DNA from: Amycolatopsis pithecellobii
Lineage (GTDB): Bacteria; Actinomycetota; Actinomycetes; Mycobacteriales; Pseudonocardiaceae
Assembly (NCBI RefSeq): GCF_009707865.1
Contig: NZ_WMBA01000003.1
Coordinates: 62,001-126,000, forward strand
Direction: 5' to 3'
Length of the DNA stretch: 64,000 bases
In this document: positions 1-64,000 of the stretch, piece by piece
How positions within the stretch are numbered: position 1 is the first letter of the stretch
Layout of the letters: each line of letters starts with the position of its first letter
Translations under genes and position numbers: made by a program
Notes under the pieces: generated by a model
Told to the model about the DNA's origin: nothing
The model's input: only the letters and a program-made list of their open reading frames with translations
Database searches by the model: none

Positions 1-1560
1 TGGCGAGTAGGGGTGTACCACCTTGCCAGGGTTCATCCGGCCCGTCGGGTCCCAGATCCGTTTGAACTCGGCGAACGCGTCCACGAGTTCGGGCCCGAAG
101 ATCTTGATGAGCTGGTTCGCGCGCAGCTGCCCGTCGCCGTGCTCACCGGACAGCGAACCACCGTAGCGGGCGACGAGGTCGCCGGCTTCGTCGATGAACG
201 TGCGGAAGTTGCCGACCCCGGCGGCGGTCGTCAGGTCCGGGTCGAGCCGGTTGTGCATGCAACCCTGGCCGAAGTGTCCGAAAAGGACGGTGTGGTAGCC
301 GTGTTTCGTGACGAGGGCGCAATAGTCGCGGATATAGTCGCCGAGCCGTTCCGGCGGCACTCCGGCGTCCTCCCACAACGCCAGTCCCGCGTGCTCGCCC
401 GGGATCCGGGTGTATTCGATGGTGGAGCGGCGGATTTCCCAGATCTCGCTCTGTCGTCTGGGGTCCTCCACGACAGCCGGGACTCCCGGTTCGGAGACCT
501 TTGCGGCGGCGTGTCGCACCTGCTCGTCGACCTCGTGACCGGTGTCGCCGCCGTACTCGGCGAGCAGCCATGCCGCGCCTTGCGGGAGTTCGTCCATGCC
601 GGGCAGGTGAATATTGTGTTTGTGCAGATTGTCGATGACCCCGGCATCGAAGCATTCCAGGCCGATGACGCCGGTGTCGGCGAGTTCGGGCACGTGGTCG
701 GCCGCGGTCGCGGCGTCCGGGAATCCCGTGACCAGCAGCCGGCGGCGCGGCGGGTCGGGCAACAACCGCACGGTCGCCGCGAGCACGAGCACGCACGTCG
801 ATTCGCTGCCCACCAGGGCCCTGGCGACGTCGAAGCCCCGCTCGTCGAGCAACTCCTCCAGGTTGAACCCGGACACCCGGCGGGGGACCGTGGGGTAGCG
901 GAGCCGGATCGCATCCTCGTGCCGCTCGGCCAGTTCCCGCAGACGACGGTAGATATCGGCCTGCCTCCCGCCCGCGGCAAGGATGCGCTGGTATTGCTCC
1001 CATGACGTCGGGCCGACGGTCATGCGAAGCCCGTCGTAGGTGATGATGTCCAGCGAGAGCACATTGTCGACGGTCTTACCCGCACGCTGGGAATGCGTGC
1101 CGCAGGAGTTGTTGCCGATCATGCCGCCGAGCGTGCAGCGTGCGTGGGTGGCCGGGTCGACGGAGAAGGTCAGCCCGTGCGCAGCCGCGGCGTCGCGCAG
1201 GTGGTCCAGGATCAGACCGGGCTGGACCCGTGCGGTGCGGGCCTGCGGGTCGATCTCCAGCACGCGGTTCATGTACTTGGAGAAGTCGAATGCCACCGCA
1301 TCGTTGACGCTCTGCCCCGCCAGTCCCGTGCCGCCGCCCCTGGCCATGACCGGCGCGCCGTGCCGGTGGCATACGGCGAGCGCGGCGGCGACATCGTCGG
1401 CGTCGCGCGGAATCACCACCCCGATGGGGACCTGGCGATAGATCGAGGCATCGTTGGCGTACAGCGCACGGGAGCCCTCGTCGAAGCGCACCTCGCCGGC
1501 GACCGCCGCGGCCAGTTCCTGGGCTAGTGCGCCCCGGTTGAGCACACCTGCAGTGGGCAT
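1..1560 (-). CDS. FAD-binding oxidase, GlcD-like; C-terminus cut by window edge
   Basis: Read on the minus strand from ATG at 1560, the frame stays open for 520 codons to the window edge. The protein has the PCMH-type FAD-binding fold: a glycine-rich stretch (RGGGTGLAGQSV, about residue 75), a GGMIGNNSCGTHSQRAGK segment, and near the visible end SGEHGDGQ followed by WDPTGRMNPGKVV, the end of an FAD-linked oxidase C domain. These enzymes oxidise 2-hydroxy acids such as D-lactate or glycolate. In many actinobacteria this arrangement continues into an Fe-S (GlcF-like) half of about 400 residues, which would lie outside the window; that is inference. It is divergent from the TPP enzyme, with 67 bp between the starts, so the two may share a promoter region. 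Confidence 0.85.
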   Translation of the reverse strand, partial: MPTAGVLNRGALAQELAAAVAGEVRFDEGSRALYANDASIYRQVPIGVVIPRDADDVAAALAVCHRHGAPVMARGGGTGLAGQSVNDAVAFDFSKYMNRVLEIDPQARTARVQPGLILDHLRDAAAAHGLTFSVDPATHARCTLGGMIGNNSCGTHSQRAGKTVDNVLSLDIITYDGLRMTVGPTSWEQYQRILAAGGRQADIYRRLRELAERHEDAIRLRYPTVPRRVSGFNLEELLDERGFDVARALVGSESTCVLVLAATVRLLPDPPRRRLLVTGFPDAATAADHVPELADTGVIGLECFDAGVIDNLHKHNIHLPGMDELPQGAAWLLAEYGGDTGHEVDEQVRHAAAKVSEPGVPAVVEDPRRQSEIWEIRRSTIEYTRIPGEHAGLALWEDAGVPPERLGDYIRDYCALVTKHGYHTVLFGHFGQGCMHNRLDPDLTTAAGVGNFRTFIDEAGDLVARYGGSLSGEHGDGQLRANQLIKIFGPELVDAFAEFKRIWDPTGRMNPGKVVHPYSP

Positions 1561-1627
1561 GTTTCCGGCTTCCCCGGGTAGCCGAACTGAAACACGTCGG
1601 CCGCCTCGGCGAGGAAACGGATATCTC

Positions 1628-3415
1628 ATGGCAAAGACGACTTCTGATCTTATTGTGGAGCGGCTCCTCGACTGGGGAATTGACACCTGCTTCGGCCTCA
1701 ACGGGGACGCGATCAACGGGTTTTTCGAAGCCCTGCGTACCCACGCCGACCGGATGCGGTTCGTGCACGTCCGGCACGAGGAGAACGCCGCGCTCGCCGC
1801 TGTCGGATACGCCAAGTTCACCGGGCGCCCTGCCGCGTGCGTCGCCACGGCCGGACCGGGGGCGGTGCACCTGCTCAACGGGCTCTACGACGCGGAGATG
1901 GACGGCGTCCCGGTCATCGCCATCACAGGCATGACCTACCACGACGTGATCGGCGCGCACCTGCTGCAGGACCTGAACTCCGATTACCTGTTCCGCGACG
2001 CCTGCGCGTTCAGCGAACGGGTCATGGGACCCGCGCACGCCGTGAACGCCACCGATCTCGCCGTCCGCAAGGCCCTGGCCGCACACGCGCCCGCACACCT
2101 CGCGATTCCCGTCGACACCCAGGCCCAGACCGAGGACACGCACTCACCGAAGAACCCGCCCGGTCACACGTCCACCGCGATGCCGGAGCGGGCTCCGGCA
2201 CCCTCGCGCGGTGATCTCGAGCAGGCCGCCGAGACCCTCAACTCCTGCGGCAAAGTGGTGATCGTGGCCGGCGCCGGGGCGCGCGGGTGTGGGGACGAGC
2301 TGGAGCGCGTCGCCGATCTGCTGGCGGCTCCCATCGTCAAGGCCGGGCTGGGTAAGGACGTCGTCCCGGACGACAGCCCGTACACCACCGGTGGGATGGG
2401 CATCATCGGCACCCGGCCCTCGCATGAGGCGATGGAGCAGTGCGATGGGCTGCTGATCGTCGGCAGCGCAACGGCTTTCCACGAATTCTGGCCGAAACCG
2501 GATCAGGCGCGCGGCGTGCAGATCGACCGCAACCCGGCCCGCATCGGCCTGCGTTACCCCGTCGAGAGCGGGCTGGTCGGCGACGCGCGCACCGCCCTGA
2601 TCGACCTGATGCCGTTATTGCGGCGCAAGAGTGACCGCGCTTTCCTCGAACATGCGCAAGCCGGCATGCGCCGGTGGTGGGACGTGCTGCGCGAGGAGGC
2701 CCGCGACCACAGCACACCCATGCGACCGCAGACGATCACGTGGGAGCTGTCGGAGTTGTTGCCCGACAACGCCATCGTCACCGGGGATGCCGGCACCGTC
2801 ACCGCATGGGCCGGCCGGCTGCGACTGCGGCGCGGCATGAACTATTCGTTCTCCGGGACGCATTGCACGATGGGTTCGGCGGTGCCTTATGCGATCGGGG
2901 CGAAGATCGCCCATCCTGAGCGCCCGGTCATCGCGTTCAACGGCGACGGTGCGATGTCGATGGGCCTGGGCGAACTCGCCACCCTCGCGCAATACGCGCT
3001 GCCCGTCACCGTGATCGTGCTGCACAACAACTCCCTGGCCCTCGAGGTGTGGGAGCAGAACGCGCTGCTGGGAAACCCGCAATACGGCTGCGACCTGCAC
3101 TCGATCGACTTCGCCAAGGTCGCCGAGGGGTGCGGCCTGCGTGCGTTCCGGATCGAAAAAACCGAGGAAGCGCACCAGATGCTCGCCGAGGCGATCGACC
3201 ACAATGGACCGTCGCTTGTGGAGTGTGTCGTCGACCCCTATGCGGCCCCCTACACCGACACCATCAAGGATTCCCACGCGGACAAGATCTTGGCCGCGTA
3301 CGAGAAGGGCGAACCGGAAGCGCCCAGGATGGCACGGAGCCTCCTCGAACCCGCCCGGCTTCCGATGGCGCCCGCCGTGCAACACGCCGAACACGAACTA
3401 CGCCGCTACACGTGA
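1628..3415 (+). CDS. Thiamine-pyrophosphate-dependent enzyme, PoxB/acetolactate-synthase-like
   Basis: 595 aa in the usual three-domain order: N-terminal Pyr domain with the conserved glutamate in RHEENAALAAVGYAK (about residue 50), a central Rossmann-like domain, and a C-terminal PP domain with the GDGAMSMGLGEL motif closing in HNNS for Mg-TPP binding. The family decarboxylates 2-oxo acids; the closest overall pattern is pyruvate:quinone oxidoreductase or oxalyl/acetolactate-type enzymes, and the substrate cannot be read from sequence. The start at 1628 is preferred over an upstream in-frame ATG because GAGGAAACGG lies just before it and the protein then begins MAKTTSDLIVERL, as in the family. 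Ten bases separate it from the Rieske gene, suggesting co-transcription. Confidence 0.85.
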   Translation: MAKTTSDLIVERLLDWGIDTCFGLNGDAINGFFEALRTHADRMRFVHVRHEENAALAAVGYAKFTGRPAACVATAGPGAVHLLNGLYDAEMDGVPVIAITGMTYHDVIGAHLLQDLNSDYLFRDACAFSERVMGPAHAVNATDLAVRKALAAHAPAHLAIPVDTQAQTEDTHSPKNPPGHTSTAMPERAPAPSRGDLEQAAETLNSCGKVVIVAGAGARGCGDELERVADLLAAPIVKAGLGKDVVPDDSPYTTGGMGIIGTRPSHEAMEQCDGLLIVGSATAFHEFWPKPDQARGVQIDRNPARIGLRYPVESGLVGDARTALIDLMPLLRRKSDRAFLEHAQAGMRRWWDVLREEARDHSTPMRPQTITWELSELLPDNAIVTGDAGTVTAWAGRLRLRRGMNYSFSGTHCTMGSAVPYAIGAKIAHPERPVIAFNGDGAMSMGLGELATLAQYALPVTVIVLHNNSLALEVWEQNALLGNPQYGCDLHSIDFAKVAEGCGLRAFRIEKTEEAHQMLAEAIDHNGPSLVECVVDPYAAPYTDTIKDSHADKILAAYEKGEPEAPRMARSLLEPARLPMAPAVQHAEHELRRYT

Positions 3416-3424
3416 GGGGGCGCG

Positions 3425-4285
3425 ATGAGGCAGATCGAGGTGGCCGACCGGATCGCGGCGGCGAGGTGGCTGGATGGCGTAGCGAGCGCGGTGCGGGGCG
3501 TAACGAGGAAACTGATCCGGCCGGGGCGGGTCAAGGATGCCCTGCACGGCGTCTGGCTCGGCCATCCCGTCCATCCCGCGCTGGCCCAGGTCGCGGTCGG
3601 CTGTTTCACGGGCGCGGCGGTACTGGACCTGACGGGCGACCAGGATGGGGCTGTGCGGCTGATCCGGTTCGGGCTGCTCGGCAGCCTGCCCACCGCGGCG
3701 GCGGGACTCGCCGACAACGCCGAGGGACTTGCCGACCAACAGCGAATCGGCGTGGTGCACGGCACCGTGAATGTGGCGGCCCTCGGTTCCTACCTTCTCT
3801 CGTTGCGGCTGCGGGCATCGGGACGGCGTGGAGGTGTCGCGACGGGGCTCGCGGCGTATGCATTGGTTGCCGCAGGTGCGGCCCTCGGCGGTGACCTGGC
3901 GTTCCGGTGGGCGATGGGGCCCAACCACGCCGCGGGGCTCCCGCAGGCCGGTCCGCGGGACTGGACCGATCTGGGCGCGGTCGGTGATTTCACCGAGGGC
4001 ACCCCGGCCCGCGTGACGGCGGGGCAGGTTCCCGCCCTGGTTCTGGTGGCGGACGGGGAAATCTTCGTTGTCTACGACCGGTGCGGTCACCTGGCCGGCC
4101 CGTTGCATCAAGGCAACGTGGTCCGCGAGGACGGACAGTGGTGCGTGGCGTGTCCGTGGCACGGGAGCACCTTCCGGGTGTCCGACGGTGCCATCGTGCG
4201 TGGCCCGGCCACGGTTCCGCAACCGGTGCTCGACAGCCGGGTCGAGAATGGCCGGCTGCAGGCCCGCGTTCGTCCGGCTCCGTAA
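3425..4285 (+). CDS. DUF2231 membrane domain fused to Rieske 2Fe-2S domain
   Basis: 286 aa. The N-terminal part (about residues 30-170) has the DUF2231 pattern, beginning WLGHPVHPALAQVAVG and containing several hydrophobic helices. The C-terminal 100 residues form a Rieske domain with ligand motifs CGHLAGPLH and CPWHG (C-x-H ... C-x2-H). Such fusions are membrane-anchored ferredoxin-like electron carriers. It follows the TPP enzyme by ten bases, so a role in accepting electrons from that oxidase or delivering them to the quinone pool is plausible but only inferred from position. Confidence 0.85.
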   Translation: MRQIEVADRIAAARWLDGVASAVRGVTRKLIRPGRVKDALHGVWLGHPVHPALAQVAVGCFTGAAVLDLTGDQDGAVRLIRFGLLGSLPTAAAGLADNAEGLADQQRIGVVHGTVNVAALGSYLLSLRLRASGRRGGVATGLAAYALVAAGAALGGDLAFRWAMGPNHAAGLPQAGPRDWTDLGAVGDFTEGTPARVTAGQVPALVLVADGEIFVVYDRCGHLAGPLHQGNVVREDGQWCVACPWHGSTFRVSDGAIVRGPATVPQPVLDSRVENGRLQARVRPAP

Positions 4286-4294
4286 CGACACGCC

Positions 4295-4876
4295 CTAACC
4301 GCTTCCGGCATGCGGCCGGCGCAGCCCGTCCAGTACGAGGGTGATGACACCGTCGGCCTCGGCCCGCCAGTTGGGACGGTCATGGGCAGCGCCGATGCCG
4401 TGCAGCGCCATCATGACGGCACCGGCGTCCACGTCGTCGCGGATCGCGCCGTCCTGCACGGCCGCGGCCACCAAGTCGGTGACAGCCTGCTCCAGCGCCC
4501 GGCTGCCCTCGGCGAGGGCACCCGAGCGATCGGCCCATAGGGTGGCCAGCGTCCGGGCGAGGCCCTCATGGGCAGCGATGTGGTCGACCATGCCGCGTAG
4601 GAAGGTCGCCAACGCCTCCGCCGCGGGCAGCGTGGCTTGGAGTTGGCGGGCGCGGTCGCACAGTGCGGCGACTTCCCCGTGGTAGACCGCCTCGGCCAGC
4701 GCCTCCCGGGTGGGGAAATGGCGGTACAGCGTGCCGGTGCCCACCCCGGCCAGGCGGGCGAAATCATCGAAGCGCAGGTCGAAGAAGCCGCCGGCGTCGA
4801 AGACCTCCCGGGCCGTGGCGAGCAGGGCCTCGCGCTTGCGTTGGGCGTCGGCCCGCAGCGGCTTGCCGGCGGTCAT
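4295..4876 (-). CDS. TetR-family transcriptional regulator
   Basis: 193 aa. The N-terminal helix-turn-helix spans about residues 10-60 (FDDFARLAGVGTGTLYRHFP). The C-terminal ligand domain is of the SBP-like TetR type, with no recognisable ligand. The chosen ATG at 4876 has a perfect AGGAGG seven bases upstream; the much longer open frame upstream overlaps a gene on the other strand and is not used. It is divergent from the ketopantoate-reductase-like gene at 4967, and the 90-bp gap contains two copies of an inverted-repeat operator, so it probably represses itself and that neighbour. Confidence 0.9.
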   Translation of the reverse strand: MTAGKPLRADAQRKREALLATAREVFDAGGFFDLRFDDFARLAGVGTGTLYRHFPTREALAEAVYHGEVAALCDRARQLQATLPAAEALATFLRGMVDHIAAHEGLARTLATLWADRSGALAEGSRALEQAVTDLVAAAVQDGAIRDDVDAGAVMMALHGIGAAHDRPNWRAEADGVITLVLDGLRRPHAGSG

Positions 4877-4897
4877 GCACTGCCTCCTGTTGACAAA

Positions 4898-4939
4898 TGG
4901 AGATGACCTCCATATTTTGAAAAGTGGAGATGACCTCCA
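4898..4939. promoter_or_regulatory. Two copies of TGGAG-N5-CTCCA operator
   Basis: The same 15-bp sequence, TGGAGATGACCTCCA, occurs at about 4898-4912 and again at about 4925-4939. Each copy is a dyad with arms TGGAG and CTCCA. The copies are about 27 bp apart, roughly two and a half DNA turns, between divergent tetR (start 4876) and the reductase (start 4967). Spacing and position fit cooperative binding of the adjacent TetR. Confidence 0.65.
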
Positions 4940-4966
4940 AATCGATCGTACCCCACGAGGTGCAGC

Positions 4967-5926
4967 GTGAAGATCCTGATGTTCGGCCGAGGCGTGATCG
5001 CCACCATCTACGGCTGGGCCCTGGAACGGGCCGGGCATGAGATCGAGTTCTACGTCCGGCCGGGACGCGCCGCGGCGTACGGGAAAGCGATAGACCTGGA
5101 TCTCCTCGATGCGCGGCGCCGGGTGTGGGGCCGGCGCGTCGTCGAGAAGTGGCCGGTGCGCTGTCGCGAAGCGCTGGAGCCGGACCACGACTTCGACCTG
5201 ATCGTGCTGAGCGTGCCGCACCACCGGCTCGCGGAGGCGGCGGCCTTCCTGGCACCGCGCGTCGGCAAGGCCACCGTGCTGGTCTTCGGCAACATCTGGT
5301 CCGAGCCGCTCGCCGCGATCGGCGCACTCCCGCCCGATCAGGTCGCCTGGGGCTTTCCCCAGGCCGGTGGCGGTTTCGGCGAGGACGGCGTGCTCCGTGG
5401 GGTGCTGCTGCCGTCGGTCGTCTTCGGCACCCTCGGCCGGCCACCGACCGAGGGGGAGCGGGCCGTGCGCCAGGCGTTTCGCGAGGCCGGGCTGCGGATC
5501 AAAGAGCAGCCTGACTTCCGCGGCTGGCTGTGGGTCCATTTCGTGTCGGATGCCGGCCTGTTCTCGCAGGGCCTGCGGCTGGGTTCGCTGTCCAGGCTGG
5601 CCGGGGCGCGGGGCGACCTGCGCGAGGCGCTGCTGGCCGGCCGTGAGCTGCTGCCGCTCCTCGAGGCGCGCGGCATTGACCTGCGACGTCACCGGGGCGG
5701 TGTGCTGCTGTTCCGGGCGCCCGCCTGGCTGATGGCCCCCGCGCTCGCCTGGCTGACCGCTCATGTCGCACCCCTGCGCGTGAGTATCGAGGCGCACAAC
5801 GACCCAGACGCCCAGGAGCCTCGTGAGATCTGCCGGGACACTCTGGCGGAAGCACGACGGCTGGGCGTCGGGGTGCCACGACTCGAGGCGGCGGAACCGA
5901 GCTTCGCCCGCGCGCGGAAGGACTGA
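4967..5926 (+). CDS. Ketopantoate reductase-family (ApbA/PanE-like) NADPH oxidoreductase
   Basis: 319 aa starting at GTG 4967 (MKILMFGRGVIATIYGWALERAGHE). The N-terminal Rossmann motif GRGVIATIYG and the overall two-domain plan match the ApbA/PanE superfamily, which reduces 2-keto acids with NADPH. The C-terminal domain is divergent from housekeeping PanE, and the gene stands alone with its own TetR, so it is more likely a specialised 2-oxoacid reductase than the pantothenate enzyme. Substrate unknown. Its promoter carries the paired TetR operator. Confidence 0.75.
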   Translation: MKILMFGRGVIATIYGWALERAGHEIEFYVRPGRAAAYGKAIDLDLLDARRRVWGRRVVEKWPVRCREALEPDHDFDLIVLSVPHHRLAEAAAFLAPRVGKATVLVFGNIWSEPLAAIGALPPDQVAWGFPQAGGGFGEDGVLRGVLLPSVVFGTLGRPPTEGERAVRQAFREAGLRIKEQPDFRGWLWVHFVSDAGLFSQGLRLGSLSRLAGARGDLREALLAGRELLPLLEARGIDLRRHRGGVLLFRAPAWLMAPALAWLTAHVAPLRVSIEAHNDPDAQEPREICRDTLAEARRLGVGVPRLEAAEPSFARARKD

Positions 5927-5943
5927 GCCTGGCCACCGGCGTT

Positions 5944-6558
5944 TCAGCCGCGTCTACCTCGTCGGTGTCGGGGCCGGATCGCGTCGATCAGCATGCGGAC
6001 GAGTTCTTCCACAGTGGTCTGCCACGTGTCCTTCGCCAGGTGGCCGCTCAGTTCCATCCCGGCGATGCCGTGTGCGCTGGACATCAGCAAGGCGGCGTAC
6101 CGCGGGGTGTCAGGCTCGCCGACCACGCCCGCGACCAGGGAGAGGAACTCGTTCTGGAGGCGGCCCGCGGCTTCGGCGGCGGCTGGGGTACCGGCCGGTG
6201 TGCTGAACATCAGCGCGTACAGGTGCGGCTGCCGCCGGGCGAGTCCGATCAGCGCCAGAATCGCTTGCTCGAGGCGCGTGTCCGCGGTGGTATCGGGGTC
6301 TGCCCGGAGCTGCTCGACCTCGTCGGCCAGCGAGTTCCACGCGTCGATCGCGAGCTGGGTCAGCAGATGCTCTTTGTTCTCGAAGTGCCCGTAGGGCGCA
6401 CCGCGGGAGACGCCGGCCCGGGCGCCCACCGCGCGGAGGGTCACCGCATCGGGGCCTCCCTCGTCGAGCAGCTCGGAGGCGGCGCGGACGAGAGTGCGCC
6501 GGGTGGCTGCGGCCGTCTCGGTTCGTGTCACGCCGGCCAGTTTACTTGACAGTGTCAT
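5944..6558 (-). CDS. TetR-family transcriptional regulator
   Basis: 204 aa from ATG 6558 (MTLSSKLAGVTRTETAAATRR). The HTH covers about residues 20-65 (AVGARAGVSRGAPYGHFENKEHL), and the C-terminal region resembles the WHG/TetR_C_13-like ligand domain. Neither possible start (ATG 6558, GTG 6531) has a clear ribosome-binding site; a further in-frame ATG at 6582 would overlap the divergent promoter. It ends 18 bp from the convergent reductase gene. It faces the SnoaL-like gene at 6583 across a region with two inverted repeats, which it probably binds. Confidence 0.88.
   Translation of the reverse strand: MTLSSKLAGVTRTETAAATRRTLVRAASELLDEGGPDAVTLRAVGARAGVSRGAPYGHFENKEHLLTQLAIDAWNSLADEVEQLRADPDTTADTRLEQAILALIGLARRQPHLYALMFSTPAGTPAAAEAAGRLQNEFLSLVAGVVGEPDTPRYAALLMSSAHGIAGMELSGHLAKDTWQTTVEELVRMLIDAIRPRHRRGRRG
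6547..6557. promoter_or_regulatory. Inverted repeat TGACA-g-TGTCA at tetR start
   Basis: A perfect 5+1+5 dyad lies directly against the ATG of the minus-strand tetR at 6558. Its half-site TGAC recurs in the larger inverted repeat 25 bp away, suggesting two boxes for one regulator. Confidence 0.45.
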
Positions 6559-6572
6559 CTGAGTGGGGGGAC

Positions 6573-6605
6573 AGTAGTTCATATGACACAGTCACATGAA
6601 CTACT
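6573..6605. promoter_or_regulatory. 33-bp inverted repeat covering a start codon
   Basis: Arms of 15 bases (6573-6587 and 6591-6605) are complementary except at one position and flank the triplet ACA. The ATG of the SnoaL-like gene (6583) lies inside the left arm. It could be a TetR operator that blocks both transcription and start-site access, or an mRNA hairpin that hides the start codon. Confidence 0.6.
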
Positions 6606-7092
6606 CGCCGACGATGTCCGCCTACGCCGCCTGCTGGATCGAGCCGAGATCGGCGACGTCCAGCTCCGCTACGCCAGGGGCACCGACTCCCACGACTGGG
6701 AGCTGTTCCGCAGCTGTTTCACCGACGAGGTCGAGATCGACTTCAGCGATGGCTTCGGTCAGCCCGTCGTTCGCCTGGGCGTCGACGACTGGGTGAAGGG
6801 CACCGCACCGAGGATGGAGTCCTTCACAGCGACACAGCACATGATCACGAACCTCCTCATCACCTTCGACGGCGACGACCGGGCCACCTGCGTCGCGTAT
6901 GTCCGGGCCAGTCACCACCTGCCGAACAGCACCGGTGACAGCGACCAAACCGTGTACGGCTACTACACCAACCGCTTCGAACGGACCGCGAGCGGCTGGC
7001 GGATCGCGGGGGTCAAGCTGACCCCGCTCTGGATGACCGGGAACTTCGGCATTTTCCGGACGGCCCTGACTTCCGAGTCCGATCAGGCCTGA
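6583..7092 (+). CDS. SnoaL-like (NTF2 superfamily) protein
   Basis: 169 aa with the alpha+beta cone-fold pattern of SnoaL_4 proteins: LLDRAEIGDVQLRYARGTDSHDW near the start, then TATQHMITNLLITF and GYYTNRFERTASGWRIAGV. Family members include dehydratases, isomerases and many proteins of unknown chemistry found beside SDRs. No strong ribosome-binding site precedes the ATG; a run of G lies about 12 bases away, and the start is embedded in a 33-bp inverted repeat. It is followed 18 bp later by an SDR gene, with which it probably forms an operon. Confidence 0.75.
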   Translation: MTQSHELLADDVRLRRLLDRAEIGDVQLRYARGTDSHDWELFRSCFTDEVEIDFSDGFGQPVVRLGVDDWVKGTAPRMESFTATQHMITNLLITFDGDDRATCVAYVRASHHLPNSTGDSDQTVYGYYTNRFERTASGWRIAGVKLTPLWMTGNFGIFRTALTSESDQA

Positions 7093-7110
7093 ATCAGGAA
7101 CAGGAAACCC

Positions 7111-8046
7111 ATGGCACACAACAACCTTCCCGACCTCACGGGCCGCACCATCGTCGTCACCGGGACGACCTCGGGCCTCGGCCTCGCCCTGTCCGGCGTG
7201 CTGGCCGCGGCCGGCGCGCGGCTCCTGATGACCGTCCGGGACGCCGGACGCGGAGCCGCGGCCGTCGAGCAGGTGCGGGCCGGGATCGACGGCTCAGGCT
7301 CGGCCGAAACCGTTCTGCTCGACCTGGCCGATCTCGCTTCGGTGCGTGCCGCCGCGGCGGATATCCGGGAACGCACCGGCGACCGGGTCGACGTGCTCGT
7401 CAACAACGCCGCTGTGTCGCTGGGACCGCACGAACACACACGTGACGGGTTCGAATTGCAGATCGGCACCAACCACCTCGGTCCCGCCGCGCTGACCTGG
7501 CTGCTGATGCCCGCGCTGAGGGCGGCCGGTGACCCTGAGCGGCCGTCCCGGGTGGTGACCACTTCGAGCCTCGGACACCGCTCGGGCGGACTCGATCTCA
7601 CCGACCTGCAGTGGGAGCGCCGGCGGTACTCGCCGACACGCGCTTACGGGGCTTCGAAACTCGCGAACCTGCTGTTCGCCGCGGAGCTCGACCGGCGGTT
7701 GCGGCTGGCCGGTGACCCGGTGCTGTCGGTCGCCGCCCACCCTGGGCTGACGGCATCGGAGCTGCTGAACAACTCCCTCGCCCGCCGGAGTACCTGGAAG
7801 TCACGGCTGCTCGTGCTGCCCGACCGGTATCTCTCCCAGCCGGTCGCCACCGGTATCGGGCCTCAGCTCCTCGCGGCCACGGGACCGGTCCGCGGTGGCG
7901 ACTATCTGGGCCCCACCGGACCGTTCGAGATCCGCGGTCCGGCCGGTCCCGCGCGCCGCTCGGCCACCGCACAGGACCCGGTGCTCGCGCGGGAGCTGTG
8001 GCAGATCACCGCCACGGCCACCGGAGTCGCGGCGGACCCTGCGTAA
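7111..8046 (+). CDS. SDR oxidoreductase, retinol-dehydrogenase/WWOX-like
   Basis: 311 aa short-chain dehydrogenase. It has a TGTTSGLG nucleotide-binding loop (about residue 18), NNAA at about residue 110, an active-site serine in VVTTSSLGHRS, and YGASK (Tyr and Lys catalytic pair, about residue 180). The long C-terminus after the catalytic motif is typical of the retinol-dehydrogenase-like subgroup. It follows the SnoaL-like gene by 18 bp and precedes a MarR gene. The substrate is unknown; NADP preference cannot be determined from the motif alone. Confidence 0.85.
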   Translation: MAHNNLPDLTGRTIVVTGTTSGLGLALSGVLAAAGARLLMTVRDAGRGAAAVEQVRAGIDGSGSAETVLLDLADLASVRAAAADIRERTGDRVDVLVNNAAVSLGPHEHTRDGFELQIGTNHLGPAALTWLLMPALRAAGDPERPSRVVTTSSLGHRSGGLDLTDLQWERRRYSPTRAYGASKLANLLFAAELDRRLRLAGDPVLSVAAHPGLTASELLNNSLARRSTWKSRLLVLPDRYLSQPVATGIGPQLLAATGPVRGGDYLGPTGPFEIRGPAGPARRSATAQDPVLARELWQITATATGVAADPA

Positions 8047-8058
8047 TGCGGCAGATGG

Positions 8059-8071
8059 TATCGTGACGATA
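8059..8071. promoter_or_regulatory. Inverted repeat TATCGT-g-ACGATA before marR
   Basis: A perfect 6+1+6 dyad sits 11 bp upstream of the MarR start at 8082, with a second partial copy (TGATATC) immediately downstream. Position and symmetry fit an autoregulatory MarR operator. Confidence 0.55.
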
Positions 8072-8081
8072 TGATATCCTG

Positions 8082-8522
8082 ATGATGCAAAACGACGTGG
8101 AATCCGATCTCGGCTGGGCACTGCGCAGGATCTCGACGGCGTTCCGCACCTCCGCCGACGACGCGGTCGGGGTAATTCCCGGTCACGGACGGGGCTATCT
8201 CGTGCTGCTCGCGATCGACGGTGGCGCGGAGCCGTCGCAGGCGGAGATCGCCCACCTGCTGAGGCTGACTCGCACCATGACCACCTACCTGCTGGACGAC
8301 CTCGAACAGCACGGGCTGGTCCAACGGCGGGCGAGCACCCAGGACCGGCGGGTACGGCACGTGTTGCCCACCAGGAAGGGGCGGGCTCTCCTCCGGACCA
8401 CTCGCGCAGCGTTGCGCGAGACGGAGGAGCGCCTGTTTTCTCCCCTCACCGGCGAGGAATCGGAGACCTTGCGAGCGTTGCTCGCCCGCGTCGCGGCGCA
8501 CACCTCCTCCGGAGGTGACTGA
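8082..8522 (+). CDS. MarR-family transcriptional regulator
   Basis: 146 aa winged-helix MarR protein. The DNA-binding core is at about residues 50-100 (PSQAEIAHLLRLTRTMTTYLLDDLEQHGLV followed by the wing RRASTQDRRVRHVLPT). It starts MMQND; ATG 8082 or 8085 are equivalent. It lies in line between two SDR genes and ends 25 bp before the next one, so it may be co-transcribed with the downstream SDR. A dyad sits immediately upstream. Confidence 0.88.
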   Translation: MMQNDVESDLGWALRRISTAFRTSADDAVGVIPGHGRGYLVLLAIDGGAEPSQAEIAHLLRLTRTMTTYLLDDLEQHGLVQRRASTQDRRVRHVLPTRKGRALLRTTRAALRETEERLFSPLTGEESETLRALLARVAAHTSSGGD

Positions 8523-8547
8523 CCGCTGAGAACGAAAGGGATGACCA

Positions 8548-9243
8548 TTGCCTACCGCCCTGGTGACCGGTGCCAATCGCGGACTCGGCTTCGAAACGGC
8601 GCGGCAGCTCGCCGCCGCCGGGTTCGACGTCTATGTCGCCGCTCGTGACGCAAGTAAAGCCGCCAGTGCGGCGGAAAAGCTGGGAGCGTGGCCGCTCACC
8701 CTCGACGTCACCGACGACGACTCCGTGGCAGCGGCGGCAGCGCTCGTCGGGCGGGAACAGGGCCGCCTTGACGTGCTCGTCAACAACGCCGCCATCAGGC
8801 CGGAGCTGAAGCCCGTGGCCGAGGTGACCGCCGCCGAAGCGCGGAGGGTCTTCGACACCAACGTCACCGGCGTGATCCGGGTGATGCACGCTTTCCTGCC
8901 CCTGCTGGAAAAGTCCGGGCACGGCGTCGTCGTCAACGTCGGCAGTGGCACCGGTTCTTTCGGCCGCGTCCACGACCCGGCGCGGAAAGAGTCCAAGCTC
9001 GTCGAACTTCCTTACATCACCTCGAAAGCGGCGCTGTCGATGCTCACCGTGCAGTACGCCAAGGCACATCCGGCGCTCAGGATCAACATCGTCGACCCCG
9101 GGCCCACCGCGACCGGCATGAATTCGCTCCCCGGTGTGCAGCCCGTCGAGGCCGGTGCCGCGCCGATCGTGCGGGCCGCGCGGTTCACCCCGGCGGATCC
9201 CACCGGCAGCTTCCTCGACGCGGCCGGTGTCTCTCCGTGGTGA
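8548..9243 (+). CDS. SDR oxidoreductase
   Basis: 231 aa with TGANRGLG at residue 7, NNAA near 85, and a catalytic YITSK near 155. The start is TTG 8548: AAAGGG lies seven bases upstream, the only nearby ATG (8541) is out of frame, and the cofactor loop is only six residues in, as is normal for SDRs. It probably belongs to the marR transcription unit. The substrate is not predictable. Confidence 0.8.
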   Translation: MPTALVTGANRGLGFETARQLAAAGFDVYVAARDASKAASAAEKLGAWPLTLDVTDDDSVAAAAALVGREQGRLDVLVNNAAIRPELKPVAEVTAAEARRVFDTNVTGVIRVMHAFLPLLEKSGHGVVVNVGSGTGSFGRVHDPARKESKLVELPYITSKAALSMLTVQYAKAHPALRINIVDPGPTATGMNSLPGVQPVEAGAAPIVRAARFTPADPTGSFLDAAGVSPW

Positions 9244-9267
9244 GATAAGGCAGGCCGCGCCTTTATC
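9244..9267. terminator. Possible hairpin between convergent genes
   Basis: GATAAGGC pairs with GCCTTTATC with one bulged base, directly after the SDR stop and overlapping the end of the opposing dienelactone hydrolase. There is no strong U tract, so termination activity is uncertain. Confidence 0.3.
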
Positions 9268-9958
9268 CCGTTGTCGGCAAGTGCTTGTCGAGGAACGCGA
9301 ACGTGCGTTCCCACGCGAGGGCGGCCGCGTCGGAGTCGTACCTGGCGGGGCGCGCATCGCAGGCGAAAGCATGTCCCGAGCCGGGGTAGACGTGCTGTTC
9401 CGCGGGGACAGGGAGGCGAGCAAGCGCGGCGTCGATCGCGGCGACCTGGTCCGCCGGGATCGTCGGATCTTCCGACCCGACGTGCACCAGGATCGGCGCG
9501 TCGAGCCGGCCCGCCCGGTCGAGGACGGCGTGCGGGCCGGCCGCGATGCCCGGACCGTAGAACACCACCGTGCCCGCCAGACTGTCGATCGCCGTGGCGG
9601 CGGTGAACGCGGCCCGCCCGCCGAAGCAGAATCCGACGACGGCGACCCGTTCGGCGGGGATCCCGTCCCGCTCGGCGAGGTCCGCTACGACGGCCCGCAC
9701 GTCGGTGACGATCGCGTCGACGCCGATGGCGCCGATCAGCGGCATCGCCTCGGCGTGCTGCTCGTAGCCGAGCACGCCGATTCCGTTGCGGTGAAAGAGA
9801 TCGGGGGCGCACGCGAGGTAGCCGCGTGCGGCGATGCGCCGGGTGACGTCCCGGATGTGGTCGTTCACCCCGAACGCCTCCTGCAGGACGATCACGGCGG
9901 CATCCGCGCCGGCACCCGCCCGGTAGACGTTCATGGGCCCGTCGGCCGTCTCGATCAT
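9263..9958 (-). CDS. Dienelactone hydrolase-family protein
   Basis: 231 aa alpha/beta hydrolase with the DLH nucleophile elbow GFCFGG (Cys), the acid in HVGSEDPTIP, and histidine in GSGHAF, giving the Cys-Asp-His triad. Carboxymethylenebutenolidases hydrolyse lactones from halogenated or substituted catechol cleavage, but many members act on other esters. It starts 12 bp after the pita-bread protein gene ends, so the two form an operon driven from the GTATAC-box region at 11265-11387. This places it in the gentisate regulon. Confidence 0.85.
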   Translation of the reverse strand: MIETADGPMNVYRAGAGADAAVIVLQEAFGVNDHIRDVTRRIAARGYLACAPDLFHRNGIGVLGYEQHAEAMPLIGAIGVDAIVTDVRAVVADLAERDGIPAERVAVVGFCFGGRAAFTAATAIDSLAGTVVFYGPGIAAGPHAVLDRAGRLDAPILVHVGSEDPTIPADQVAAIDAALARLPVPAEQHVYPGSGHAFACDARPARYDSDAAALAWERTFAFLDKHLPTTG

Positions 9959-9970
9959 TGGTGCCTTCCT

Positions 9971-11221
9971 TCAGTTCCCGTCAATGACGATCAGTTCCCG
10001 CTTTCGCGTGCCGAGCCGGCGCGCGCCCGTGTCCGTGACGACGATCGTGTCGCCCCACGTGACGTCGTACTGCCGCGCGAATTCCACCGGCGCTTCCGGT
10101 ACTTGCAGGAAAGGTTTCAGCACGAACGTCGTGTTGGCGACGATCGGTTCGCCGGGCACGTGGGACTTGTCCAGGCCCGGTACGAAAAGCGGGCCGTCGT
10201 TGCCCAGCCCGCGTCCGTGCAGCAACGGGAACATCGTCCCGTCGCCGCTCCCCGCGGCGGCTTCCACGGCGGCGAGGACGTCGCCCCACAGCACACCGGG
10301 TCGCAGCACGGCCAGCGCCGCGTCGAAGGCGGCCGCGTTGCGGTCGAAGATCTCCCGGGCCCTGGCGCACGGCGGGCCGATCACCATGGGTTGCGCGACC
10401 TGCGCCTGGTAGCCGCGAATCTCGGGCATCAGTTCGGTGGAGACGTACGTGCCGCGTTCCAGCAGTCCCGGCGGTGTCGTGACATACCGGTGCCGTGCCT
10501 CGCCCCAGGATCCCGGTGCCCACGCCACTTGCAGTGCGTCCGCGCCGGCCCGCACCTGTGCCAGCAGCATCTGGCCGAAGACCTCTGCCTGCGGCACGCC
10601 GACGCCCGCTGTCGCCGACATCGCCGCCACCGACGCTTCGCCCAGCCGGACACTGGCGGCCAGCCGGGCGACCTCCTCGTCGCCCTTGACGTACCGGGCG
10701 CGACCGAGCAGGCCGGTGCCGTTCACGATGTGCTCGGGGCCGACGGCTTCGGCGATGGTGCGGACGGTGGTGTAGACGGCGTAACCGTCGGGTTGCCGCA
10801 CGGACGACAGCCCGTCGCCGCCAAGGCCGGCGATCGCCGTGCGCCGGCCGACCAGGCCGCGGTTGCGCAGCACATCTGCTGTCGTCCTGCCGTACTCGAC
10901 AGCGCTGGAGCCGCGCTCGGTCGCGCTCATGCTGTCTTCGATCCAGAGCCGTTGCCGGGCGGCGAAATTGCTCGACTCACCGCCGAGGATGAGGATCGGG
11001 TCGCCGTCACGCGGGAAGATCGTCACCCCGGCCGTGTCCGCGATGTAGAGCGAGTCGGACGTGATCGACTCCGGCAGGACGATGAGCAGTTCCACGCCGT
11101 CGGCGTCCATCAGCTCCCGCAGTCGCGCCCACCGTCGATCGCGTTCTTCCCGTGAGAACATCGGCTCGTTGATCGGCGCCGGAATCCCGAGGATGCCCTG
11201 CACTCCGCGTATTCCTTGCAT
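9971..11221 (-). CDS. M24 (pita-bread) family protein without canonical metal ligands
   Basis: 416 aa with the creatinase/aminopeptidase P two-domain layout: an N-terminal domain (about 1-180) and a C-terminal pita-bread domain. Where active metallopeptidases have two Asp in the D...D region, this protein reads STELMPEIRGYQAQVAQP; the final Glu positions also appear replaced (VLKPF, VTDTG). A histidine is kept in LLHGRGLG. Metal-free creatinase works without bound metal, so an amidinohydrolase-like or other hydrolytic role is possible. It heads the minus-strand operon with the dienelactone hydrolase and is divergent from the MHS transporter across two GTATAC boxes. Confidence 0.75.
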   Translation of the reverse strand: MQGIRGVQGILGIPAPINEPMFSREERDRRWARLRELMDADGVELLIVLPESITSDSLYIADTAGVTIFPRDGDPILILGGESSNFAARQRLWIEDSMSATERGSSAVEYGRTTADVLRNRGLVGRRTAIAGLGGDGLSSVRQPDGYAVYTTVRTIAEAVGPEHIVNGTGLLGRARYVKGDEEVARLAASVRLGEASVAAMSATAGVGVPQAEVFGQMLLAQVRAGADALQVAWAPGSWGEARHRYVTTPPGLLERGTYVSTELMPEIRGYQAQVAQPMVIGPPCARAREIFDRNAAAFDAALAVLRPGVLWGDVLAAVEAAAGSGDGTMFPLLHGRGLGNDGPLFVPGLDKSHVPGEPIVANTTFVLKPFLQVPEAPVEFARQYDVTWGDTIVVTDTGARRLGTRKRELIVIDGN

Positions 11222-11264
11222 ACGGTTTGGTCTCCTTGACGAACGCGACGCTTCGCTGATGCTG

Positions 11265-11283
11265 AACTAGTTTGTATACGGAT
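11265..11283. promoter_or_regulatory. GTATAC box A
   Basis: AACTAGTTTGTATACGGAT: left half-site AACTAGT, two bases, core GTATAC. The right half is degenerate. The same 19-base pattern, differing at one base, recurs inverted at box D (19618-19636). It lies 44 bp upstream of the M24-like gene start. Confidence 0.7.
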
Positions 11284-11363
11284 GTGATTGACCATAGCTT
11301 TCGCTGGAAAGCCGGTCAACTCACTATTGCTTGCCATGTTCAGGTCGGGTAGCGTGACACGGC

Positions 11364-11387
11364 AACTAGTCCGTATACCAACGAGTT
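11364..11387. promoter_or_regulatory. GTATAC box B, full dyad
   Basis: A 24-bp dyad centred on GTATAC (11373-11378). Half-sites AACT-n-GT and AC-n-AGTT are symmetrical at every conserved base and separated from the core by two variable bases on each side. It lies 19 bp upstream of the MHS transporter start. It is the most complete copy of the motif and probably the best operator of the tandem MarR. Confidence 0.75.
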
Positions 11388-11405
11388 AGTCCGGAAAGGC
11401 TCGTC

Positions 11406-12812
11406 ATGGGCACTGCAGCGCCAACGGCTGTCGCGCAGAAACGCAACGTGCGAACAGCGGCCGCCTCGGGATTCTTCGGTACCACTCTCGAGTACTACGA
11501 CTTTCTGATCTACGGGACCGCCGCCGCACTGTTCTTCGGCAAGATCTTCTTCCCCGATCCTGCGCTGGGCACGTTGCTGGCGCTGGGTACCTTCGGCGTC
11601 GCCTACGTCGCCCGCCCGTTCGGGGCCGTGGTGTGGGGCCACCTCGGGGACAAGTTCGGCCGCAAGAAGATCCTGCTCGCGATCCTGCTCACCATGGGCG
11701 TCGCCACGTTCCTGGTGGGCTGCATTCCGAGCTATACGGCCATCGGCGCGGCCTCCCCGGTGATCCTGGTGGTGCTCCGCATCATCCAGGGGCTGTCCGC
11801 GGGCGGTGAGCAGACCGGGTCGGCGCTGATCGCCTTCGAGCACGCGCCGGATCGCAAGCGTGCCTTTTACACCAGCTGGACGCAAAGTGGATCGCAGTTC
11901 GGGAATTTCGTGGCCAGTGTGGTGTTCCTGCCGCTGACCGCGCTGCTGCCGAAGGACGCGATGCTCGCCTGGGGATGGCGGATTCCGTTCTGGCTGAGCG
12001 CATTGATCATCGCGATGACGTTCGTGCTGCGGCGCAAGCTCGTCGAGCCGGAGTCCGGCAAGCAGCCGCAGGCGGCGGCGAGGGCCACGGTCCCGCTCGT
12101 CGAGGTGTTCCGCGACCATTGGCGCGCGGTGCTTCGCGTGGTGGTGGGCGGGTTGTGCATCTCGCCGGCCGGTCTGGTCTACGTCTTCGGCTTGTCCTAT
12201 GGCACCAACGTGATCGGGCTGAGCAGGTCGCCGATGCTGATCCTGGTCGCGGGCTCCGCGCTCGGCATGGGCATCACGATCCCGTTCTTCGCGATCCTGT
12301 CCGACCGGATCGGCCGCAAACCCGTGTTCGTCATCGGGCTGGCCGGCTGCATGGCACTGATCCCGGTATGGCTGGGTGCGGTCCACGCGGGCAACTGGAC
12401 GGTGATCTTCCTGGCCGGGTTCGCCCTCATGGACATTTTCCTGGCGATGCCGACAGCCATTCTTCTCGCCGCTTTCCTGGAACTGTTCCCCTCGCATATC
12501 CGGTTCTCCGGGATGGCGATCGGTTTCATGCTGGGCATCGTGCTCACCGGTCTGCTCCCCGCCATCGCCCAGTCCTTCGTCCAAGACGACCCCGGCAACT
12601 GGGGACAGGTCGCCTGGTTGTTCGCAGGCCTGCTTTTCGCCGCCGGGGTGGCGGTGCTGGCCGGCCCGGAAACCTACCGCGTACCGACCCGCGAACTGGG
12701 AGGTGGCTTGGCCGAGCCCTTCCCGACCGCACCTCAGGGGAACGTGACGCAAGCCGGCCACAAGTACGTGACCAAGCCGGACCGTACTTCCACAACGGGA
12801 CCAACCCCATAA
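11406..12812 (+). CDS. MHS-family MFS transporter (aromatic/metabolite:H+ symporter-like)
   Basis: 468 aa with twelve hydrophobic segments and signatures of the metabolite:H+ symporter family (ShiA, ProP, KgtP relatives): GTTLEYYDFLIYG in helix 1, GHLGDKFGRKK in loop 2-3, RIIQGLSAGGEQTG, and SDRIGRKP in loop 8-9. It likely imports the aromatic or carboxylate substrate of the cluster. AAAGG lies seven bases before ATG 11406. It is divergent from the M24-like gene and directly behind GTATAC box B; the DDN-like gene follows after 25 bp. Confidence 0.85.
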   Translation: MGTAAPTAVAQKRNVRTAAASGFFGTTLEYYDFLIYGTAAALFFGKIFFPDPALGTLLALGTFGVAYVARPFGAVVWGHLGDKFGRKKILLAILLTMGVATFLVGCIPSYTAIGAASPVILVVLRIIQGLSAGGEQTGSALIAFEHAPDRKRAFYTSWTQSGSQFGNFVASVVFLPLTALLPKDAMLAWGWRIPFWLSALIIAMTFVLRRKLVEPESGKQPQAAARATVPLVEVFRDHWRAVLRVVVGGLCISPAGLVYVFGLSYGTNVIGLSRSPMLILVAGSALGMGITIPFFAILSDRIGRKPVFVIGLAGCMALIPVWLGAVHAGNWTVIFLAGFALMDIFLAMPTAILLAAFLELFPSHIRFSGMAIGFMLGIVLTGLLPAIAQSFVQDDPGNWGQVAWLFAGLLFAAGVAVLAGPETYRVPTRELGGGLAEPFPTAPQGNVTQAGHKYVTKPDRTSTTGPTP

Positions 12813-12837
12813 ATCCGGGGAGGCGGAGGAGCGTTTC

Positions 12838-13296
12838 ATGACCAAGCAGCTTCGGGATGTGAAGGACCACAAGGACCTGGTGCACGTGCCCAATCTGAAC
12901 GAGCAGGTCATCGACGACTTCCGGGCGAACCAGGGGCGGGTCGGCGGGCCGTATGAGGGTGCCCGGATCATGCTCGTGCACCATGTGGGCGCGAAGACCG
13001 GCGCCCGGCGCGTGACTCCGATGTCGTACTTCCCCCAGGAGGACGGGAGCATGGTCGTGGTCGCCTCCAACCGGGGGGCGAGCACGAATCCCGCCTGGTA
13101 CGTCAACCTGATGGCCCGCCCGCGGACCGATGTCGAGGTCGGTGCCGAGACGTTTTCCGTTGTGGTCGAGGAGATCACCGGGACAGAGCGGGATGCGGTG
13201 TGGGCGGACGTCGTGGCGGTCATCCCCGCCGTGCTCGACTATCAGAAGAAGACGAACCGGACGATCCCACTGCTGCGGCTCACCAGGGTGGACTGA
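12838..13296 (+). CDS. DDN-like F420/flavin-dependent nitroreductase-family protein
   Basis: 152 aa with the split-beta-barrel DDN pattern typical of actinobacteria: HHVGAKTGARRVTPMSYF and NRGASTNPAWYVNLMARP. These proteins bind deazaflavin F420 or related flavins and reduce quinones and other acceptors. GGAGGCGGAGG precedes ATG 12838. Its place behind the transporter and before the double-MarR gene suggests a protective quinone-reductase role, or a reductive step, during hydroxylated-aromatic catabolism; that is inference. Confidence 0.8.
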   Translation: MTKQLRDVKDHKDLVHVPNLNEQVIDDFRANQGRVGGPYEGARIMLVHHVGAKTGARRVTPMSYFPQEDGSMVVVASNRGASTNPAWYVNLMARPRTDVEVGAETFSVVVEEITGTERDAVWADVVAVIPAVLDYQKKTNRTIPLLRLTRVD

Positions 13297-13305
13297 CGTC
13301 GTCGC

Positions 13306-13330
13306 CACTCGTGGGTATACGGAGCATATG
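13306..13330. promoter_or_regulatory. GTATAC box E, upstream of tandem marR
   Basis: ACT-c-GT, two G, then GTATAC at 13315-13320, matching the left half of box B. The right half is weak. It sits 45 bp upstream of the double-MarR start and suggests autoregulation. Confidence 0.55.
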
Positions 13331-13365
13331 CTCGGGGTGCACGCACGTGGAGAGGAGCGCTGCCA

Positions 13366-14292
13366 GTGACGGCCCGAGGTGTTGACCGGCCACCGGATGA
13401 CGTGATCAAGCCGCTGGCGTCGACTCCCGGCTATCTCATCCGGCGTGCCCAGACCGTGCACAACGCGTTATGGGGCGAGCTGGTGCCGGGGGAGCTGACC
13501 GGGCCTCAGTATGCGGTGCTGTCGGTGCTTGCGGCGTTCCCCCACGCCGATCAGCAGCAGGTCGCCACGTTGGCGTCACTGGACAAGTCATCGGCGGCGG
13601 ATGTGGTGGCCCGGTTGGTCCGCAAGGCCTGGATCGACCGGGACCGCAACCCCGAGGACGGCCGCCGCTATCTGCTGTCGCTGACCTCGGCGGCGGCCAT
13701 CGCACTGTCGTCGATCACCCCCAAGGTCATTGCCGTGCAGGAGGCCCTGCTCGCCCCGATATCGGCGGCACGGCGCGCTACTTTCGCGAACCGGCTGGCC
13801 ACCGTCGCCCGATTCTCGGACAGTGAGCTGTGGTTGGGACAGCAGAGCGCTTACCCGGCTCTCGAGCTGACGGCGCCCGGTCACCTGATTCGCCGCGCCC
13901 AGCAGGTGCACACCGCCTACTGGGCCGAGGTCATGGACGGGCAGCTGACCGGCCCGCAGTACGCGGTCCTGCACGCGATCAACCGGTGGCCGGGGATCAA
14001 CCAGCGCAGGCTGGGGGAGCTGGCGGCGCTGGACAAGTCCACGACGACGGACATCGTGAACAGGCTCGCCGGAAAAGGGTGGATCCACCGCGAGCAGGAT
14101 CCGGACGACGGGCGCGGCCGGATCCTCAACCTGACCCGTGACGCGATGACCTGGCTCGTCGACATCCACCCGAAGGTCGGCCTGGTCCAGCAGCGCCTGC
14201 TCGAAGCACTGCGCCCCGACGACCGCGCGAGCTTCGTCCGTGACCTCGCGCGGATGGCGTTCCAGGGCAAACCCCCGGACGCCGCGACCTAA
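13366..14292 (+). CDS. Tandem (double-domain) MarR-family regulator
   Basis: 308 aa made of two MarR units in one chain. PGYLIRRAQTVHNALWGEL at about residue 23 is repeated as PGHLIRRAQQVHTAYWAEV at about residue 168; both are followed by LTGPQYAVL and a complete winged helix (LASLDKSSAADVVARLVRKAW and LAALDKSTTTDIVNRLAGKGW). Normal MarR proteins are about 150 aa and dimerise; here one chain has both halves and can act as a built-in pseudo-dimer. GTG 13366 has GGAGAGGAG upstream. It lies inside the gentisate block and has a GTATAC box in its promoter, so it is the likely controller of boxes A-E. Confidence 0.88.
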   Translation: MTARGVDRPPDDVIKPLASTPGYLIRRAQTVHNALWGELVPGELTGPQYAVLSVLAAFPHADQQQVATLASLDKSSAADVVARLVRKAWIDRDRNPEDGRRYLLSLTSAAAIALSSITPKVIAVQEALLAPISAARRATFANRLATVARFSDSELWLGQQSAYPALELTAPGHLIRRAQQVHTAYWAEVMDGQLTGPQYAVLHAINRWPGINQRRLGELAALDKSTTTDIVNRLAGKGWIHREQDPDDGRGRILNLTRDAMTWLVDIHPKVGLVQQRLLEALRPDDRASFVRDLARMAFQGKPPDAAT

Positions 14293-14294
14293 AC

Positions 14295-15635
14295 TCAGGG
14301 AAGCCGGATCACGCCGGTCTCGCCTTCGATCGTGATCTTCGTGCCGAACGGTTCGGACAGCCGCTGCAGCCGGTGCAGGATCTTGAGCGCGTCCTCGGGC
14401 GACGGCGTTTCCGGGAAACCGCGGTCGGCCAGCCTGCGTTGCTGCCCGAGATCCACCGGATGGAGCCGGAGCTCCGTCAGGTTGTTGTCCCGGAAGCGGG
14501 ATTCGGCGATCACACTCTGATAGACCGTGCTGTCACCCGCGTAGTACGACCACCACTGCTCCCAGTATTCGGCGGCTGTCTGCCGCTTGGCGTCGAAGCC
14601 CTCGGGAGCCGCGTCAGGCAACAGGTCCACCTGTTCGAAACCGCCGAACAGGTCGCCGAGCGAATAGAAAATCGGGCGGCCGCGGTAGATTTCGATGCCC
14701 AGCAACACATGCGGACCGTGGCCGACGACGGCATCCGCACCGTTGTCGATGGCTGCCCTCGCCATGGTGCGCAGGAACTCGGGCGGTTCCTGACTCGGCC
14801 AGGCACTCCCGTCGCCGCTGAGTACCGGATCCGCGGAGCTGGGTTCCTCGTGGTTGTGCACCGAAACCACGACGAAGTTCGCCCGCTGCTTGGCTTCGCG
14901 GATGCTGCGCAGGATATCGATCTCGTCGTCGGGGTTGATCCGGAAGACGGTGCCGGGTTCGTCGCCGACGCGGAACCAGTTCCCCCGGAACCGTAACTCG
15001 TCGCCGTCCGGCGCCGCACCGAACCGGTATCCGCCCGCACTGTGCTGCGCTTCGATCTCCCGCAGTACCTGGAACTGCTCGCGGCTGACGATGTCGATCG
15101 GGGTGGTGTGCAGCGCGCTCACCCCGGGCACGGGCGGGGCGATCCCGAACGGATCCATCGCGGCGTCGCTCTCGCGGAACGTCGCGGTGAACGCGACCAG
15201 CGCGACCCGTCCCTTCGGCGTCGCGAAGAAGGCCGGTGCCCGCGCGGCCGAGCGCGTCTCACCGAAGCCCGCGGATCGGATGCCCGCCGCGTCGAGCAGG
15301 CGAATCGTTTCGCGCGCCCCTTTCGGCCCCCAGTCGCCCGTGTGGTTGTTCGCGAAGCCGACCATGTCGAAACCCCAGTCCTTCAGGAACCGGGGGAGTT
15401 CGACCGGGACGGACACCAGTGGCCAGCCGGCGCCGCCGCCGACCGGTTCATGCCCGGGTGCGCGCAGATCGATGGCCGGACCCTCGAAATTGGCCATCGT
15501 CACGTCGGCGGACCGGAGCACACGCACGAGATCCCGGTTGCGGCCATGGACCGACACCGCGCCCGGCGCGAGGAGGTCGCCCGCGGCCGCCAAGGTGAAA
15601 TCGTCATCGACGTTGGTCGCGATGGACGGTGTCAT
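14295..15635 (-). CDS. CapA-family (PGA_cap) metallophosphatase-like protein, no signal peptide
   Basis: 446 aa with CapA/YwtB motifs: FTLAAAGDLLAPG near residue 15, MANFEGP near 48, GFANNHTGDWG near 95, VVVSVHNHEEP, DAVVGHGPHVLLGIEIYRGRPIFYSLGDL. CapA proteins of poly-gamma-glutamate capsule systems are membrane anchored or exported; this one has no signal peptide or membrane helix and is the last gene of the gentisate operon, 13 bp after the SnoaL-like gene. A cytoplasmic calcineurin-like hydrolase acting on a pathway compound is more likely than capsule synthesis. The reaction is unknown. Confidence 0.8.
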   Translation of the reverse strand: MTPSIATNVDDDFTLAAAGDLLAPGAVSVHGRNRDLVRVLRSADVTMANFEGPAIDLRAPGHEPVGGGAGWPLVSVPVELPRFLKDWGFDMVGFANNHTGDWGPKGARETIRLLDAAGIRSAGFGETRSAARAPAFFATPKGRVALVAFTATFRESDAAMDPFGIAPPVPGVSALHTTPIDIVSREQFQVLREIEAQHSAGGYRFGAAPDGDELRFRGNWFRVGDEPGTVFRINPDDEIDILRSIREAKQRANFVVVSVHNHEEPSSADPVLSGDGSAWPSQEPPEFLRTMARAAIDNGADAVVGHGPHVLLGIEIYRGRPIFYSLGDLFGGFEQVDLLPDAAPEGFDAKRQTAAEYWEQWWSYYAGDSTVYQSVIAESRFRDNNLTELRLHPVDLGQQRRLADRGFPETPSPEDALKILHRLQRLSEPFGTKITIEGETGVIRLP

Positions 15636-15648
15636 GGTGAGACCTCTT

Positions 15649-16284
15649 TCAGGAGAAGAACCAGTGCCGCTGCTCGGAGAACAGCGCCTCGATCAGGTCA
15701 GGCCGGTCGGCGCCGGGCAGGTCCGGTGCGACGGGATGACCCATGTCGCGCAGCAGCACCGCCAGGTGCCGGTAGCTGGGGCGCTGGTCGTGCACCGACC
15801 CGGGAAGGGCCAGTGGTGCGCCGGGCTCGACGGCCGAGATGTTGTCCCGGAAATAGATCATGTCCATCCCCGCGATCAGCCAGCGATCAGCGAGCCGTTC
15901 GGCGCGCCAGCACAGCCGCCCACGGCTGACGACGTCCACGGGCACGTCCTCCAGCGTTCCCCGGATGTGGACCGCGCAACCCGTGTCGGCCAGCGCGCGA
16001 TTCTCACGCACCACAACGGAAATCGCGCCGATCTCGTGGAACGACGGGCTTCCGCCACGGGCGCTGCGGGCGCGGGCACTTTCGACGAAATCGGCGCCAC
16101 TGCCTTGGAACCACGACACGGAGACCCGCGCATCGGGCGCGAACGCCGAGGCCATCAGCTCCCACTGCCCGAGGTCCTTGGCGGTCCGTTCGGCAAGCAG
16201 AACCGTGCGTACCGCGCCAGCCTCCGCCTCCAGACCCGTCTGGTCCGGGAGCCGTGGGTCGAGCAAGACCGCTGTCGTGCACAT
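15649..16284 (-). CDS. SnoaL-like protein with C-terminal extension
   Basis: 211 aa from ATG 16284 (MCTTAVLLDPRLPDQTGL), four bases after the FAH-family stop. The NTF2-like fold is seen in AVRTVLLAERTAKDLGQWELMA, DARVSVSWFQG and FHEIGAISVVVRENRA; the last 45 residues extend beyond a standard SnoaL domain. Similar proteins occur in aromatic-degradation operons, with roles as isomerases or accessory proteins. Tight packing in the gentisate operon suggests it acts on an intermediate, possibly supplying the isomerase step that is otherwise missing; this is a guess. Confidence 0.75.
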   Translation of the reverse strand: MCTTAVLLDPRLPDQTGLEAEAGAVRTVLLAERTAKDLGQWELMASAFAPDARVSVSWFQGSGADFVESARARSARGGSPSFHEIGAISVVVRENRALADTGCAVHIRGTLEDVPVDVVSRGRLCWRAERLADRWLIAGMDMIYFRDNISAVEPGAPLALPGSVHDQRPSYRHLAVLLRDMGHPVAPDLPGADRPDLIEALFSEQRHWFFS

Positions 16285-16288
16285 GGTT

Positions 16289-17194
16289 TCAGCCGCGCTC
16301 GGCGACCGGGGTGAGCTCGGCCGGGGGCTTCGGCCCGTGGCCGGCACCGAGCGTCGGGCAGGCCACCGCGCCCGCATTCGACACCGTGACGGCGAGCCGG
16401 TCCAGCCCGGTCACCTCGACCTCGATCCGGTCCCCGTCGTAAACCTCCCCGACGCCTTCGGGGGTTCCGGTGGTGACGATGTCGCCGGGATTCAGCGTCA
16501 TCACCGACGACACATAGGCGATGAGTTTGGGAAGGCTCCAGATCAGATCCTTGAGGTCCGCGCGCTGGCGTAGCGCGCCGTTGACCCACAGGTGCAGTTC
16601 CAGCTCGTCGATCGGCGGCACATCGGCCGGGCTGACCAGCGTGGGCCCGGTCGGCGTGAAGGTATCGAAGGACTTGCGGACGGAACGATCCTCACCGCCG
16701 CGCATCGTCATGTCGAGCAGGCAGGTATAGCCGAATACGTGGTCGAGCGCGTCCACTTCGGACACATGGCGTGCGGTTTTCCCGATCACCGCGGCGAATT
16801 CGCCTTCCTGATCGAACCGGCGATCGTGGTAGGGCAGGGTGACCACCGCGCCAGGGCCGGCCACCGAGGACGGTGCCTTGAGGAACACGCCGAGCGAGTC
16901 GATATGGCTGGCCTGCTGCATTTCGCTCTGGTGGTTGCGGTAGTTGACCGGCGCCGCGACGACCTTCGTCGGATCAGGTACCGGTGCGGTGACGGTGATG
17001 CCGCCCGAGTCGAGGACCGGAGCGCGGCCCAGGATCTCCCCGATGTCCAGCCCGGCCGCGATGAGCCGTCGCATCGGCGACCCCTCGCCGGGTGGCAGCA
17101 GGTCGGTGACGTCATGGACTTTTCCGGGTGCGTCCGGGTCGAGGACACCGGCCCGGATCGCGCCGGTGGTGTCACGGAAGCTCAGATAACGCAT
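16289..17194 (-). CDS. Fumarylacetoacetate hydrolase-family enzyme (gentisate route)
   Basis: 301 aa with FAH-domain metal ligands in DQEGEFAAVIGK (E-x-E) and FGYTCLLDMTMRGG (Asp), followed by TPTGPTLVS and IVTTGTPEGVG. In gentisate pathways FAH-family hydrolases cleave maleylpyruvate or fumarylpyruvate into pyruvate plus maleate or fumarate. ATG 17194 has AGGAG upstream. It lies 16 bp behind the FAD hydroxylase gene. No maleylpyruvate isomerase is seen, so it may act directly on maleylpyruvate, or the isomerase lies elsewhere. Confidence 0.85.
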   Translation of the reverse strand: MRYLSFRDTTGAIRAGVLDPDAPGKVHDVTDLLPPGEGSPMRRLIAAGLDIGEILGRAPVLDSGGITVTAPVPDPTKVVAAPVNYRNHQSEMQQASHIDSLGVFLKAPSSVAGPGAVVTLPYHDRRFDQEGEFAAVIGKTARHVSEVDALDHVFGYTCLLDMTMRGGEDRSVRKSFDTFTPTGPTLVSPADVPPIDELELHLWVNGALRQRADLKDLIWSLPKLIAYVSSVMTLNPGDIVTTGTPEGVGEVYDGDRIEVEVTGLDRLAVTVSNAGAVACPTLGAGHGPKPPAELTPVAERG

Positions 17195-17210
17195 GCGATC
17201 TCCTGAGAGT

Positions 17211-18440
17211 TCAAACGGTGGCAGCGGTGGCGGTGAGTCCCGGCGCCGCGGTTCCGGGTTCCGCCGGGGCGTAGAGCCAGTCGACGTCGCCGTAGTCGTC
17301 CGCCGCCCGGACGGCGAACAGCCGGTTGCGCACCGCGAGCAGTAACGGGTCGGCGGTGTGCCACAGCTCTCCCCATGGGCGCGCGCTGGTCTGGCACCGG
17401 GCGGTACGGGGGAGCCGGGCGGCCTCGAATTCCCGGTACGCGCCATCGATGTCGGTGTCGTTGCGTTCGAGCCGGTACCCGATCTCCACGGCGTCCTCGA
17501 GCGCCTGACAGGCGCCCTGCCCCAGATACTGCAACATCGGGTGCGCCGCGTCCCCGGTCAGCACCAGCCGCCCGGTGATCCACGTGCCGGCCGGGCTCCG
17601 GTCGTACATCGCCCAGAACCGATCCCGTCTGATCCGCGCGACCGCGTCCCGCACGGGCCGGCACGAGCCGGCGAACGCGGCGTCGAGCTCGTCGGGACCG
17701 CCCCACTCGCCCTGCCCGGTCTGTCCTAAGTGGAATTTTTCGCTGCGGAAGACCGCGACCTGGTTGTACAGTTCGCCGCGGCGCACCGGGTACTGGATGA
17801 GATGCACGCCAGGACCGACCCACAACACGACGTCGTCCGGCGCGATGGCATGCGAGACCTCTTCGATGGGCATCGTCCCGCGGTATGCGGCGTATCCGCT
17901 GCACCTCGCCGCGTCCTCGATGACGTGGCGCCGCAGGGTGGAATGCAGCCCGTCGGCCGCGATCAGGGCAGGCGTCTCATAGCGCGATCCGTCCGCGCAG
18001 ACGACGGTGGCGCCGTCCGGCCGCACCTGAGCGTCGACGACGGTTCGCCTGTTTTCCAGCGTGATGAGGTCATGAGCGCGGCAGTGCGCGAGCAGGACGT
18101 CGAGCAGGTCACTCCGGTGCAGGACGAGGTAGGGATAACCGTAGCGGCGACGGAATTTCTCACCCAGTTCCAGTGTGGTGAGCGGCGTTCCGGCCTGCGC
18201 GTCCATCATCACCGCCCTTGCCGGCTGCACCGCCAGCGGCAGGATGTCGTCCAGGACTCCCAGCGCGTCCAGCGCCCGGCTCGCGTTGGGGCCGAACTGA
18301 AGTCCCGCGCCGATCTCGGCGAATTCCCCGGCCCGTTCGAGGAGATGCACGCTACGCCCGGCCCGCGCGATCGACAGCGCCGTGGCCAGCCCGCCGATTC
18401 CGCCGCCGACGATCAGGGTCGAGACTTTCGTCGTGCTCAT
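17211..18440 (-). CDS. FAD-dependent aromatic hydroxylase, 3-hydroxybenzoate 6-hydroxylase-like
   Basis: 409 aa class A flavin monooxygenase: GGGIGGLATALSIARAG at the N-terminus (ADP binding), an AADGLHSTLRR segment (DG motif, about residue 160), and LTGDAAHPMLQYLGQGACQALEDA (GD motif, about residue 295). These enzymes use NAD(P)H and O2 to hydroxylate phenolic acids. The gene overlaps the gentisate dioxygenase by four bases (ATGA), so its product is expected to be gentisate. 3-Hydroxybenzoate 6-hydroxylase is the best fit; a salicylate 5-type or amide/ester-derived substrate cannot be excluded. Confidence 0.85.
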   Translation of the reverse strand: MSTTKVSTLIVGGGIGGLATALSIARAGRSVHLLERAGEFAEIGAGLQFGPNASRALDALGVLDDILPLAVQPARAVMMDAQAGTPLTTLELGEKFRRRYGYPYLVLHRSDLLDVLLAHCRAHDLITLENRRTVVDAQVRPDGATVVCADGSRYETPALIAADGLHSTLRRHVIEDAARCSGYAAYRGTMPIEEVSHAIAPDDVVLWVGPGVHLIQYPVRRGELYNQVAVFRSEKFHLGQTGQGEWGGPDELDAAFAGSCRPVRDAVARIRRDRFWAMYDRSPAGTWITGRLVLTGDAAHPMLQYLGQGACQALEDAVEIGYRLERNDTDIDGAYREFEAARLPRTARCQTSARPWGELWHTADPLLLAVRNRLFAVRAADDYGDVDWLYAPAEPGTAAPGLTATAATV

Positions 18441-19492
18441 GCGTCCGCTCCCAGGAGTTCCCGGTACAGTCCGAGAGCTTCCAGAACGGGTGCGTCGCTC
18501 GTGCTGAACAGGTCGATTTCGCGGTCCGCCTCGATCGACCACGGGGTCCAGGACGGGATCGCGACGATGTCGCCCGGTTCCACGTCGTAGGTCTGGTCGC
18601 CGACCCGCAGCCGGCCGTTCCCGTGCAGCACCGTGGCGACGCGGCCGCCCGTCTGCCGGGCCGTTCCGGTCCGGGCGCCGGTCCGCACGCGCTCGATCTC
18701 ACACCGCATTGTCGGCATGACATCGCCACCACGGACGGGATCGGTGTAGCGGATGCGCGCGTGAGCGGTGCCGGTCGCCTGAAGCTGCGCGGTGAGCGCC
18801 CGATCGGTGTCCGCCCAGCGGTAGGCCAGCAGGGGAGAGCGATGCGGCGGCAGGGGCGGGCCCCCGACGGGAGCGAGGCCGGGGCCCGCGCCGTACCAGC
18901 GTTCCGACGCCGAGCGATCGGCCACCGAGGTGTCGGCCGCTTCCGATGGTCCTTCTTCGAAGAACACGGCATCGAGGGCGGCGACGACCGGCAGGTCCAG
19001 TACATCCATCCAGATCATCGGCTGATCGGTCGGGTTGTGGTGCTCGTGGAAGGTCCAGCTCGGGGTGAGGATGAGGTCGCCGGTTCCCATGTGCAGGGGG
19101 TCGCCGTCGACGAGGGTGAACACCCCGCTCCCTTCGATGATGAAGCGCAGCGCGGCCGGGGTGTGGCGGTGGGCCGGTGCGACCTCGTGGCCGTTCAAAA
19201 ACTGGACGGCGGCCCAGAGCGTGGAGACCGCATAAGGGGCTCCGCCGAGTCCCGGGTTGCAGCAGGCCAGCACACGCCGGTCCCCGCCGCGATCCACCGG
19301 GACGAGATCACCGGCGCGGGCACCCAGCTCGCGAAGTTCCTTACCCGGCCAGCGATGGGGGACACCCCGGACCGCCGGTTCGGGAGTCAGCAGGCCCTTC
19401 AGCTCCCAGAGCGGTTGCAGGCCTCCCTCGGAGAGCTGCTGGTACAGGACATCGAGTTCCGGGTCCTTCGCCTCGAAGCGCGTCGTCGCCAT
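18437..19492 (-). CDS. Gentisate 1,2-dioxygenase (bicupin)
   Basis: About 351 aa. The N-terminal cupin carries the iron ligands in APAHRHTPAALRF (His about 108 and 110) and FHEHHN (about 149-152), as in gentisate/1-hydroxy-2-naphthoate dioxygenases, and the C-terminal cupin follows (VATVLHGNGRLRVGDQTYDVEPGDIVAIPSW). It opens the gentisate ring to maleylpyruvate using Fe(II) and O2. ATG 19492 is preferred over GTG 19498 because CGGAG lies five bases upstream. It is the first gene of a five-gene minus-strand operon with GTATAC box C in its promoter. Confidence 0.9.
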   Translation of the reverse strand: MATTRFEAKDPELDVLYQQLSEGGLQPLWELKGLLTPEPAVRGVPHRWPGKELRELGARAGDLVPVDRGGDRRVLACCNPGLGGAPYAVSTLWAAVQFLNGHEVAPAHRHTPAALRFIIEGSGVFTLVDGDPLHMGTGDLILTPSWTFHEHHNPTDQPMIWMDVLDLPVVAALDAVFFEEGPSEAADTSVADRSASERWYGAGPGLAPVGGPPLPPHRSPLLAYRWADTDRALTAQLQATGTAHARIRYTDPVRGGDVMPTMRCEIERVRTGARTGTARQTGGRVATVLHGNGRLRVGDQTYDVEPGDIVAIPSWTPWSIEADREIDLFSTSDAPVLEALGLYRELLGADA

Positions 19493-19515
19493 CTCCACTC
19501 CGATCGGGCGGCTTA

Positions 19516-19535
19516 ATAGTAAGTATACGGACTAT
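19516..19535. promoter_or_regulatory. GTATAC box C
   Basis: A perfect 20-bp dyad: ATAGT, two bases, GTATAC (19523-19528), two bases, ACTAT. It lies 23 bp upstream of the gentisate dioxygenase start on the minus strand and matches the box B pattern with slightly shifted outer bases. Confidence 0.7.
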
Positions 19536-19615
19536 CTGTGTCGGCACGTTACCGCACGCGCGCGCTACGAGCAACCGATGGTTGACGAGGTGCTTGCCGG
19601 ACATTATCGTCCATC

Positions 19616-19636
19616 AAATCCGTATACGAACTAGTT
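19616..19636. promoter_or_regulatory. GTATAC box D
   Basis: Core GTATAC at 19622-19627 followed by GA and the half-site ACTAGTT. Read on the opposite strand it is AACTAGTTCGTATACGGAT, identical to box A except for one base. It lies 22 bp upstream of the alpha/beta hydrolase start. Confidence 0.7.
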
Positions 19637-19658
19637 TACCCTCAAGGGCGAGGTACCC

Positions 19659-20381
19659 ATGTCGACGTATCTGTTGGTACACGGTGCCTGGCACACCGGA
19701 CAGTGCTGGGAACGGGTGGTCCCGTTCCTGGCCTCGGCCGGACATCGGGTGGCAACCCCGACGCTGACCGGCTACGGCGACAAGGCGCACCTGCTCAGTC
19801 CCGAGGTGGGGATCGGCACGCACGTCGATGACGTCGTCCGGCTGATCGCCGAGGAGGACCTCACCGAGGTGATCCTCGTCGGGCACAGTTATGCCGGGCT
19901 GGTCATTTCCTCGGTCGCCAACCGGATTCCGGACCGGATCGCGCATCTGGTCTACCTCGACGCCATGGTCCCGGAAGACGGGGAAAGCGCGGCCGACATC
20001 CTGCCCGTCACGCAGGTGCTCATCGACCAGGCGCTGAACTCCGAGAGCGGCTGGCGGATTCCGCCGCTTCCCGAGATGCCGCCGCCGTTCGGGCTGTTCG
20101 GGGTGACCGACCCGGCCGACGTCGCGTGGCTGCGCGCGACGCTGTCGGATCAGCCGGTGCGCTGTGTCCAGGATCGGGTCCGGCTGGACAACCCGGCGAT
20201 GAACAAGATCCCGCGCACGCACATCCACTGCACCCTCGTGCCGGACGGCTTCGACCGGCGGCCCGTCCCCGCGACGCAACCCAACGGTTCGCCGGCACAG
20301 GTGCAGGAACTGCCGACCGGGCACGACTGCATGGTCACCATGCCACGCGAACTCGCCGGACTGCTGCTCAAGCTCGGCTGA
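19659..20381 (+). CDS. Alpha/beta hydrolase, MenH/esterase-like
   Basis: 240 aa, starting MSTYLLVHGAWHTGQCWERV, with the oxyanion-hole HGAWH motif, nucleophile elbow GHSYAG (Ser about 80), Asp in the late strand region and His in PTGHDCM near 222. The family resembles plant salicylate esterases/hydroxynitrile lyases and bacterial MenH-like hydrolases. It is divergent from the gentisate operon and carries box D in its promoter, so hydrolysis of an ester or amide precursor of hydroxybenzoate is a reasonable inference. It ends 22 bp from the convergent amidohydrolase. Confidence 0.82.
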   Translation: MSTYLLVHGAWHTGQCWERVVPFLASAGHRVATPTLTGYGDKAHLLSPEVGIGTHVDDVVRLIAEEDLTEVILVGHSYAGLVISSVANRIPDRIAHLVYLDAMVPEDGESAADILPVTQVLIDQALNSESGWRIPPLPEMPPPFGLFGVTDPADVAWLRATLSDQPVRCVQDRVRLDNPAMNKIPRTHIHCTLVPDGFDRRPVPATQPNGSPAQVQELPTGHDCMVTMPRELAGLLLKLG

Positions 20382-20403
20382 GCAGCAAGTCCGGCGGCCC
20401 ACG

Positions 20404-21420
20404 TCAGAGCCCGAGCAGCCGCTCGGCGCTGAGGTGAGCGAGTTTTTCCTTGTCCTGCAGGCCAAGCGGCGCGGTGTCCACAAAGGACTGTGCGCCGCCG
20501 TCACCGCCGAACTGCCCCTTCATTCCGCGGTACGGGTCGTCGTCGCCGAACATCACGCGGTCCGGCCCGAGGACGTCCACCGCCATCGTGAGCATCCGGT
20601 GGCTCAGCACACCCCCGGCGGTGACGTTGAGATTGCCCGTGAGGTAGTCGATCACCCGCCGCTCCAGGTGCACGTTCTCCACACTGAGCAGATCGGCCCG
20701 GTCGGCGAACGGAACGAGCATCTCTCCCCACCGGCCGAGGATGAGCTGGAGGTCCGGATGCCGGTCGAAGGTGCCGGCCAGGATCAGCCGCAGGGTGGCC
20801 AGACCGGCGTCGGCATGCCAGCCCCAGCCGCCGGTGGCCAGGTTGAGGTTCGTCCAGTCGTCGAAGCCGCCGTAGATCGCCTCGCGCACCACGCGGAGCG
20901 GCTGGCCGGGGTGGATGTACAACGGGACGCCGAGCGCGGCGGCCGCCTCGAACACCGGACGGAACGAGTCGTGATCGAGATATCGCTCGCCGGTCAACGG
21001 CACCAGCTGCGCGCCGAGGAGCCCGAGTTCGGTGACGCCGCGTTCCAGTTCCCGGGCGGCGGCTTCGGGATCCGGGGTGGGCAGCGTGGCCAGCGCGGCG
21101 AACCGATCCGGATGCGCGCGGACGGCGTCGGCCAGGAAGTCGTTCGCGTCGCGGGCCAACGGCACCGCTTCGGCGGCGGCGAGTGGCTGCGTCCCCGGCG
21201 TCGTGATCGAGAGGACCTGCATGCCGACCCCCGCGGCGTCCATGCGCGCGAGCCGTTCCTCGCCGACCTCACGCAGGCGGTGATCGGTCTGTTCGCGGCT
21301 GCTGAGCATGTTCACGGTGTCGTCACCGCCGAACCGCAAAAGGGCATCCCGCAGATCCGCCGTCCACACGTGTTCCTCGACGCCGATCACCCGCCGGGCG
21401 CCGGTCACCTCATCGCTCAT
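20404..21420 (-). CDS. Amidohydrolase-family decarboxylase-like (ACMSD / gamma-resorcylate decarboxylase-like)
   Basis: 338 aa amidohydrolase_2 protein. The Zn ligands of aromatic acid decarboxylases are recognisable: VEEH near the start (equivalent to Glu8/His10), His in PLYIHPGQP, and Asp in VMFGDDDPYR near the end. This family decarboxylates hydroxybenzoates such as 2,6-dihydroxybenzoate, or hydrolyses related compounds. It overlaps the upstream alpha/beta hydrolase by 11 bases, and the divergent partner is a two-component flavin monooxygenase. That order resembles the first two steps of gamma-resorcylate catabolism (decarboxylation to resorcinol, then hydroxylation), but the substrate is inferred. 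Confidence 0.78.
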   Translation of the reverse strand: MSDEVTGARRVIGVEEHVWTADLRDALLRFGGDDTVNMLSSREQTDHRLREVGEERLARMDAAGVGMQVLSITTPGTQPLAAAEAVPLARDANDFLADAVRAHPDRFAALATLPTPDPEAAARELERGVTELGLLGAQLVPLTGERYLDHDSFRPVFEAAAALGVPLYIHPGQPLRVVREAIYGGFDDWTNLNLATGGWGWHADAGLATLRLILAGTFDRHPDLQLILGRWGEMLVPFADRADLLSVENVHLERRVIDYLTGNLNVTAGGVLSHRMLTMAVDVLGPDRVMFGDDDPYRGMKGQFGGDGGAQSFVDTAPLGLQDKEKLAHLSAERLLGL

Positions 21421-22222
21421 GATCGTCCTTTTCGGTTGCGAGACATTCCCGGACTGCTTGCGCCAGAGCCGCGGGTGCGGACAAATAGGCGAAGTGACCT
21501 TGTCCGGGCAGGATGGCCTTCCGGAGTCCCGGCAGGACACCGCGGAGGGCGCCCTCGCGATCGGCCGGCAGCACCGGACTTTGGTCGCCCACCAGTAACC
21601 AAGTCGGTCCCGCGATGTCGTCGAGGTCTCCCGGCCGCCAGGTGAGGGAATCGAGCAGTCTCAATTCATCGGGGAAGGCGTCGACGGTCTGCTGCATCCG
21701 TTCCCACAATGGCGAGTGGGCGAAAGCGGCGATCGCGCTCGGGGGAAGTTCGATGACCTTTTCGAGGATGGCGCGCACGGCGGCTTCCTTTTCGCCACCG
21801 GCGAGGAGCCGCCTGATCTCGGGGATGTGTCCCGCGCTGACCGGAGCATCGATCGAGTGCCGTGGTTCGTAGACGATGACCGGGCCGCCGAACCGTTCAC
21901 GGGCCGCGCAGCTCAAGGCGCATCCTCCACCGAAGCTGTGACCGAGGAGGGCCGAACCCGGTCCGGCGATGCTCAGTATCGCGGCAAGGTCGTCCACTTC
22001 GGCGTCAACGGCGAAATCGGGGGAGACGTAAGGACTGGATCCCCGGCCCCGGCGGTCGTAGAGGTAGACACTGTGCGTTGCGGCCATCTCCGTGGCGAAC
22101 GGCAGCCAGTCCTGCGCGGCGGCGAAAGACCCGTGGCACACCACGAGTGCGGGCCCGCTGCCCAGTCGGCGATAGGCGATAAGGGTGCCGTCGGGTGCAC
22201 GCACTGTGCCAGTGCCATTCAT
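21410..22222 (-). CDS. Alpha/beta fold hydrolase
   Basis: 270 aa, ATG 22222 with AAAGGAG upstream. HGSF oxyanion region, YDRRGRGSS, nucleophile elbow GHSFGGG (Ser about 100), and terminal His in PGQGHFAYLS give a Ser-Asp-His hydrolase. It is first in a two-gene minus operon with the amidohydrolase and divergent from the flavin monooxygenase across a 21-bp palindrome. It may hydrolyse an ester substrate or a ring-cleavage product. Confidence 0.82.
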   Translation of the reverse strand: MNGTGTVRAPDGTLIAYRRLGSGPALVVCHGSFAAAQDWLPFATEMAATHSVYLYDRRGRGSSPYVSPDFAVDAEVDDLAAILSIAGPGSALLGHSFGGGCALSCAARERFGGPVIVYEPRHSIDAPVSAGHIPEIRRLLAGGEKEAAVRAILEKVIELPPSAIAAFAHSPLWERMQQTVDAFPDELRLLDSLTWRPGDLDDIAGPTWLLVGDQSPVLPADREGALRGVLPGLRKAILPGQGHFAYLSAPAALAQAVRECLATEKDDHER

Positions 22223-22268
22223 CGTCGAACTCCTTTGTTTTCCGCTGCCGGGCTTGGACACTCAGCAT

Positions 22269-22289
22269 ATAGTCAGGTAGCCTGACTAT
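22269..22289. promoter_or_regulatory. MarR-type operator, 9-bp arms
   Basis: A perfect inverted repeat with arms ATAGTCAGG and CCTGACTAT around TAG, 47 bp from the hydrolase start and 31 bp from the monooxygenase start. It resembles classical MarR-family boxes (TAGTCAGG half-site) and is probably bound by the MarR encoded at 24787-25314. Confidence 0.7.
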
Positions 22290-22319
22290 CAAATCGAGGC
22301 CACCCCAGGGAGTACGGAA

Positions 22320-23618
22320 ATGAGCATTGCCGTCAGTGATGTGTACCAATCGATGACCGTCGGTGCGGGTACCCAACCGCCCGCGGAGTTCGACCCGTTC
22401 ACCTTCGGCGTCCCGGCTTATCCGGCCACGCGGGAAGGGGAGGAGAAGCGAAACCAGTTGGTGGCAACGGCCGCGTCCTTCAAGGAACTCCTCGCGCAGA
22501 ACGCGGCGGAGGCGGACCGGACGCGCCGCGTGCCCCAGCACGTCATCGACGCGCTGGCTGACGCGGGCCTGTTCAAGATCACCGTTCCCCGGCGCTATGG
22601 CGGGCACCAGGCCGATGTCCGGACCATCATCGACGTCGCCTCGACCCTGGCGGAAAGCTGTGGGTCGACGGCCTGGGTGGTCACGCTCATCAACACGGTG
22701 GCGATCGCGGTGGGCATGCTGGGAGAACAAGGCCAGAACGAGGTTTTCGGCGCCGATCCCGAAGCGCGCGTCGCCGGGGTGTTCTCGCCGCGCGGAGAGT
22801 CGCGGCGCACCGAAGGCGGATTCCGTGTCAGCGGGCAATGGTTCTACGGATCGGGTTCGCTGCACGCGGATTGGGTGATGGTGGGGTTCCCCCTCGTCGA
22901 CGAGAAGGGCGACACTGTCGACTTCGGACTGGGCCTGATCCCTCACGCGGACTACGAGGTGAAGGACACCTGGTTCGTCGTGGGGATGCGGGGATCGGGC
23001 AGCAACGCGATCGTCGTCGATGACGTGTTCATCCCCGACCACCGGATACTTCCGGTCAGTGGAGCCATCAACGGGCGGTTCCCGACCGAGTTCAAGGACG
23101 AGACGCTGTACCGGTCCGCCTTCCACCCGGCCTTCACCTTGGTGCTCACCGGAGCCCAGCTCGGCATGGGTCGTGCGGCGCTGAAGCACGTCGTCGAACT
23201 CGCCGACAAGCGCACGATCGCCAACACCATCTATACGCGGCAACGGGAATCGGTCGGGTTCCAGCTACAGATCGCCGACGCCGCGGCGCTGATCGACACG
23301 GCGCATCTGCACGTGTACCGGGCCGCCACCGACATCGACGAGGCGGCGAGGCTGGGCGAGTACCCGAGCTATCCGATGCGGGCACGTATCCGTTCGGACG
23401 CCGCGAGGGCGGCGACGTGCATCAAGGACGCGCTCGATCTGCTCATCACCGCGCACGGCGCGGGGAGCTTCGCGGAGTCGAGCCCGATCCAGCGGATGTG
23501 GCGGGACTCGAACATCGCGCTCCGGCACGGCACCCTGGTTCCCCCGGCGACACGGGAGATCTACGGCAAGGCGCTGCTGGGATTCCCCGTCGAAGAGAAC
23601 ATCACCAAACTCCTCTGA
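22320..23618 (+). CDS. Two-component flavin monooxygenase, oxygenase subunit (HpaH-C2/HsaA-like)
   Basis: 432 aa acyl-CoA-dehydrogenase-fold group D flavin monooxygenase. Features include RVPQHVIDALADAGLFKITVPRRYGG, SCGSTAWVV, FRVSGQWFYGSGSLHADWV, GMRGSGSNAIVVDDVFIP, and the C-terminal RMWRDSNIALRHGTL, all typical of the 4-hydroxyphenylacetate 3-hydroxylase (C2) and HsaA families rather than true CoA dehydrogenases. It hydroxylates a phenol using reduced flavin supplied by the partner at 23637, which follows after 18 bp. Resorcinol or a substituted phenol is plausible from the neighbouring decarboxylase. Confidence 0.85.
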   Translation: MSIAVSDVYQSMTVGAGTQPPAEFDPFTFGVPAYPATREGEEKRNQLVATAASFKELLAQNAAEADRTRRVPQHVIDALADAGLFKITVPRRYGGHQADVRTIIDVASTLAESCGSTAWVVTLINTVAIAVGMLGEQGQNEVFGADPEARVAGVFSPRGESRRTEGGFRVSGQWFYGSGSLHADWVMVGFPLVDEKGDTVDFGLGLIPHADYEVKDTWFVVGMRGSGSNAIVVDDVFIPDHRILPVSGAINGRFPTEFKDETLYRSAFHPAFTLVLTGAQLGMGRAALKHVVELADKRTIANTIYTRQRESVGFQLQIADAAALIDTAHLHVYRAATDIDEAARLGEYPSYPMRARIRSDAARAATCIKDALDLLITAHGAGSFAESSPIQRMWRDSNIALRHGTLVPPATREIYGKALLGFPVEENITKLL

Positions 23619-23636
23619 ATCCCTTGTGAGGCAAGC

Positions 23637-24779
23637 ATGTCCGAGCTCGCTCCCGCCGTGATCGACAGCGGCCGTTTTCGCCGCGTGCTGGGTCAGTATC
23701 CGACCGGGGTCTGCGTCGTCACGACCATGGGGCCCGATGGGCACCCGGTCGGGATGACGGTCGGTTCGTTCACCTCGGTCTCGCTCGATCCGCCGCTCGT
23801 GGCCTTCCTGCCGACGAAGGATTCCCGGGTGTTCGCGGCGATCACCAAGGCCGGACGGTTCGCGGTCAACGTGCTGGCCGGCGACCAGGTCGCCGTGTGC
23901 CGCCAGTTCGCCTCCCGCGAGCGTGACAAGTTCCGGTCGGTGCGCTGGCGCGCGTCCGCGCTGGGCTCGCCCGTGCTGGCGGATGTGGTGGCCTGGATCG
24001 ACTGCCGGCTCGACACGGTGTTCGAGGTTGGTGACCACGTGATGGTGGTGGGAGCGGTGGAAGGTCTCGACGTGGAGCGGGCGGCCGCGCCGCTGATGTT
24101 CTTCCAGGGCGGCTACGGCAGGTTTTCGGCGTTGTCGATCGTCACCGAGGACGACCTGGGCGCCCATCTGCGGCTGGCCGAACTGGCGCGGCCGAAGCTC
24201 GAATGGCTGTCCGGTCACTTCGGCGTCCAGGCCGCCGCCAGTGCACTGGTCGGCGAGCAGGTCATCCAGCTCGCGTGGGTCGGTGCCGGTGACGCCGATC
24301 TGGTCGGTGTGCGGCTTCCGTTCGTGGCGCCGTTCGGCCTGGCGTTCGCTGCCTGGGAGCCGGAACCGGTGCGGGACAAGTGGTTCGGCCCGCACGGTGC
24401 GACCGTGCGACAGGTACTGCTCGACGAGTTGGAGCGGGCCCGAAATCAGGGCTGGACCGCGATTCCCGATCACGGGAAGCTGCGGGACATCGAGTCGAGC
24501 ATCGCCCGGATCGCCACCGCCGGCCGGCTCCCTGAGGCGATCCGGGAGCTCGACGACCAGATCACCGGGTTCGCTCAGGAATATGCCGTGCTTTCCGGTG
24601 ATCGTCCACGCGGGCTGTCGGTGCCGGTCTTCGACCACACCGGCCGGGTCGCGCTCGCCCTGACCGCGCAACGTCTTCCGGCCATGGATCGCGAGCTGCT
24701 CGACCGGTGCCGGGCGGCGCTGGTCGCCGCCGGCCGGGAGCTGACCGATGCGATCCACGGGGCGCCCCCGGCCGGCTGA
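23637..24779 (+). CDS. Flavin reductase fused to an IclR-type effector-binding domain
   Basis: 380 aa. Residues about 10-165 form a flavin reductase (FMN-binding split barrel: FRRVLGQYPTGVCVVTT, GMTVGSFTSVSLDPPLV, GRFAVNVLAGDQ, ALSIVTEDD region). Residues about 175-375 match the IclR C-terminal ligand domain: LAELARPKLEWLSGHFG, the VQLAWVG strand, and GLSVPVFDHTGRVALALTA at the end. There is no helix-turn-helix. The reductase supplies FMNH2 or FADH2 to the 22320 oxygenase; the sensor domain probably makes reduction substrate-responsive, as the MarR-like tail does in Acinetobacter HPAH C1. It ends seven bases from the convergent marR. Confidence 0.85.
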   Translation: MSELAPAVIDSGRFRRVLGQYPTGVCVVTTMGPDGHPVGMTVGSFTSVSLDPPLVAFLPTKDSRVFAAITKAGRFAVNVLAGDQVAVCRQFASRERDKFRSVRWRASALGSPVLADVVAWIDCRLDTVFEVGDHVMVVGAVEGLDVERAAAPLMFFQGGYGRFSALSIVTEDDLGAHLRLAELARPKLEWLSGHFGVQAAASALVGEQVIQLAWVGAGDADLVGVRLPFVAPFGLAFAAWEPEPVRDKWFGPHGATVRQVLLDELERARNQGWTAIPDHGKLRDIESSIARIATAGRLPEAIRELDDQITGFAQEYAVLSGDRPRGLSVPVFDHTGRVALALTAQRLPAMDRELLDRCRAALVAAGRELTDAIHGAPPAG

Positions 24780-24786
24780 TCGGCGC

Positions 24787-25314
24787 CTACGGTGCAGCCG
24801 TGCTGGGGGTGTCTCCGCCGGCGCTGCGGACGATCGTGCGCAGGATCCGCGTCAGGCCGTCGAGATCGTCGGCACCGACGATTTCGACGAGGTCCCGTTC
24901 GGTCTGCTGCAGGATGTCCGGGAACCGGGTCATGAAGGCCTTGCCGCGCTTGGTGAAGCGCAGGATCTTCGCCCGCCTGTCCCGTGGGTCGGGGACTCGT
25001 GCGAGGTAGCCCATCTCCTCCAGTTCCAGGACCAGGGCGCCGGCAGTCTGTTTGGTGATGTGCGTCAGCTCGGCGATCTCCGTCATGCGTGCGACGCCGA
25101 CATTGATGCTGCGCATGACGGGGAGGTGCGTCATGCGGATGTCGTCGAAGCCGTGCTCGGCCGCCCGGCTCAGCAGATGGCGCTCGGAGACGCGGAAGCT
25201 CAACAGGAGCAGCCTGATGACGTTGTCATCGAGGTCGTACGGCACCGGCTCGCCGGCCGATCGAGCGCCGGTCCGCCCGCGTTCGTCGGCAGGGCTTTCG
25301 GTCGACTTCGTCAC
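24787..25314 (-). CDS. MarR-family transcriptional regulator
   Basis: 175 aa with a flexible N-terminus of about 25 residues and a MarR winged helix (MTEIAELTHITKQTAGALVLELEEMGYL, wing RVPDPRDRRAKILRFT). It is convergent with the flavin reductase. The only strong dyad nearby is the 22269-22289 palindrome in the divergent promoter of the same catabolic block, which is its most likely target; no copy is seen before its own start. Confidence 0.88.
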   Translation of the reverse strand: MTKSTESPADERGRTGARSAGEPVPYDLDDNVIRLLLLSFRVSERHLLSRAAEHGFDDIRMTHLPVMRSINVGVARMTEIAELTHITKQTAGALVLELEEMGYLARVPDPRDRRAKILRFTKRGKAFMTRFPDILQQTERDLVEIVGADDLDGLTRILRTIVRSAGGDTPSTAAP

Positions 25315-25338
25315 GGCGCTCCTGGGTCGGCATGCTTG

Positions 25339-25361
25339 CCGGGCTTCAGCCCGGGGTTTTT
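25339..25361 (+). terminator. Hairpin plus T-tract, plus-strand orientation
   Basis: CCGGGCT and AGCCCGG form a seven-base-pair stem with a two-base loop, followed by GGTTTTT. It lies just upstream of the minus-strand marR start. In the plus direction it could end read-through transcription from the flavin-reductase operon that would run antisense to marR. Confidence 0.5.
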
Positions 25362-25448
25362 CGCACCGTCATCGTAGGCACCGGGCGTTCGCGGCGAACT
25401 ACCATGTGAGTCCCGCGACCGTACTCGATGCCGTCGCCGGCCTGTCCA

Positions 25449-26558
25449 TCAGGATTCGAGCTTCTCGGTGCTCGCCGGCGGGCTGTTGAGCCCTTTCTTC
25501 ACCGAATCCAGAATCGTCAGGCCCTGGCTGACGAGCCCAGAGGCGAGCTCGCCGAGGCCGTCGGCGCCGTTGAGGATGTTGACGTTCGCGCCGGACAGTC
25601 CGGCGGCGGCCTCCCTGACAATCTGGGGCAGCTGGTCGATGAGCATCCGGTCGAGTGCGACCCGGTTGTACGACGCAGCCGCTTCGGCCTGGATACGCAT
25701 CTTCTCCGCCTCGGCCTTCGCGAGAATGCGCACCCGATCGGCCTCGGCGTCGGCGGGTTTGACGACCTCGGCGACGAGTTGCTGCTGGCGCAGTGCGGCC
25801 TCGCGCTGGGCCAGTTCGGTCTGCATGGCGATCACCTCGCGCTGAGCCTGCGCCTGCGCCAGCGGTCCGGCCTGCGCCGCCTCGGCCTGCGCCCGGTCCA
25901 CTTCGGCCTTGTACTGCGCCTGCACGACCGCGGTCTGCCTGGCGTATTCGGCCTGGCGGCGCTGCGACTCCTGCTCGGCCTGGGCCGCGGCCTGGTTCGC
26001 CTGCGCCTGCGCGATCTGGGCCTGCCGCTGGATCGCGGCGTTGTGCGGCGCGGCCATCGCCGCGATGTAACCGAGCTTCATGTCGTCGATGGACTGGATC
26101 TGCAGCGAGTCCACGGTCAGCCCGATCTTGGCCATCTCGCTCTTCGAGCCGTCGAGCACCTCGGTGGCCAGTTTCTGGCGTTCCGTCACGATTTCCTCGA
26201 CGGTCATCGATCCGACGATCGAGCGCAGATGCCCGGCGAAGATGCGGCCGGTCAGGACGGACATCTGGTCCTGATCGGACAGGAACCGCTGCGCGGCGTT
26301 GACGATGCTCTCCTCGTCGTTGCCGACCTTGAACGCGATGACTGCACGGACGTTGAGCGCGATGCCCTGCCGCGTGACGCACGCTTCGGCGACTTCGGCC
26401 TCGCACATCGCGAGTGTGAGGAACCGGACCTTCCGGAACAGCGGAAGCACGAAAGTCCCGTGGCCGGTCACGACGCGGAACGGGCTGTCCCCGTTGCTGT
26501 CGCGGCTGCCGGAGATCAGCATCGCCTGGTCGGGCGCGGGAACGTGATAGCCGAACAT
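25449..26558 (-). CDS. Flotillin-like SPFH/band 7 protein
   Basis: 369 aa, start ATG 26558 with AGGAG upstream. The N-terminal SPFH domain (about 1-170) begins MFGYHVPAPDQAMLISG and includes FVLPLFRKV and VRAVIAFKVGND. A long coiled-coil follows, rich in Ala-Glu-Gln repeats (about 190-310), then the flotillin C-terminus. Flotillins scaffold membrane microdomains. There is no N-terminal transmembrane hairpin, so attachment may rely on the partner or on peripheral contacts. The preceding gene, 11 bp upstream, encodes an NfeD-like OB-fold protein, the classic partner. Confidence 0.85.
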   Translation of the reverse strand: MFGYHVPAPDQAMLISGSRDSNGDSPFRVVTGHGTFVLPLFRKVRFLTLAMCEAEVAEACVTRQGIALNVRAVIAFKVGNDEESIVNAAQRFLSDQDQMSVLTGRIFAGHLRSIVGSMTVEEIVTERQKLATEVLDGSKSEMAKIGLTVDSLQIQSIDDMKLGYIAAMAAPHNAAIQRQAQIAQAQANQAAAQAEQESQRRQAEYARQTAVVQAQYKAEVDRAQAEAAQAGPLAQAQAQREVIAMQTELAQREAALRQQQLVAEVVKPADAEADRVRILAKAEAEKMRIQAEAAASYNRVALDRMLIDQLPQIVREAAAGLSGANVNILNGADGLGELASGLVSQGLTILDSVKKGLNSPPASTEKLES

Positions 26559-26569
26559 CGTTGGTCTCC

Positions 26570-26797
26570 TCATCTCGGGTCGGGAAGGTCCGACCAGGGC
26601 ACCACATCGACGGCTCGCGCCCCGCGCGATCCGACGATCAGTACGGAAGTGCCGGGTCGTAGCGGTTGTTCGGACCAAGCCAGGAAGATCTCCGTGCCAC
26701 CGCGGACCTTCACCCGCACCTCGCCAGGACCGTCCTGGCCGCGAGTGGGGTGGATGAGCTCGCCGACCCGTCCCACCAGCGAAGAGTCCCCCGGCAT
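26570..26797 (-). CDS. Short NfeD-like OB-fold protein
   Basis: 75 aa: LVGRVGELIHPTRG, then GEVRVKVRGGTEIFLAW, PLRPGTSVLIVGS, and ARAVDVVPWSDL. This matches only the soluble C-terminal OB-fold of NfeD proteins; the usual membrane helices are absent. NfeD and flotillin genes are conserved neighbours, and here they are 11 bp apart in the right order. The call rests on both weak sequence resemblance and context. Confidence 0.6.
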   Translation of the reverse strand: MPGDSSLVGRVGELIHPTRGQDGPGEVRVKVRGGTEIFLAWSEQPLRPGTSVLIVGSRGARAVDVVPWSDLPDPR

Positions 26798-26807
26798 GGT
26801 GGCGAAC

Positions 26808-27257
26808 CTAGTATCCGCCGCCTGGCGCGGACGGCGCTGTCGGCTGCCCGCCCGTGGTCATGACGGTCAGGTCCATTCCGAGGTCCTTGTGCCCGTCGAC
26901 GGGACACCACATCTCGTAGCTGCCCGGGCCCAGGGTCACCGTCACGGCGGACGACTGGCCGGGTGCGATCGTGCCGGGCGTGCGCTGGTCGGCGACGCCA
27001 GGCCCGTTGATCTCCAGTGCGTGCGGCGTCGAGCCCGCGTTGACCGCGGTGAACGTATAAGTGCCGGGTGCGAACGTGGCCTGTGACAAGGTGATGCGGT
27101 AGTCCGTCAGCGTCGCCTTGACCGCGGTTCCCGCGGCGGGTGGCGGCGTGGCCGGACTCGACGGGGCACTGGACCCGCAGCCAGTGGCGACGACAGCGAC
27201 GGCGCCGAGCGCGAGGACGGAAGCCGCAAAGCTGTGCGGGTGAAGTCGGATGCTCAT
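26808..27257 (-). CDS. Cupredoxin-domain lipoprotein
   Basis: 149 aa. The signal peptide ends in a lipobox (VVATGC, Cys about 27), followed by a Ser/Pro/Ala-rich linker and a plastocyanin-like domain. Candidate type 1 copper ligands are present: His in TPHALEI, then Cys, His and Met in MWCPVDGHKDLGM. It is probably an outer-face electron carrier or copper-binding lipoprotein. AAGGAGG precedes ATG 27257. It is 11 bp upstream of the NfeD-like gene and may share its operon. Confidence 0.82.
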   Translation of the reverse strand: MSIRLHPHSFAASVLALGAVAVVATGCGSSAPSSPATPPPAAGTAVKATLTDYRITLSQATFAPGTYTFTAVNAGSTPHALEINGPGVADQRTPGTIAPGQSSAVTVTLGPGSYEMWCPVDGHKDLGMDLTVMTTGGQPTAPSAPGGGY

Positions 27258-27308
27258 AGTCAGCCTCCTTGGACTCGGGCATGACCAGCTACGACCGAAC
27301 GTACTCGC

Positions 27309-27614
27309 CTACTCGCGAATGAGTTTGAGTGCCAAGCCGGGGCTGACGAATGACGCGAGAAAGAGCGGCAAAAACCTCTTGCCGGTACATCGGAAGGCGA
27401 CGCGTTCGCCCTCGGCGGCGTCGAAGGTCTCGATCCGGCTGGAGTTCCGGCCGTTGCGGACTTGGAGGGTGTGACGTCCCGGTTCGACGGGCCGCTCGAA
27501 TGTCTTGTTCATGTCGACCGACCCGACACGGTCCCCGTCGAGCACGATTTCGTACGGTCCGCGGCGGACCTCCACCCCGATTGCCTTGTGTGTCAGCGTC
27601 AGTGTTGCGGCCAT
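27309..27614 (-). CDS. Small hypothetical protein, PEGA-like with hydrophobic tail
   Basis: 101 aa. The body is beta-rich (GPYEIVLDGDRVGSVDMN, RPVEPGRHTLQVRNGR), resembling PEGA-type carboxypeptidase-regulatory folds. The last 20 residues (FLPLFLASFVSPGLALKLI) are hydrophobic enough for a tail anchor. No function is recognised. It has AGGAG before ATG 27614 and is transcribed towards the cupredoxin gene. Confidence 0.6.
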   Translation of the reverse strand: MAATLTLTHKAIGVEVRRGPYEIVLDGDRVGSVDMNKTFERPVEPGRHTLQVRNGRNSSRIETFDAAEGERVAFRCTGKRFLPLFLASFVSPGLALKLIRE

Positions 27615-27700
27615 CGTCGATCTCCTCTTGTCTCTGTGGACTCTCCTCGTCGAGCGCCGGTGATCTCAACCACTGACTCTTGACCAATATTGTTGCTCAC

Positions 27701-27713
27701 GGCAAGCATTGCC
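27701..27713. promoter_or_regulatory. Inverted repeat GGCAA-gca-TTGCC before marR
   Basis: A perfect 5+3+5 dyad ends two bases before the ATG of the marR-ClC operon (27716). It probably serves as an autoregulatory operator. Confidence 0.55.
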
Positions 27714-27715
27714 TA

Positions 27716-28180
27716 ATGCAAAAGGTTGACTCGGATGTGGCCGCGCTGGAGGCGCTGACCCGGGTGCTCGTCGGGGTCGCCTGGAGCAGCGCGCATGCCG
27801 CGCCGGCCGGCGTGACCTTCCCGCAGATCCGGCTGCTGCTGGTACTGGATGCACTGGGCCAGGTGTCCTCCTCGAAACTGGCCGCCGCGCTGGGCGTGAA
27901 CGCCTCCTCGGTGACCCGGCTGGCCGACAAGCTCGCAGCACGCGGCTATCTGGTGCGCGGCGCGGACCCGCACAACCGCAGCGTGGTCACGGTCGAGGTC
28001 ACCGGATCCGGCCGCCGGGTGGTCGCGCAGGTCCTCGACCGCCGCCACGCCGAGCTGGGCGCGCTCCTGGACCGGCTGTCCACGACTCAGCGTCGCCGTG
28101 CCGCCGGGGCCGCCCGGGAGCTGGTCACCGCCGCGGCGGGGGCGGCCATGGTGGGCGCGGCCGGGCCGGGTCCGCTGTGA
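27716..28180 (+). CDS. MarR-family transcriptional regulator
   Basis: 154 aa from ATG 27716 (MQKVDSDVAALEALTRVL). The winged helix covers about residues 50-95 (SSSKLAAALGVNASSVTRLADKLAARGYL, wing RGADPHNRSVVTVEVT). An earlier in-frame TTG (27680) exists but lies outside the dyad at 27701-27713. Its stop overlaps the ClC start by four bases (GTGA), so the two are translated together and the regulator probably controls the channel gene. Confidence 0.85.
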   Translation: MQKVDSDVAALEALTRVLVGVAWSSAHAAPAGVTFPQIRLLLVLDALGQVSSSKLAAALGVNASSVTRLADKLAARGYLVRGADPHNRSVVTVEVTGSGRRVVAQVLDRRHAELGALLDRLSTTQRRRAAGAARELVTAAAGAAMVGAAGPGPL

Positions 28181-29799
28181 GCGGGGCGTTGACCGACGGC
28201 AGGCCGGCGCATCTCGGGGATTTTCAGCTGCGACCCCGGTTCTTGCTGATCACGGCGATCGCACTGCCGATCGGGGCGGTCGCCGCGCTGACCGCGTCCG
28301 CACTGTTGAAACTCATTGGGCTGATCACGAATCTCGTTTTCTACCAACGGTTCGGCACCGATCTGGTCGCACTGGGCGCGGGGCATCATCCGTGGTGGCT
28401 GGTGCTGACCGCGCCGGTCTGCGGGGGCCTGGTGATCGGGGTCATGGCCCGTTTCGGGTCGGAGAAGATCCGCGGTCACGGCATGCCCGAGGCGATCGAG
28501 GCCATCCTCACCGGGGGCAGCCGGGTCGCACCGCGGGTCGCGGTACTCAAACCGGCTTCCGCGGCGATCAGTATCGGCACCGGCGGCCCGTTCGGCGCGG
28601 AGGGGCCCATCATCATGACGGGCGGCGCGGTCGGGTCGATTGTGGCTCAGCTGCTCAAGCTCTCCGCGGATGAGCGCAAGACGCTGCTCGTCGCCGGGTC
28701 GGCCGGGGGGATGGCCGCGACCTTCAACGCGCCGCTCGCCTCGATTCTGCTGGCGGTCGAACTGCTGCTGTTCGAGTGGCGGCCACGCAGTTTCGTGCCC
28801 GTGGCGGCATCGGTCGCGGTGGCCACGGTGTGCCGGGGATTCCTGCTCGGCACCGGGCCGGTCTTCGGCGTACCCGCCCCGGGCACGCCAGGGCCGGCCG
28901 CCGACGGCCTGGCCCTCATTCCGGGCGTGACCGGCGGACTGCTGGCCATCGCGGCGACCGTCCTGGTCTACCTGGCCGAGGACGGGTTCGCCAAGCTTCC
29001 GGTGCACTGGATGTGGTGGCCGGCGATCGGCGGACTGCTGATCGGGCTCGGTGGGCTCGTCGAGCCGCGGGCGCTGGGAGTCGGATACGACGTGATCGAC
29101 CAGCTGCTCACGGGGCAGGCCACCACGAGCCTGATCGTCGGGATCCTCGCGGTCAAGACCGTGATCTGGTCGCTGTCGCTGGGCTCGGGGACCTCAGGCG
29201 GGGTGCTGGCGCCGGTCTTCATGATCGGCGCGGCGCTGGGTGCCGCAGAGGGCGATCTGCTGCCGCATATCGCGCCGGGGTTCTGGGCGACGTGCGGGCT
29301 GGCCGCGGTGGTCGGCGGGGTGATGCGCTCCCCGCTCACCGGCATCGTGTTCACCCTCGAACTCACCCACGCCTGGGGCGATCTGCTGCCGCTGGTGGTT
29401 GCTTCGGTGTCCGCATACGGGCTGTCGGCGCTGCTGCTCAAGCGCTCGGTACTCACCGAGAAGATCGCCCGGCGCCGCCTGCACCTCACCCGGGAATACA
29501 CCACCGACCCGCTGGAAACGTTCTTCGCGCACGAAGTGATGACGCACGGCGCGCCCGCGGAGCAGGGCGAGGTTGTCGTATACGCCGACGACACGCTGCG
29601 CGAAGTGGCCAACAGACTGGCCGAGGGGCATGCCGTCCGCGCCGCGGTGGTGGCCAGAGCCGAACCGGACCGCGTACTCGGGGTCATCAGCGTCGCGCAA
29701 CTCCTGCACGCCCGGCGGCGCGACCTGCACGAGGAACATCATCGGGAACGCGTGCTGGTACTCAACGCGCGGAAACCAGCCGCGACGGCGGAAGTTTGA
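28177..29799 (+). CDS. ClC-family chloride channel/antiporter with CBS domains
   Basis: 540 aa. The membrane part (about 20-420) has ClC filter motifs: GTGGPFGAEGPIIMTGG, keeping the gating Glu of GxEGP; SGGVLAPVF; and GGVMRSPLTGIVFTLELTH. The C-terminal region (about 440-530) has CBS-type sequence (VMTHGAP, REVANRLAEGHAVRAAVV). It likely moves chloride or fluoride in exchange for protons; without a full comparison, channel and antiporter modes cannot be separated. It is coupled to the marR immediately upstream. Confidence 0.9.
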   Translation: MSGALTDGRPAHLGDFQLRPRFLLITAIALPIGAVAALTASALLKLIGLITNLVFYQRFGTDLVALGAGHHPWWLVLTAPVCGGLVIGVMARFGSEKIRGHGMPEAIEAILTGGSRVAPRVAVLKPASAAISIGTGGPFGAEGPIIMTGGAVGSIVAQLLKLSADERKTLLVAGSAGGMAATFNAPLASILLAVELLLFEWRPRSFVPVAASVAVATVCRGFLLGTGPVFGVPAPGTPGPAADGLALIPGVTGGLLAIAATVLVYLAEDGFAKLPVHWMWWPAIGGLLIGLGGLVEPRALGVGYDVIDQLLTGQATTSLIVGILAVKTVIWSLSLGSGTSGGVLAPVFMIGAALGAAEGDLLPHIAPGFWATCGLAAVVGGVMRSPLTGIVFTLELTHAWGDLLPLVVASVSAYGLSALLLKRSVLTEKIARRRLHLTREYTTDPLETFFAHEVMTHGAPAEQGEVVVYADDTLREVANRLAEGHAVRAAVVARAEPDRVLGVISVAQLLHARRRDLHEEHHRERVLVLNARKPAATAEV

Positions 29800-29987
29800 C
29801 CGGGTGCTCGGTCACGCCCACCCCGACACCGCAGCGAGTCGTACCGCCGTTGCCGAGTGTGGCGGTCATCCCGGCTGAACCCCCGCGATGTGCGACTTTC
29901 GGCGTAGCGTGTCGGCCGCAGGGTGGATGCCGCCGCGGCGAGGATCAGCCGCAGGACCGTCGTGCGTGGCCGGTCGCCGGGCCTAGG

Positions 29988-30006
29988 TTCGCCTGACACA
30001 GGCGAA
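29988..30006. promoter_or_regulatory. Inverted repeat TTCGCCTG-aca-CAGGCGAA
   Basis: A perfect 8+3+8 dyad directly in front of the AAAAGG ribosome-binding site of the ABC operon (ATG 30019). It may be the binding site of the NarL-type response regulator encoded downstream, or a leader hairpin. Confidence 0.5.
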
Positions 30007-30018
30007 AAGGGGTTCGGC

Positions 30019-30933
30019 ATGATCGAAGCGCAGGCGCTGACCAAGAGATACGGCGAGAAACTGGCCGTCGATGACCTCACCTTCACGGTGAAACCCGGTG
30101 CGGTGACCGGGTTTCTGGGGCCGAACGGAGCCGGTAAGTCGACCACGATCCGGATGATCATGGGGTTGGACGCGCCGACATCGGGCGAAGTGACGGTGAA
30201 CGGCCGCCGCTACGCCGAGCACGCCGCGCCGCTGCGGGAGGTCGGCGCGTTACTGGAGGCGCGCGCCGTGCATACCGGGCGTTCCGCGTACAACCATCTG
30301 CTGGCGCTGGCCGTCAGCAACGGTATCCCGCGGCGGCGGGTGGACGAGGTGATCGGCCTGGTCGGACTGGATACCGCCGCGCGGAAGCGGGCGGGCGGCT
30401 TCTCACTGGGCATGGGGCAACGGCTCGGGATCGCGGCGGCCCTGCTGGGCGACCCGGCCACGCTCGTGCTGGACGAACCGGTCAACGGCCTTGACCCGCA
30501 AGGCATCCTGTGGATCCGCAACCTCCTGCGCGGGCTGGCCGAGGAGGGGCGCACCGTGTTCGTCTCCTCGCACCTGATGAGCGAGATGGCGCTCACCGCG
30601 GAACATCTGATCGTCGTCGGCCGTGGGCGGCTCATCGCGGACACCTCGGTGAGCGAGTTCATCGAATCGGCGTCCCGCAACACCGTGCGGGTGCGCAGCC
30701 CGCGCGCCGCCCAGCTGCGGTCCTTGCTGACCGGGCCCGACGTGGTGGTCACGAGCACGGAGGACGATCTCCTGGACGTGTCCGGGATCAGCGCGACCGA
30801 AATCGGCCTGGTGGCCTGCCGGGAGCAGATTCCGCTGGAGGAACTGACCCCGGTACGAGCCTCACTGGAGGAGGCGTTCATGGAACTCACCGGGGACGCC
30901 GTCGAATACGGCACCGAGAGGCAGGCGTCATGA
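30019..30933 (+). CDS. ABC transporter ATP-binding protein
   Basis: 304 aa of the drug/bacitracin-type ABC2 class. Walker A is GPNGAGKST (about 36), the signature is SLGMGQR (about 130) with Met replacing the usual Gly, Walker B is LVLDEPVNGLDP, and the H-loop is FVSSHL. The C-terminal 90 residues extend past the nucleotide-binding domain. ATG 30019 with AAAAGG is chosen over a longer open frame from 29923. The permease gene overlaps by four bases, and a two-component system follows. Confidence 0.9.
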   Translation: MIEAQALTKRYGEKLAVDDLTFTVKPGAVTGFLGPNGAGKSTTIRMIMGLDAPTSGEVTVNGRRYAEHAAPLREVGALLEARAVHTGRSAYNHLLALAVSNGIPRRRVDEVIGLVGLDTAARKRAGGFSLGMGQRLGIAAALLGDPATLVLDEPVNGLDPQGILWIRNLLRGLAEEGRTVFVSSHLMSEMALTAEHLIVVGRGRLIADTSVSEFIESASRNTVRVRSPRAAQLRSLLTGPDVVVTSTEDDLLDVSGISATEIGLVACREQIPLEELTPVRASLEEAFMELTGDAVEYGTERQAS

Positions 30934-31748
30934 CCACCGCCGCCGCACCCGTCCCCGCCATGCCGGGGGTGCGGGTCACCCAGGCCCGCGTGCTCGCGTC
31001 GGAGTGGGTGAAGTTCCGGTCGCTGCGCTCGTCGTATGTGGCACTGGCCGCCACCGTGGTGGCGCTGATCGGGTTCGGGATCTTGATCTCCGCCGTGACC
31101 GCCAACCGCTGGTCCCAGATGCGCGTGGCCGAGCAGGCCCGCTTCGACCCGACCGTCACCAGCCTGCGCGGTTTGTATCTGGCCCAGCTGATCGTCGGGG
31201 TCCTCGGCGTGCTGGTGGTCAGCGGCGAATACAGCACCGGGATGATCCGGGCGAGCCTGTCCGCGGCGCCCCGCCGCCTGCCGGTGTTGTGGGCGAAACT
31301 GGCCGTATTCGCCGTGGTGAGCTTCGTGGTGACCACGATCGGATCGTTCGCCGCGTTCTTCGCCGGCCAGGCGATGCTGTCCTCCCAGCACATCCAGACC
31401 ACGCTCGGCGCGCCGGGCGTGCTGCGTGCGGTGCTGGGCACCGCGCTGTATCTGACCGTGATCGGCATGCTGGGGGTGGCGCTCGGCTGGATCCTCCGGC
31501 ACACCGCCGGCGCCATCGCGACCCTGTTCGGCCTGGTGCTGATCCTGCCCGCGCTGGTATCGGCGCTGCCCGACAGCTGGTCCAGCCACATCGACCCCTA
31601 CCTGCCGAGTACCGCGGGCCAGGCGCTGACGGCGGTCCGTGGTGATCCGGCGGACCTGGCTCCGTGGACGGGGTTCGCGGTGTTCTGCATCTACCTCGTG
31701 GTCGCCGTCGTCGCCGCGGCCGTGTTGCTGCGGCGCCGGGACGCCTGA
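30930..31748 (+). CDS. ABC-2 type transporter permease
   Basis: 272 aa, starting in an ATGA overlap with the ATPase gene. Six hydrophobic segments are seen: VALAATVVALIGFGILIS, YLAQLIVGVLGVLVVSG, VVSFVVTTIGSFAAFFAG, TALYLTVIGMLGVALGW, ATLFGLVLILPALVSAL and FCIYLVVAVVAAAVLL. The EYSTGMIRASL motif is typical of ABC-2 permeases associated with regulated export in actinobacteria. It forms a transporter with the 30019 product; the substrate is unknown. Confidence 0.88.
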   Translation: MTTAAAPVPAMPGVRVTQARVLASEWVKFRSLRSSYVALAATVVALIGFGILISAVTANRWSQMRVAEQARFDPTVTSLRGLYLAQLIVGVLGVLVVSGEYSTGMIRASLSAAPRRLPVLWAKLAVFAVVSFVVTTIGSFAAFFAGQAMLSSQHIQTTLGAPGVLRAVLGTALYLTVIGMLGVALGWILRHTAGAIATLFGLVLILPALVSALPDSWSSHIDPYLPSTAGQALTAVRGDPADLAPWTGFAVFCIYLVVAVVAAAVLLRRRDA

Positions 31749-31767
31749 GAAGCGGGATGATGGCCGC

Positions 31768-32964
31768 ATGACGGAGAGCACGACGGTCACGCGCCGGCCG
31801 GGCCTGGCCCGGCTGCGCGCGTGGCCACACCGGCATCCGGTCGCCGCCGACGCGGTGCTCACGGCCGTGGCAGCGCTGTTCGTGCTGACCCGGGGCGATC
31901 GGTTCGAGCATCTCCCGGGCGAGCGCCCGTGGTGGGTGCTGCTCGCCGTACTGCTGGTGGTGCCGCTGGTGTGGCGGCGGCGCGCTCCGCTGCTCGTGTT
32001 CGGGTGGATGGCCGCGGTCGCCGCCGTGCAATGGTTCTTCGCCAGGGCGCTGGTCGCCGACGCGGCCCTGCTCATCGCCCTCTACAGCGTGGCCGTCCAT
32101 TGTGGACGCAAGGTGGCCCTGTGGGCGCTCGGGGTGATCGAGTTCGGCATCGCCATCGCGATACTGAAATGGGCTCCACCGGCCGGCATGCTCGACGCGT
32201 TCGTGTTCTTGTCGGGACTGGCCACGGCGGCGTTCGTGCTCGGCCGCAACGTGCGCACCCGCCGCGCCTATCTGGCCTCCCTGGAAGACCGGGCGCGCCG
32301 TGCCGAGCACGAACGCGACCAGCAGGCTCAGCTCGCCGCTGCGGCCGAGCGCGCCCGGATCGCCCGGGAGATGCACGACATCGTGGCCCACAACCTGTCG
32401 GTGATGATCGCGCTCGCCGACGGCGCTGCCTTCGCCGCCCGTGGTAATCCCGACGAGGCCGAGACCGCCGCGCGCCAGGTTTCCGATACCGGACGCCAGG
32501 CGCTGGGGGAGATGCACCGGCTGCTCGGCGTCTTGCGCGGCGGGCAGGAGACCCCACGTGCGCCACAGCCGGGGATCGAGCAACTCGACGAGCTGGTCGC
32601 GCAGGTACGCGCCGCCGGCTTGCCCGTATCGCTGACCGTGGCCGGCCCGGCGTTCCCGCTCTCGCCGACCGCACAGCTGGCGGTGTACCGGCTGGTGCAG
32701 GAAGCACTGACCAACGTGCTCAAGCACGCGGACTCTCCGGAGCAGGCCTGGGTCCGGCTGCGATATCGGGACCCGGTGGTCGAGGTCGAGGTCGGCGACG
32801 ACGGGCACGGCCGCCCGATGGCCTCGGCCGTCGACGGGCATGGCCTCAGCGGGATGGCCGAACGTGCCGCGATGTTCGACGGGCAGATCGAGGCCGGTCC
32901 GCGCCCCGGCGGCGGCTGGCGGGTGCACGCCGAACTCGTCTCCAGGCGGGTGGCTCCGGCGTGA
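31768..32964 (+). CDS. Sensor histidine kinase, HPK7/NarX-DesK class
   Basis: 398 aa. About four membrane helices in the first 160 residues, a linker coiled coil (residues 165-195), then the HisKA_3 motif ERARIAREMHDIVAHNLSVM with the phospho-accepting His. The N box is EALTNVLKHA and the G region GHGLSGMAERAAMF. There is no large extracellular loop, so it probably senses a membrane signal or the state of the ABC transporter. It overlaps the response regulator gene by four bases (GTGA). Confidence 0.9.
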   Translation: MTESTTVTRRPGLARLRAWPHRHPVAADAVLTAVAALFVLTRGDRFEHLPGERPWWVLLAVLLVVPLVWRRRAPLLVFGWMAAVAAVQWFFARALVADAALLIALYSVAVHCGRKVALWALGVIEFGIAIAILKWAPPAGMLDAFVFLSGLATAAFVLGRNVRTRRAYLASLEDRARRAEHERDQQAQLAAAAERARIAREMHDIVAHNLSVMIALADGAAFAARGNPDEAETAARQVSDTGRQALGEMHRLLGVLRGGQETPRAPQPGIEQLDELVAQVRAAGLPVSLTVAGPAFPLSPTAQLAVYRLVQEALTNVLKHADSPEQAWVRLRYRDPVVEVEVGDDGHGRPMASAVDGHGLSGMAERAAMFDGQIEAGPRPGGGWRVHAELVSRRVAPA

Positions 32965-33632
32965 CCACGAGCGTGCTCATCGTCGACGACGAACCGTTGC
33001 TGCGCCTGGGATTCCGGTTGGTACTGGAGTCCCAGCCGGACCTCACCGTGGTCGGCGAGGCCGCCGACGGCGCCGGCGCGGTCGCACGGACCGCGGCTCT
33101 GGACCCCGATGTCGTGCTGATGGACGTCCGGATGCCCGGTGTCGACGGGATCGACGCCACGCAGGCCATCGTGCGTGACCACCCGCGCTCCAAGGTGCTC
33201 ATCCTGACCACGTTCGACCTCGACGAATACGCCTTCGCCGGGCTCAAGGCCGGGGCCAGCGGGTTCCTGCTCAAAAACGTGCCACCCGAGGACCTGCTCT
33301 CCGCGATCCGCGCGGTCGCCGCCGGGGACGCCGTCGTCGCGCCCAGCGTGACCCGCCGGCTGCTCGACGCGATGGCCGGCCAGCTGCCCGACCCGGGTGG
33401 ACGCGCGGACCCCGTCCAGGACGCGCACCTGTCCCGGTTGACCGAACGGGAGATCGAGGTGCTGACCCAGGTGGCCGCGGGCCTGTCCAATGCCGAGATC
33501 GCGGCCGTGCTGGGTGTCTCGGAGGCCACCGTAAAGACTCACGTCGGACGGTTGCTCGGCAAACTCGACCTGCGGGACCGGGTGCAGGCGGTCGTCTTCG
33601 CCTACCGGATCGGGCTCGTCAAGCCAGGCTGA
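32961..33632 (+). CDS. NarL/LuxR-family response regulator
   Basis: 223 aa. The receiver domain has phospho-acceptor Asp in VVLMDVRMPG, with the switch Thr and Lys (LILTTFD, FLLKNVP). A LuxR-type HTH lies at about 155-215 (LTEREIEVLTQVAAGLSNAEIAAVLGVSEATVKTHV). It is the cognate partner of the 31768 kinase; the target is probably the ABC operon promoter. Confidence 0.92.
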   Translation: MTTSVLIVDDEPLLRLGFRLVLESQPDLTVVGEAADGAGAVARTAALDPDVVLMDVRMPGVDGIDATQAIVRDHPRSKVLILTTFDLDEYAFAGLKAGASGFLLKNVPPEDLLSAIRAVAAGDAVVAPSVTRRLLDAMAGQLPDPGGRADPVQDAHLSRLTEREIEVLTQVAAGLSNAEIAAVLGVSEATVKTHVGRLLGKLDLRDRVQAVVFAYRIGLVKPG

Positions 33633-33674
33633 CCAAGTCTCACCCGCGAACCGGCGACCGCGCGGTCTTCCTGA

Positions 33675-33687
33675 GTCCATTGTGGAC
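33675..33687. repeat. GTCCATTGTGGAC palindrome copy
   Basis: An intergenic exact copy of a 13-base imperfect palindrome that also occurs exactly at 32095-32107 and 47544-47556 inside genes, with one-mismatch versions at 34682-34694, 42419-42431 and 60382-60393. Its role is unknown. Confidence 0.5.
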
Positions 33688-33790
33688 ACCGGAGGCCGCG
33701 CGGTCGTCGTGCTGGGTGCCCATCACAATCTCCGGCTCCTTTGCCGCTGTCTCTTGCCTCCGGCGCCGATCCGTGCGATCCTCCATATCG

Positions 33791-33815
33791 CGAACAGGCT
33801 GTTCGTATAACGAAC
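33791..33815. promoter_or_regulatory. Overlapping inverted repeats upstream of aldolase operon
   Basis: CGAACA-ggc-TGTTCG (about 33792-33806) overlaps a second perfect dyad GTTCGT-ata-ACGAAC (33801-33815). Shared GTTCG half-sites in three orientations suggest an IclR-type operator about 37 bp upstream of the aldolase start. The IclR at 43322 is the obvious candidate ligand. Confidence 0.6.
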
Positions 33816-33851
33816 TTCACCGGGTACAGCTCATCGACGGAGATGGTGATC

Positions 33852-34640
33852 ATGTTTCAGCGGTTGCTGAAGTCCTCCGGCCCACCCGTGGTCGGTACCT
33901 TCGTCAAGATCCCCTCGTTGGAGATCGCCGAGATCATTGCCTTGGCGGGCTTCGACTTCGTGGTGATCGACACCGAGCACGCACTGCTGTCGGTTCGCGA
34001 CGTGTACTCGCTGGTCGTGGTGTACAGCCGGATGAACGTCGCGCCGCTGGTCCGGGTCACCGACCACGGCTACGGCGACGCCCAGCGTTACCTCGACGCG
34101 GGAGCGGCGGGGGTTCTGGTGCCCCATGTCGCCAACGTGGCGCAGGCCCAGCCTGCCATGAAGCAGCTGCTGTTCCCGCCCGCGGGCACGCGCGGGATGG
34201 GGCTGGCGGCGCGGGCCGGGGAATGGGGCCACCTCGACGGCGGGCGGGCGGAGTACCTGCGCGCCGGCCAGGAAGATGTCGCGCGCGTCGCGATGATCGA
34301 GGACAAGGAAGCGGTCGAGGGCATCGACGGGATCCTCGCCACGCCGGGCCTCGACGCCATCTTCGTCGGGCCCGGCGATCTCTCGCTCAGCATGGGCGAA
34401 CCCGGCGGCTCTCCCGCCGTGCGCGAGGCCGTGACCAGCGCGATCAAGGCCGCGGTCAGTGCCGGTGTTCCCGTCGGCACGGTGGTCGCGGGCGCGGACC
34501 AGATCCGGGCGCGGGCCGAGCAGGGCTGCCGGTTCATCCTGGTCGGCAACGACACCGGAATGATCGCCGGTGCGGCCCGTCGCACGCTCGCCGAGACACG
34601 GGACGCGATCGCGGCGGCCAAGCCGGTGAGCGTCGCATGA
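33852..34640 (+). CDS. HpcH/HpaI-family aldolase
   Basis: 262 aa class II pyruvate aldolase. His in VIDTEHALLSV, Arg in PLVRVTDHGYGDAQRY, metal ligands Glu in VAMIEDKEAVEGID and Asp in IFVGPGDLSLSMG. The family splits 4-hydroxy-2-oxo acids into pyruvate and an aldehyde, usually at the end of aromatic ring-cleavage pathways. ATG 33852 is chosen because GGAG lies nine bases upstream; ATG 33843 would leave no spacing. It is first in a tightly packed operon continuing with the CoA transferase (four-base overlap). Confidence 0.85.
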   Translation: MFQRLLKSSGPPVVGTFVKIPSLEIAEIIALAGFDFVVIDTEHALLSVRDVYSLVVVYSRMNVAPLVRVTDHGYGDAQRYLDAGAAGVLVPHVANVAQAQPAMKQLLFPPAGTRGMGLAARAGEWGHLDGGRAEYLRAGQEDVARVAMIEDKEAVEGIDGILATPGLDAIFVGPGDLSLSMGEPGGSPAVREAVTSAIKAAVSAGVPVGTVVAGADQIRARAEQGCRFILVGNDTGMIAGAARRTLAETRDAIAAAKPVSVA

Positions 34641-35362
34641 TCGACAAGATCCGGCCAAAGGCCGCCGACGCGCTCGACTCCGTCCACAATGGAGCGTCCA
34701 TCGCGATCGGCGGGTTCGGCCAGTCCGGGGTGCCCCTCGACCTCATCGACGCGTTGTGCGACCGCGACGTACGCGGCCTGCACATCATCGCCAACAACGG
34801 TGGCCGCGGCCTGCCGGGCGAGCGCGGGATCGGCCGGCTGCTCGCGGAGAACAGGGTGAGCCGGTTCTCCTGCTCCTTCCCGGTCAACCCGGCCTTTTTC
34901 GAACGGTACTTCTCGGGCGAGGTCGAGATCGAACTGGTGCCGCAGGGCACCCTCGCGGAGCGGTTGCGCGCGGGCGGGTCCGGTATCGGCGGTTTCTACA
35001 CCCCGACCGCGGCGGGCACGGTGCTCGCTGACGGCGGCTTCGTGGTCCGCTACGGCAAGAACGGCGAACCGGAGAAAACCCTTGCCCAGAAGGAAAGACG
35101 CGTGATCGACGGTCGTACCTACGTGCTCGAGTCACCACTGCGGCCGGACTTCGCTCTGGTGAAGGCCCATCGAGCGGACCGGTACGGCAACCTGCGCTTC
35201 CGGCTCGGCGCCCGCAACTTCAACCCGCTCGCGGCGATGGCCGCGAAGACCACCATCGCGCAGGCCGACCAGATCGCCGCCGCACTGGATCCCGACGACA
35301 TCCACCTCCCGGGCCCGTTCGTGGACCGTGTGGTGGCAACGGAACTGGAGCCGGCCCGATGA
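34637..35362 (+). CDS. CoA-transferase subunit A
   Basis: 241 aa family I CoA transferase alpha subunit: GGFGQSGVPLDLIDAL near the start, IIANNGGRG, VPQGTLAERLRAGGSGIGGFYTPT, and KAHRADRYGNLRFR. 3-Oxoacid (for example 3-oxoadipate or acetoacetate) CoA transferases have this form. It overlaps both the aldolase and the beta subunit by four bases. Together with the thiolase-like gene downstream it suggests formation and processing of a beta-ketoacyl-type CoA thioester. Confidence 0.88.
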   Translation: MIDKIRPKAADALDSVHNGASIAIGGFGQSGVPLDLIDALCDRDVRGLHIIANNGGRGLPGERGIGRLLAENRVSRFSCSFPVNPAFFERYFSGEVEIELVPQGTLAERLRAGGSGIGGFYTPTAAGTVLADGGFVVRYGKNGEPEKTLAQKERRVIDGRTYVLESPLRPDFALVKAHRADRYGNLRFRLGARNFNPLAAMAAKTTIAQADQIAAALDPDDIHLPGPFVDRVVATELEPAR

Positions 35363-36030
35363 CCACCATCACCGCGCCCACGGGCCTGAGCCGGGCGGAA
35401 CTCGCGCGACGCGTCGCCGGCGATCTGGTCGACGGCTGGTGCGTCAACGTCGGAATCGGGGCGCCACTGCAACTTCCGGCGCAGGCCACTCCCGGGAAAG
35501 AGATCCTCTACCACTGCGAGCACGGCCTGCTCGGGGTCGGCCCCGCCCCGGACGGGGAGCCGGACCCGGACGTCACCGACGCCGGCAAGAACCCGGTCAC
35601 GCTGCTCGACGGTGCGGCGTCGTTCGACTCGTCGACGTCCTTCGCCATCGCCAGGGGCGGCCGGCTGGACCTGTGCGTGCTGGGCGGTCTCCAGGTCAGC
35701 GAGCGTGGTGACCTGGCGAACTGGCTGGTGCCCGGCGGCAATCCCGGCGTCGGCGGCGCGATGGATCTGGCGGCCGGGGCCCGCCGCGTCTGGGTGATGA
35801 TGGATCACCTGGACAAGCGCGGAAATCCCAAGCTGCGCAAGGAATGCACGTTCCCGCTCACCGGAGCCGGCGTGGTCGACCGGGTCTACACCAACCTGGC
35901 GGTCTTCGAGTTCGTCGACGGCGTTCTCACGCTACGCGAGTGTGCGCCCGGGATCACCCCAGAGCAACTCGGCCCGCTGACCGAGGCAACTTTCCAGATC
36001 GACCTGTGGAACCAAGGAGAATCTGAATGA
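35359..36030 (+). CDS. CoA-transferase subunit B
   Basis: 223 aa. The catalytic glutamate is in YHCEHGLLGVGP, where most homologues read ENG; the His replaces Asn. Other family marks are GWCVNVGIGAPLQLP, GGRLDLCVLGGLQVSERGDLANW, GVGGAMDLA and KCTFPLTG-like ECTFPLTGAGVVDRVYTNLAVF. It pairs with the 34637 product and overlaps the next gene by four bases. Confidence 0.88.
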   Translation: MTTITAPTGLSRAELARRVAGDLVDGWCVNVGIGAPLQLPAQATPGKEILYHCEHGLLGVGPAPDGEPDPDVTDAGKNPVTLLDGAASFDSSTSFAIARGGRLDLCVLGGLQVSERGDLANWLVPGGNPGVGGAMDLAAGARRVWVMMDHLDKRGNPKLRKECTFPLTGAGVVDRVYTNLAVFEFVDGVLTLRECAPGITPEQLGPLTEATFQIDLWNQGESE

Positions 36031-37190
36031 CCAGACAGGTCGCCGCGCGGATCGCCGGCGCCTTCGAACATCCCCGGCGCAAGATTCCCGACCGCACCGT
36101 GCCGCAGGTGCTCGCCGAGGTCGCCTACGGTGCGCTCGCCGACGCGGGGCTCAGTCTGTCCGATGTGGACGGATTCTTCTGCTCCGAGGTACCCGGGCTC
36201 GGCTCGATCGCGATGGCCGACTATCTCGGCCTCACCGGTCTGTCCTATGTGGACGTGACCGAGGGCGGTGGCGCCTCCTACCTGATGCACGTGGGGCACG
36301 CCACGGCCGCGGTGGCGTCCGGCAAATGCAAGGTGGCCCTCGTCGCGATGGCGGGATTACCGCTCTCCGGGGTGGTGAACCGCGGCGGCGGCGGTGCGCC
36401 CGCTCCCGAACATCCCTACGAATCGGGCTACGGCGTCACCGTGCCCGCCGGGTATGCGCTCGCGGCACAGCGGCACATGTACGAGTTCGGCACGACCTCC
36501 GAACAGCTCGCGGAGGTCAAGGTTGCAGCCGCGCACCACGCGCAGTTCAACCCGAACGCGAAGTTGCGTCAGCCCGTCACGATCGAAGAGGTGGTCAACT
36601 CGCCGCTGATCTCCGATCCGCTGCACCGGCTCGACTGCTGTATCACCACGGACGGCGGTGGCGCGCTGGTCATCGTGTCCGAGGACGTCGCCAGGACACT
36701 GCCAAGGCGCACGGTGAAAATCCTGGGACACGGGGAAACCGTGAAGCACAGCGAGACGGGCCGGATCGATCTGTCGTACACGGGCGCCGCCATTTCCGGC
36801 CCGCGCGCGTTCGCCGAGGCGGGGCTGACCCCACGCGATGTGGATTACGTCTCGATCTATGACTCCTTCACGATCACGGTGCTGATGAGCTTGGAGGACC
36901 TCGGTTTCTGCGAGAAGGGCAAGGGCGGCGCCTTCGTCTCCGATGGCGCCCTGCGCGGTCCGGACGGCATGCTGCCGTTCAACACCGACGGCGGTGGGCT
37001 GTGCAACAACCACCCGGACTTCCGGGGTGGAATGGTCCGGACCATTGAGGCGGTCCGCCAGCTGCGTGGCGAGGCGGCGCCGGAGGTTCAGGTCCCCGGC
37101 TGCCGGATCGGCCTGGTCCAGGGACACGGCGGCAGCATCGGGTTCCGCACCGCCGCGGCCACGTTGCTACTCGGGGCGGAGGACGCATGA
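36027..37190 (+). CDS. Thiolase-like protein without the N-terminal nucleophile Cys (lipid-transfer-protein/Ltp2-like)
   Basis: 387 aa thiolase-fold protein of the SCP-x/acetyltransferase-like branch. The usual GCASG nucleophile loop reads GGASYLMHVGHA at about residue 80, so the catalytic Cys is absent. The C-terminal His loop is kept as LCNNHPDFRGGM and the glycine-rich end as GLVQGHGGSIGF. Proteins of this type pair with DUF35 OB-fold partners; the Ltp2-DUF35 complexes of steroid degradation are retro-aldolases. The DUF35 gene follows, after two micro-ORFs. A retro-aldol or acyl-transfer role is likely; true thiolysis is not. Confidence 0.78.
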   Translation: MTRQVAARIAGAFEHPRRKIPDRTVPQVLAEVAYGALADAGLSLSDVDGFFCSEVPGLGSIAMADYLGLTGLSYVDVTEGGGASYLMHVGHATAAVASGKCKVALVAMAGLPLSGVVNRGGGGAPAPEHPYESGYGVTVPAGYALAAQRHMYEFGTTSEQLAEVKVAAAHHAQFNPNAKLRQPVTIEEVVNSPLISDPLHRLDCCITTDGGGALVIVSEDVARTLPRRTVKILGHGETVKHSETGRIDLSYTGAAISGPRAFAEAGLTPRDVDYVSIYDSFTITVLMSLEDLGFCEKGKGGAFVSDGALRGPDGMLPFNTDGGGLCNNHPDFRGGMVRTIEAVRQLRGEAAPEVQVPGCRIGLVQGHGGSIGFRTAAATLLLGAEDA

Positions 37191-37264
37191 GCAACGATCG
37201 CGCAGCTCTGCTCATGCGGTCCGACCGGGTGCGGGTGTCCCGCAGGACACAGGAGGATGCATGA
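37187..37264 (+). CDS. 25-aa micro-ORF, first copy of 74-bp repeat
   Basis: ATG overlaps the thiolase-like stop (ATGA). The peptide begins MSNDRAALLMRSDRV and ends in EDA. A ribosome-binding GGAGGACGC lies in front. Its own stop overlaps the next micro-ORF start. Likely a by-product of duplication; it may act as a coupling leader. Confidence 0.4.
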   Translation: MSNDRAALLMRSDRVRVSRRTQEDA

Positions 37265-37334
37265 GCAACGATCGCGCAGCCCTGCTCATGCGGTCCGACC
37301 GGGTGCGGGTGTCCCGCAGGACACAGGAGGACGC
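37187..37334 (+). repeat. 74-bp tandem duplication
   Basis: Two units of 74 bp (37187-37260 and 37261-37334) differ at two bases. Each contains a start codon, a TGCGGG-tgt-CCCGCA hairpin (37230-37244 and 37304-37318) and a Shine-Dalgarno just before the next ATG. The first 13 bases of each unit equal the start of the DUF35 gene at 37335. The unit length is not a multiple of three. Confidence 0.85.
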
Positions 37335-37338
37335 ATGA
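37261..37338 (+). CDS. 25-aa micro-ORF, second copy of 74-bp repeat
   Basis: Encodes the same 25-residue peptide as the first copy, with synonymous differences only. It has AGGAGG seven bases upstream and a stop overlapping the DUF35 gene start by ATGA. This keeps a continuous chain of translational coupling from thiolase to DUF35. Confidence 0.4.
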   Translation: MSNDRAALLMRSDRVRVSRRTQEDA

Positions 37339-37736
37339 GCAACGATCTTGTCCTCACCCGCTTCCAGGACGGGCTCGCCGAGCGCAAGCTGGAACTGCCC
37401 CGCTGCACCGACTGCGGCACGCTCATCTGGTACCCCCGTGCGCGCTGCCCGCATTGCATGTCCGAAAACCTTGCCTGGGAACAACTTTCCGGCACCGGAA
37501 CCGTCTATTCGTACACGGTCAACCGCCGTGGGCAGGGCGAGTACGCCGGGAAGGACCCGTTCGTCATCGCCTATATCGAGCTGGCCGAAGGTCCCCGCGT
37601 GCTGTCCCATGTGGACATCGACGACCCGGGTGCGCTGCGCGTCGGCACCACGGTCCGGTTCAGCGGCGGTGTGGCGGAGGGCGAAAAGGTGCGTCTGACA
37701 TTCGAACCCGAGGAGAACGGAAAGGAAAAACGATGA
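37335..37736 (+). CDS. DUF35 OB-fold protein with rubredoxin-like zinc ribbon
   Basis: 133 aa. The zinc ribbon has CTDC and CPHC (four Cys, about residues 22-41), followed by an OB-fold (GTGTVYSYTVNRRGQG, FVIAYIELAEGPRVLSHV, VGTTVRFSGG). DUF35 proteins are essential partners of thiolase-like enzymes in PhlB-type acyltransferases and ChsH2/Ltp2 complexes. ATG 37335 has AGGAGG in front; two preceding ATGs with the same context belong to the duplicated repeat units. It overlaps the cupin gene by ATGA. Confidence 0.85.
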   Translation: MSNDLVLTRFQDGLAERKLELPRCTDCGTLIWYPRARCPHCMSENLAWEQLSGTGTVYSYTVNRRGQGEYAGKDPFVIAYIELAEGPRVLSHVDIDDPGALRVGTTVRFSGGVAEGEKVRLTFEPEENGKEKR

Positions 37737-38656
37737 CGTACGCCAAGGACGACCCGCGCTCGGCGCTGTCCGCGAGCGCCACCAAGGCCAAGGACACCGG
37801 CAGCGCGATCGCCGCGCCCGAGTTCCTCGACTTCTCCATCACCGCGCCCGACGTGCTCACCGAAGCGGGCAGCAGGCAGTGGATCGTCCGGGGACAGAAC
37901 TTCGTGCTCATCCACACCGAGCCCGAGCCCGGCGACACCATCTGGTCGGCCGAGCTGGGCAGCGAACAGGTCGTGCTGCTGATCGACGAGAACAGCGGCC
38001 TGCGCGGTTCATCCGCTGATTCCGCGGAGAAGCACGAGGTCACCGGTCCGGCCCTGGTGGTCATCCCGCCCGGGGCCAGCGAGATCGTCAGCACCGGCAG
38101 CGGCCCGATCACGCAGCTGCTCCAGTCCGACGAGACGGAGTGGGCGAAGCGAGCGTCCAATGCGGACTCCTACGCCGAGCCTCATCCGCGGGTGGCGCCG
38201 TTGGAACTGTGGCCGGAACCCGTCGACGGTTACCGGTGGCGCACCTACCGGATGGCCGACGTGCCCGATGAGCCGAAGCGGTTCGGTCGCATCTTCCGCA
38301 CCCGAGCGTTCATGGTCAACTTCCTCAAACCCGGTGCAGGGCCACGGAATCCGCACAAGCTGTCGCCGCACCACCACGACGATTTCGAACAGTGCAGCCT
38401 GATCGTGGCCGGCACCTACGTCCACCACATCCAGACACCGTGGGGCACCGACGCGAGCGTGTGGCGCCCGGAGGATCACGCCAGGGTCGGCAGCCCTTCG
38501 GCCACGATCATCCCACCGCCCACGGTCCACACCTCGCAGGCCATCGGGTCCGGCAGGAACCACCTGATCGACATTTTCTCCGGTCCACGCCACGACTTCT
38601 CCGCCCAGCCCGGCTGGGTGCTGAACGCCGATGAATACCCGGCTCCCCAAGACTGA
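37733..38656 (+). CDS. Cupin-domain protein (possible bicupin)
   Basis: 307 aa, not recognised beyond the fold. The C-terminal half has a clear cupin metal site region, PHKLSPHHHDDFEQCSLIVAG, with further His in YVHHIQTPW and TVHTSQAIG. The N-terminal half has strands like a second cupin (ELGSEQVVLLID, ALVVIPPGASEIVSTG) without obvious ligands. It could be an isomerase, or an oxygenase acting on the pathway intermediate. It is coupled to the DUF35 gene by ATGA and precedes the transporter by 37 bp. Confidence 0.65.
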   Translation: MTYAKDDPRSALSASATKAKDTGSAIAAPEFLDFSITAPDVLTEAGSRQWIVRGQNFVLIHTEPEPGDTIWSAELGSEQVVLLIDENSGLRGSSADSAEKHEVTGPALVVIPPGASEIVSTGSGPITQLLQSDETEWAKRASNADSYAEPHPRVAPLELWPEPVDGYRWRTYRMADVPDEPKRFGRIFRTRAFMVNFLKPGAGPRNPHKLSPHHHDDFEQCSLIVAGTYVHHIQTPWGTDASVWRPEDHARVGSPSATIIPPPTVHTSQAIGSGRNHLIDIFSGPRHDFSAQPGWVLNADEYPAPQD

Positions 38657-38693
38657 CCGCCCGGTCGAGACCTTCAGTGCCGAAGGGAATGTC

Positions 38694-40049
38694 ATGTCCT
38701 CCAACACAAAGATACCGGCGACGACCGCCGAATCCGAGCTGCGTCTTCGCCGGCGCCGGGCAGTCACCAGTGCCTGGGCGGGTTTCGCCATCGACTCCTA
38801 TTCCATCTACGTAGCGTCGACCTCGCTGCTGCCGGCGATGATCTACTTCCAGGCCCACCTGTCGCCGAGCCAGCTGTCGGTGTTCGTCGGGATGACGTTC
38901 GCCGCGACCCTGATCGGCAGGCCGATCGGCGCGCTGCTGTTCGGGCATTTCGCCGACCGGATCGGCCGGCGCCGGGTCGGCTCGATCACGATCTACGGGT
39001 TCGGCACGATCTCGCTGCTCATCGGTGTGCTTCCCGGTGCCGAACAGGTGGGCGCCGGGCTGGCCACCGCGCTGCTGATCGGGTTGCGGCTGATCGAGGG
39101 CGTGTTCCTCGGCGGCGAGTACACCGCGGCGACGCCGATGGCGCTGGAGTACGCGCCGAAGGGGCGGCGTGGTTTCACCGGTGCGCTCATCCAGTGCTCG
39201 GCCAGCGGCGGCCCGTTCGTGGTGGCCGTGCTGACCTCGCTGGTCCTGCTGTTCGCGCCGAACGCCGGGCTGCATTCGCCTTATGTGCAGTGGGGCTGGC
39301 GGATCCCGTTCATCGTCGGCGCGGTGCTGGCCTGGCTGGTCGCCTGGTTCCTGCGGCGGCGCGTCGAGGACTCCGACGTCTGGAAGGAGACGGCGCGAAC
39401 CAAGTCCCCGTTGCGGGACATGCTTCGCGGTCAGTCCGGCCGGGCCTTCATCCAGTCCTACCTCATCATGACCGGGGTTTTCTTCGCGGTGAACATGCTC
39501 GGCAGCGTCATGCCGCAGTTGTTGTTGTCCAACAAGGGATACACCGCGTCCGACCTCGCGCACACCCAGCTGATCAACGCCTGGCCCGGCATGGCGACCT
39601 ACCTGTTCTACGGCTGGCTGAGTGACCGCATCGGCCGCAAACGCGCGCTCTACATCGCGGCGGCGACCACCCTCGTGCTGTCCCCGGTCACGCTGTCACT
39701 GATGGGCGGCGGGCACGTGCACGGGTGGCTTCAGCTGACCATTCTCGCGTCGCTCACCAATGTGTTCATCGTCGGTGTCCTGGGCGTGCTGCCCGCGTAC
39801 ATCAACGAGCGCTTCGCCACCGCCGTCCGGTCCTCGGGCTGGGGCGTGGCCTACAGCACCGCCGTCATCATCCCGGCGTTCTTCTCCTACTACCAGCTAT
39901 GGCTGGCCCACGTCGTCCCCTTCGTCTACACCGCGGGCGTTCTGTCGGCCTTCGGCGGCCTCCTCGTGCTGGTGGCCGTCAAAGCCGGGCCGGAGACCCG
40001 TGGCGTCGACCTGAACACGGTCGGCGAGAAGGGCGCGGCGCGGGCATGA
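38694..40049 (+). CDS. MHS-family MFS transporter
   Basis: 451 aa, ATG 38694 with GAAGGGAA upstream. MHS-type features: GFAIDSYSIYVAST in helix 1, GHFADRIGRRRVG in loop 2-3, RLIEGVFLGGEYT, WGWRIPFIVGAVLAW, and SDRIGRKRA later. These are proton symporters for carboxylates, betaine or aromatic acids. It probably imports the substrate of the CoA-transferase/thiolase-like operon. About 12 membrane segments. Confidence 0.85.
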   Translation: MSSNTKIPATTAESELRLRRRRAVTSAWAGFAIDSYSIYVASTSLLPAMIYFQAHLSPSQLSVFVGMTFAATLIGRPIGALLFGHFADRIGRRRVGSITIYGFGTISLLIGVLPGAEQVGAGLATALLIGLRLIEGVFLGGEYTAATPMALEYAPKGRRGFTGALIQCSASGGPFVVAVLTSLVLLFAPNAGLHSPYVQWGWRIPFIVGAVLAWLVAWFLRRRVEDSDVWKETARTKSPLRDMLRGQSGRAFIQSYLIMTGVFFAVNMLGSVMPQLLLSNKGYTASDLAHTQLINAWPGMATYLFYGWLSDRIGRKRALYIAAATTLVLSPVTLSLMGGGHVHGWLQLTILASLTNVFIVGVLGVLPAYINERFATAVRSSGWGVAYSTAVIIPAFFSYYQLWLAHVVPFVYTAGVLSAFGGLLVLVAVKAGPETRGVDLNTVGEKGAARA

Positions 40050-40070
40050 GATCTCCCATGAAGGCCAGGT

Positions 40071-41282
40071 ATGCGTCCCGACCGGAAAGCCACCCCAGTG
40101 GCCGTCGCGATTTTCCTTCTGCAGACAGCGGGAAGCGGGGTGGCGGTCTACGGCATTCCGATTTATATCGCGGCGTTTCTGCGCTCCGGCGCGGTCAGCG
40201 CGGGGGAGCTGTCGGTGGCGAGCACCGGGTTCTTCGTGGTGGGAGCGCTGGCCGGGCCCGCGTTCAGCCGGTTCGGCCGGCACCGGCCGAACCTGGTGAT
40301 GCTGGGCGCGGTCCTGGCCGGAACGGCGGCCATCGCGGCGATGGCCGTCCAACCCAGCGGCCCGGTCGTCATCGGGGCGTTCGCGACGCTGGGTGCGAGC
40401 TTCAGCGGCGGCCTCGTCGTGGTGGGAACCATTGTGCTGGTGCGGGTTTTCGCCGGGAGGCCGACCGCCGGGATGGCGCTGGCGACCTCCGGCTCGTCGG
40501 CGGGCGGCATCCTGGTCTCCCCGGTGCTGGCGCTGCTGCTGACCACCCAGGCGGCCGTCGCCTCGTCGTTCTTGGTGATCGCGGCGGGTTTCCTGGTGAT
40601 CACCGGTGCCGCACTCGCGCTCAGCGGGTGGGCTTCGGCCCGGCCGGTGCCGGTGGCGACGCCCGCGGATCCGGTGGCGCCGGGCCGGCTGTCCGAGCAC
40701 TGGGCGCTGGTGCTCGCGTTCAGTCTGGTCAGCGCCTCACAGCTGGGTGCGACGTCGTACATCGTGGCGACCGGGATCGCGCGGGACTTCACCGGTGCGC
40801 GCCTGGCGGTGTCCGTCGCGACGGGGACGGCGGTCGCGTCGCGATGGTTCGGCAGTGCCGGTATCCGGCGGCTCGGCCTGCGCCGGTGGACGATGATCAG
40901 CTTCAGCGCGCAGGCCGTCGGGGTCGCGCTGGTCGGGGTGGCGCCGGCGAGCTGGCTGCTGTTCCTCGGCTCGGTGCTGATCGGGCAGAGCCTCGGCATG
41001 ACGATCCTGATCCGCTCGCAGGTGATCGTGGAGCTGTTCGGAATCGACGCGTTCGCCGGGAAATTCGCCCAGTTCCAGACCTGGACCAGCCTCGGCTCGG
41101 CGGCCGGGCCGCTGGTGCTCGGGCAGGTGTACTCGCTTTCGGGCAACTACCCGCTCGCCTACCTGACCTTGTTCGTGCTCAACGCCGTCGCCGTCCCGTT
41201 CCTGCTGCCGTGGATCCGGGACGGCAGGCCACCGGCTTGGAGGGTCGATGAGTTCCAGCACTCTGATGGTTCCCCGGTATGA
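40071..41282 (+). CDS. MFS transporter
   Basis: 403 aa with about twelve hydrophobic segments (VAVAIFLLQTAGSGVAVYG, LSVASTGFFVVGALAG, VVIGAFATLGASFSGGLVV and others). It is a different MFS branch from its upstream neighbour, lacking the MHS loop motif; RFGRHRPN replaces the standard loop 2-3 signature. The substrate is unknown; oxalate/formate or monocarboxylate-type carriers look similar. It begins 22 bp after the first transporter and overlaps the cyclase-family gene by 35 bases. Confidence 0.78.
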   Translation: MRPDRKATPVAVAIFLLQTAGSGVAVYGIPIYIAAFLRSGAVSAGELSVASTGFFVVGALAGPAFSRFGRHRPNLVMLGAVLAGTAAIAAMAVQPSGPVVIGAFATLGASFSGGLVVVGTIVLVRVFAGRPTAGMALATSGSSAGGILVSPVLALLLTTQAAVASSFLVIAAGFLVITGAALALSGWASARPVPVATPADPVAPGRLSEHWALVLAFSLVSASQLGATSYIVATGIARDFTGARLAVSVATGTAVASRWFGSAGIRRLGLRRWTMISFSAQAVGVALVGVAPASWLLFLGSVLIGQSLGMTILIRSQVIVELFGIDAFAGKFAQFQTWTSLGSAAGPLVLGQVYSLSGNYPLAYLTLFVLNAVAVPFLLPWIRDGRPPAWRVDEFQHSDGSPV

Positions 41283-42246
41283 ACAACTGCGGCAGCGGAC
41301 CGACGCGCCGCCGGGGTCCTCGTGGTACCTGTTCGGGCCGGATGATCAGCTCGGCACGCTGAACTTCCTCACGGAGCAGAGCGCGCTCGACGGCGCGGCG
41401 CTGGTCAAGCGCGGGCGGGTGATCAACCTCGACTATCCGCTGAACACGTTCGTGCCCAGCCTGGCAGGGACCCGGCCGCCGACGGTGCACCACATCTTCT
41501 CCAACAACCCCAACCACCGGGATGACTGGCTGGACTCGTTCTACCTCCAGTCGACGTCCCAAGTGGACGGTCTGCGGCATATCCGCCATCCGCGGCACGG
41601 CTTCTACGGCGGCGTGCCCGATGCCGACATCGAGGTGGGCACGCCCGCGCTGGGCATCCAGTTGCTCGCCGAGAAAGGGTTGGTGGGACGGGGAATTCTG
41701 CTCGACGCCGTCCGCTACTTCGACAGCATCGGCGAGCCGCTGGCACCTGATGCGCCGCGCGGCATCACGCCGTCCGAACTGGACGCCATGACCGTCCATT
41801 TCGGAGTCGAGGTGCGTCCCGGTGATATCCTGTTGCTGCACACCGGTTTCGCCGAGCATTGGCTCGCCGCCACGCCGGAGCGGCGGGCGGCCCGTTCCGG
41901 CAGCCCGGGCCTGCACCAGTCCGAGGAGATGCTCGCCTGGCTGTGGGACCATCGGATTTCCCTTGTCGCGGCGGACAACGGCGGTTTGGAGTCGTTCCCG
42001 GTCGACCCCGGCTCCGGCTGGGTGGACCCGGACGAGCCCCCGCCGCCGCGCGGTCCCTCGCACAACGGCATGATGCACCGCCCGCTGATCGCCCTGCTGG
42101 GCATGATCATCGGCGAGCTGTGGAAGCTCGACGAACTGGCCGCGGACTGCGCCGCCGACGGGGTCTACGAGTTCCTGCTGACCGCCAAACCACTCAACGT
42201 GACGGGAGGAGTCGGCTCACCGCCGAACGCACTCGCCGTCAAATAG
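41248..42246 (+). CDS. Cyclase-family (kynurenine-formamidase-like) hydrolase
   Basis: 332 aa protein of the PF04199 cyclase type: DDQLGTLNFLT, then the metal-site region TSQVDGLRHIRHPRHGFYGG, then GILLDAVRYF, PGDILLLHTGF and SLVAADNGGLESFPV, with the C-terminal HRPLIALLGMIIGELW. The long form (about 330 aa) is common beside aromatic-degradation genes; members hydrolyse amides or lactones or catalyse ring closure. The start overlaps the MFS gene by 35 bp. It lies in the operon between the transporters and the DUF6282 hydrolase. Confidence 0.8.
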   Translation: MSSSTLMVPRYEQLRQRTDAPPGSSWYLFGPDDQLGTLNFLTEQSALDGAALVKRGRVINLDYPLNTFVPSLAGTRPPTVHHIFSNNPNHRDDWLDSFYLQSTSQVDGLRHIRHPRHGFYGGVPDADIEVGTPALGIQLLAEKGLVGRGILLDAVRYFDSIGEPLAPDAPRGITPSELDAMTVHFGVEVRPGDILLLHTGFAEHWLAATPERRAARSGSPGLHQSEEMLAWLWDHRISLVAADNGGLESFPVDPGSGWVDPDEPPPPRGPSHNGMMHRPLIALLGMIIGELWKLDELAADCAADGVYEFLLTAKPLNVTGGVGSPPNALAVK

Positions 42247-42278
42247 CCCGAACCGCACGAGAATCGAGGACGACACCG

Positions 42279-43226
42279 ATGACCCAGACCATGAGTGAAC
42301 TGTGGGACGCCACGCTGGACGCCGACCGCTTGCGGGCCGACCCGGAGGTCGACGAGCTGCTGACCGGCGCCGTCGACCTGCACACCCACCCCGGTCCCAG
42401 CCCGTTCCCGCGCCGGATGTCCATTATGGACGCCGCAGCCGACGCCGCGACCGTCGGATTCCAGGCCCTGGTGGCGAAATCCCACCATCACAGCATGGTC
42501 AGCGACATCCTGGCGCTGGAAAAGGCCGGGCTGGCCGACATCCCGGTCAAGGTCTACGGCGGGGTGGCGCTCAACCGCACCGTCGGCGGGCTCAACCCGT
42601 ACGCCGTGGAGCTTGCCCTGCGGATGGGTGGGCGGATCGTGTGGTTCCCGACCATCGCGTCGCGCGCACACCTGGAGTTCCACGCGCACAACCACAACAG
42701 CGGGTTCCCGGTCGCGGGCGTGCCGCTGCGGGACAACGAGCCGATCACGGTGCTCGACGAGTCCGGCAAGCTCAACGCCGCCAGCCGCGACATCCTCGAC
42801 GTGATCGCGAGCGAGAACGCGATCCTCAACTGCGGGCACCTGCCGGCGGAGGAGATCGACGTGCTGATCCCGGGTGCGCTCGAAGCGGGCGTGACGCGGA
42901 TCGTGGTCAGCCACCCGAGCTTCATCCTGGGCGCCGGGCCGGAGCGGATCGGAAACTGGTGCGGCAAGGGGGTTTTCGTGGAGCACTGCCTGGCGATGGT
43001 GGTCGGCAGGCAGCCCGCGGAGCGGCCGTTCGAGCGGATCGCGGACTTCTACCGGGCGGCGGGCCCTGGCCAGACGATCATGTCGTCCGACCTGGGCCAG
43101 AAGAACAACCCGCTGCCGGTCACCGCGTACCGGCGCATGGTCCGGGCGCTGCTGGACGAGGGGATCGCGCCCGCCGACATCAAGTCCATGACCGGTGGAA
43201 ACGCCGCCCAGCTGCTGGCCGGCTGA
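42279..43226 (+). CDS. DUF6282-type metal-dependent hydrolase
   Basis: 315 aa from ATG 42279, GAGGA nine bases upstream. An amidohydrolase-like metal site is visible: VDLHTHPGPSPFPR near residue 30, AKSHHHSMVSD near 67, EFHAHNHNSGF near 128, NCGHLPAEEID and VVSHPSF later, and MSSDLGQKNNPLPV near the end (the fifth Asp ligand). No characterised member is known to me. Last gene of the block before the IclR regulator; it probably hydrolyses a cyclic or amide intermediate. Confidence 0.75.
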   Translation: MTQTMSELWDATLDADRLRADPEVDELLTGAVDLHTHPGPSPFPRRMSIMDAAADAATVGFQALVAKSHHHSMVSDILALEKAGLADIPVKVYGGVALNRTVGGLNPYAVELALRMGGRIVWFPTIASRAHLEFHAHNHNSGFPVAGVPLRDNEPITVLDESGKLNAASRDILDVIASENAILNCGHLPAEEIDVLIPGALEAGVTRIVVSHPSFILGAGPERIGNWCGKGVFVEHCLAMVVGRQPAERPFERIADFYRAAGPGQTIMSSDLGQKNNPLPVTAYRRMVRALLDEGIAPADIKSMTGGNAAQLLAG

Positions 43227-43274
43227 GCTGCGGCGCACCCGCTCGGTATAGTCCGACCGGTTACTGTGCTGATG

Positions 43275-43302
43275 GTTACTGACTTTTGGTCGGATCAGTA
43301 AC
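43275..43302. promoter_or_regulatory. Inverted repeat GTTACTGA-N12-TCAGTAAC before iclR
   Basis: Perfect eight-base arms, with a third half-site GGTTACTG at about 43259-43266 as a direct repeat. It ends 19 bp upstream of the IclR start codon and is a likely autoregulatory operator. Confidence 0.6.
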
Positions 43303-43321
43303 TGGCGTGAGGAGCAGGCTG

Positions 43322-44104
43322 TTGACGAGCGGGGGCGGCACCGGGGACATCCAGGCCGTGCATCGGGTAGCGGAGATCCTGCGGTTGTTCACGCTCAACA
43401 AGCCCAAGGTCACGGTCGCCGAGGCCACTGCCCGGATCGGGCTGAACCGGACGACCCTGCACCGCTACTTCACCTCGATGGTGCTGGACGAGATCCTGGA
43501 GCGGGTGCCGGACGACGCCACCGCGTACAAGCCGGGGCGCCTGCTGCTGCAACTCGGTGCGGTTGCGCAGGGGCAGCGGCGGGTGCTGAACGTCGCGCCG
43601 AGGTATGTGGACGCGCTGTCGGTCGACACCGGATTGTCCGCGGTGCTGTCCTTGTGGGGCGCGTCGGGGCCGGTGGTGTCGCTGGTTTCGGAGGCCGGTA
43701 CCCACCCGATCCTGATCACGGTCCGGATCGGGGCGATGCTCGGTCCCGACTCGGCGCAGACCCGGCTGTTCCTGGCGGTGTCCCAGGACCAGGACCGGGT
43801 GGAGCGCTACCTGAAGGGGCTGTCGGCCGAGGCGCGCGAGACCCTCGAGAGCCAGTTCGAATCGTGCCGGGCGCGGGGGCTCTCGCGCGTCGAGGTGCCG
43901 GCCATCAACGGTGTCGTCCTCGCCGCGGCGGTGTTCGACGAGCATGACGTCGCGGGCACGATCGCGCTGGTCGGCAGCACGGCGTCCCTGCCGGAGGACG
44001 CGGCGGGTACGGAGGCCGCGCTCCTGCGGGCCGCCGCCCTGATCACGGAAGAACTGGGCGGCGAGGACACCCGCCAGGCAGCGCTGACCGACCCGGCGGC
44101 GTGA
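43322..44104 (+). CDS. IclR-family transcriptional regulator
   Basis: 260 aa from TTG 43322, chosen because AGGAG lies seven bases upstream; the open frame continues to 43286 but would overlap the operator dyad. The HTH is at about residues 10-60 (VHRVAEILRLFTLNKPKVTVAEATARIGLNRTTLHRYF), and the effector domain follows (LNVAPRYVDALS, TGLSAVLSLWG, VEVPAINGVVLAAAVFDEHDVAGTIALVG). Placed directly behind the 33852-43226 operon, it is its likely regulator; the overlapping dyads at 33791-33815 would be the target. Confidence 0.88.
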   Translation: MTSGGGTGDIQAVHRVAEILRLFTLNKPKVTVAEATARIGLNRTTLHRYFTSMVLDEILERVPDDATAYKPGRLLLQLGAVAQGQRRVLNVAPRYVDALSVDTGLSAVLSLWGASGPVVSLVSEAGTHPILITVRIGAMLGPDSAQTRLFLAVSQDQDRVERYLKGLSAEARETLESQFESCRARGLSRVEVPAINGVVLAAAVFDEHDVAGTIALVGSTASLPEDAAGTEAALLRAAALITEELGGEDTRQAALTDPAA

Positions 44105-44153
44105 GCGCCGGTATCTGATTCCCGGATGTTTTGTGACTGGTTCGCGGCCGAGG

Positions 44154-44185
44154 TACGAAGGCAAACTTTGTAGTTTGCCTTCGTA
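44154..44185. promoter_or_regulatory. 32-bp perfect palindrome upstream of marR
   Basis: Arms of 14 bases, TACGAAGGCAAACT and AGTTTGCCTTCGTA, flank TTGT with no mismatch. It ends 18 bp before the MarR start at 44204, overlapping the expected promoter. It is the most perfect operator-like element in the window. Confidence 0.75.
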
Positions 44186-44203
44186 TCTGCTACCGTGGAG
44201 TCC

Positions 44204-44623
44204 ATGACCGACACCGCGGACCTGGCGCAATCGTTACGCGAGCTACTGGGGCGCGCCCATCGGGTGCTGCGTGAGCAGGGCGGCGGGCTGGGTTTGACCG
44301 CCAGCCAGATCGAAGCGCTGGGGTACGTCTTTCGCGACGGCCCGTTGACGATCACCGCGCTGGCGAAGCTTCAGCGCGTCCGCTCCCAGTCCATGGGCGC
44401 GACGGTCGGCGTCCTTCTCGAGCGAGGACTGGTGATGGTCACGCCGGATCCCGGCGACGGCCGCCAGAAAGTCGTCGCCGCCACGGACGAGGCCAGGGCC
44501 CTCATCGAGGAAGGCCGCAACGCCCGCGCCGACTGGCTCGCCCGGCAGCTCGAGACGCTCGCGCCCGCCGAGCGGAAAACCCTTGCCGCGGCGCACAAAA
44601 TTCTCGATCGCCTGTTCCTTTAG
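44204..44623 (+). CDS. MarR-family transcriptional regulator
   Basis: 139 aa (MTDTADLAQSLRELLGRAH). The winged helix is LTITALAKLQRVRSQSMGATVGVLLERGLV with wing PDPGDGRQKVVAATD. ATG 44204 has GGAG close upstream. It sits before an MFS exporter-like gene with a short coupled ORF between, a standard arrangement for efflux control. The 32-bp palindrome at 44154-44185 is its probable operator. Confidence 0.9.
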   Translation: MTDTADLAQSLRELLGRAHRVLREQGGGLGLTASQIEALGYVFRDGPLTITALAKLQRVRSQSMGATVGVLLERGLVMVTPDPGDGRQKVVAATDEARALIEEGRNARADWLARQLETLAPAERKTLAAAHKILDRLFL

Positions 44624-44632
44624 GGAGCTTCC

Positions 44633-44686
44633 ATGCCCATCATCGCCCTTGATCTCGTGACACCGCTCGCCGCGAGCGCCCGGTGA
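44633..44686 (+). CDS. 17-aa micro-ORF coupled to MFS gene
   Basis: MPIIALDLVTPLAASAR, with GGGAG seven bases before its ATG. Its stop overlaps the GTG start of the MFS gene (GTGA). It may be a translational-coupling leader or a remnant. Confidence 0.35.
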   Translation: MPIIALDLVTPLAASAR

Positions 44687-46080
44687 CGGCGACAACCGGG
44701 ACGGTCCCGGTACGCCCTTTCTCGTGGCGCTTCACCACGCCGCTGTACCTCGCCTCGGTCCTCAACCCGGTCAACAGCTCGCTGATCGCCACGGCCCTGG
44801 TCCCGATCGCGCACGGCATCGGAGTGTCGATCGGGCAGACCGCCGCCCTGGTGACGGCGCTCTACCTGGCCAGCGCGGTCGCGCAGCCCACGGCGGGAAA
44901 GGCGGGGGAGGTGTTCGGGCCACGCCGGGTCCTGATCGTCGGCATCGTGGCCGTGGCCGTGGGCGGGCTGGTCGGCGGGGTCGCCCCGAATCTGCTCACC
45001 CTGCTGCTCAGCCGCGTCCTGATCGGGCTGGGAACTTCGTGCGCCTATCCGACCGCGATGCTGCTGATCCGCCAACGTGCCCGCGAGGCAGGCATGGCGC
45101 AGCCGCCGGGTGGCGTGCTCGGCGGGCTCCAGATCACCGGTGTCGCGACGGCATCGCTGGGCCTGCCCCTGGGTGGTCTGCTGGTCGGCGGATTCGGGTG
45201 GCGGGCCGTCTTTCTGGTCAACATCCCGGTGGCGCTCATCGCGCTCGTCGCTGCGCTGGCGTGGGTCGAGGCGGACGGGCCGCCGGCGAAACGCGGCCTG
45301 CGTGAGGTCGCCTCGCGGCTCGACGTGGCGGGGATCGTGGGCTTCGCCGCCGCGATGCTGGCCCTGCTGGTGTTCCTGTTCGAACTCCCCACGGTCCACT
45401 GGTCGATCCTGGCCCTTTCGATCGTGCTGTGGCTCGCCGATATCGGCTGGGAGTTGCGGGCGGCCAGCCCCTTCCTCGATGTACGCCTGCTGGCCGCGCG
45501 TCCGGCACTGACCAACACCTATGTGCTCTTCGGGCTGGTCATGCTGTGCCAGTACGTCGTGCTCTACGGCGTCACCCAGTGGATCGAAGCGGTGCGCGGC
45601 TACAACGCGTCGGAATCCGGCCTGTTGCTCCTGCCCATGACCCTCGTCTCCGGGATCGCCATCGCGCTGATCTCACGCCGCAACATGGTGCGTGGCCCCG
45701 TCATCGCCGCCGCCGTGACCGCGCTGGCCGGTTCCGCCGGAGTGCTCCTGCTCAACTCCGGCGCGTGGATCGGGCTCGTCGCCATCCTCACGTTCCTGTT
45801 CGGCGCCTCCACCGGGCTCGCCGTCGCCGGCTACCAGACCGCCCTCTACACCCACGCCCCGCCCGAACAACTCGGCACCGCGTCCGGCCTGCTGCGGACC
45901 TTCGGCTACGTCGGCTCGATCGCCTCCTCGGCCATCACCGGCATGGTCTTCCACCATCAGGTCAGCGACGACGGCATCCACCTCATCGGCTGGATCATGA
46001 TCGGCGTCAGCCTCGGCCTCACCCTCCTCACCCTCGCCGACCGGACCCTGCGGACCCGTCCAGGCACGCAGTCTCGCTAG
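44683..46080 (+). CDS. MFS transporter, DHA2/drug-efflux-like
   Basis: 465 aa with 12-14 hydrophobic segments. Motifs include FTTPLYLASVLNPVNSSLIATAL in helix 1, GEVFGPRRVL in loop 2-3, LSRVLIGLGTSCAYPTAM, and the antiporter motif C-like region GLPLGGLLVGGFGWRAVFLVN in helix 5. It most likely exports toxic organic compounds. GTG 44683 is chosen from coupling to the micro-ORF stop. Controlled by the marR at 44204. Confidence 0.85.
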   Translation: MTATTGTVPVRPFSWRFTTPLYLASVLNPVNSSLIATALVPIAHGIGVSIGQTAALVTALYLASAVAQPTAGKAGEVFGPRRVLIVGIVAVAVGGLVGGVAPNLLTLLLSRVLIGLGTSCAYPTAMLLIRQRAREAGMAQPPGGVLGGLQITGVATASLGLPLGGLLVGGFGWRAVFLVNIPVALIALVAALAWVEADGPPAKRGLREVASRLDVAGIVGFAAAMLALLVFLFELPTVHWSILALSIVLWLADIGWELRAASPFLDVRLLAARPALTNTYVLFGLVMLCQYVVLYGVTQWIEAVRGYNASESGLLLLPMTLVSGIAIALISRRNMVRGPVIAAAVTALAGSAGVLLLNSGAWIGLVAILTFLFGASTGLAVAGYQTALYTHAPPEQLGTASGLLRTFGYVGSIASSAITGMVFHHQVSDDGIHLIGWIMIGVSLGLTLLTLADRTLRTRPGTQSR

Positions 46081-46600
46081 GCGGCGAGGCCGTCCGCGAG
46101 CTGGTCGGCGACGCTGCGAAGTTCGCGGCCGAGGAGTTCGGCCGGCAAACGGGTCGACCGCCGCGAAGTGGCCTTCACGGGCGGCCTGGAACGTGGTGAG
46201 CGTCATCCGGTCCCTCGAAGGCCTGGTCACCGGCGAGGATCCGTTCGGTGGCGGCATGGTCGCGGGCCGGGGAAGGGGGTGTCGGCCCCGGCGCCCTGGT
46301 GGCTCGTGTAGAGGTGTTCGCCGCGCTCGATCGCCTTGCGCAGCGGCTGGTCGGTCATCGCGGACTGGTCCCTCCGCAGAATCCGGCGCATCTCCGCCGC
46401 GAGCCTGGGATCGCTGCGCCGGCCACTGCACCAGCGTCAGCAGGTGGTCCCGCAGGCCACCGGGACCAGGCTCGGGCGGCGCGTCGAGGATGGCCACGTC
46501 ACGGTTCACATCGTCAAATCGGACCGCATATACGGGCGTCGGCGGAGAGCCCGCCAGTCCTTGACAGGGCCGCACCCCGCTCTTAAAGTTCGCCATGTTG
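46081..46600 (-). pseudogene. Degenerate region, possible regulator remnant
   Basis: No intact gene is supported in the 597 bp between the MFS stop and the oxidoreductase start. On the minus strand, protein-like fragments appear in different frames: a TetR C-terminus-like piece (SDPRLAAEMRRILRRDQSAM, then PLRKAIERGE) between about 46305 and 46410, and a fragment LPAELLGRELRSVADQLADG ending at a stop at 46077-46079. Joining them needs several frameshifts. The reading as a decayed tetR-type gene is tentative. Confidence 0.35.
46561..46589 (+). promoter_or_regulatory. Sigma70-type promoter
   Basis: TTGACA (46561-46566), a 17-bp spacer and TAAAGT (46584-46589) give a near-consensus promoter pointing to the oxidoreductase operon starting at 46678, with a leader of about 80 bases. 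Confidence 0.55.
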
Positions 46601-46677
46601 CCGCTTGGTTGGTTTTCCAACTCATCGGTAAGCCAGGCGGTACCGCAGCCACCACTTCGATTCCGAGGAGCGCGACG

Positions 46678-48669
46678 ATGCGCGAATACGAAGCTCTTTG
46701 GCAGCCGGCGCAGATCGGTCCCGTGTCGCTCAGAAATCGCGTTGTCGTGACCCCGCATGCGCTGGCCTACGGACGCGACAACCTGATGACTCAGCAAAGC
46801 GTCGACTACTACGAGGAGCGCGCCAAGGGCGGCGCCGGGCTGATCCTGACCGAGGCCCAGGTCGTGCATCCGTCGAGCCGGGGCATGATGTTGCGGACGC
46901 TGCAAAGCTGGCCCACCGAGGTCATCCCGGTGTACGAGCGGCTCGCGGATGCCCTCCACCGGCACGGGGCCCGCGTGTTCGTCGATCTCTCGCATTTCGG
47001 CGCCGAGGACAACAACACGATGCACCTCGACAATTGGCGTGCACTGTGGAGTGCGTCGGGACTTCCGTCGGCCACCTACGGCGAAATTCCCCGTCCGATG
47101 TCCAAAGAGGACATTGCCGAACTCGTCGCCGGGTTCGGCCGGAGCGCCAGGAACGCCGCGGTCGCCGGCATGGACGGGGCGGAAATCCATGCGGCTCATG
47201 GCTATCTGCTGTGCAGCTTCCTGTCGCCGCTCACCAACCTCCGCACCGACGAATATGGCGGCTCGACCGAAAACCGGTGCCGGATCGTCCTCGACTGCGC
47301 GCGTTCGGTGCGCGCCAACACGGACTCGTCCTCGTTCGCGGTCGGGGTTCGCCTGTCCCTCAACGAGTTCGTGACCGGCGGGATCGAGCCGGACGAGGGC
47401 GAGCGAATCCTCCGTACCCTCGACGCGTCCGGCCTGTTCGACTACTTCAGCATCAGCGGTGGCAGCGCCACCACGTTCCACCGGACGGTGTCCCCGATGA
47501 GCATCAGCGGCACTCCGCTGGTCGGCCTCGCGGCCCGTGTGAAGTCCATTGTGGACAAGCCCATCATCACCGCGAACGGCATCGCCGACCTCGCCACCGC
47601 GAACGGCATCGTCGAGCGTGGTGACGCCGACCTGGTGGCGATGACGCGTGCGCATATCGCCGACCCGCACCTCATCGCGAAGGCGCAGAGCGGCCGGGAG
47701 GACGAGATCCGGCACTGTGTGGCCGCCAACCAAGGCTGCTTTTCGCGGATGGCCAAGGGCTGGTCGCTGACCTGCACGCAGAATCCGGCCGCCGGGCGTG
47801 AGGCGGAGCTGGGGCTGGGCACTCTCGAGCAGGCGGCCGAGCCGCGGACGATCGTCGTCGTCGGGGGTGGGCCTGCCGGGATGCGGGCCGCGGAGACGGC
47901 GTCCGCCCGGGGGCACCGGGTCGTCCTGTTCGAGCGCGGCGACCAGCTCGGCGGTCAGATCCGGTACGCCGCACAGCTTCCGACGCGGGGCCGGTGGGCC
48001 GCAGTGGTGTCGGACATGGAGCGAACCCTCGCCAAGTTCAAAGTGGACGTTCGGCTCGGTACGGCCGCGACGGTCGAGACGGTCAGCGCGGAGAACCCAT
48101 ACCACGTCGTCATGGCGACCGGTTCGTCGTGGCGCACCGACGGATTCGTCGCAGCGCTCGGCAATACGGGCGGGATCCCAGGCCTCGAGCACACGGTGAC
48201 GCTCGACCCGATCACCGCGATCGAGGAGCCCGACCGGACGGGGCAGCGGGTCCTCATCATCGACGACACCGGCGAATACCTCGCGCTGGGACTCGCGGAG
48301 AAGCTTGCGGCCGACGGGCGCGACGTGGAAGTCGTGACCACGCGCATGTTCCTGGGTGACAACACTTTGCTCAACCTCGACCTCGCGCATCTCTACCCGC
48401 GACTGCACGCGGCCGGTGTCGTGCTGAGCCCACAGCACGCGGTCGTCCAGGTCACCCCGGACGGCGCGGTGCTGGTCCGCATCTGGGACGGGCAGCAGCG
48501 CGTCGCCCGAGTCGACTCCATCGTGACCGTGGCGATGCGGGCCCCGGAGGAGTCGCTCGCCGGGGAACTCCGCGGTCGTTTCCCGCTCACGCAGATCGGC
48601 GACTGCTCGGCACCGCGCCGGGTCGACGAGGCGATCTACGAGGGCGAGCTGGCCGGACGGCGAGTCTGA
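46678..48669 (+). CDS. Old yellow enzyme/2,4-dienoyl-CoA reductase-like FMN-FAD oxidoreductase
   Basis: 663 aa, ATG 46678 with GAGGAG upstream. N-terminal OYE TIM barrel (about 1-340): YEERAKGGAGLILTEAQ, DGAEIHAAHGYLL and RTDEYGGSTENR. Then an Fe-S region and a C-terminal FAD/NAD(P) module (GGGPAGMRAAETASARGH near 405). The cluster normally has Cys-x2-Cys-x3-Cys and a later Cys; here CVAANQGC and CTQNP are present but the second Cys is Ala. It reduces an enoyl or dienoyl compound, perhaps a CoA ester made by the ligase at 49681. First gene of a forward operon with a consensus promoter. Confidence 0.85.
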   Translation: MREYEALWQPAQIGPVSLRNRVVVTPHALAYGRDNLMTQQSVDYYEERAKGGAGLILTEAQVVHPSSRGMMLRTLQSWPTEVIPVYERLADALHRHGARVFVDLSHFGAEDNNTMHLDNWRALWSASGLPSATYGEIPRPMSKEDIAELVAGFGRSARNAAVAGMDGAEIHAAHGYLLCSFLSPLTNLRTDEYGGSTENRCRIVLDCARSVRANTDSSSFAVGVRLSLNEFVTGGIEPDEGERILRTLDASGLFDYFSISGGSATTFHRTVSPMSISGTPLVGLAARVKSIVDKPIITANGIADLATANGIVERGDADLVAMTRAHIADPHLIAKAQSGREDEIRHCVAANQGCFSRMAKGWSLTCTQNPAAGREAELGLGTLEQAAEPRTIVVVGGGPAGMRAAETASARGHRVVLFERGDQLGGQIRYAAQLPTRGRWAAVVSDMERTLAKFKVDVRLGTAATVETVSAENPYHVVMATGSSWRTDGFVAALGNTGGIPGLEHTVTLDPITAIEEPDRTGQRVLIIDDTGEYLALGLAEKLAADGRDVEVVTTRMFLGDNTLLNLDLAHLYPRLHAAGVVLSPQHAVVQVTPDGAVLVRIWDGQQRVARVDSIVTVAMRAPEESLAGELRGRFPLTQIGDCSAPRRVDEAIYEGELAGRRV

Positions 48670-48711
48670 CTCGCCCGCGCACCCCCCACTTCACCGTCGA
48701 AGGAGTCGCAC

Positions 48712-49647
48712 GTGTCCACGTGGAAAGTCGGAGATATCAAGATCAGCCAGATCCTGGAGATGCCGGTCGAGCCCGGCGAGCTCGACGGGTTGATCGAGGA
48801 GGCCACGCCCGAAGCGGTCCGTTCGATCGCATGGCTGTACCCGGACTACGCCAATGACGCCGGACAGACCCTGTGGAGTCTGCACGCTTACGTCGTGGAA
48901 ACACCGAGTCACCGTGTCCTGGTCGATGCGGGCTGTGGAAATCACAAGACCATCCCGCTGCTGCCGAACTGGGGTGGTCTGGACAACCCGTTCCTCGAAC
49001 GACTCGAAGAGGCCGGGTACCGCACGGAGGACATCGACTACGTGCTGGCCACACATCTGCATCTCGACCACGTCGGGTGGCACACGACCCTCGTCGACGG
49101 CACCTGGCGGCCGACGTTCCCCAACGCCCGCTACACCTTCGTCACCGACGAGTTCGAGTACCACAAGAGCCTTGCCGAAGGGGCGCCCGCCAGCTCCGAT
49201 CTCGCCCACGCGGTCGTCTACGCCGGCGCCGATCCGGACATCCACTCGCAGACCCGGCTGGTGTTCGCCGAGTCGATCCAGCCCTGCATGGACGCCGGCC
49301 TTGTCGACCTCGTGCCCTCCGGTCATCAGGTCACGCCGGGGGTGCGATACACCGCCACGCCGGGCCACACCAAGGGACATCACAGCGTCCGGCTGGAGTC
49401 CGGCGACCAGAGCGCGCTCATCACGGGCGATTTCATCCACCATCCGATCCAGATCGCGCGTCCGGCATGGAGTTCCCGCGGCGATTCCGACCGCGAACTC
49501 TCCGCCAGGACCCGCACCGGCTTCCTCCGTTCGGTATCGGGCACGGACATGCTGATTCTCGGCACACACTTCAGCGGCCCGAGTGGCGGGCACGTCGTAC
49601 CCGACGGAGACGGCTACCGCTTCCAGCCCGTCCACGCGACGGCCTGA
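48712..49647 (+). CDS. Metallo-beta-lactamase-fold hydrolase
   Basis: 311 aa MBL protein with the metal motif THLHLDHVGW (about 120), His in ATPGHTKGHH, Asp in ITGDFIHH, and late His in LILGTHFSGP. The sequence resembles lactonase/quorum-quenching and other AttM-like hydrolases without being specific. It lies between the OYE-like gene and the PaaK-like ligase (42 and 33 bp), so it probably opens a lactone or thioester of the same pathway. Confidence 0.85.
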   Translation: MSTWKVGDIKISQILEMPVEPGELDGLIEEATPEAVRSIAWLYPDYANDAGQTLWSLHAYVVETPSHRVLVDAGCGNHKTIPLLPNWGGLDNPFLERLEEAGYRTEDIDYVLATHLHLDHVGWHTTLVDGTWRPTFPNARYTFVTDEFEYHKSLAEGAPASSDLAHAVVYAGADPDIHSQTRLVFAESIQPCMDAGLVDLVPSGHQVTPGVRYTATPGHTKGHHSVRLESGDQSALITGDFIHHPIQIARPAWSSRGDSDRELSARTRTGFLRSVSGTDMLILGTHFSGPSGGHVVPDGDGYRFQPVHATA

Positions 49648-49680
49648 CCATCTCAACCCCCGCGCAGGGAGGACCTCGAA

Positions 49681-51093
49681 GTGACACAACGCGCCATCCC
49701 CTATTACTGGTCGAGCGTCGACTGGCCACGGTTCATGGCGGACTACCCTCCACCACCGACGTTCGCCGGCGCCATGGCAGCGCTTTCCGACGAGCAGCTG
49801 CATGAGTTGCAGGACAAGCGTTTCCGTGACCGCGTCCGCGAAGCGTGGGCCGTCCCCTTCTACCGTGACCGGTGGACCGCCGCCGGTCTCGAGCCCGGTG
49901 ATATCCGGGAGCTCGACGACATCGCGAAGATCCCGGCCTTCACCAGTGACGACCTCAAGCGGAGCATCGAGGACGAGCCGCCGTTCGGCTCCCACCAGAA
50001 CTTCGCGCTCGAGGCGATGGCCACGCCGCTCAAGATCCAGTCCAGCGGTGGGACGTCCGGACTGCCCCGGCCGACCCTGTTCGACCCGGTGGCCTGGGAG
50101 GCGCAGGCGATCCAGTTCGCGCGTGCCTTTCACGCACAGGGCGCCCAGGTCGGGGACGTCCTGCAGATCACCTTGACGAACAGCCTCGCGAACACGGCCT
50201 GGTGCTCGTCCACGGCGGCGATGAACTGGTGCGGCCTCGTCCCGCTCACGACGGGATCGGGCGTGGTGACCCCCTCGAAGCGACAGCTGGAACTCGCCCG
50301 CGAATGGGGTACCGCGGGCTGGGTCGCGTTCGGCGAGTACCTGAAGATCCTCGCGGAGACGGCGGTACGCGAGGGGATCGATCTTGCCCGCGACCTGCGG
50401 ACGCGCTTCATCCACACCTATCTCGGGGTGGACGTGGAGGGACACCTCCGGAAGCTCCTGTCCGCCGCCTGGGGTTGCGAGATCTTCGACAACTACGGAA
50501 CCCACGAGGTCGGTCTGATCGGGTTCGAGTGCGAAGCCCACGACAACCTCCACGTCAACGACGACACCGCCGTCCTCGAGATCACCGATCGCGAGTCCGG
50601 GGCGCCGGCCGGTACCGGCGAGCCCGGGAACCTGATCGTCACGAGCCTGCATCGCTCGGTCCCGCCGATCATCCGTTACGACCTCAAGGACCTGATGCGG
50701 GTGAGCGGGCGCCGGATGTGCGGCTGCGGCCTGCGCACGTCCAAACTGTCGGGCTTCCTCGGCCGCTCGGACGAGATGGTCAAGCTCAAGGCCACCAGCG
50801 TGTACCCGCGGTCGGCACAGGACGTCATCCAGGGCGATGCCCGGACCACGGGGGAATTCCTTTGCGTCGTCGAGACCGTGGGCGAAGGACTGGCGTCCCG
50901 GGAGCGGATGCGTGTGCGGATCGAGAAACGCGCGGGCGTCCAGGACCCGCGGCTCGAAGCCGACATGGCGAAGATGCTGCACACCGCGTTCGGGGTGTCG
51001 GTCGACGTGGAGATCGTCCCGCCGGATTCGCTCGCCCCGCTCACCGGGCTGGGTGGCGAGGGCAAGGTCAAGCGTCTGCTGGATCTTCGATGA
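49681..51093 (+). CDS. PaaK-like AMP-dependent CoA ligase
   Basis: 470 aa of the phenylacetate-CoA ligase type: WAVPFYRDRW, the P-loop IQSSGGTSGLPRP (about 120), NYGTHEVGLIGFECEA with Tyr/Thr/Glu of the adenylate site, RYDLKDLMRVS and the final GGEGKVKRL lysine region. It should activate an aromatic or cyclic acid to its CoA ester. GTG 49681 follows GGAGGACC. Its stop overlaps the SDR start by ATGA. It has an unusual CxC region, RRMCGCGLRTSKL, also seen in PaaK relatives. Confidence 0.83.
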   Translation: MTQRAIPYYWSSVDWPRFMADYPPPPTFAGAMAALSDEQLHELQDKRFRDRVREAWAVPFYRDRWTAAGLEPGDIRELDDIAKIPAFTSDDLKRSIEDEPPFGSHQNFALEAMATPLKIQSSGGTSGLPRPTLFDPVAWEAQAIQFARAFHAQGAQVGDVLQITLTNSLANTAWCSSTAAMNWCGLVPLTTGSGVVTPSKRQLELAREWGTAGWVAFGEYLKILAETAVREGIDLARDLRTRFIHTYLGVDVEGHLRKLLSAAWGCEIFDNYGTHEVGLIGFECEAHDNLHVNDDTAVLEITDRESGAPAGTGEPGNLIVTSLHRSVPPIIRYDLKDLMRVSGRRMCGCGLRTSKLSGFLGRSDEMVKLKATSVYPRSAQDVIQGDARTTGEFLCVVETVGEGLASRERMRVRIEKRAGVQDPRLEADMAKMLHTAFGVSVDVEIVPPDSLAPLTGLGGEGKVKRLLDLR

Positions 51094-51860
51094 GCGGCAC
51101 CCCGGAGACGCTGTTCCGGCTCGACGGGCGCGCGGCCATCGTCACCGGTGCCTCGTCCGGACTGGGTGTCGCGTTCGCGCGGCAGCTGGCCGCCGCAGGC
51201 GCTCGTGTCGCTGTGGTGGCCCGGCGAACAGCGCTTCTCGAACGGACCGTCGCCGATATCGAGAAGGACGGCGGCACGGCGCTGGCGGTCACGGCGGACG
51301 TCCGGGACCCCGGTCAGTGCCGGGCGGCGGTGGCCCGCGCGCACGACCGGCTGGAGGGCCTCGACATTCTCGTCAACAACGCCGGCGTCGCCACCGCGGT
51401 ACCGGCTGTGCGGGAGACACCCGACGAGTTCCGTGCGGTAGTGGACCTCAATCTCTGTGGCGCCTACTGGATGGCGCAAGCCTCTGCGGCGGTGATGCCG
51501 TCCGGCAGCTCGATCATCAACATCAGCAGCGTGCTGGCCCTCACCACCGCGGCGCTGCCGCAGGCCGCCTACACCGCGAGCAAGGCGGCGCTGCTCGGAC
51601 TCACCCGCGACCTGGCGCAGCAATGGGGACCACGGCGCGGAATCCGGGTCAACGCCATCGCACCGGGCTTCGTCCAGACGGAAATGACCGACGGATACCG
51701 CCCCGGCTACGTCGAGACGGTCATCACGCCGCGCATCCTGCTGGGACGGTTCGGCTCGGCCGGCGAGATCGCGAGCGTCGGCGTCTGGCTCGCGTCACCG
51801 GCCGCCGGCTATGTCACCGGCCAAACGATCGTGGTCGACGGCGGAATGACCATCACCTGA
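51090..51860 (+). CDS. SDR oxidoreductase
   Basis: 256 aa classical SDR: TGASSGLG near residue 19, NNAG near 95, catalytic Ser in INISSVL, YTASK near 160, and the C-terminal tail YVTGQTIVVDGGMTIT. Likely NAD(P)-dependent alcohol/ketone oxidoreductase acting on a CoA ester or free acid. It is translationally coupled to the ligase gene and followed 19 bp later by the VOC gene. Confidence 0.87.
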   Translation: MSGTPETLFRLDGRAAIVTGASSGLGVAFARQLAAAGARVAVVARRTALLERTVADIEKDGGTALAVTADVRDPGQCRAAVARAHDRLEGLDILVNNAGVATAVPAVRETPDEFRAVVDLNLCGAYWMAQASAAVMPSGSSIINISSVLALTTAALPQAAYTASKAALLGLTRDLAQQWGPRRGIRVNAIAPGFVQTEMTDGYRPGYVETVITPRILLGRFGSAGEIASVGVWLASPAAGYVTGQTIVVDGGMTIT

Positions 51861-51879
51861 CTGTCAAGGGAGTTATCAG

Positions 51880-52293
51880 ATGCAATACAACCGCATCCAC
51901 GGCATCAATATCGCGGTGCGTGACCTCGACCAGTGGACCCGCCGGTTCGAGGAGGTGTTCGAGGTCCGCAGCAGCCCGGTGGACGAGTCGGGCTTCGCCT
52001 TCCCCGGTCTGCGCGGTTCGTCGTTCGATATCGGGGGCTTCCACCTCAACCTGATCGCCAGCGAGGCCGACCCCACCTCGGTGAGCCGGTTTCTGGACCG
52101 GCGAGGAGAGGGTGTGTTCCTCCTGTCGGTCGGTGTCGAGGATGTCGAGGAGGCGACACGTGAACTCCGCGAATCCGGGTTGACGCCCATCCTGGAAAAG
52201 CCCGTCAGGGGCGATGGGCACGCTGGTGTTAACTTCACTCATCCGCGGGACATGGCTGGGGTCCAGCTCGAATTCATCGAGGTTCCGCGCTGA
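51880..52293 (+). CDS. VOC-superfamily protein (methylmalonyl-CoA epimerase/glyoxalase-like)
   Basis: 137 aa with one VOC repeat pair: IHGINIAVRDLDQWTRRFEEVF at the start and GVNFTHPRDMAGVQLEFIEVP at the end, supplying candidate metal ligands His and Glu. It resembles CoA-ester epimerases more than extradiol dioxygenases because of its short length. Given the CoA ligase in the same operon, an isomerase or lyase step is likely. Confidence 0.75.
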   Translation: MQYNRIHGINIAVRDLDQWTRRFEEVFEVRSSPVDESGFAFPGLRGSSFDIGGFHLNLIASEADPTSVSRFLDRRGEGVFLLSVGVEDVEEATRELRESGLTPILEKPVRGDGHAGVNFTHPRDMAGVQLEFIEVPR

Positions 52294-52317
52294 CGGAACG
52301 GGTTTTCTTCAGGAAGG

Positions 52318-53022
52318 GTGGACGTCGAGGGCATGCCCAAAGGCACCGTGATGCAGGACGAGCTCATCAAGGCCGCAACGAGACTGTTCCAGACCCGGGG
52401 TATCCGAGCGGTTTCGCTGCAGGACATCGCCGAGGAGGTAGGGGTCACGAAGGCCGCGTTGTATCACTACTTCGCCAACCGTGACGATCTTCTCCGGCAC
52501 GTGTTCGGCGACTGGCTCAAACGCGACATCGAGAAGCTCGACGCGGTGACGTCCGCGCCGGGAACCACACGGGAGCGGCTTCGCCGTTACGTCCACCATC
52601 ACATTTCCTGCATCACGGAGAACATCGAGCTCTACGGTCTCACCTTCAGTGCCGAGAGTGAGTTGCCGCCGGAAGTCCGCGCCGAATTTCGCCAGTTCAA
52701 GCGCGAAAGTGATCTGGTCGTCCAGGAGATCCTTCGCGAGGGCGTGCGAAGCGGGGAATTCGTGGGCAGCGACGAAAACGCGACCGTGTTCGCCATTGAC
52801 GGAATGTGCAACTGGCTGTGGAAGTGGTACCACTCGTCCGGCACGATGAGCCCTGAGCAAATCGCCGACCGATTCGCAGATCTGGTCCTGTACGGCCTCG
52901 CCTCGCGCGACGGCGGGCAAACCGAAGGCCCGGCCGATCTGGGGCGCGACGAACTCATTCGCTACCACACGCGGGCGATTCGCTTTCACAATGAGCGCAT
53001 CGAAGCACTTACCACCGAGTGA
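52318..53022 (+). CDS. TetR-family transcriptional regulator
   Basis: About 223-234 aa. The HTH is VSLQDIAEEVGVTKAALYHYFANRDDLL; the ligand domain follows and the C-terminus is long and polar. The start is uncertain: GTG 52318, ATG 52333, or ATG 52351 (AAAGG seven bases upstream). It lies 24 bp after the VOC gene in the same direction and may be the last gene of the 46678 operon, giving feedback control. Confidence 0.87.
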   Translation: MDVEGMPKGTVMQDELIKAATRLFQTRGIRAVSLQDIAEEVGVTKAALYHYFANRDDLLRHVFGDWLKRDIEKLDAVTSAPGTTRERLRRYVHHHISCITENIELYGLTFSAESELPPEVRAEFRQFKRESDLVVQEILREGVRSGEFVGSDENATVFAIDGMCNWLWKWYHSSGTMSPEQIADRFADLVLYGLASRDGGQTEGPADLGRDELIRYHTRAIRFHNERIEALTTE

Positions 53023-53300
53023 TCTCAGTGTACGTAGTCGCCCGGACCAGCAAGTACGCGGTATAGGTGCCCCTTGTTCTCCTCGTGATCCATCAGTGTT
53101 TCGAAGCCTGCCGTCCAAGACATCGAGGACAGCCTTTTTCATGACGGCATTGACGATCATCCGGCGGCGCCGTGCGGCTGGCTCGCCTGCTTCGGTCTTC
53201 TCGGAAGACATATCGACGTCCTCCTGGTCATTCCAGTCAATCATTACTCCGTAAGGGGAGTCCTTGTGGATGTGGATCACGGCTCCAGCACGCTGCTGGA
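53023..53300 (-). pseudogene. Decayed small ORFs between tetR genes
   Basis: The 359-bp gap between the two tetR genes holds no intact conventional gene. On the minus strand, AGGAGG precedes ATG 53211, whose frame begins MSSEKTEAGEPAARRRRMI and runs open into the opposite-strand tetR. A second frame gives MSWTAGFETLMDHEENKGHL and ends in a stop near 53034. A third piece with good codon use (VIHIHKDSPYGVMIDWNDQE) precedes the first. They read like one short gene broken by frameshifts; the family was not recognised. Confidence 0.3.
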
Positions 53301-53381
53301 ATCCCGGCCTTGAGGATTTCGACTCGTGCCCGATTCGCCAGTTCGTGCCACTGAAGCAAAACGTCGTCGAGATCCCTCGGA

Positions 53382-53981
53382 CTACGCCGAGGTGACCCGG
53401 GCGAGGATCATCGCGCCGACTTCGTCGGCCAGTTTGCCGGTGGGGAGCGGGTTTGCGGTGACTTCGTCGGGGTCCCACAGCGCCCGTGAGGCGCCCAGCC
53501 CCAGCAGGATCGTGTAGCAGGTCTGGGCCGCGGCGGGCGTGCATGCGAAGCGGTCGATCAGCCACGTCGACAGCCGGTCGGCGATCGCGTGGCTGGCTTG
53601 CCGGCCGCGTGCGTGGTGGAAAGTCTGTTCGTGGGCTTCAACCATGAAGGCCCGGAAACGCTGGTGGTATCGGGCGAACAGGTTGAGCCACAAATCGACC
53701 AGCCGGCCGACGGCCGCACGGTCGTCAGCCACCGAGTTCGCCGCCTCCATCTCGGCTGCCATCGCGTCCTCGACCTGGCTGAGGAAGTGGTCGATAGCGG
53801 CTGCCACGAGACCGTCGCGGTTGCCGAATCGGTGGTAGATCGAGCCGTTCGAGGTCTCCGAGAGGCGTGCGACGTTGTCGACGGTCAGTGCCTTCAGGCC
53901 ACCTTCGTCGACCGCGGCGAGTGCGCTGGAGAGCATCCGCTCCGCAGACCTGCGACTGCGTTCTTGGCGCGGCGACTTCAC
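53382..53981 (-). CDS. TetR-family transcriptional regulator
   Basis: 199 aa from GTG 53981 (VKSPRQERSRRSAERML); a TTG at 54035 would add 18 residues and touch the operator. The HTH is LTVDNVARLSETSNGSIYHRFGNRDGLV. The ligand domain is of generic TetR type. It is divergent from the CocE-type hydrolase, with a perfect 16-bp palindrome between, so it probably controls the hydrolase-ligase operon. Confidence 0.87.
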   Translation of the reverse strand: MKSPRQERSRRSAERMLSSALAAVDEGGLKALTVDNVARLSETSNGSIYHRFGNRDGLVAAAIDHFLSQVEDAMAAEMEAANSVADDRAAVGRLVDLWLNLFARYHQRFRAFMVEAHEQTFHHARGRQASHAIADRLSTWLIDRFACTPAAAQTCYTILLGLGASRALWDPDEVTANPLPTGKLADEVGAMILARVTSA

Positions 53982-54037
53982 GACGCCGATTCTGCCGGAC
54001 CCGTGCCGGAACCGGTCGAGGAGGACCCTCGCCAAAT

Positions 54038-54053
54038 TAGAGGCTAGCCTCTA
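54038..54053. promoter_or_regulatory. 16-bp palindrome TAGAGGCTAGCCTCTA
   Basis: A perfect palindrome between divergent tetR and the CocE-type hydrolase, 45 bp from the hydrolase start. The probable operator of the adjacent TetR. Confidence 0.7.
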
Positions 54054-54097
54054 GTATGACGGAAGCGTCCTTTTCATCGGAGAGAAGTGAGTAGACC

Positions 54098-55774
54098 GTG
54101 ACTGACACCGACGTCATCTGGAGTGCGGCGAATCCTCCCGAGAGCCCGACAGCGAAGTGGCGCGGATTCAAGCCGGGGAGCGAGGTGCTGCCGCAGGGCT
54201 CGGTCCACTCGCCAGGCGGTCTGCCGCTGCCGTGCGACATCGTCTTCGAGCGGGACGTCGAGGTGACGTTGCGCGATGGCAAGCGGATCTTCGTCGATGT
54301 ATTCCGTCCCGTCACCGGGGATCCGGTGCCCGCATTGATGGCCTGGAGTCCCTACGGGAAACAAGGCGGCTACTGGCATCTCGATGGCTATCCCGGTCGC
54401 GCGGGGGTGCCGGCTTCGGCGATTTCAGGACTGAACAAGTGGGAGGGTCCGGACCCGGCGTATTGGTGCGCCCACGGTTACGCGATCGTGCACCCGGACC
54501 CGCGCGGCGCGTTCGAGTCGGAGGGCGACATCCAGACGTTCTCGCCTCAGGAGGGGCGAGACGGCGCGGACGTGATCGAGTGGATCGCCGAGCAGCCGTG
54601 GTCGAACCAGAAGGTGGGGATGGCCGGCAACTCCTGGCTCGCCATCTCACAGTGGATCATCGCCGCGGAGCAACCTCCGCACCTGTCCGCCATCGCCCCT
54701 TGGGAAGGGTTGCTCGACATCTACCGCGACCTGGTCGCGCCGGGTGGCATCCCCTTCACCGACTTCATGGCATTGATCCTCTCGCACCATTACGGGCGCA
54801 ACCGGTACGAGGACACGCTGGCGATGCTCGAGGCGCATCCGCAGCTCGACGAATACTGGGCGACGAAGGTGTTCGACACCTCGCGGATCACGGTGCCCGC
54901 CTATGTCGTCGCGAGCTACACCAACCTGATTCATGTGGACGGCACCTTCCGGGCCTGGGAACGCCTTGGTTCGGCCGAAAAGTGGCTGAGAATCCACAAC
55001 ACGATGGAGTGGCCCGATTTCTACGAGCACCAGGACGATCTGCGGCGCTTCTACGACCACGTGCTCAAGGGCGAGGCGAACGGCTGGGACGAGACGCCCC
55101 GGGTCCGGATGGCCATCCTCGACCCCGGCCACGACGATGTCGTCGATCAGCCCGAGACCGAGTTCCCGCCGAGCCGGACGGTCACCACCAAGCTGTATCT
55201 CGACGCCGCATCGGGGACCATCACCAGCGGTTCACCGAGGCAGGAGAGCCACATCAGCTACGACGCACCCACGGGATCCGCGGTCTTCACCGGTGATCTG
55301 GGAGATCTCACCGTTGCCGGCCCGATGCGGCTGCGGCTGTGGGTGGAGAGTGACGGACACCCCGAGGTGGACCTGTTCGTCGCGATCAGCAAGATCGACG
55401 CCGAGGGTGAGCATCGCGTGCCCGAGTGGGCCACCGGACTGCCCTCACCCGGCGCCCGAGGGTGGATGCGCACGTCGCATCGGGCCCTCGATCCCGAGCT
55501 GTCCACCGACTTGCGACCGGTCCAGAGTCACCAGGTCCGACAGCCTTTGGCGCCCGGCGAAGTCGTTCCGGTCGACATCGCGATCTGGCCGATGGCGATG
55601 CGCTGGCACGCCGGCGAAAAGGTGCGCATCGAGGTGACAGGCCACGACCTCGCGGTGGCTGTTCCCGATCTGCCGAACCGGTCCGGGGACAACGCCGGCC
55701 ACCACACGCTGCGCACCGGTGGCCGTTACGAGTCCTATCTGCTCGCGCCCGTACTGCCCGAGTGCGGGCAGTAG
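54098..55774 (+). CDS. CocE/NonD-family serine hydrolase
   Basis: 558 aa from GTG 54098. X-Pro dipeptidyl-peptidase/CocE layout: RDGKRIFVDVFRP and LMAWSPYGKQGG at the start, the Asp-Pro-Arg-Gly segment HPDPRGAFESEGD, nucleophile elbow AGNSWLA (Ser about 178), then FYDHVLKGEANGWDETP, and a C-terminal jelly-roll domain (about 350-555) with PMRLRLWVESDG and GHDLAV. These enzymes cleave esters or amides such as cocaine and acylated lactams. It precedes the acyl-CoA synthetase by 34 bp, suggesting release and then activation of an acid. Confidence 0.85.
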   Translation: MTDTDVIWSAANPPESPTAKWRGFKPGSEVLPQGSVHSPGGLPLPCDIVFERDVEVTLRDGKRIFVDVFRPVTGDPVPALMAWSPYGKQGGYWHLDGYPGRAGVPASAISGLNKWEGPDPAYWCAHGYAIVHPDPRGAFESEGDIQTFSPQEGRDGADVIEWIAEQPWSNQKVGMAGNSWLAISQWIIAAEQPPHLSAIAPWEGLLDIYRDLVAPGGIPFTDFMALILSHHYGRNRYEDTLAMLEAHPQLDEYWATKVFDTSRITVPAYVVASYTNLIHVDGTFRAWERLGSAEKWLRIHNTMEWPDFYEHQDDLRRFYDHVLKGEANGWDETPRVRMAILDPGHDDVVDQPETEFPPSRTVTTKLYLDAASGTITSGSPRQESHISYDAPTGSAVFTGDLGDLTVAGPMRLRLWVESDGHPEVDLFVAISKIDAEGEHRVPEWATGLPSPGARGWMRTSHRALDPELSTDLRPVQSHQVRQPLAPGEVVPVDIAIWPMAMRWHAGEKVRIEVTGHDLAVAVPDLPNRSGDNAGHHTLRTGGRYESYLLAPVLPECGQ

Positions 55775-55808
55775 GCCGAAATTCCGCCATCTGAGCAAGG
55801 AGTGCCGC

Positions 55809-57341
55809 GTGTTCGTCCCGTTCAGTGTCAATGACTTCATCCGTCGCGCCGAAGCGGTGTACGGCGACCGGATCGGTGTGGTCGACGAGCCGGACCAGCC
55901 CGCCGCCGGCCTCGGTTCGCTGACCTATCGGGAGGTCGCCGCCCTGGCCCGCCGGCAAGCCGCGAAGCTCGATGAGCTGGGGATCGGCGTGGGCGACCGC
56001 GTCGCCGTCGTGTCCCAGAACAGTGCCCGGCTCCTCGTGAGCTTTTTCGGGATATCGGGTTCCGGGCGGGTGCTGGTACCGGTGAACTTCCGGCTGAGCG
56101 CCGACGAGGTCGCCTACATCGTCGAGCACAGCGGCGCCCGGGTGCTGATCGTGGATCCTGAGCTCGACGACGCGCTGGCCGGGGTGCACGCGGAGTTCCG
56201 GTTCGTGATCGGGAAGGACGAGGACCTCTACGCCGCCGAGGATGCCGAACCGGGGCACTGGCAGCCCGACGAGGCCGCTACCGCCACGATCAACTACACC
56301 TCGGGCACGACGGCGCGGCCCAAAGGTGTTCAGCTCACGCACCGCAATATCTGGACCAACGCCATGACGTTCGCGCTGCACGCCGGCGTCACCGACCGCG
56401 ACGTCTATCTCCACACCCTGCCGATGTTCCACGCCAACGGGTGGGGAATGCCGTTCGCGGCGGCGGGCGTCGGCGTACCGCAGATCGTGCTCCGCAAGGT
56501 CGACGGTGCCGAGATTCTGCGGCGCATCGAGCAACATGGGGTCACCTTGCTCTGCGCGGCACCCGCGGTCGTGGCCTCGGTGCTGGAGGCCGCGCGGAAG
56601 TGGGACGGGGAGGTGCCCGGGGCGGACCGGGCCCGGATCGTCGTCGCCGGCGCGCCGCCGCCGACGAAGATGGTCACTCGCGTCGAGCCGGAGCTCGGCT
56701 GGGAGTTCATTCAAATCTACGGGCTCACCGAAACGTCGCCGCTGCTCACGATCAACCGTTCGCGAGCCGAGTGGGACGGGCTCGCGGCGGAGGAACGGGC
56801 GGCGAACCTTGTCCGCGCGGGTTCGCCGGCTCTGGGTGTACAGCTCCGAGTCGACGAGGAGGGCGAGGTGCTGGCGCGGTCCAATGTGGTCCTGGAGGGC
56901 TACTGGGGTCAGCCGGAAGAGACCGCGAAGGCGCTCGACGGCGACTGGTTCCACACCGGTGACGGGGGCCGGATCGGTGACGACGGCTATCTCACCATCA
57001 GCGATCGCAAGAAGGACGTCATCATCACCGGTGGCGAGAATGTCAGCTCGATCGAGGTCGAGGACTGCCTGTTTTCCCACCCCGCTGTCGCCGAGGTGGC
57101 GGTTATCGGCGTGCCCAGTGAGAAGTGGGGCGAGACGATCAAGGCGCTCGTGGTCCCCGCGCCTGGCGTCGAGGTGTCCGAAGTCGAGCTGATCGCCTGG
57201 TGCAAGCAGCGGCTGGCCGGCTACAAGGCCCCGACCTCGATCGAGTTCCGGGCGCACCTGGCCCGCACCACCACCGGCAAACTGCAGAAGTTCAAGCTGC
57301 GCCGGCAGTACTGGACGGGCCAGGAACGCCAGGTCAACTGA
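55809..57341 (+). CDS. AMP-binding acyl/aryl-CoA synthetase
   Basis: 510 aa from GTG 55809 with AAGGAG upstream (MFVPFSVNDFIRRAEAVYGDR). ANL motifs: P-loop YTSGTTARPKG (about 155), IYGLTETSPL (A5), DWFHTGDGG (A7), SDRKKDVIITGGENVSSIEVE (A8) and the catalytic Lys in TTTGKLQKFKLR (A10). It activates a fatty or aromatic acid with ATP and CoA, probably the acid released by the CocE-type hydrolase. It overlaps the convergent ABM gene by eight bases. Confidence 0.88.
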   Translation: MFVPFSVNDFIRRAEAVYGDRIGVVDEPDQPAAGLGSLTYREVAALARRQAAKLDELGIGVGDRVAVVSQNSARLLVSFFGISGSGRVLVPVNFRLSADEVAYIVEHSGARVLIVDPELDDALAGVHAEFRFVIGKDEDLYAAEDAEPGHWQPDEAATATINYTSGTTARPKGVQLTHRNIWTNAMTFALHAGVTDRDVYLHTLPMFHANGWGMPFAAAGVGVPQIVLRKVDGAEILRRIEQHGVTLLCAAPAVVASVLEAARKWDGEVPGADRARIVVAGAPPPTKMVTRVEPELGWEFIQIYGLTETSPLLTINRSRAEWDGLAAEERAANLVRAGSPALGVQLRVDEEGEVLARSNVVLEGYWGQPEETAKALDGDWFHTGDGGRIGDDGYLTISDRKKDVIITGGENVSSIEVEDCLFSHPAVAEVAVIGVPSEKWGETIKALVVPAPGVEVSEVELIAWCKQRLAGYKAPTSIEFRAHLARTTTGKLQKFKLRRQYWTGQERQVN

Positions 57342-57648
57342 CGGGATCCCGGGAAGACTTGTCCGCGAGCTCGCCGAGGAATCCGGTGGGCACCTCGCCG
57401 AGAAGCTCGGTGACGCGGGTGATCTTCGGGTCCTGGTAGTAGCTGCCCAGTACGGCTTCGCCGTCACTGCGGGAGTTCCAGCGGGTCACGATCACCACGT
57501 GGCCAGGGTCGGCCAGGTCGCGGATGACGTCGTAGCCGGTGCAGCCCGCGGTCGCCGGCATATCGGCTCCGATGGCCAGGGCGAGGTCTACACCTTCTTC
57601 CGCGGCCTCGGGCGAGAAGCGCATGTCGAACACCGACGAAACGGCCAT
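57334..57648 (-). CDS. ABM-like (dimeric alpha-beta barrel) small protein
   Basis: 104 aa: VFDMRFSPEAAEEG, PATAGCTGYDVIRD, VVIVTRWNSRSDGEAVLGSYY and a C-terminal helix. It has the pattern of the antibiotic-biosynthesis-monooxygenase fold, which includes heme- and cofactor-free monooxygenases and many unknown small proteins. It is downstream of the 58266 TetR on the same strand, separated by two operator copies, and is their likely target. Confidence 0.65.
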   Translation of the reverse strand: MAVSSVFDMRFSPEAAEEGVDLALAIGADMPATAGCTGYDVIRDLADPGHVVIVTRWNSRSDGEAVLGSYYQDPKITRVTELLGEVPTGFLGELADKSSRDPVS

Positions 57649-57663
57649 GTATCACTCCCAGTC

Positions 57664-57710
57664 ACTAGTACGAGCGTACTAGTGAGGCTAACTAGGACGC
57701 TCGTACTAGT
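57664..57710. promoter_or_regulatory. Two 20-bp TetR operator copies
   Basis: Copy 1 (57664-57683) has perfect arms ACTAGTACG and CGTACTAGT around AG. Copy 2 (57691-57710) has arms ACTAGGACG and CGTACTAGT around CT, one mismatch. Centres are 27 bp apart. Copy 2 overlaps the stop codon of tetR (57706-57708); both lie upstream of the ABM-like gene. Confidence 0.75.
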
Positions 57711-58266
57711 CAAGGGTCAACGCCTGAAGCAGTGCCGACGCGCTCTGCTCGAAGACGGTCAGCGTGCCGGTGGCGCGGGCCAGGACGAGGCTGCCCTCGA
57801 GGAAAGTGACCATCAACTGCGCGGTGGCGACGGCTTGCGATGCGGTCACTCCGACCTGGCGAAGCCTCTCCTCGAGAACGTCGATCCACGACCGGAACGC
57901 CGCCTCGGCCGCGGTATTCAGTGCGGCTTGCTCCGGTGACGCTTCCACCGTTACGGCAGCCACCGCGCAGCTCGTCCCCCCGGCGGCTTTCGCGACGACC
58001 GGCCGCATCAGGTCCACGAAGTTTCGCAACACGGCGCCCGGATCGTCGCCCTCGATGCGCTCGAACTCGGTGCGGACCCGGTGTCCCGTCCAGGTCACAG
58101 CCTGCTCGATGAGGTCGTCCTTCCCGCCGGGGAAGTGGTGGTAAATCGCCCCGCGTGCCGCGCCGCTCGCGGCCAGGACTTCGGTGAACGAGGTCGCGGC
58201 CAGGCCTTGTTTGCGCAGTGACAACGCCGCGGCTTCGATCATGCGCTGCTTGGTGTTCCTGGTCAT
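57706..58266 (-). CDS. TetR-family transcriptional regulator (LmrA/YxaF-like)
   Basis: 186 aa from ATG 58266 with GGGAGG upstream (MTRNTKQRMIEAAALSLRKQG). The HTH is ATSFTEVLAASGAARGAIYHHFPGGKDDL, and the C-terminal domain matches the YxaF/LmrA type (GTSCAVAAVTVEASP). It reads towards the ABM-like gene and the paired operators. No dyad of the same sequence is seen upstream of its own start, so control appears to be directed at the downstream gene. Confidence 0.88.
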   Translation of the reverse strand: MTRNTKQRMIEAAALSLRKQGLAATSFTEVLAASGAARGAIYHHFPGGKDDLIEQAVTWTGHRVRTEFERIEGDDPGAVLRNFVDLMRPVVAKAAGGTSCAVAAVTVEASPEQAALNTAAEAAFRSWIDVLEERLRQVGVTASQAVATAQLMVTFLEGSLVLARATGTLTVFEQSASALLQALTLD

Positions 58267-58326
58267 CGGGCCTCCCACTCGTACGGCCGTCCTAGCCTAA
58301 ACCGCGGCAAACTTTTCTCAGGCACG

Positions 58327-58344
58327 ACAACTTTTAAAACTTGT
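58327..58344. promoter_or_regulatory. Near-palindrome ACAACTTTTAAAACTTGT
   Basis: 16 of 18 positions are symmetric. It lies 34 bp upstream of the GntR gene in an unusually AT-rich patch, fitting a GntR/FadR operator and promoter region. Confidence 0.5.
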
Positions 58345-58377
58345 GTTGATGTTCTCAAGTGAGTTAGGGTTTCTGCC

Positions 58378-59085
58378 ATGGCCAAGCGACGGGGTGCGGA
58401 GACGCGGGCGGACGAGCTCTACGAGCGGCTCCGGTCGGACATCTTCATGGCCCGCTTGAAGCCAGGGCAGCGGTTGAAGTTCCCCGAACTCTCCGCCGCA
58501 TACGGCACGAGTGTGGGGCCGATCCGTGAGGCGCTCACGAAGCTCACTGCGGAGCGGCTGGTCACGTTGCAGCCGCACCAGGGGTACGCCGTCGCGGCGT
58601 TGTCCGAGGGCGAGCTGACCGACCTGACCACCGTGCGCGTGGAAATCGAGGGGCTCGCGTTCCGGCAGGCGATGCTCAACGGTGATGACCGCTGGGAATC
58701 GGAGGTCGTGGCGACGCATCATCTCCTCGGCCTTCGGGAGCGTGAGGCCAAAGAGGGCGTCCGCGGTGACGCGTGGTACCTCGCGCACGAAGCCTTCCAC
58801 GCGGCGCTGCTCGCCGGATGCGGCAATCGCCGGCTCATCCAGATCGCGCAGGGGTTGCGCGCGGAGACCGAGCTCTACCGGCGCTGGGCCGCGCCCCTGC
58901 TGGTGGAGAACGAACGCGATCCAGCCGCCGAACACCGGGCGCTCGCCGACGCGGCCCTTGCCAGGGACATCGAAGGCGGGGTGGACCTCCTGCGCCGGCA
59001 CATCGCTTTCACCACGCAGATGCTGCTCGGCCTTTCGATGCCGGCATCGCCGGAATTTCCCGAGCTGGAACAGCGCCGGCGCTGA
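58378..59085 (+). CDS. GntR-family regulator, FCD (FadR-type) subfamily
   Basis: 235 aa. Winged helix at about 12-75 (ADELYERLRSDIFMARLKPGQRLKFPELSAAYGTSVGPIREAL and RLVTLQPHQGYAV), then an all-helical FCD domain with metal or ligand residues in HEAFHAALLAGCGN and HRALADAALARD...RHIAF. FCD regulators respond to organic acids. It heads the ferredoxin-reductase-P450 block and is probably its regulator. Confidence 0.9.
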   Translation: MAKRRGAETRADELYERLRSDIFMARLKPGQRLKFPELSAAYGTSVGPIREALTKLTAERLVTLQPHQGYAVAALSEGELTDLTTVRVEIEGLAFRQAMLNGDDRWESEVVATHHLLGLREREAKEGVRGDAWYLAHEAFHAALLAGCGNRRLIQIAQGLRAETELYRRWAAPLLVENERDPAAEHRALADAALARDIEGGVDLLRRHIAFTTQMLLGLSMPASPEFPELEQRRR

Positions 59086-59167
59086 CCACCGCAAGGCCGG
59101 GAGCACAACACCGAAAGAGCGCACCGGCGCTCGAGCACTGTCACCGAAGCCAGTGAAGGAGTTGGCA

Positions 59168-59356
59168 ATGAAGCTGACCGTCGACCGGGACCGATGCGAA
59201 GGGTATGGACTGTGCGCCGAATCGGCGCCTCAGCTCATGCACCTCGACGAGGACGGCGAACTCGTGCTGGACCATGAAGAGGTCCCGGCCCCGTCGGACT
59301 CCGCGGCCGAAGTCGCCGTCCGGGTGTGCCCGGTGGCCGCCCTCAAGGTCGGCTGA
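59168..59356 (+). CDS. 3Fe-4S ferredoxin
   Basis: 62 aa: MKLTVDRDRCEGYGLCAESAP with Cys-x5-Cys, then VRVCPVAALKV supplying the third ligand in a CP motif. These P450-linked ferredoxins are typical of actinobacteria. AAGGAG lies seven bases before ATG 59168; the open frame upstream is not used. Its stop overlaps the reductase start (TGATG), and the P450 follows. Confidence 0.9.
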   Translation: MKLTVDRDRCEGYGLCAESAPQLMHLDEDGELVLDHEEVPAPSDSAAEVAVRVCPVAALKVG

Positions 59357-60531
59357 TGCGGCCAGGAAACCGGGCCGAGCGGATCGTCGTGGTCGGGGCG
59401 TCCGTCGCGGGCGTCACGACGGCCGACGCGTTACGCCGGCACGGCTACACCGGCACGCTGACCCTGATCGGCGCGGAGCCGCACGCCGCGTACAACCGGC
59501 CCGCACTGTCCAAGGGGATCCTCACTGGAACCGATACATACGAGGACATCGTGTTACCCCCACTGTCCACTGTGGCCGATCAGCGGCTCGGTGCGCGGGC
59601 CGTGGGTCTCGATGTCGAACGCCGGGAAGTTCTCCTCGCCGATGGCGATCGGGTCGCCTATGACAAGCTCGCCATCACGACGGGTGCGAGGGCCCGGCGG
59701 CTCGCCGAATTCGGGGTCGCGGACCCCGGTGTGCGGGAAACGGCCTTTCGTGATCTGGACGACGCGCGGCTGCTTTCCCAGCGGCTCGGCTCGCGGCCGC
59801 ACGTGGTCATCGTCGGCGCGGGAATCCTGGGCATGGAGCTCGCTTCCGCGTGCGTCCATCGCGGTGCGACCGTGACCGTGGTCGACCAGCAACCACCGCT
59901 CAGGCGCCGGCTCGGCCCGTACCTGGCCGGCCTCATCACCGAGGCGGCGACCGCACAAGGGGTCCGCTTCGCCCATCACCCCGGCGGAGTCCATTTGCGA
60001 GGGTCGGGCACGCCGGTGGCCGAACTCGGCGACGGGCGCCGTTTCGAAGGCGATCTGGTGCTCAGCGCGGTCGGTTGTGCCCCCAACCTCGACTGGCTCG
60101 ACGGGACCGGGCTGCTGACCCGTGGTGAACTCCGGATCGACGACCGTTGCCGCGCCGGCGAGAACATCGTCGCCGCGGGGGATGTCGCCGCGTTTCCCGT
60201 CGGGGCGGGACACCGCCGGACCCCGTGGTGGAACAGTGCTCTCGAGCAAGCGAGGACCGCTGCGATCGCCCTGCTCGACGGTGACGCGGCACCGAAACTG
60301 ACGCCGTCGCCGATGTTCTGGACCGAGCAGTTCGGCCTGAGCATCCGGGTATGCGGCCCGCTGCCGGTCGCCGGTGAACCGGCCATTGTGGACGGTCAGT
60401 CCGTCTCCAGTGGACTCCTGCTCCGCTGGCCCGGCGAGAACGGGGAAGCGACCGCCGCCGCGGTCAACAAGCGGATCCCGATCACCCGGCTGCGTGCTCT
60501 GACCGGCCCCCGACAGGAGGTAAAGCAATGA
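59356..60531 (+). CDS. FAD-dependent ferredoxin reductase
   Basis: 391 aa. N-terminal FAD motif GASVAGVTTADALRRHGY, NRPALSKGIL, the central NAD motif GAGILGMELASACVHRGATVTVVD, and AAGDVAAFP. This is the rhodocoxin/putidaredoxin-reductase class. It passes electrons from NAD(P)H to the 59168 ferredoxin, completing the P450 chain. It overlaps the P450 gene by four bases. Confidence 0.9.
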   Translation: MRPGNRAERIVVVGASVAGVTTADALRRHGYTGTLTLIGAEPHAAYNRPALSKGILTGTDTYEDIVLPPLSTVADQRLGARAVGLDVERREVLLADGDRVAYDKLAITTGARARRLAEFGVADPGVRETAFRDLDDARLLSQRLGSRPHVVIVGAGILGMELASACVHRGATVTVVDQQPPLRRRLGPYLAGLITEAATAQGVRFAHHPGGVHLRGSGTPVAELGDGRRFEGDLVLSAVGCAPNLDWLDGTGLLTRGELRIDDRCRAGENIVAAGDVAAFPVGAGHRRTPWWNSALEQARTAAIALLDGDAAPKLTPSPMFWTEQFGLSIRVCGPLPVAGEPAIVDGQSVSSGLLLRWPGENGEATAAAVNKRIPITRLRALTGPRQEVKQ

Positions 60532-61715
60532 CGCTCACCCAGGCCCCGCATTCCGATATCGACCTGTTCGACGACAAGATTCTGCACGATCCCTACCCGG
60601 TCTACCGCGATCTCCGGCAGCTGGGCGGCGCCGTCCACCTCGACAGGTTCGACGCGTGGGCGCTGCCCCGCTACGCCGACATCCGGCACGCGCTCGCGGA
60701 CTGGGAAACCTTTTCCTCGTCGGGGATCGCGCTCAATGACCCGGTGAACGAGATGCTGGTCGGCACGGTGCTGGCCGCCGATCCGCCCGAGCACGACAGG
60801 CTCCGCTCCGTGGTCGCCGACCGCCTCGGTCCTCGTGCGATACGGGGACTTCAGGCCGACATTTCCGCCCGCGCCGACGCGCTCGTCGAGGAAGTGCTGC
60901 GGAAGGAATCGTTCGACGCGGTGGGCGATCTGGCCGTCGTGTTCCCGTTCTCCGTGGTGTTCGACCTGATCGGCCTTCCCGACGAGGCCCGGCCGAACAT
61001 GCTCCGGTGGGCGGATGCGACCTTCACCGTCATCGGCCCGATGAACGAACGCACCGCGAACGGTCTGGCGACCATCGGCGAGATGTTCCAGTGGGTCGGC
61101 ACGCTCAGGCCGGACGATCTCAAAGAGGGCAGCATGGGGCGGGCCATTTTCGAGGCCGCCGACGCCGGCCGAATCCGGCCTGAGTCCTGCATCCCGCTAC
61201 TCGCGGCCTATGCCACCGCGGGGATGGACACCACGATCAACGCCATCGCCAATGCCGTGCATCTTTTCGCGACCCATCCGGATCAGTGGGACCTGGTGTG
61301 CGCGGATCCGAGCCGCATTCCCGGCGCCTTCAACGAGGTCCTCCGGTACGACGCGCCGGTCCAGGTGTTCGGGAGGCGGACGAGGAAACCGGCCGACATC
61401 GACGGGGTCCGGATCGAAGCGGACGCGCAGATCCTGCTCCTGTACGGCTCCGGGAACCGCGACGACCGGCATTTCCCGGACCCGGACCGGTTCGACGTGA
61501 CCCGTGCTCCGGCCGATCATCTGGCCTTCGGCTACGGCACGCACGCGTGTGCCGGCCAGGCGCTGGCGAGGCTCGAAGGCCAGGCGGTGCTCGCGGCGCT
61601 GGCCAGGCGAGTCCGGCGATTCCACTTAGGACAGCCACGTCGCCATCTGAACAATGTGGTCCGTGGACTCGAATCGCTGCCGGTCACCGGGACGGATCGC
61701 CGGGAGACATCGTGA
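60528..61715 (+). CDS. Cytochrome P450 (CYP199-like)
   Basis: 395 aa. The I-helix oxygen motif is AYATAGMDTT (about 230), ExxR is in NEVLRY (Glu about 268), and the heme loop is FGYGTHACAGQALARLE with the thiolate Cys at about 341. The I-helix continuation INAIANAVHLFATHPDQW is like bacterial P450s that O-demethylate methoxybenzoates (CYP199A). With ferredoxin and reductase adjacent, and an extradiol dioxygenase downstream, it likely makes a catechol by demethylation or hydroxylation. The substrate is inferred. Confidence 0.88.
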   Translation: MTLTQAPHSDIDLFDDKILHDPYPVYRDLRQLGGAVHLDRFDAWALPRYADIRHALADWETFSSSGIALNDPVNEMLVGTVLAADPPEHDRLRSVVADRLGPRAIRGLQADISARADALVEEVLRKESFDAVGDLAVVFPFSVVFDLIGLPDEARPNMLRWADATFTVIGPMNERTANGLATIGEMFQWVGTLRPDDLKEGSMGRAIFEAADAGRIRPESCIPLLAAYATAGMDTTINAIANAVHLFATHPDQWDLVCADPSRIPGAFNEVLRYDAPVQVFGRRTRKPADIDGVRIEADAQILLLYGSGNRDDRHFPDPDRFDVTRAPADHLAFGYGTHACAGQALARLEGQAVLAALARRVRRFHLGQPRRHLNNVVRGLESLPVTGTDRRETS

Positions 61716-62074
61716 AACTGTGGGCCTACACGTGGATGCGGCTCGAGGAGTACCTCGGGCGCGACGACCGGGTGGTGGTACCGCTCGGCTCCACCGAACA
61801 GCATGCCTGCCTTTCCCTCGGCACCGACGCGATTCTCTGCGAAAAGGGAGCCATCGAGGCGGCGCGGCCTGAAGGTGTGCCGGTGTTGCCGGTGAGTATC
61901 GCCGAGGCCGGGCACGCGTCATGGGTCGAGAATTTCTCCGCCGCCCGGATCGAGGGTGTCGCGATTCCCGTCGAAGCCGGCCCGCTTGTTTCTCCGGATG
62001 CCTTGCAGACGGCTTCTCCCGCACGCGTAAGGGAACTGCGGCGCGACGGGTCCGGCTGGGCGGGTGCCAGATGA
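61712..62074 (+). pseudogene. Shortened creatininase-family ORF
   Basis: 120 aa against about 240-260 in the family. The N-terminus is standard (WAYTWMRLEEYLGRDDRVVVPLGS and TEQHACLSLGTDA, keeping Glu, His and Asp metal ligands), followed by PVLPVSIAEAGH. The sequence then jumps to the family's C-terminal part (WVENFSAARIEGVAIP, ARVRELRRDGSGW), so about 110 central residues with the other metal ligands are missing and the end is short. It overlaps the P450 and ABM genes by four bases, so the frame is maintained. Inactive remnant or repurposed small protein. Confidence 0.6.
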
Positions 62075-62358
62075 GCATCGTCGAGCTCGTCACGATGCGG
62101 GCCAAACCAGGCCACGAGGATTACCTGGGCCGGACGCTGCCGAAGGGGCTGGCCGTCCTCGCCGAAGCCGAAGGATGTCTCGGGACGGCAGTCATGCGGT
62201 GCATCGAGCGTCCTGACGAATTCGTGTTGCGCATCGAGTGGGTCTCGGTGGCGGCACACGAGGATTTCCGGGCGGCGCCTGAGTTCGCGCACTACCGGGC
62301 GCCCTTCGCCGATCACCTCGCCGAGGTCGTCGGATTCGCCCACTACACCAGAATCTGA
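62071..62358 (+). CDS. ABM-family (putative quinol monooxygenase) protein
   Basis: 95 aa: VELVTMRAKPGHEDYLGRTLPK, LAEAEGCLGTAVMR, DEFVLRIEWVSVAAHEDF and FADHLAEVVGFAHY. This is a YgiN-type dimeric alpha-beta barrel; members oxidise quinols or protect against quinones. It is coupled by ATGA to the creatininase-like ORF and precedes the FAH-family gene by 15 bp. It may handle the catechol or hydroquinone made by the P450. Confidence 0.78.
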   Translation: MSIVELVTMRAKPGHEDYLGRTLPKGLAVLAEAEGCLGTAVMRCIERPDEFVLRIEWVSVAAHEDFRAAPEFAHYRAPFADHLAEVVGFAHYTRI

Positions 62359-62373
62359 AAGAACGGAGATGTC

Positions 62374-63225
62374 ATGCGACTGGCAACAATCAGGACGGGC
62401 GGCGGGTTGCGTGCGGCCCGCGTCGACGGTGACGAGCTGACGCTCCTGCCGTTCGAAGATGTCGGGCAGCTGCTCGCTTCGGGCGAAGACTGGGCGCAGC
62501 GCGCCGCCGGCGCCGAAGGTTCGCGGTTGGCACTGGCCGGCGCCGATTTCGCCCCGTTGACGCCGAATCCCGAGAAGATCGTCTGTGTCGGCCTCAACTA
62601 CCGCGATCACGCGGCCGAGGGCAATCTGGCGGTGCCGGAACATCCGGTGTTGTTCTCCAAGTACAGTCGCAGTCTGATCGGCGCCCATGACGATCTGGCG
62701 ATCCCGTCCGTGTCGAAGCAGGTGGACTGGGAGATCGAGCTGGGCGTGGTCATCGGCCGTCCGGCCCGTCACGTCAGTGAATGCGACGCTGAGTCCTATG
62801 TGGCCGGTTACACGATCGTCAACGACGTCTCGATGCGGGACTGGCAGCTGCGCTCCTCGCAGTACCTGGCGGGCAAGACGTTCGAGCACTCCACACCGGT
62901 CGGCCCGTTCCTGGTGACGCCCGACGAGGTCGGGCATGCCCGCGCGCTGCGGATGGAACTGGCCGTCGACGGCGAGGTCAAGCAACGCTCGTCGACCGAC
63001 CAGCTGATCTTCTCGGTGCCGCAGATCATCGCCGATATCAGCACGTTCATCACGCTGGCGCCCGGTGACCTGATCGCCACCGGCACGCCCGGCGGGGTCG
63101 GGCACGTCGCCCAGCCCCCGGCTTATCTGACTCCCGGAAAAACCGTGACCTGCCACATCGAAGGTCTGGGCACCCAGACCACGCACTGTGTCGCGGCGCC
63201 CGGCTACGCATCCTCGGCGGCCTGA
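62374..63225 (+). CDS. Fumarylacetoacetate hydrolase-family enzyme
   Basis: 283 aa FAH-domain protein: CVGLNYRDHAAEG, DWEIELGVVIG (E-x-E metal ligands), GYTIVNDVSMRDWQ (Asp), KTFEHSTPVGPFLV and LIATGTPGGVGHV. In extradiol pathways such enzymes act as 2-hydroxypenta-2,4-dienoate hydratases, 4-oxalocrotonate decarboxylases or acylpyruvate hydrolases. ATG 62374 has GAACGGAG upstream. The dioxygenase gene starts two bases after its stop. Confidence 0.88.
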   Translation: MRLATIRTGGGLRAARVDGDELTLLPFEDVGQLLASGEDWAQRAAGAEGSRLALAGADFAPLTPNPEKIVCVGLNYRDHAAEGNLAVPEHPVLFSKYSRSLIGAHDDLAIPSVSKQVDWEIELGVVIGRPARHVSECDAESYVAGYTIVNDVSMRDWQLRSSQYLAGKTFEHSTPVGPFLVTPDEVGHARALRMELAVDGEVKQRSSTDQLIFSVPQIIADISTFITLAPGDLIATGTPGGVGHVAQPPAYLTPGKTVTCHIEGLGTQTTHCVAAPGYASSAA

Positions 63226-63226
63226 C

Positions 63227-64000
63227 ATGACTCCTCACATCATCAGCGAAATCGGCCATGCCGCACTCCGGGTCCGTGATCTCGCGGCGGCGGAGGAGTT
63301 CGCCACGAACATTCTCGGCCTGCACCTGACCGACCGCACCGATGACGGGCTCTGGTTCACCCATGGCGGACCGCATCACAGCCTCCAGTACCTCGCCTCG
63401 GACGAGGACGCCCTCGACCACGTCGGGCTCGTCGCTCCGGACGCCGAAGCCGTTGCCGAGGCACGAAAACGGGTGGAAGCGGCCGGGCTGCGGATCGTCG
63501 AGGACGGGCCGCTGGGCCCCGGTGTCCAGGACGGTTTCGCGTTCCAGGACAGCTACGGTTTCGTCTTCGAGATCTACAGCCAGATGACCGACGTCAAGCC
63601 GGACCGAGCCGCCGGGGTGCTACGGCCGCAACGACTCGGCCACTTCAACTTCTTCGTGCCCGATCCGCGGCGGATGGAAAAGATGCTGACGGAGCTTTTC
63701 GACTTCCGGGTGTCCGACCGGATCGAGGAGGGCGTTTTCCTGCGCTGCAACGTCGACCATCACGGTATCGGGGTGTTCCCTGGGCACGGGCGGATCCACC
63801 ACTGTGCCTGGGAATACCCGACGATCGTCGAGATCGGGGCGATCGCCGACCTCATCGATGCCCGCGGCGAATCGGTGCTCTGGGGCCCACTGCGGCACGG
63901 CATGGGCCGCAACATCGCGACCTACGTGCAGGAGCCGAGCGGGCTTGTCGTCGAGTTCTACTGCGATATGGAACGGATCTACGACGACGCCCGGCATGTG
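63227..64000 (+). CDS. Type I extradiol (catechol 2,3-) dioxygenase, C-terminus beyond window
   Basis: 258 codons visible, open at the edge. Two VOC modules: the N-terminal one (ISEIGHAALRVRDLAAAEEF) and a catalytic C-terminal one with Fe(II) ligands His in RLGHFNFFVPDPRR, His in HHCAWEYPT and Glu in LVVEFYCDM. It should open a catechol meta to the hydroxyls. Family length is about 300 aa, so only the tail is missing. It is the downstream partner of the P450 and FAH-family genes. Confidence 0.88.
   Translation, partial: MTPHIISEIGHAALRVRDLAAAEEFATNILGLHLTDRTDDGLWFTHGGPHHSLQYLASDEDALDHVGLVAPDAEAVAEARKRVEAAGLRIVEDGPLGPGVQDGFAFQDSYGFVFEIYSQMTDVKPDRAAGVLRPQRLGHFNFFVPDPRRMEKMLTELFDFRVSDRIEEGVFLRCNVDHHGIGVFPGHGRIHHCAWEYPTIVEIGAIADLIDARGESVLWGPLRHGMGRNIATYVQEPSGLVVEFYCDMERIYDDARHV

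Follow-up and report, generated by a model that had tools for sequence, protein, structure and literature searches.

The cluster described here raises the question of whether the GTATAC-centred boxes in front of its transcription units are operators and, if so, which protein recognises them. In the window, by which we mean the whole 64-kb stretch of DNA that was analysed, the cluster comprises five transcription units: M24/DLH (unit A), MHS/DDN (unit B), the tandem MarR gene, a gentisate-type operon (unit C) and an alpha/beta hydrolase gene (unit D). Their genes are the following.

9263..9958, minus strand: dienelactone-hydrolase-like protein, unit A
9971..11221, minus strand: M24-like protein, unit A
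11406..12812, plus strand: MHS-type MFS transporter, unit B
12838..13296, plus strand: DDN-like F420-dependent oxidoreductase, unit B
13366..14292, plus strand: tandem MarR regulator, proposed controller, a single chain of 308 aa with two MarR domains
14295..15635, minus strand: CapA/PGA_cap-like protein, last gene of unit C
15649..16284, minus strand: SnoaL-like protein, unit C (start chosen by us)
16289..17194, minus strand: fumarylacetoacetate-hydrolase (FAH) family protein, unit C (start chosen by us)
17211..18440, minus strand: flavin hydroxylase like 3-hydroxybenzoate 6-hydroxylase (NCBIfam), unit C
18437..19498, minus strand: gentisate 1,2-dioxygenase-like cupin (TIGR02272), first gene of unit C
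19659..20381, plus strand: alpha/beta hydrolase, unit D

The 3-hydroxybenzoate 6-hydroxylase model is the best of 61 NCBIfam models for the flavin hydroxylase, at 383 bits under a cut-off of 459. The dioxygenase reaches 266 bits against TIGR02272 (gentisate 1,2-dioxygenase; curated cut-off 442) and 219 bits against the 5-aminosalicylate dioxygenase model (cut-off 650); it stays below both cut-offs, so that gentisate is a candidate ring substrate only.

The sequence-only reading had claimed five GTATAC boxes, and all of them are present where it had placed them. MarR regulators bind inverted-repeat boxes close to their own and target promoters; here a box is found at each of the five predicted cluster promoters, that of the tandem MarR gene itself included, and the cores start at 11274, 11373, 13315, 19523 and 19622. 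The boxes, as candidate operators, are listed below.

11265..11288, minus strand: box A, M24/DLH unit; 24-bp frame AACTAGTTTGTATACGGATGTGAT (plus strand)
11364..11387, plus strand: box B, MHS/DDN unit; AACTAGTCCGTATACCAACGAGTT
13306..13329, plus strand: box E, the tandem MarR's own gene; CACTCGTGGGTATACGGAGCATAT
19514..19537, minus strand: box C, gentisate-type operon; TAATAGTAAGTATACGGACTATCT (plus strand)
19613..19636, plus strand: box D, alpha/beta hydrolase gene; ATCAAATCCGTATACGAACTAGTT

GTATAC occurs six times in the window against 1.29 copies expected, a number of at least six being reached in 0 of 100 shuffles, and the sixth copy (29578) stands without the TAGT or ACT-n-GT half-sites. 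Box A (11265-11283) differs from the reverse complement of box D at one of 19 bases, just as had been claimed; boxes B and C, which had been described as full dyads, are indeed dyads, but near-complete ones. Box E is one base off TAGTNNGTATAC (TCGT).

A genome-wide motif search, which the sequence-only reading had suggested as a check, has returned no crowd of unrelated copies at the stringency that recovers the boxes. Exact TAGTNNGTATAC occurs six times in the 7.9-Mb genome, five times in boxes A-D (in C on both strands) and once on another contig, C59, and ACTNGTNNGTATACNNAC with at most one mismatch gives six matches, all inside the cluster and covering all five boxes. At two mismatches, ACTNGTNNGTATACNNAC is not enriched (27 matches genome-wide against 23 for the reversed control), and neither is a 10-base half-site pattern at one mismatch (24 against 63). 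Among the 24 places matching TAGTNNGTATAC with at most one mismatch, the top nine scores belong to the known boxes and to a pair on C59, and the remaining 15 score at most 14.6; that 13 of these 15 fall within frames of at least 120 aa is uninformative, since most known boxes also lie within such frames.

The C59 site has a partner box, AATTGATACGTATACGCTCTATTA, at 93 bp, and the pair is located between divergent units, with an FMN-reductase/P450-ferredoxin pair on one side and, on the other, a flavin hydroxylase 72% identical to that of the window followed by a ferredoxin reductase. It is a further boxed divergent region beyond those that had been described. Given the position of this box pair between such genes, the regulon probably reaches in trans and includes these four genes. 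The claim of one regulon of about twelve genes thus stands as regards a single regulon and is to be corrected in its count, eleven genes lying behind the five boxes, with probably four more on C59.

The protein encoded at 13366-14292 contains two Pfam MarR stretches, both above the gathering score, and departs from the MarR trait of a dimer of single-domain chains in that both domains are held within a single 308-aa chain. Its N- and C-terminal halves are 48% identical, and the best solved relative of a half is PcaV (4fht, E 2.4e-25). The recognition helices and the pocket residues, equivalent to Arg15, His21, Trp25 and Tyr38 of PcaV, show little or no variation in either half across 17 aligned proteins. 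An AlphaFold model obtained from two sequences was unusable (pLDDT 38) and has been dropped.

Relatives at E 1e-30 or better have been found in 16 of 389 other genomes of the family. In a search across the phylum at 1e-35, in which six candidates per genome were scored, 12 of 396 genomes match, and except in the own genome the match spans one half only; in the samples searched, the single-chain group is confined to one actinobacterial family. Tree building places the N and C halves together and apart from single domains (99/94), with the exception of the halves of one relative, L061, which pair with one another; beyond this, the order in which N and C halves branch has little resolution. As the L061 halves pair with each other, the fusion may have arisen more than once.

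Seventeen loci, two of them from one genome, have been cut around relatives of the tandem MarR: 11 hold the dioxygenase, two the hydroxylase alone and four neither (one at a contig end). In the nearest, L058, the cluster is kept; the cores of its boxes A-D are exact, and that of box E reads GTATGC. Equivalents of box E precede the regulator in L058, in L059 (GTATAC) and, weaker, in L060 (GTGTAC); in L059 the regulator is the sole queried cluster gene that is kept, and its exact-core box lies 50 bp before it. A matrix built on the window boxes alone has been applied to the 14 more distant loci, and the best site was found at most 300 bp upstream of the regulator or dioxygenase in nine of them, against 0.5 expected by position; permuted matrices gave a mean of 1.6, and 2 of 500 reached nine.

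Among the other five of these 14 loci, the box of L061 lies 88 bp before the hydroxylase, the two best sites of L063 lie at the start of the frame of a VanA-like Rieske oxygenase and 58 bp before a transporter, and L062 shows a weaker box before a transporter, while L069 and L073 contain weak sites only (best 10.4 and 8.6). In L060, from Amycolatopsis acididurans, two boxes precede a unit headed by a LigM/DesA-like folate-dependent O-demethylase (DesA 487 bits and LigM 460, under cut-offs of 800 and 580), which also has FolD- and MTHFR-like proteins; the dioxygenase, hydroxylase and FAH genes come next on that strand. This species and the host genome belong to the same genus.

A family-wide palindrome search at one mismatch gives matches in 19 of 390 genomes, against 13 for the reversed control (counted from the table). 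They include 7 of the 17 tandem-MarR genomes, the other 10 being without a match; the MarR gene is inside the 3-kb locus in six, and the own-genome site is box C. Among the 12 matching genomes without a tandem MarR, three have a single-domain MarR in the locus and nine show no match to window proteins there. Given the variation of the boxes, a matrix match alone is no proof.

Taken whole, the explanation that we favour, with a probability of roughly 0.8, is that the tandem MarR has its operators in the boxes, from which it would repress and from which an aromatic acid of the pathway would release it. The best-surviving alternative places another regulator on the boxes, either the single-domain MarR encoded at 8082-8522, only 0.7 kb off the cluster, or an unlinked protein, for instance of the GntR type. 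GTATAC by itself is not diagnostic, and GntR-type regulators also favour GTATAC-like cores. We nevertheless regard this alternative as improbable, at about one chance in ten: none of the 17 relative loci, whole-cluster L058 among them, gives a match to the 8082-8522 protein at E 1e-8, and the sites recur beside tandem MarR genes of relatives, a like core being found ahead of related single-domain MarR genes. Together with the specificity in the own genome, these observations support what the sequence-only reading had predicted, namely one regulon under the tandem MarR.

Whether the tandem MarR would repress or activate is bound up with the position of the boxes relative to the promoters, which are the following.

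11291..11319, minus strand: predicted promoter, M24/DLH unit, TTGACC-17-TATGGT (consensus scan, no proof of function)
11327..11355, plus strand: possible promoter, MHS/DDN unit, TTGCTT-17-TAGCGT (by eye, under scan threshold)
13293..13321, plus strand: possible promoter, tandem MarR gene, CTGACG-17-TATACG (by eye; -10 within box E)
19546..19574, minus strand: possible promoter, gentisate-type operon, TTGCTC-17-TAACGT (by eye, under scan threshold)
19582..19610, plus strand: predicted promoter, alpha/beta hydrolase gene, TTGACG-17-TATCGT (consensus scan, no proof of function)

The promoters at B, C and E are weaker than those found by the scan at A and D. The predicted starts of A-D fall inside the boxes or just ahead of them, which is the placement expected of a repressor, and the possible -10 of E is inside its box. 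Some MarR proteins do act as activators, as noted in the AcsR paper (PMC13118786), but this usual repressor place makes activation from the boxes quite unlikely, somewhat more so than another regulator. Least probable by far is the reading that the boxes belong to the promoters themselves or arose as AT-rich palindromes by chance: the promoter DNA around them is indeed AT-richer, and the two-mismatch search shows no enrichment of the pattern over its reversed control, but every exact half-site match in 7.9 Mb belongs to the cluster or to the C59 pair, and the 24-bp pattern is found again in relatives whose regulator identity is 42-48%.

Both divergent regions, a feature absent from the sequence-only reading, have back-to-back promoters with -35 hexamers 7 bp apart and a box spacing of 99 bp (A-B and C-D), which is not strict, as the two pairs of L058 are spaced by 101 and 100. 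Compared ungapped with the reverse complement of the C-D stretch, the DNA between boxes A and B agrees at 37 of 73 bases (null 18.9; 0 of 20000 shuffles); the gapped score is weaker, with 27 of 2000 shuffles equally high. The agreement amounts to 20 of 24 promoter-hexamer bases, a value that is partly circular because the hexamers were picked by eye, and to only 17 of 49 other bases (null 13.4, p 0.16). A copying of the divergent promoter region by duplication has been considered and rejected on these grounds, a common layout being established and a common descent not.

Under repression by the tandem MarR, one chain with two PcaV/HosA-like winged-helix domains, acting as a built-in dimer, would probably occupy a single box of 18-24 bp. 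As long as inducer is absent, it would sit on the predicted start sites (A-D) or the -10 (E) and block eleven genes, its own included; with an aromatic acid in the pocket of each half, it would be released, and the five promoters would be switched on together. The likeliest inducer candidates are 3-hydroxybenzoate and gentisate. Rhodococcus ruber has been described to convert 3-methoxybenzoate via 3-hydroxybenzoate into gentisate (PMC9867520), and this route, the O-demethylase of L060 and the boxed VanA-like protein of L063 together suggest one of these two compounds as the shared inducer.

The kind of operator can be judged from single-domain relatives. At 11 such loci across the phylum (L096-L106), presumably of Streptomyces, the best sites are PcaV-like in eight, with scores of 8 to 20, and 20 bases of the PcaV probe given in PMC6882365 are found within the site of L100. 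At three further loci (L087, L089, L092), single-domain MarR genes with GTATAC-like boxes stand beside VdcB/UbiX-type genes, the VdcB cut-off being reached at one of the three. A search with the L092 protein gives matches in 46 of 386 genomes, and 21 of the 30 loci returned have a site scoring at least 15, mostly TTCGTATACGAA. The E. coli hosA locus carries TTCGTACACGAA and that of Klebsiella TTCGTGTACGAA plus a GTATAC site; with the same matrix, the Rahnella locus has no such site. We take the HosA site to be TTCGTATACGAACA, and searching the literature for its core gave nothing relevant. Based on the similar core at single-domain MarR relatives and at the hosA loci of E. coli and Klebsiella, the core of the candidate operator is probably to be assigned to an established MarR group, the HosA/PcaV type, rather than to a wholly new motif. 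The outer halves, TAGT-like in that type, and GTATAC are common to both groups, but the bases flanking the core are unmirrored in the tandem group.

Of the 23 single-domain sites, 20 have mirrored triplets on the two sides of GTATAC, whereas only 3 of the 36 tandem sites do (Fisher 9e-10, overstated as the sites are related), and outer-half symmetry does not differ. The tandem sites were chosen by us on score and place, weaker ones being excluded, and the single-domain sites were kept at a score of at least 15 only (23 of 32 loci), many coming from one clade. TCC is found on exactly one side in 25 of 34 tandem sites, on neither in nine and on both in none (permutation p 0.001; 20 of 29 one-sided without L058, p 0.005). 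This one-sidedness had been spotted on part of the sites before testing, and the 17 sites outside that part (10 one-sided, 7 without TCC) are alone not significant (~0.15, by hand). One of five left-out sites checked, the weaker L064:8085, has TCC on both sides, which has slightly lowered our estimate for a directional operator. The unmirrored flanks fit a fused pair whose 48%-identical halves have drifted apart. One may tentatively postulate, at rather less than even odds, that a natural single-chain MarR group has lost its two-fold symmetry: one operator half would read TCC-GTA, the other would have another triplet in this place, and the direction thereby given to the operator would keep the gentisate/methoxybenzoate regulon of the group, with its several promoters, separate from the HosA- and PcaV-type operators that the same cells contain.

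In the open-paper literature, a weak basis for a negative, we found neither a description of tandem or fused MarR proteins nor a MarR regulator of gentisate genes. New are the one-chain fused regulator, the unmirrored core flanks and the two divergent promoter pairs of like layout. They provide a precise, testable candidate operator for fused MarR regulators, whose regulon across this and related genomes would include varied oxygenases or an O-demethylase (folate-dependent, Rieske, P450), a case in nature from which to learn how a dimeric repressor, once fused, is freed of the need for palindromic DNA, and possibly a part for a hydroxybenzoate biosensor.

Compared with known systems, the tandem protein has its best NCBIfam match in the BagL/FevM-type MarR model (NF041230, 106 bits), but misses the curated cut-off of 230 bits, and that model is single-domain. 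GenR of Corynebacterium glutamicum shares the control of an actinobacterial 3-hydroxybenzoate/gentisate pathway, but belongs to the IclR family and is described as triggering expression (PMC13118786). PcaV of Streptomyces coelicolor has its pocket residues His21, Trp25 and Tyr38 kept here and its sites have like outer halves; it keeps aromatic catabolism repressed until hydroxybenzoic acids release it, as proposed for the tandem MarR. It differs as a homodimer of single domains (34 kDa) that serves the protocatechuate pathway, and in its site core, CAGTGnnCTG against CGTATACG for the HosA-like group and the boxes here. Closest in operator are HosA of E. coli and the MarR regulators of hydroxyarylic acid decarboxylase (vdc) clusters, which share a MarR fold akin to that of each half (8aga, E 1.1e-12), a palindrome that has TTCGTRYACGAA as its core in both E. 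coli and Klebsiella, and a hydroxybenzoate effector (for HosA 4-HBA, PMC6261655; for the tandem MarR, proposed), whereas they are single-domain proteins with mirrored core flanks and control a decarboxylase operon (Klebsiella annotation) instead of a gentisate route.

Among the proteins encoded by the dioxygenase operon of the window (14295-19498, minus strand), no maleylpyruvate isomerase has been recognised, and the dioxygenase itself scores under the gentisate cut-off, so that the ring substrate of this operon may be a substituted gentisate. Three more dioxygenase paralogues, which share 45-48% identity with that of the window, have been found on contigs C52, C98 and C56 of the same genome. 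The last gene of the operon (14295-15635) encodes a CapA-like protein. Of the NCBIfam models, that of the lasso-peptide epimerase MslH scores highest against this protein, but with 237 bits well below the cut-off of 700.

Boxes like the predicted operators of the cluster have also been seen in the following regions:

L060 (A. acididurans), 4834-8983: genes for a LigM/DesA-like O-demethylase and for FolD- and MTHFR-like proteins, upstream of the dioxygenase genes
Own genome, contig C59, 87-5152: L125, second boxed divergent region

The O-demethylase unit of L060 is preceded by two boxes, 34 bp apart. In L125, an FMN reductase and a P450-ferredoxin fusion are encoded on one side, and a flavin hydroxylase and a ferredoxin reductase on the opposite side; a second input module of the regulon is a possible role for this divergent region.

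In L089, a locus with a single-domain MarR, a single frame (759-1499) matches the N-terminal part of VdcB as well as the central part of VdcC, and the decarboxylase genes there thus look fused or internally deleted. Regarding the tandem MarR of L061, its halves are each other's partners in the tree (95/80), separate from the remaining tandem halves, and this protein has possibly arisen by an independent fusion.
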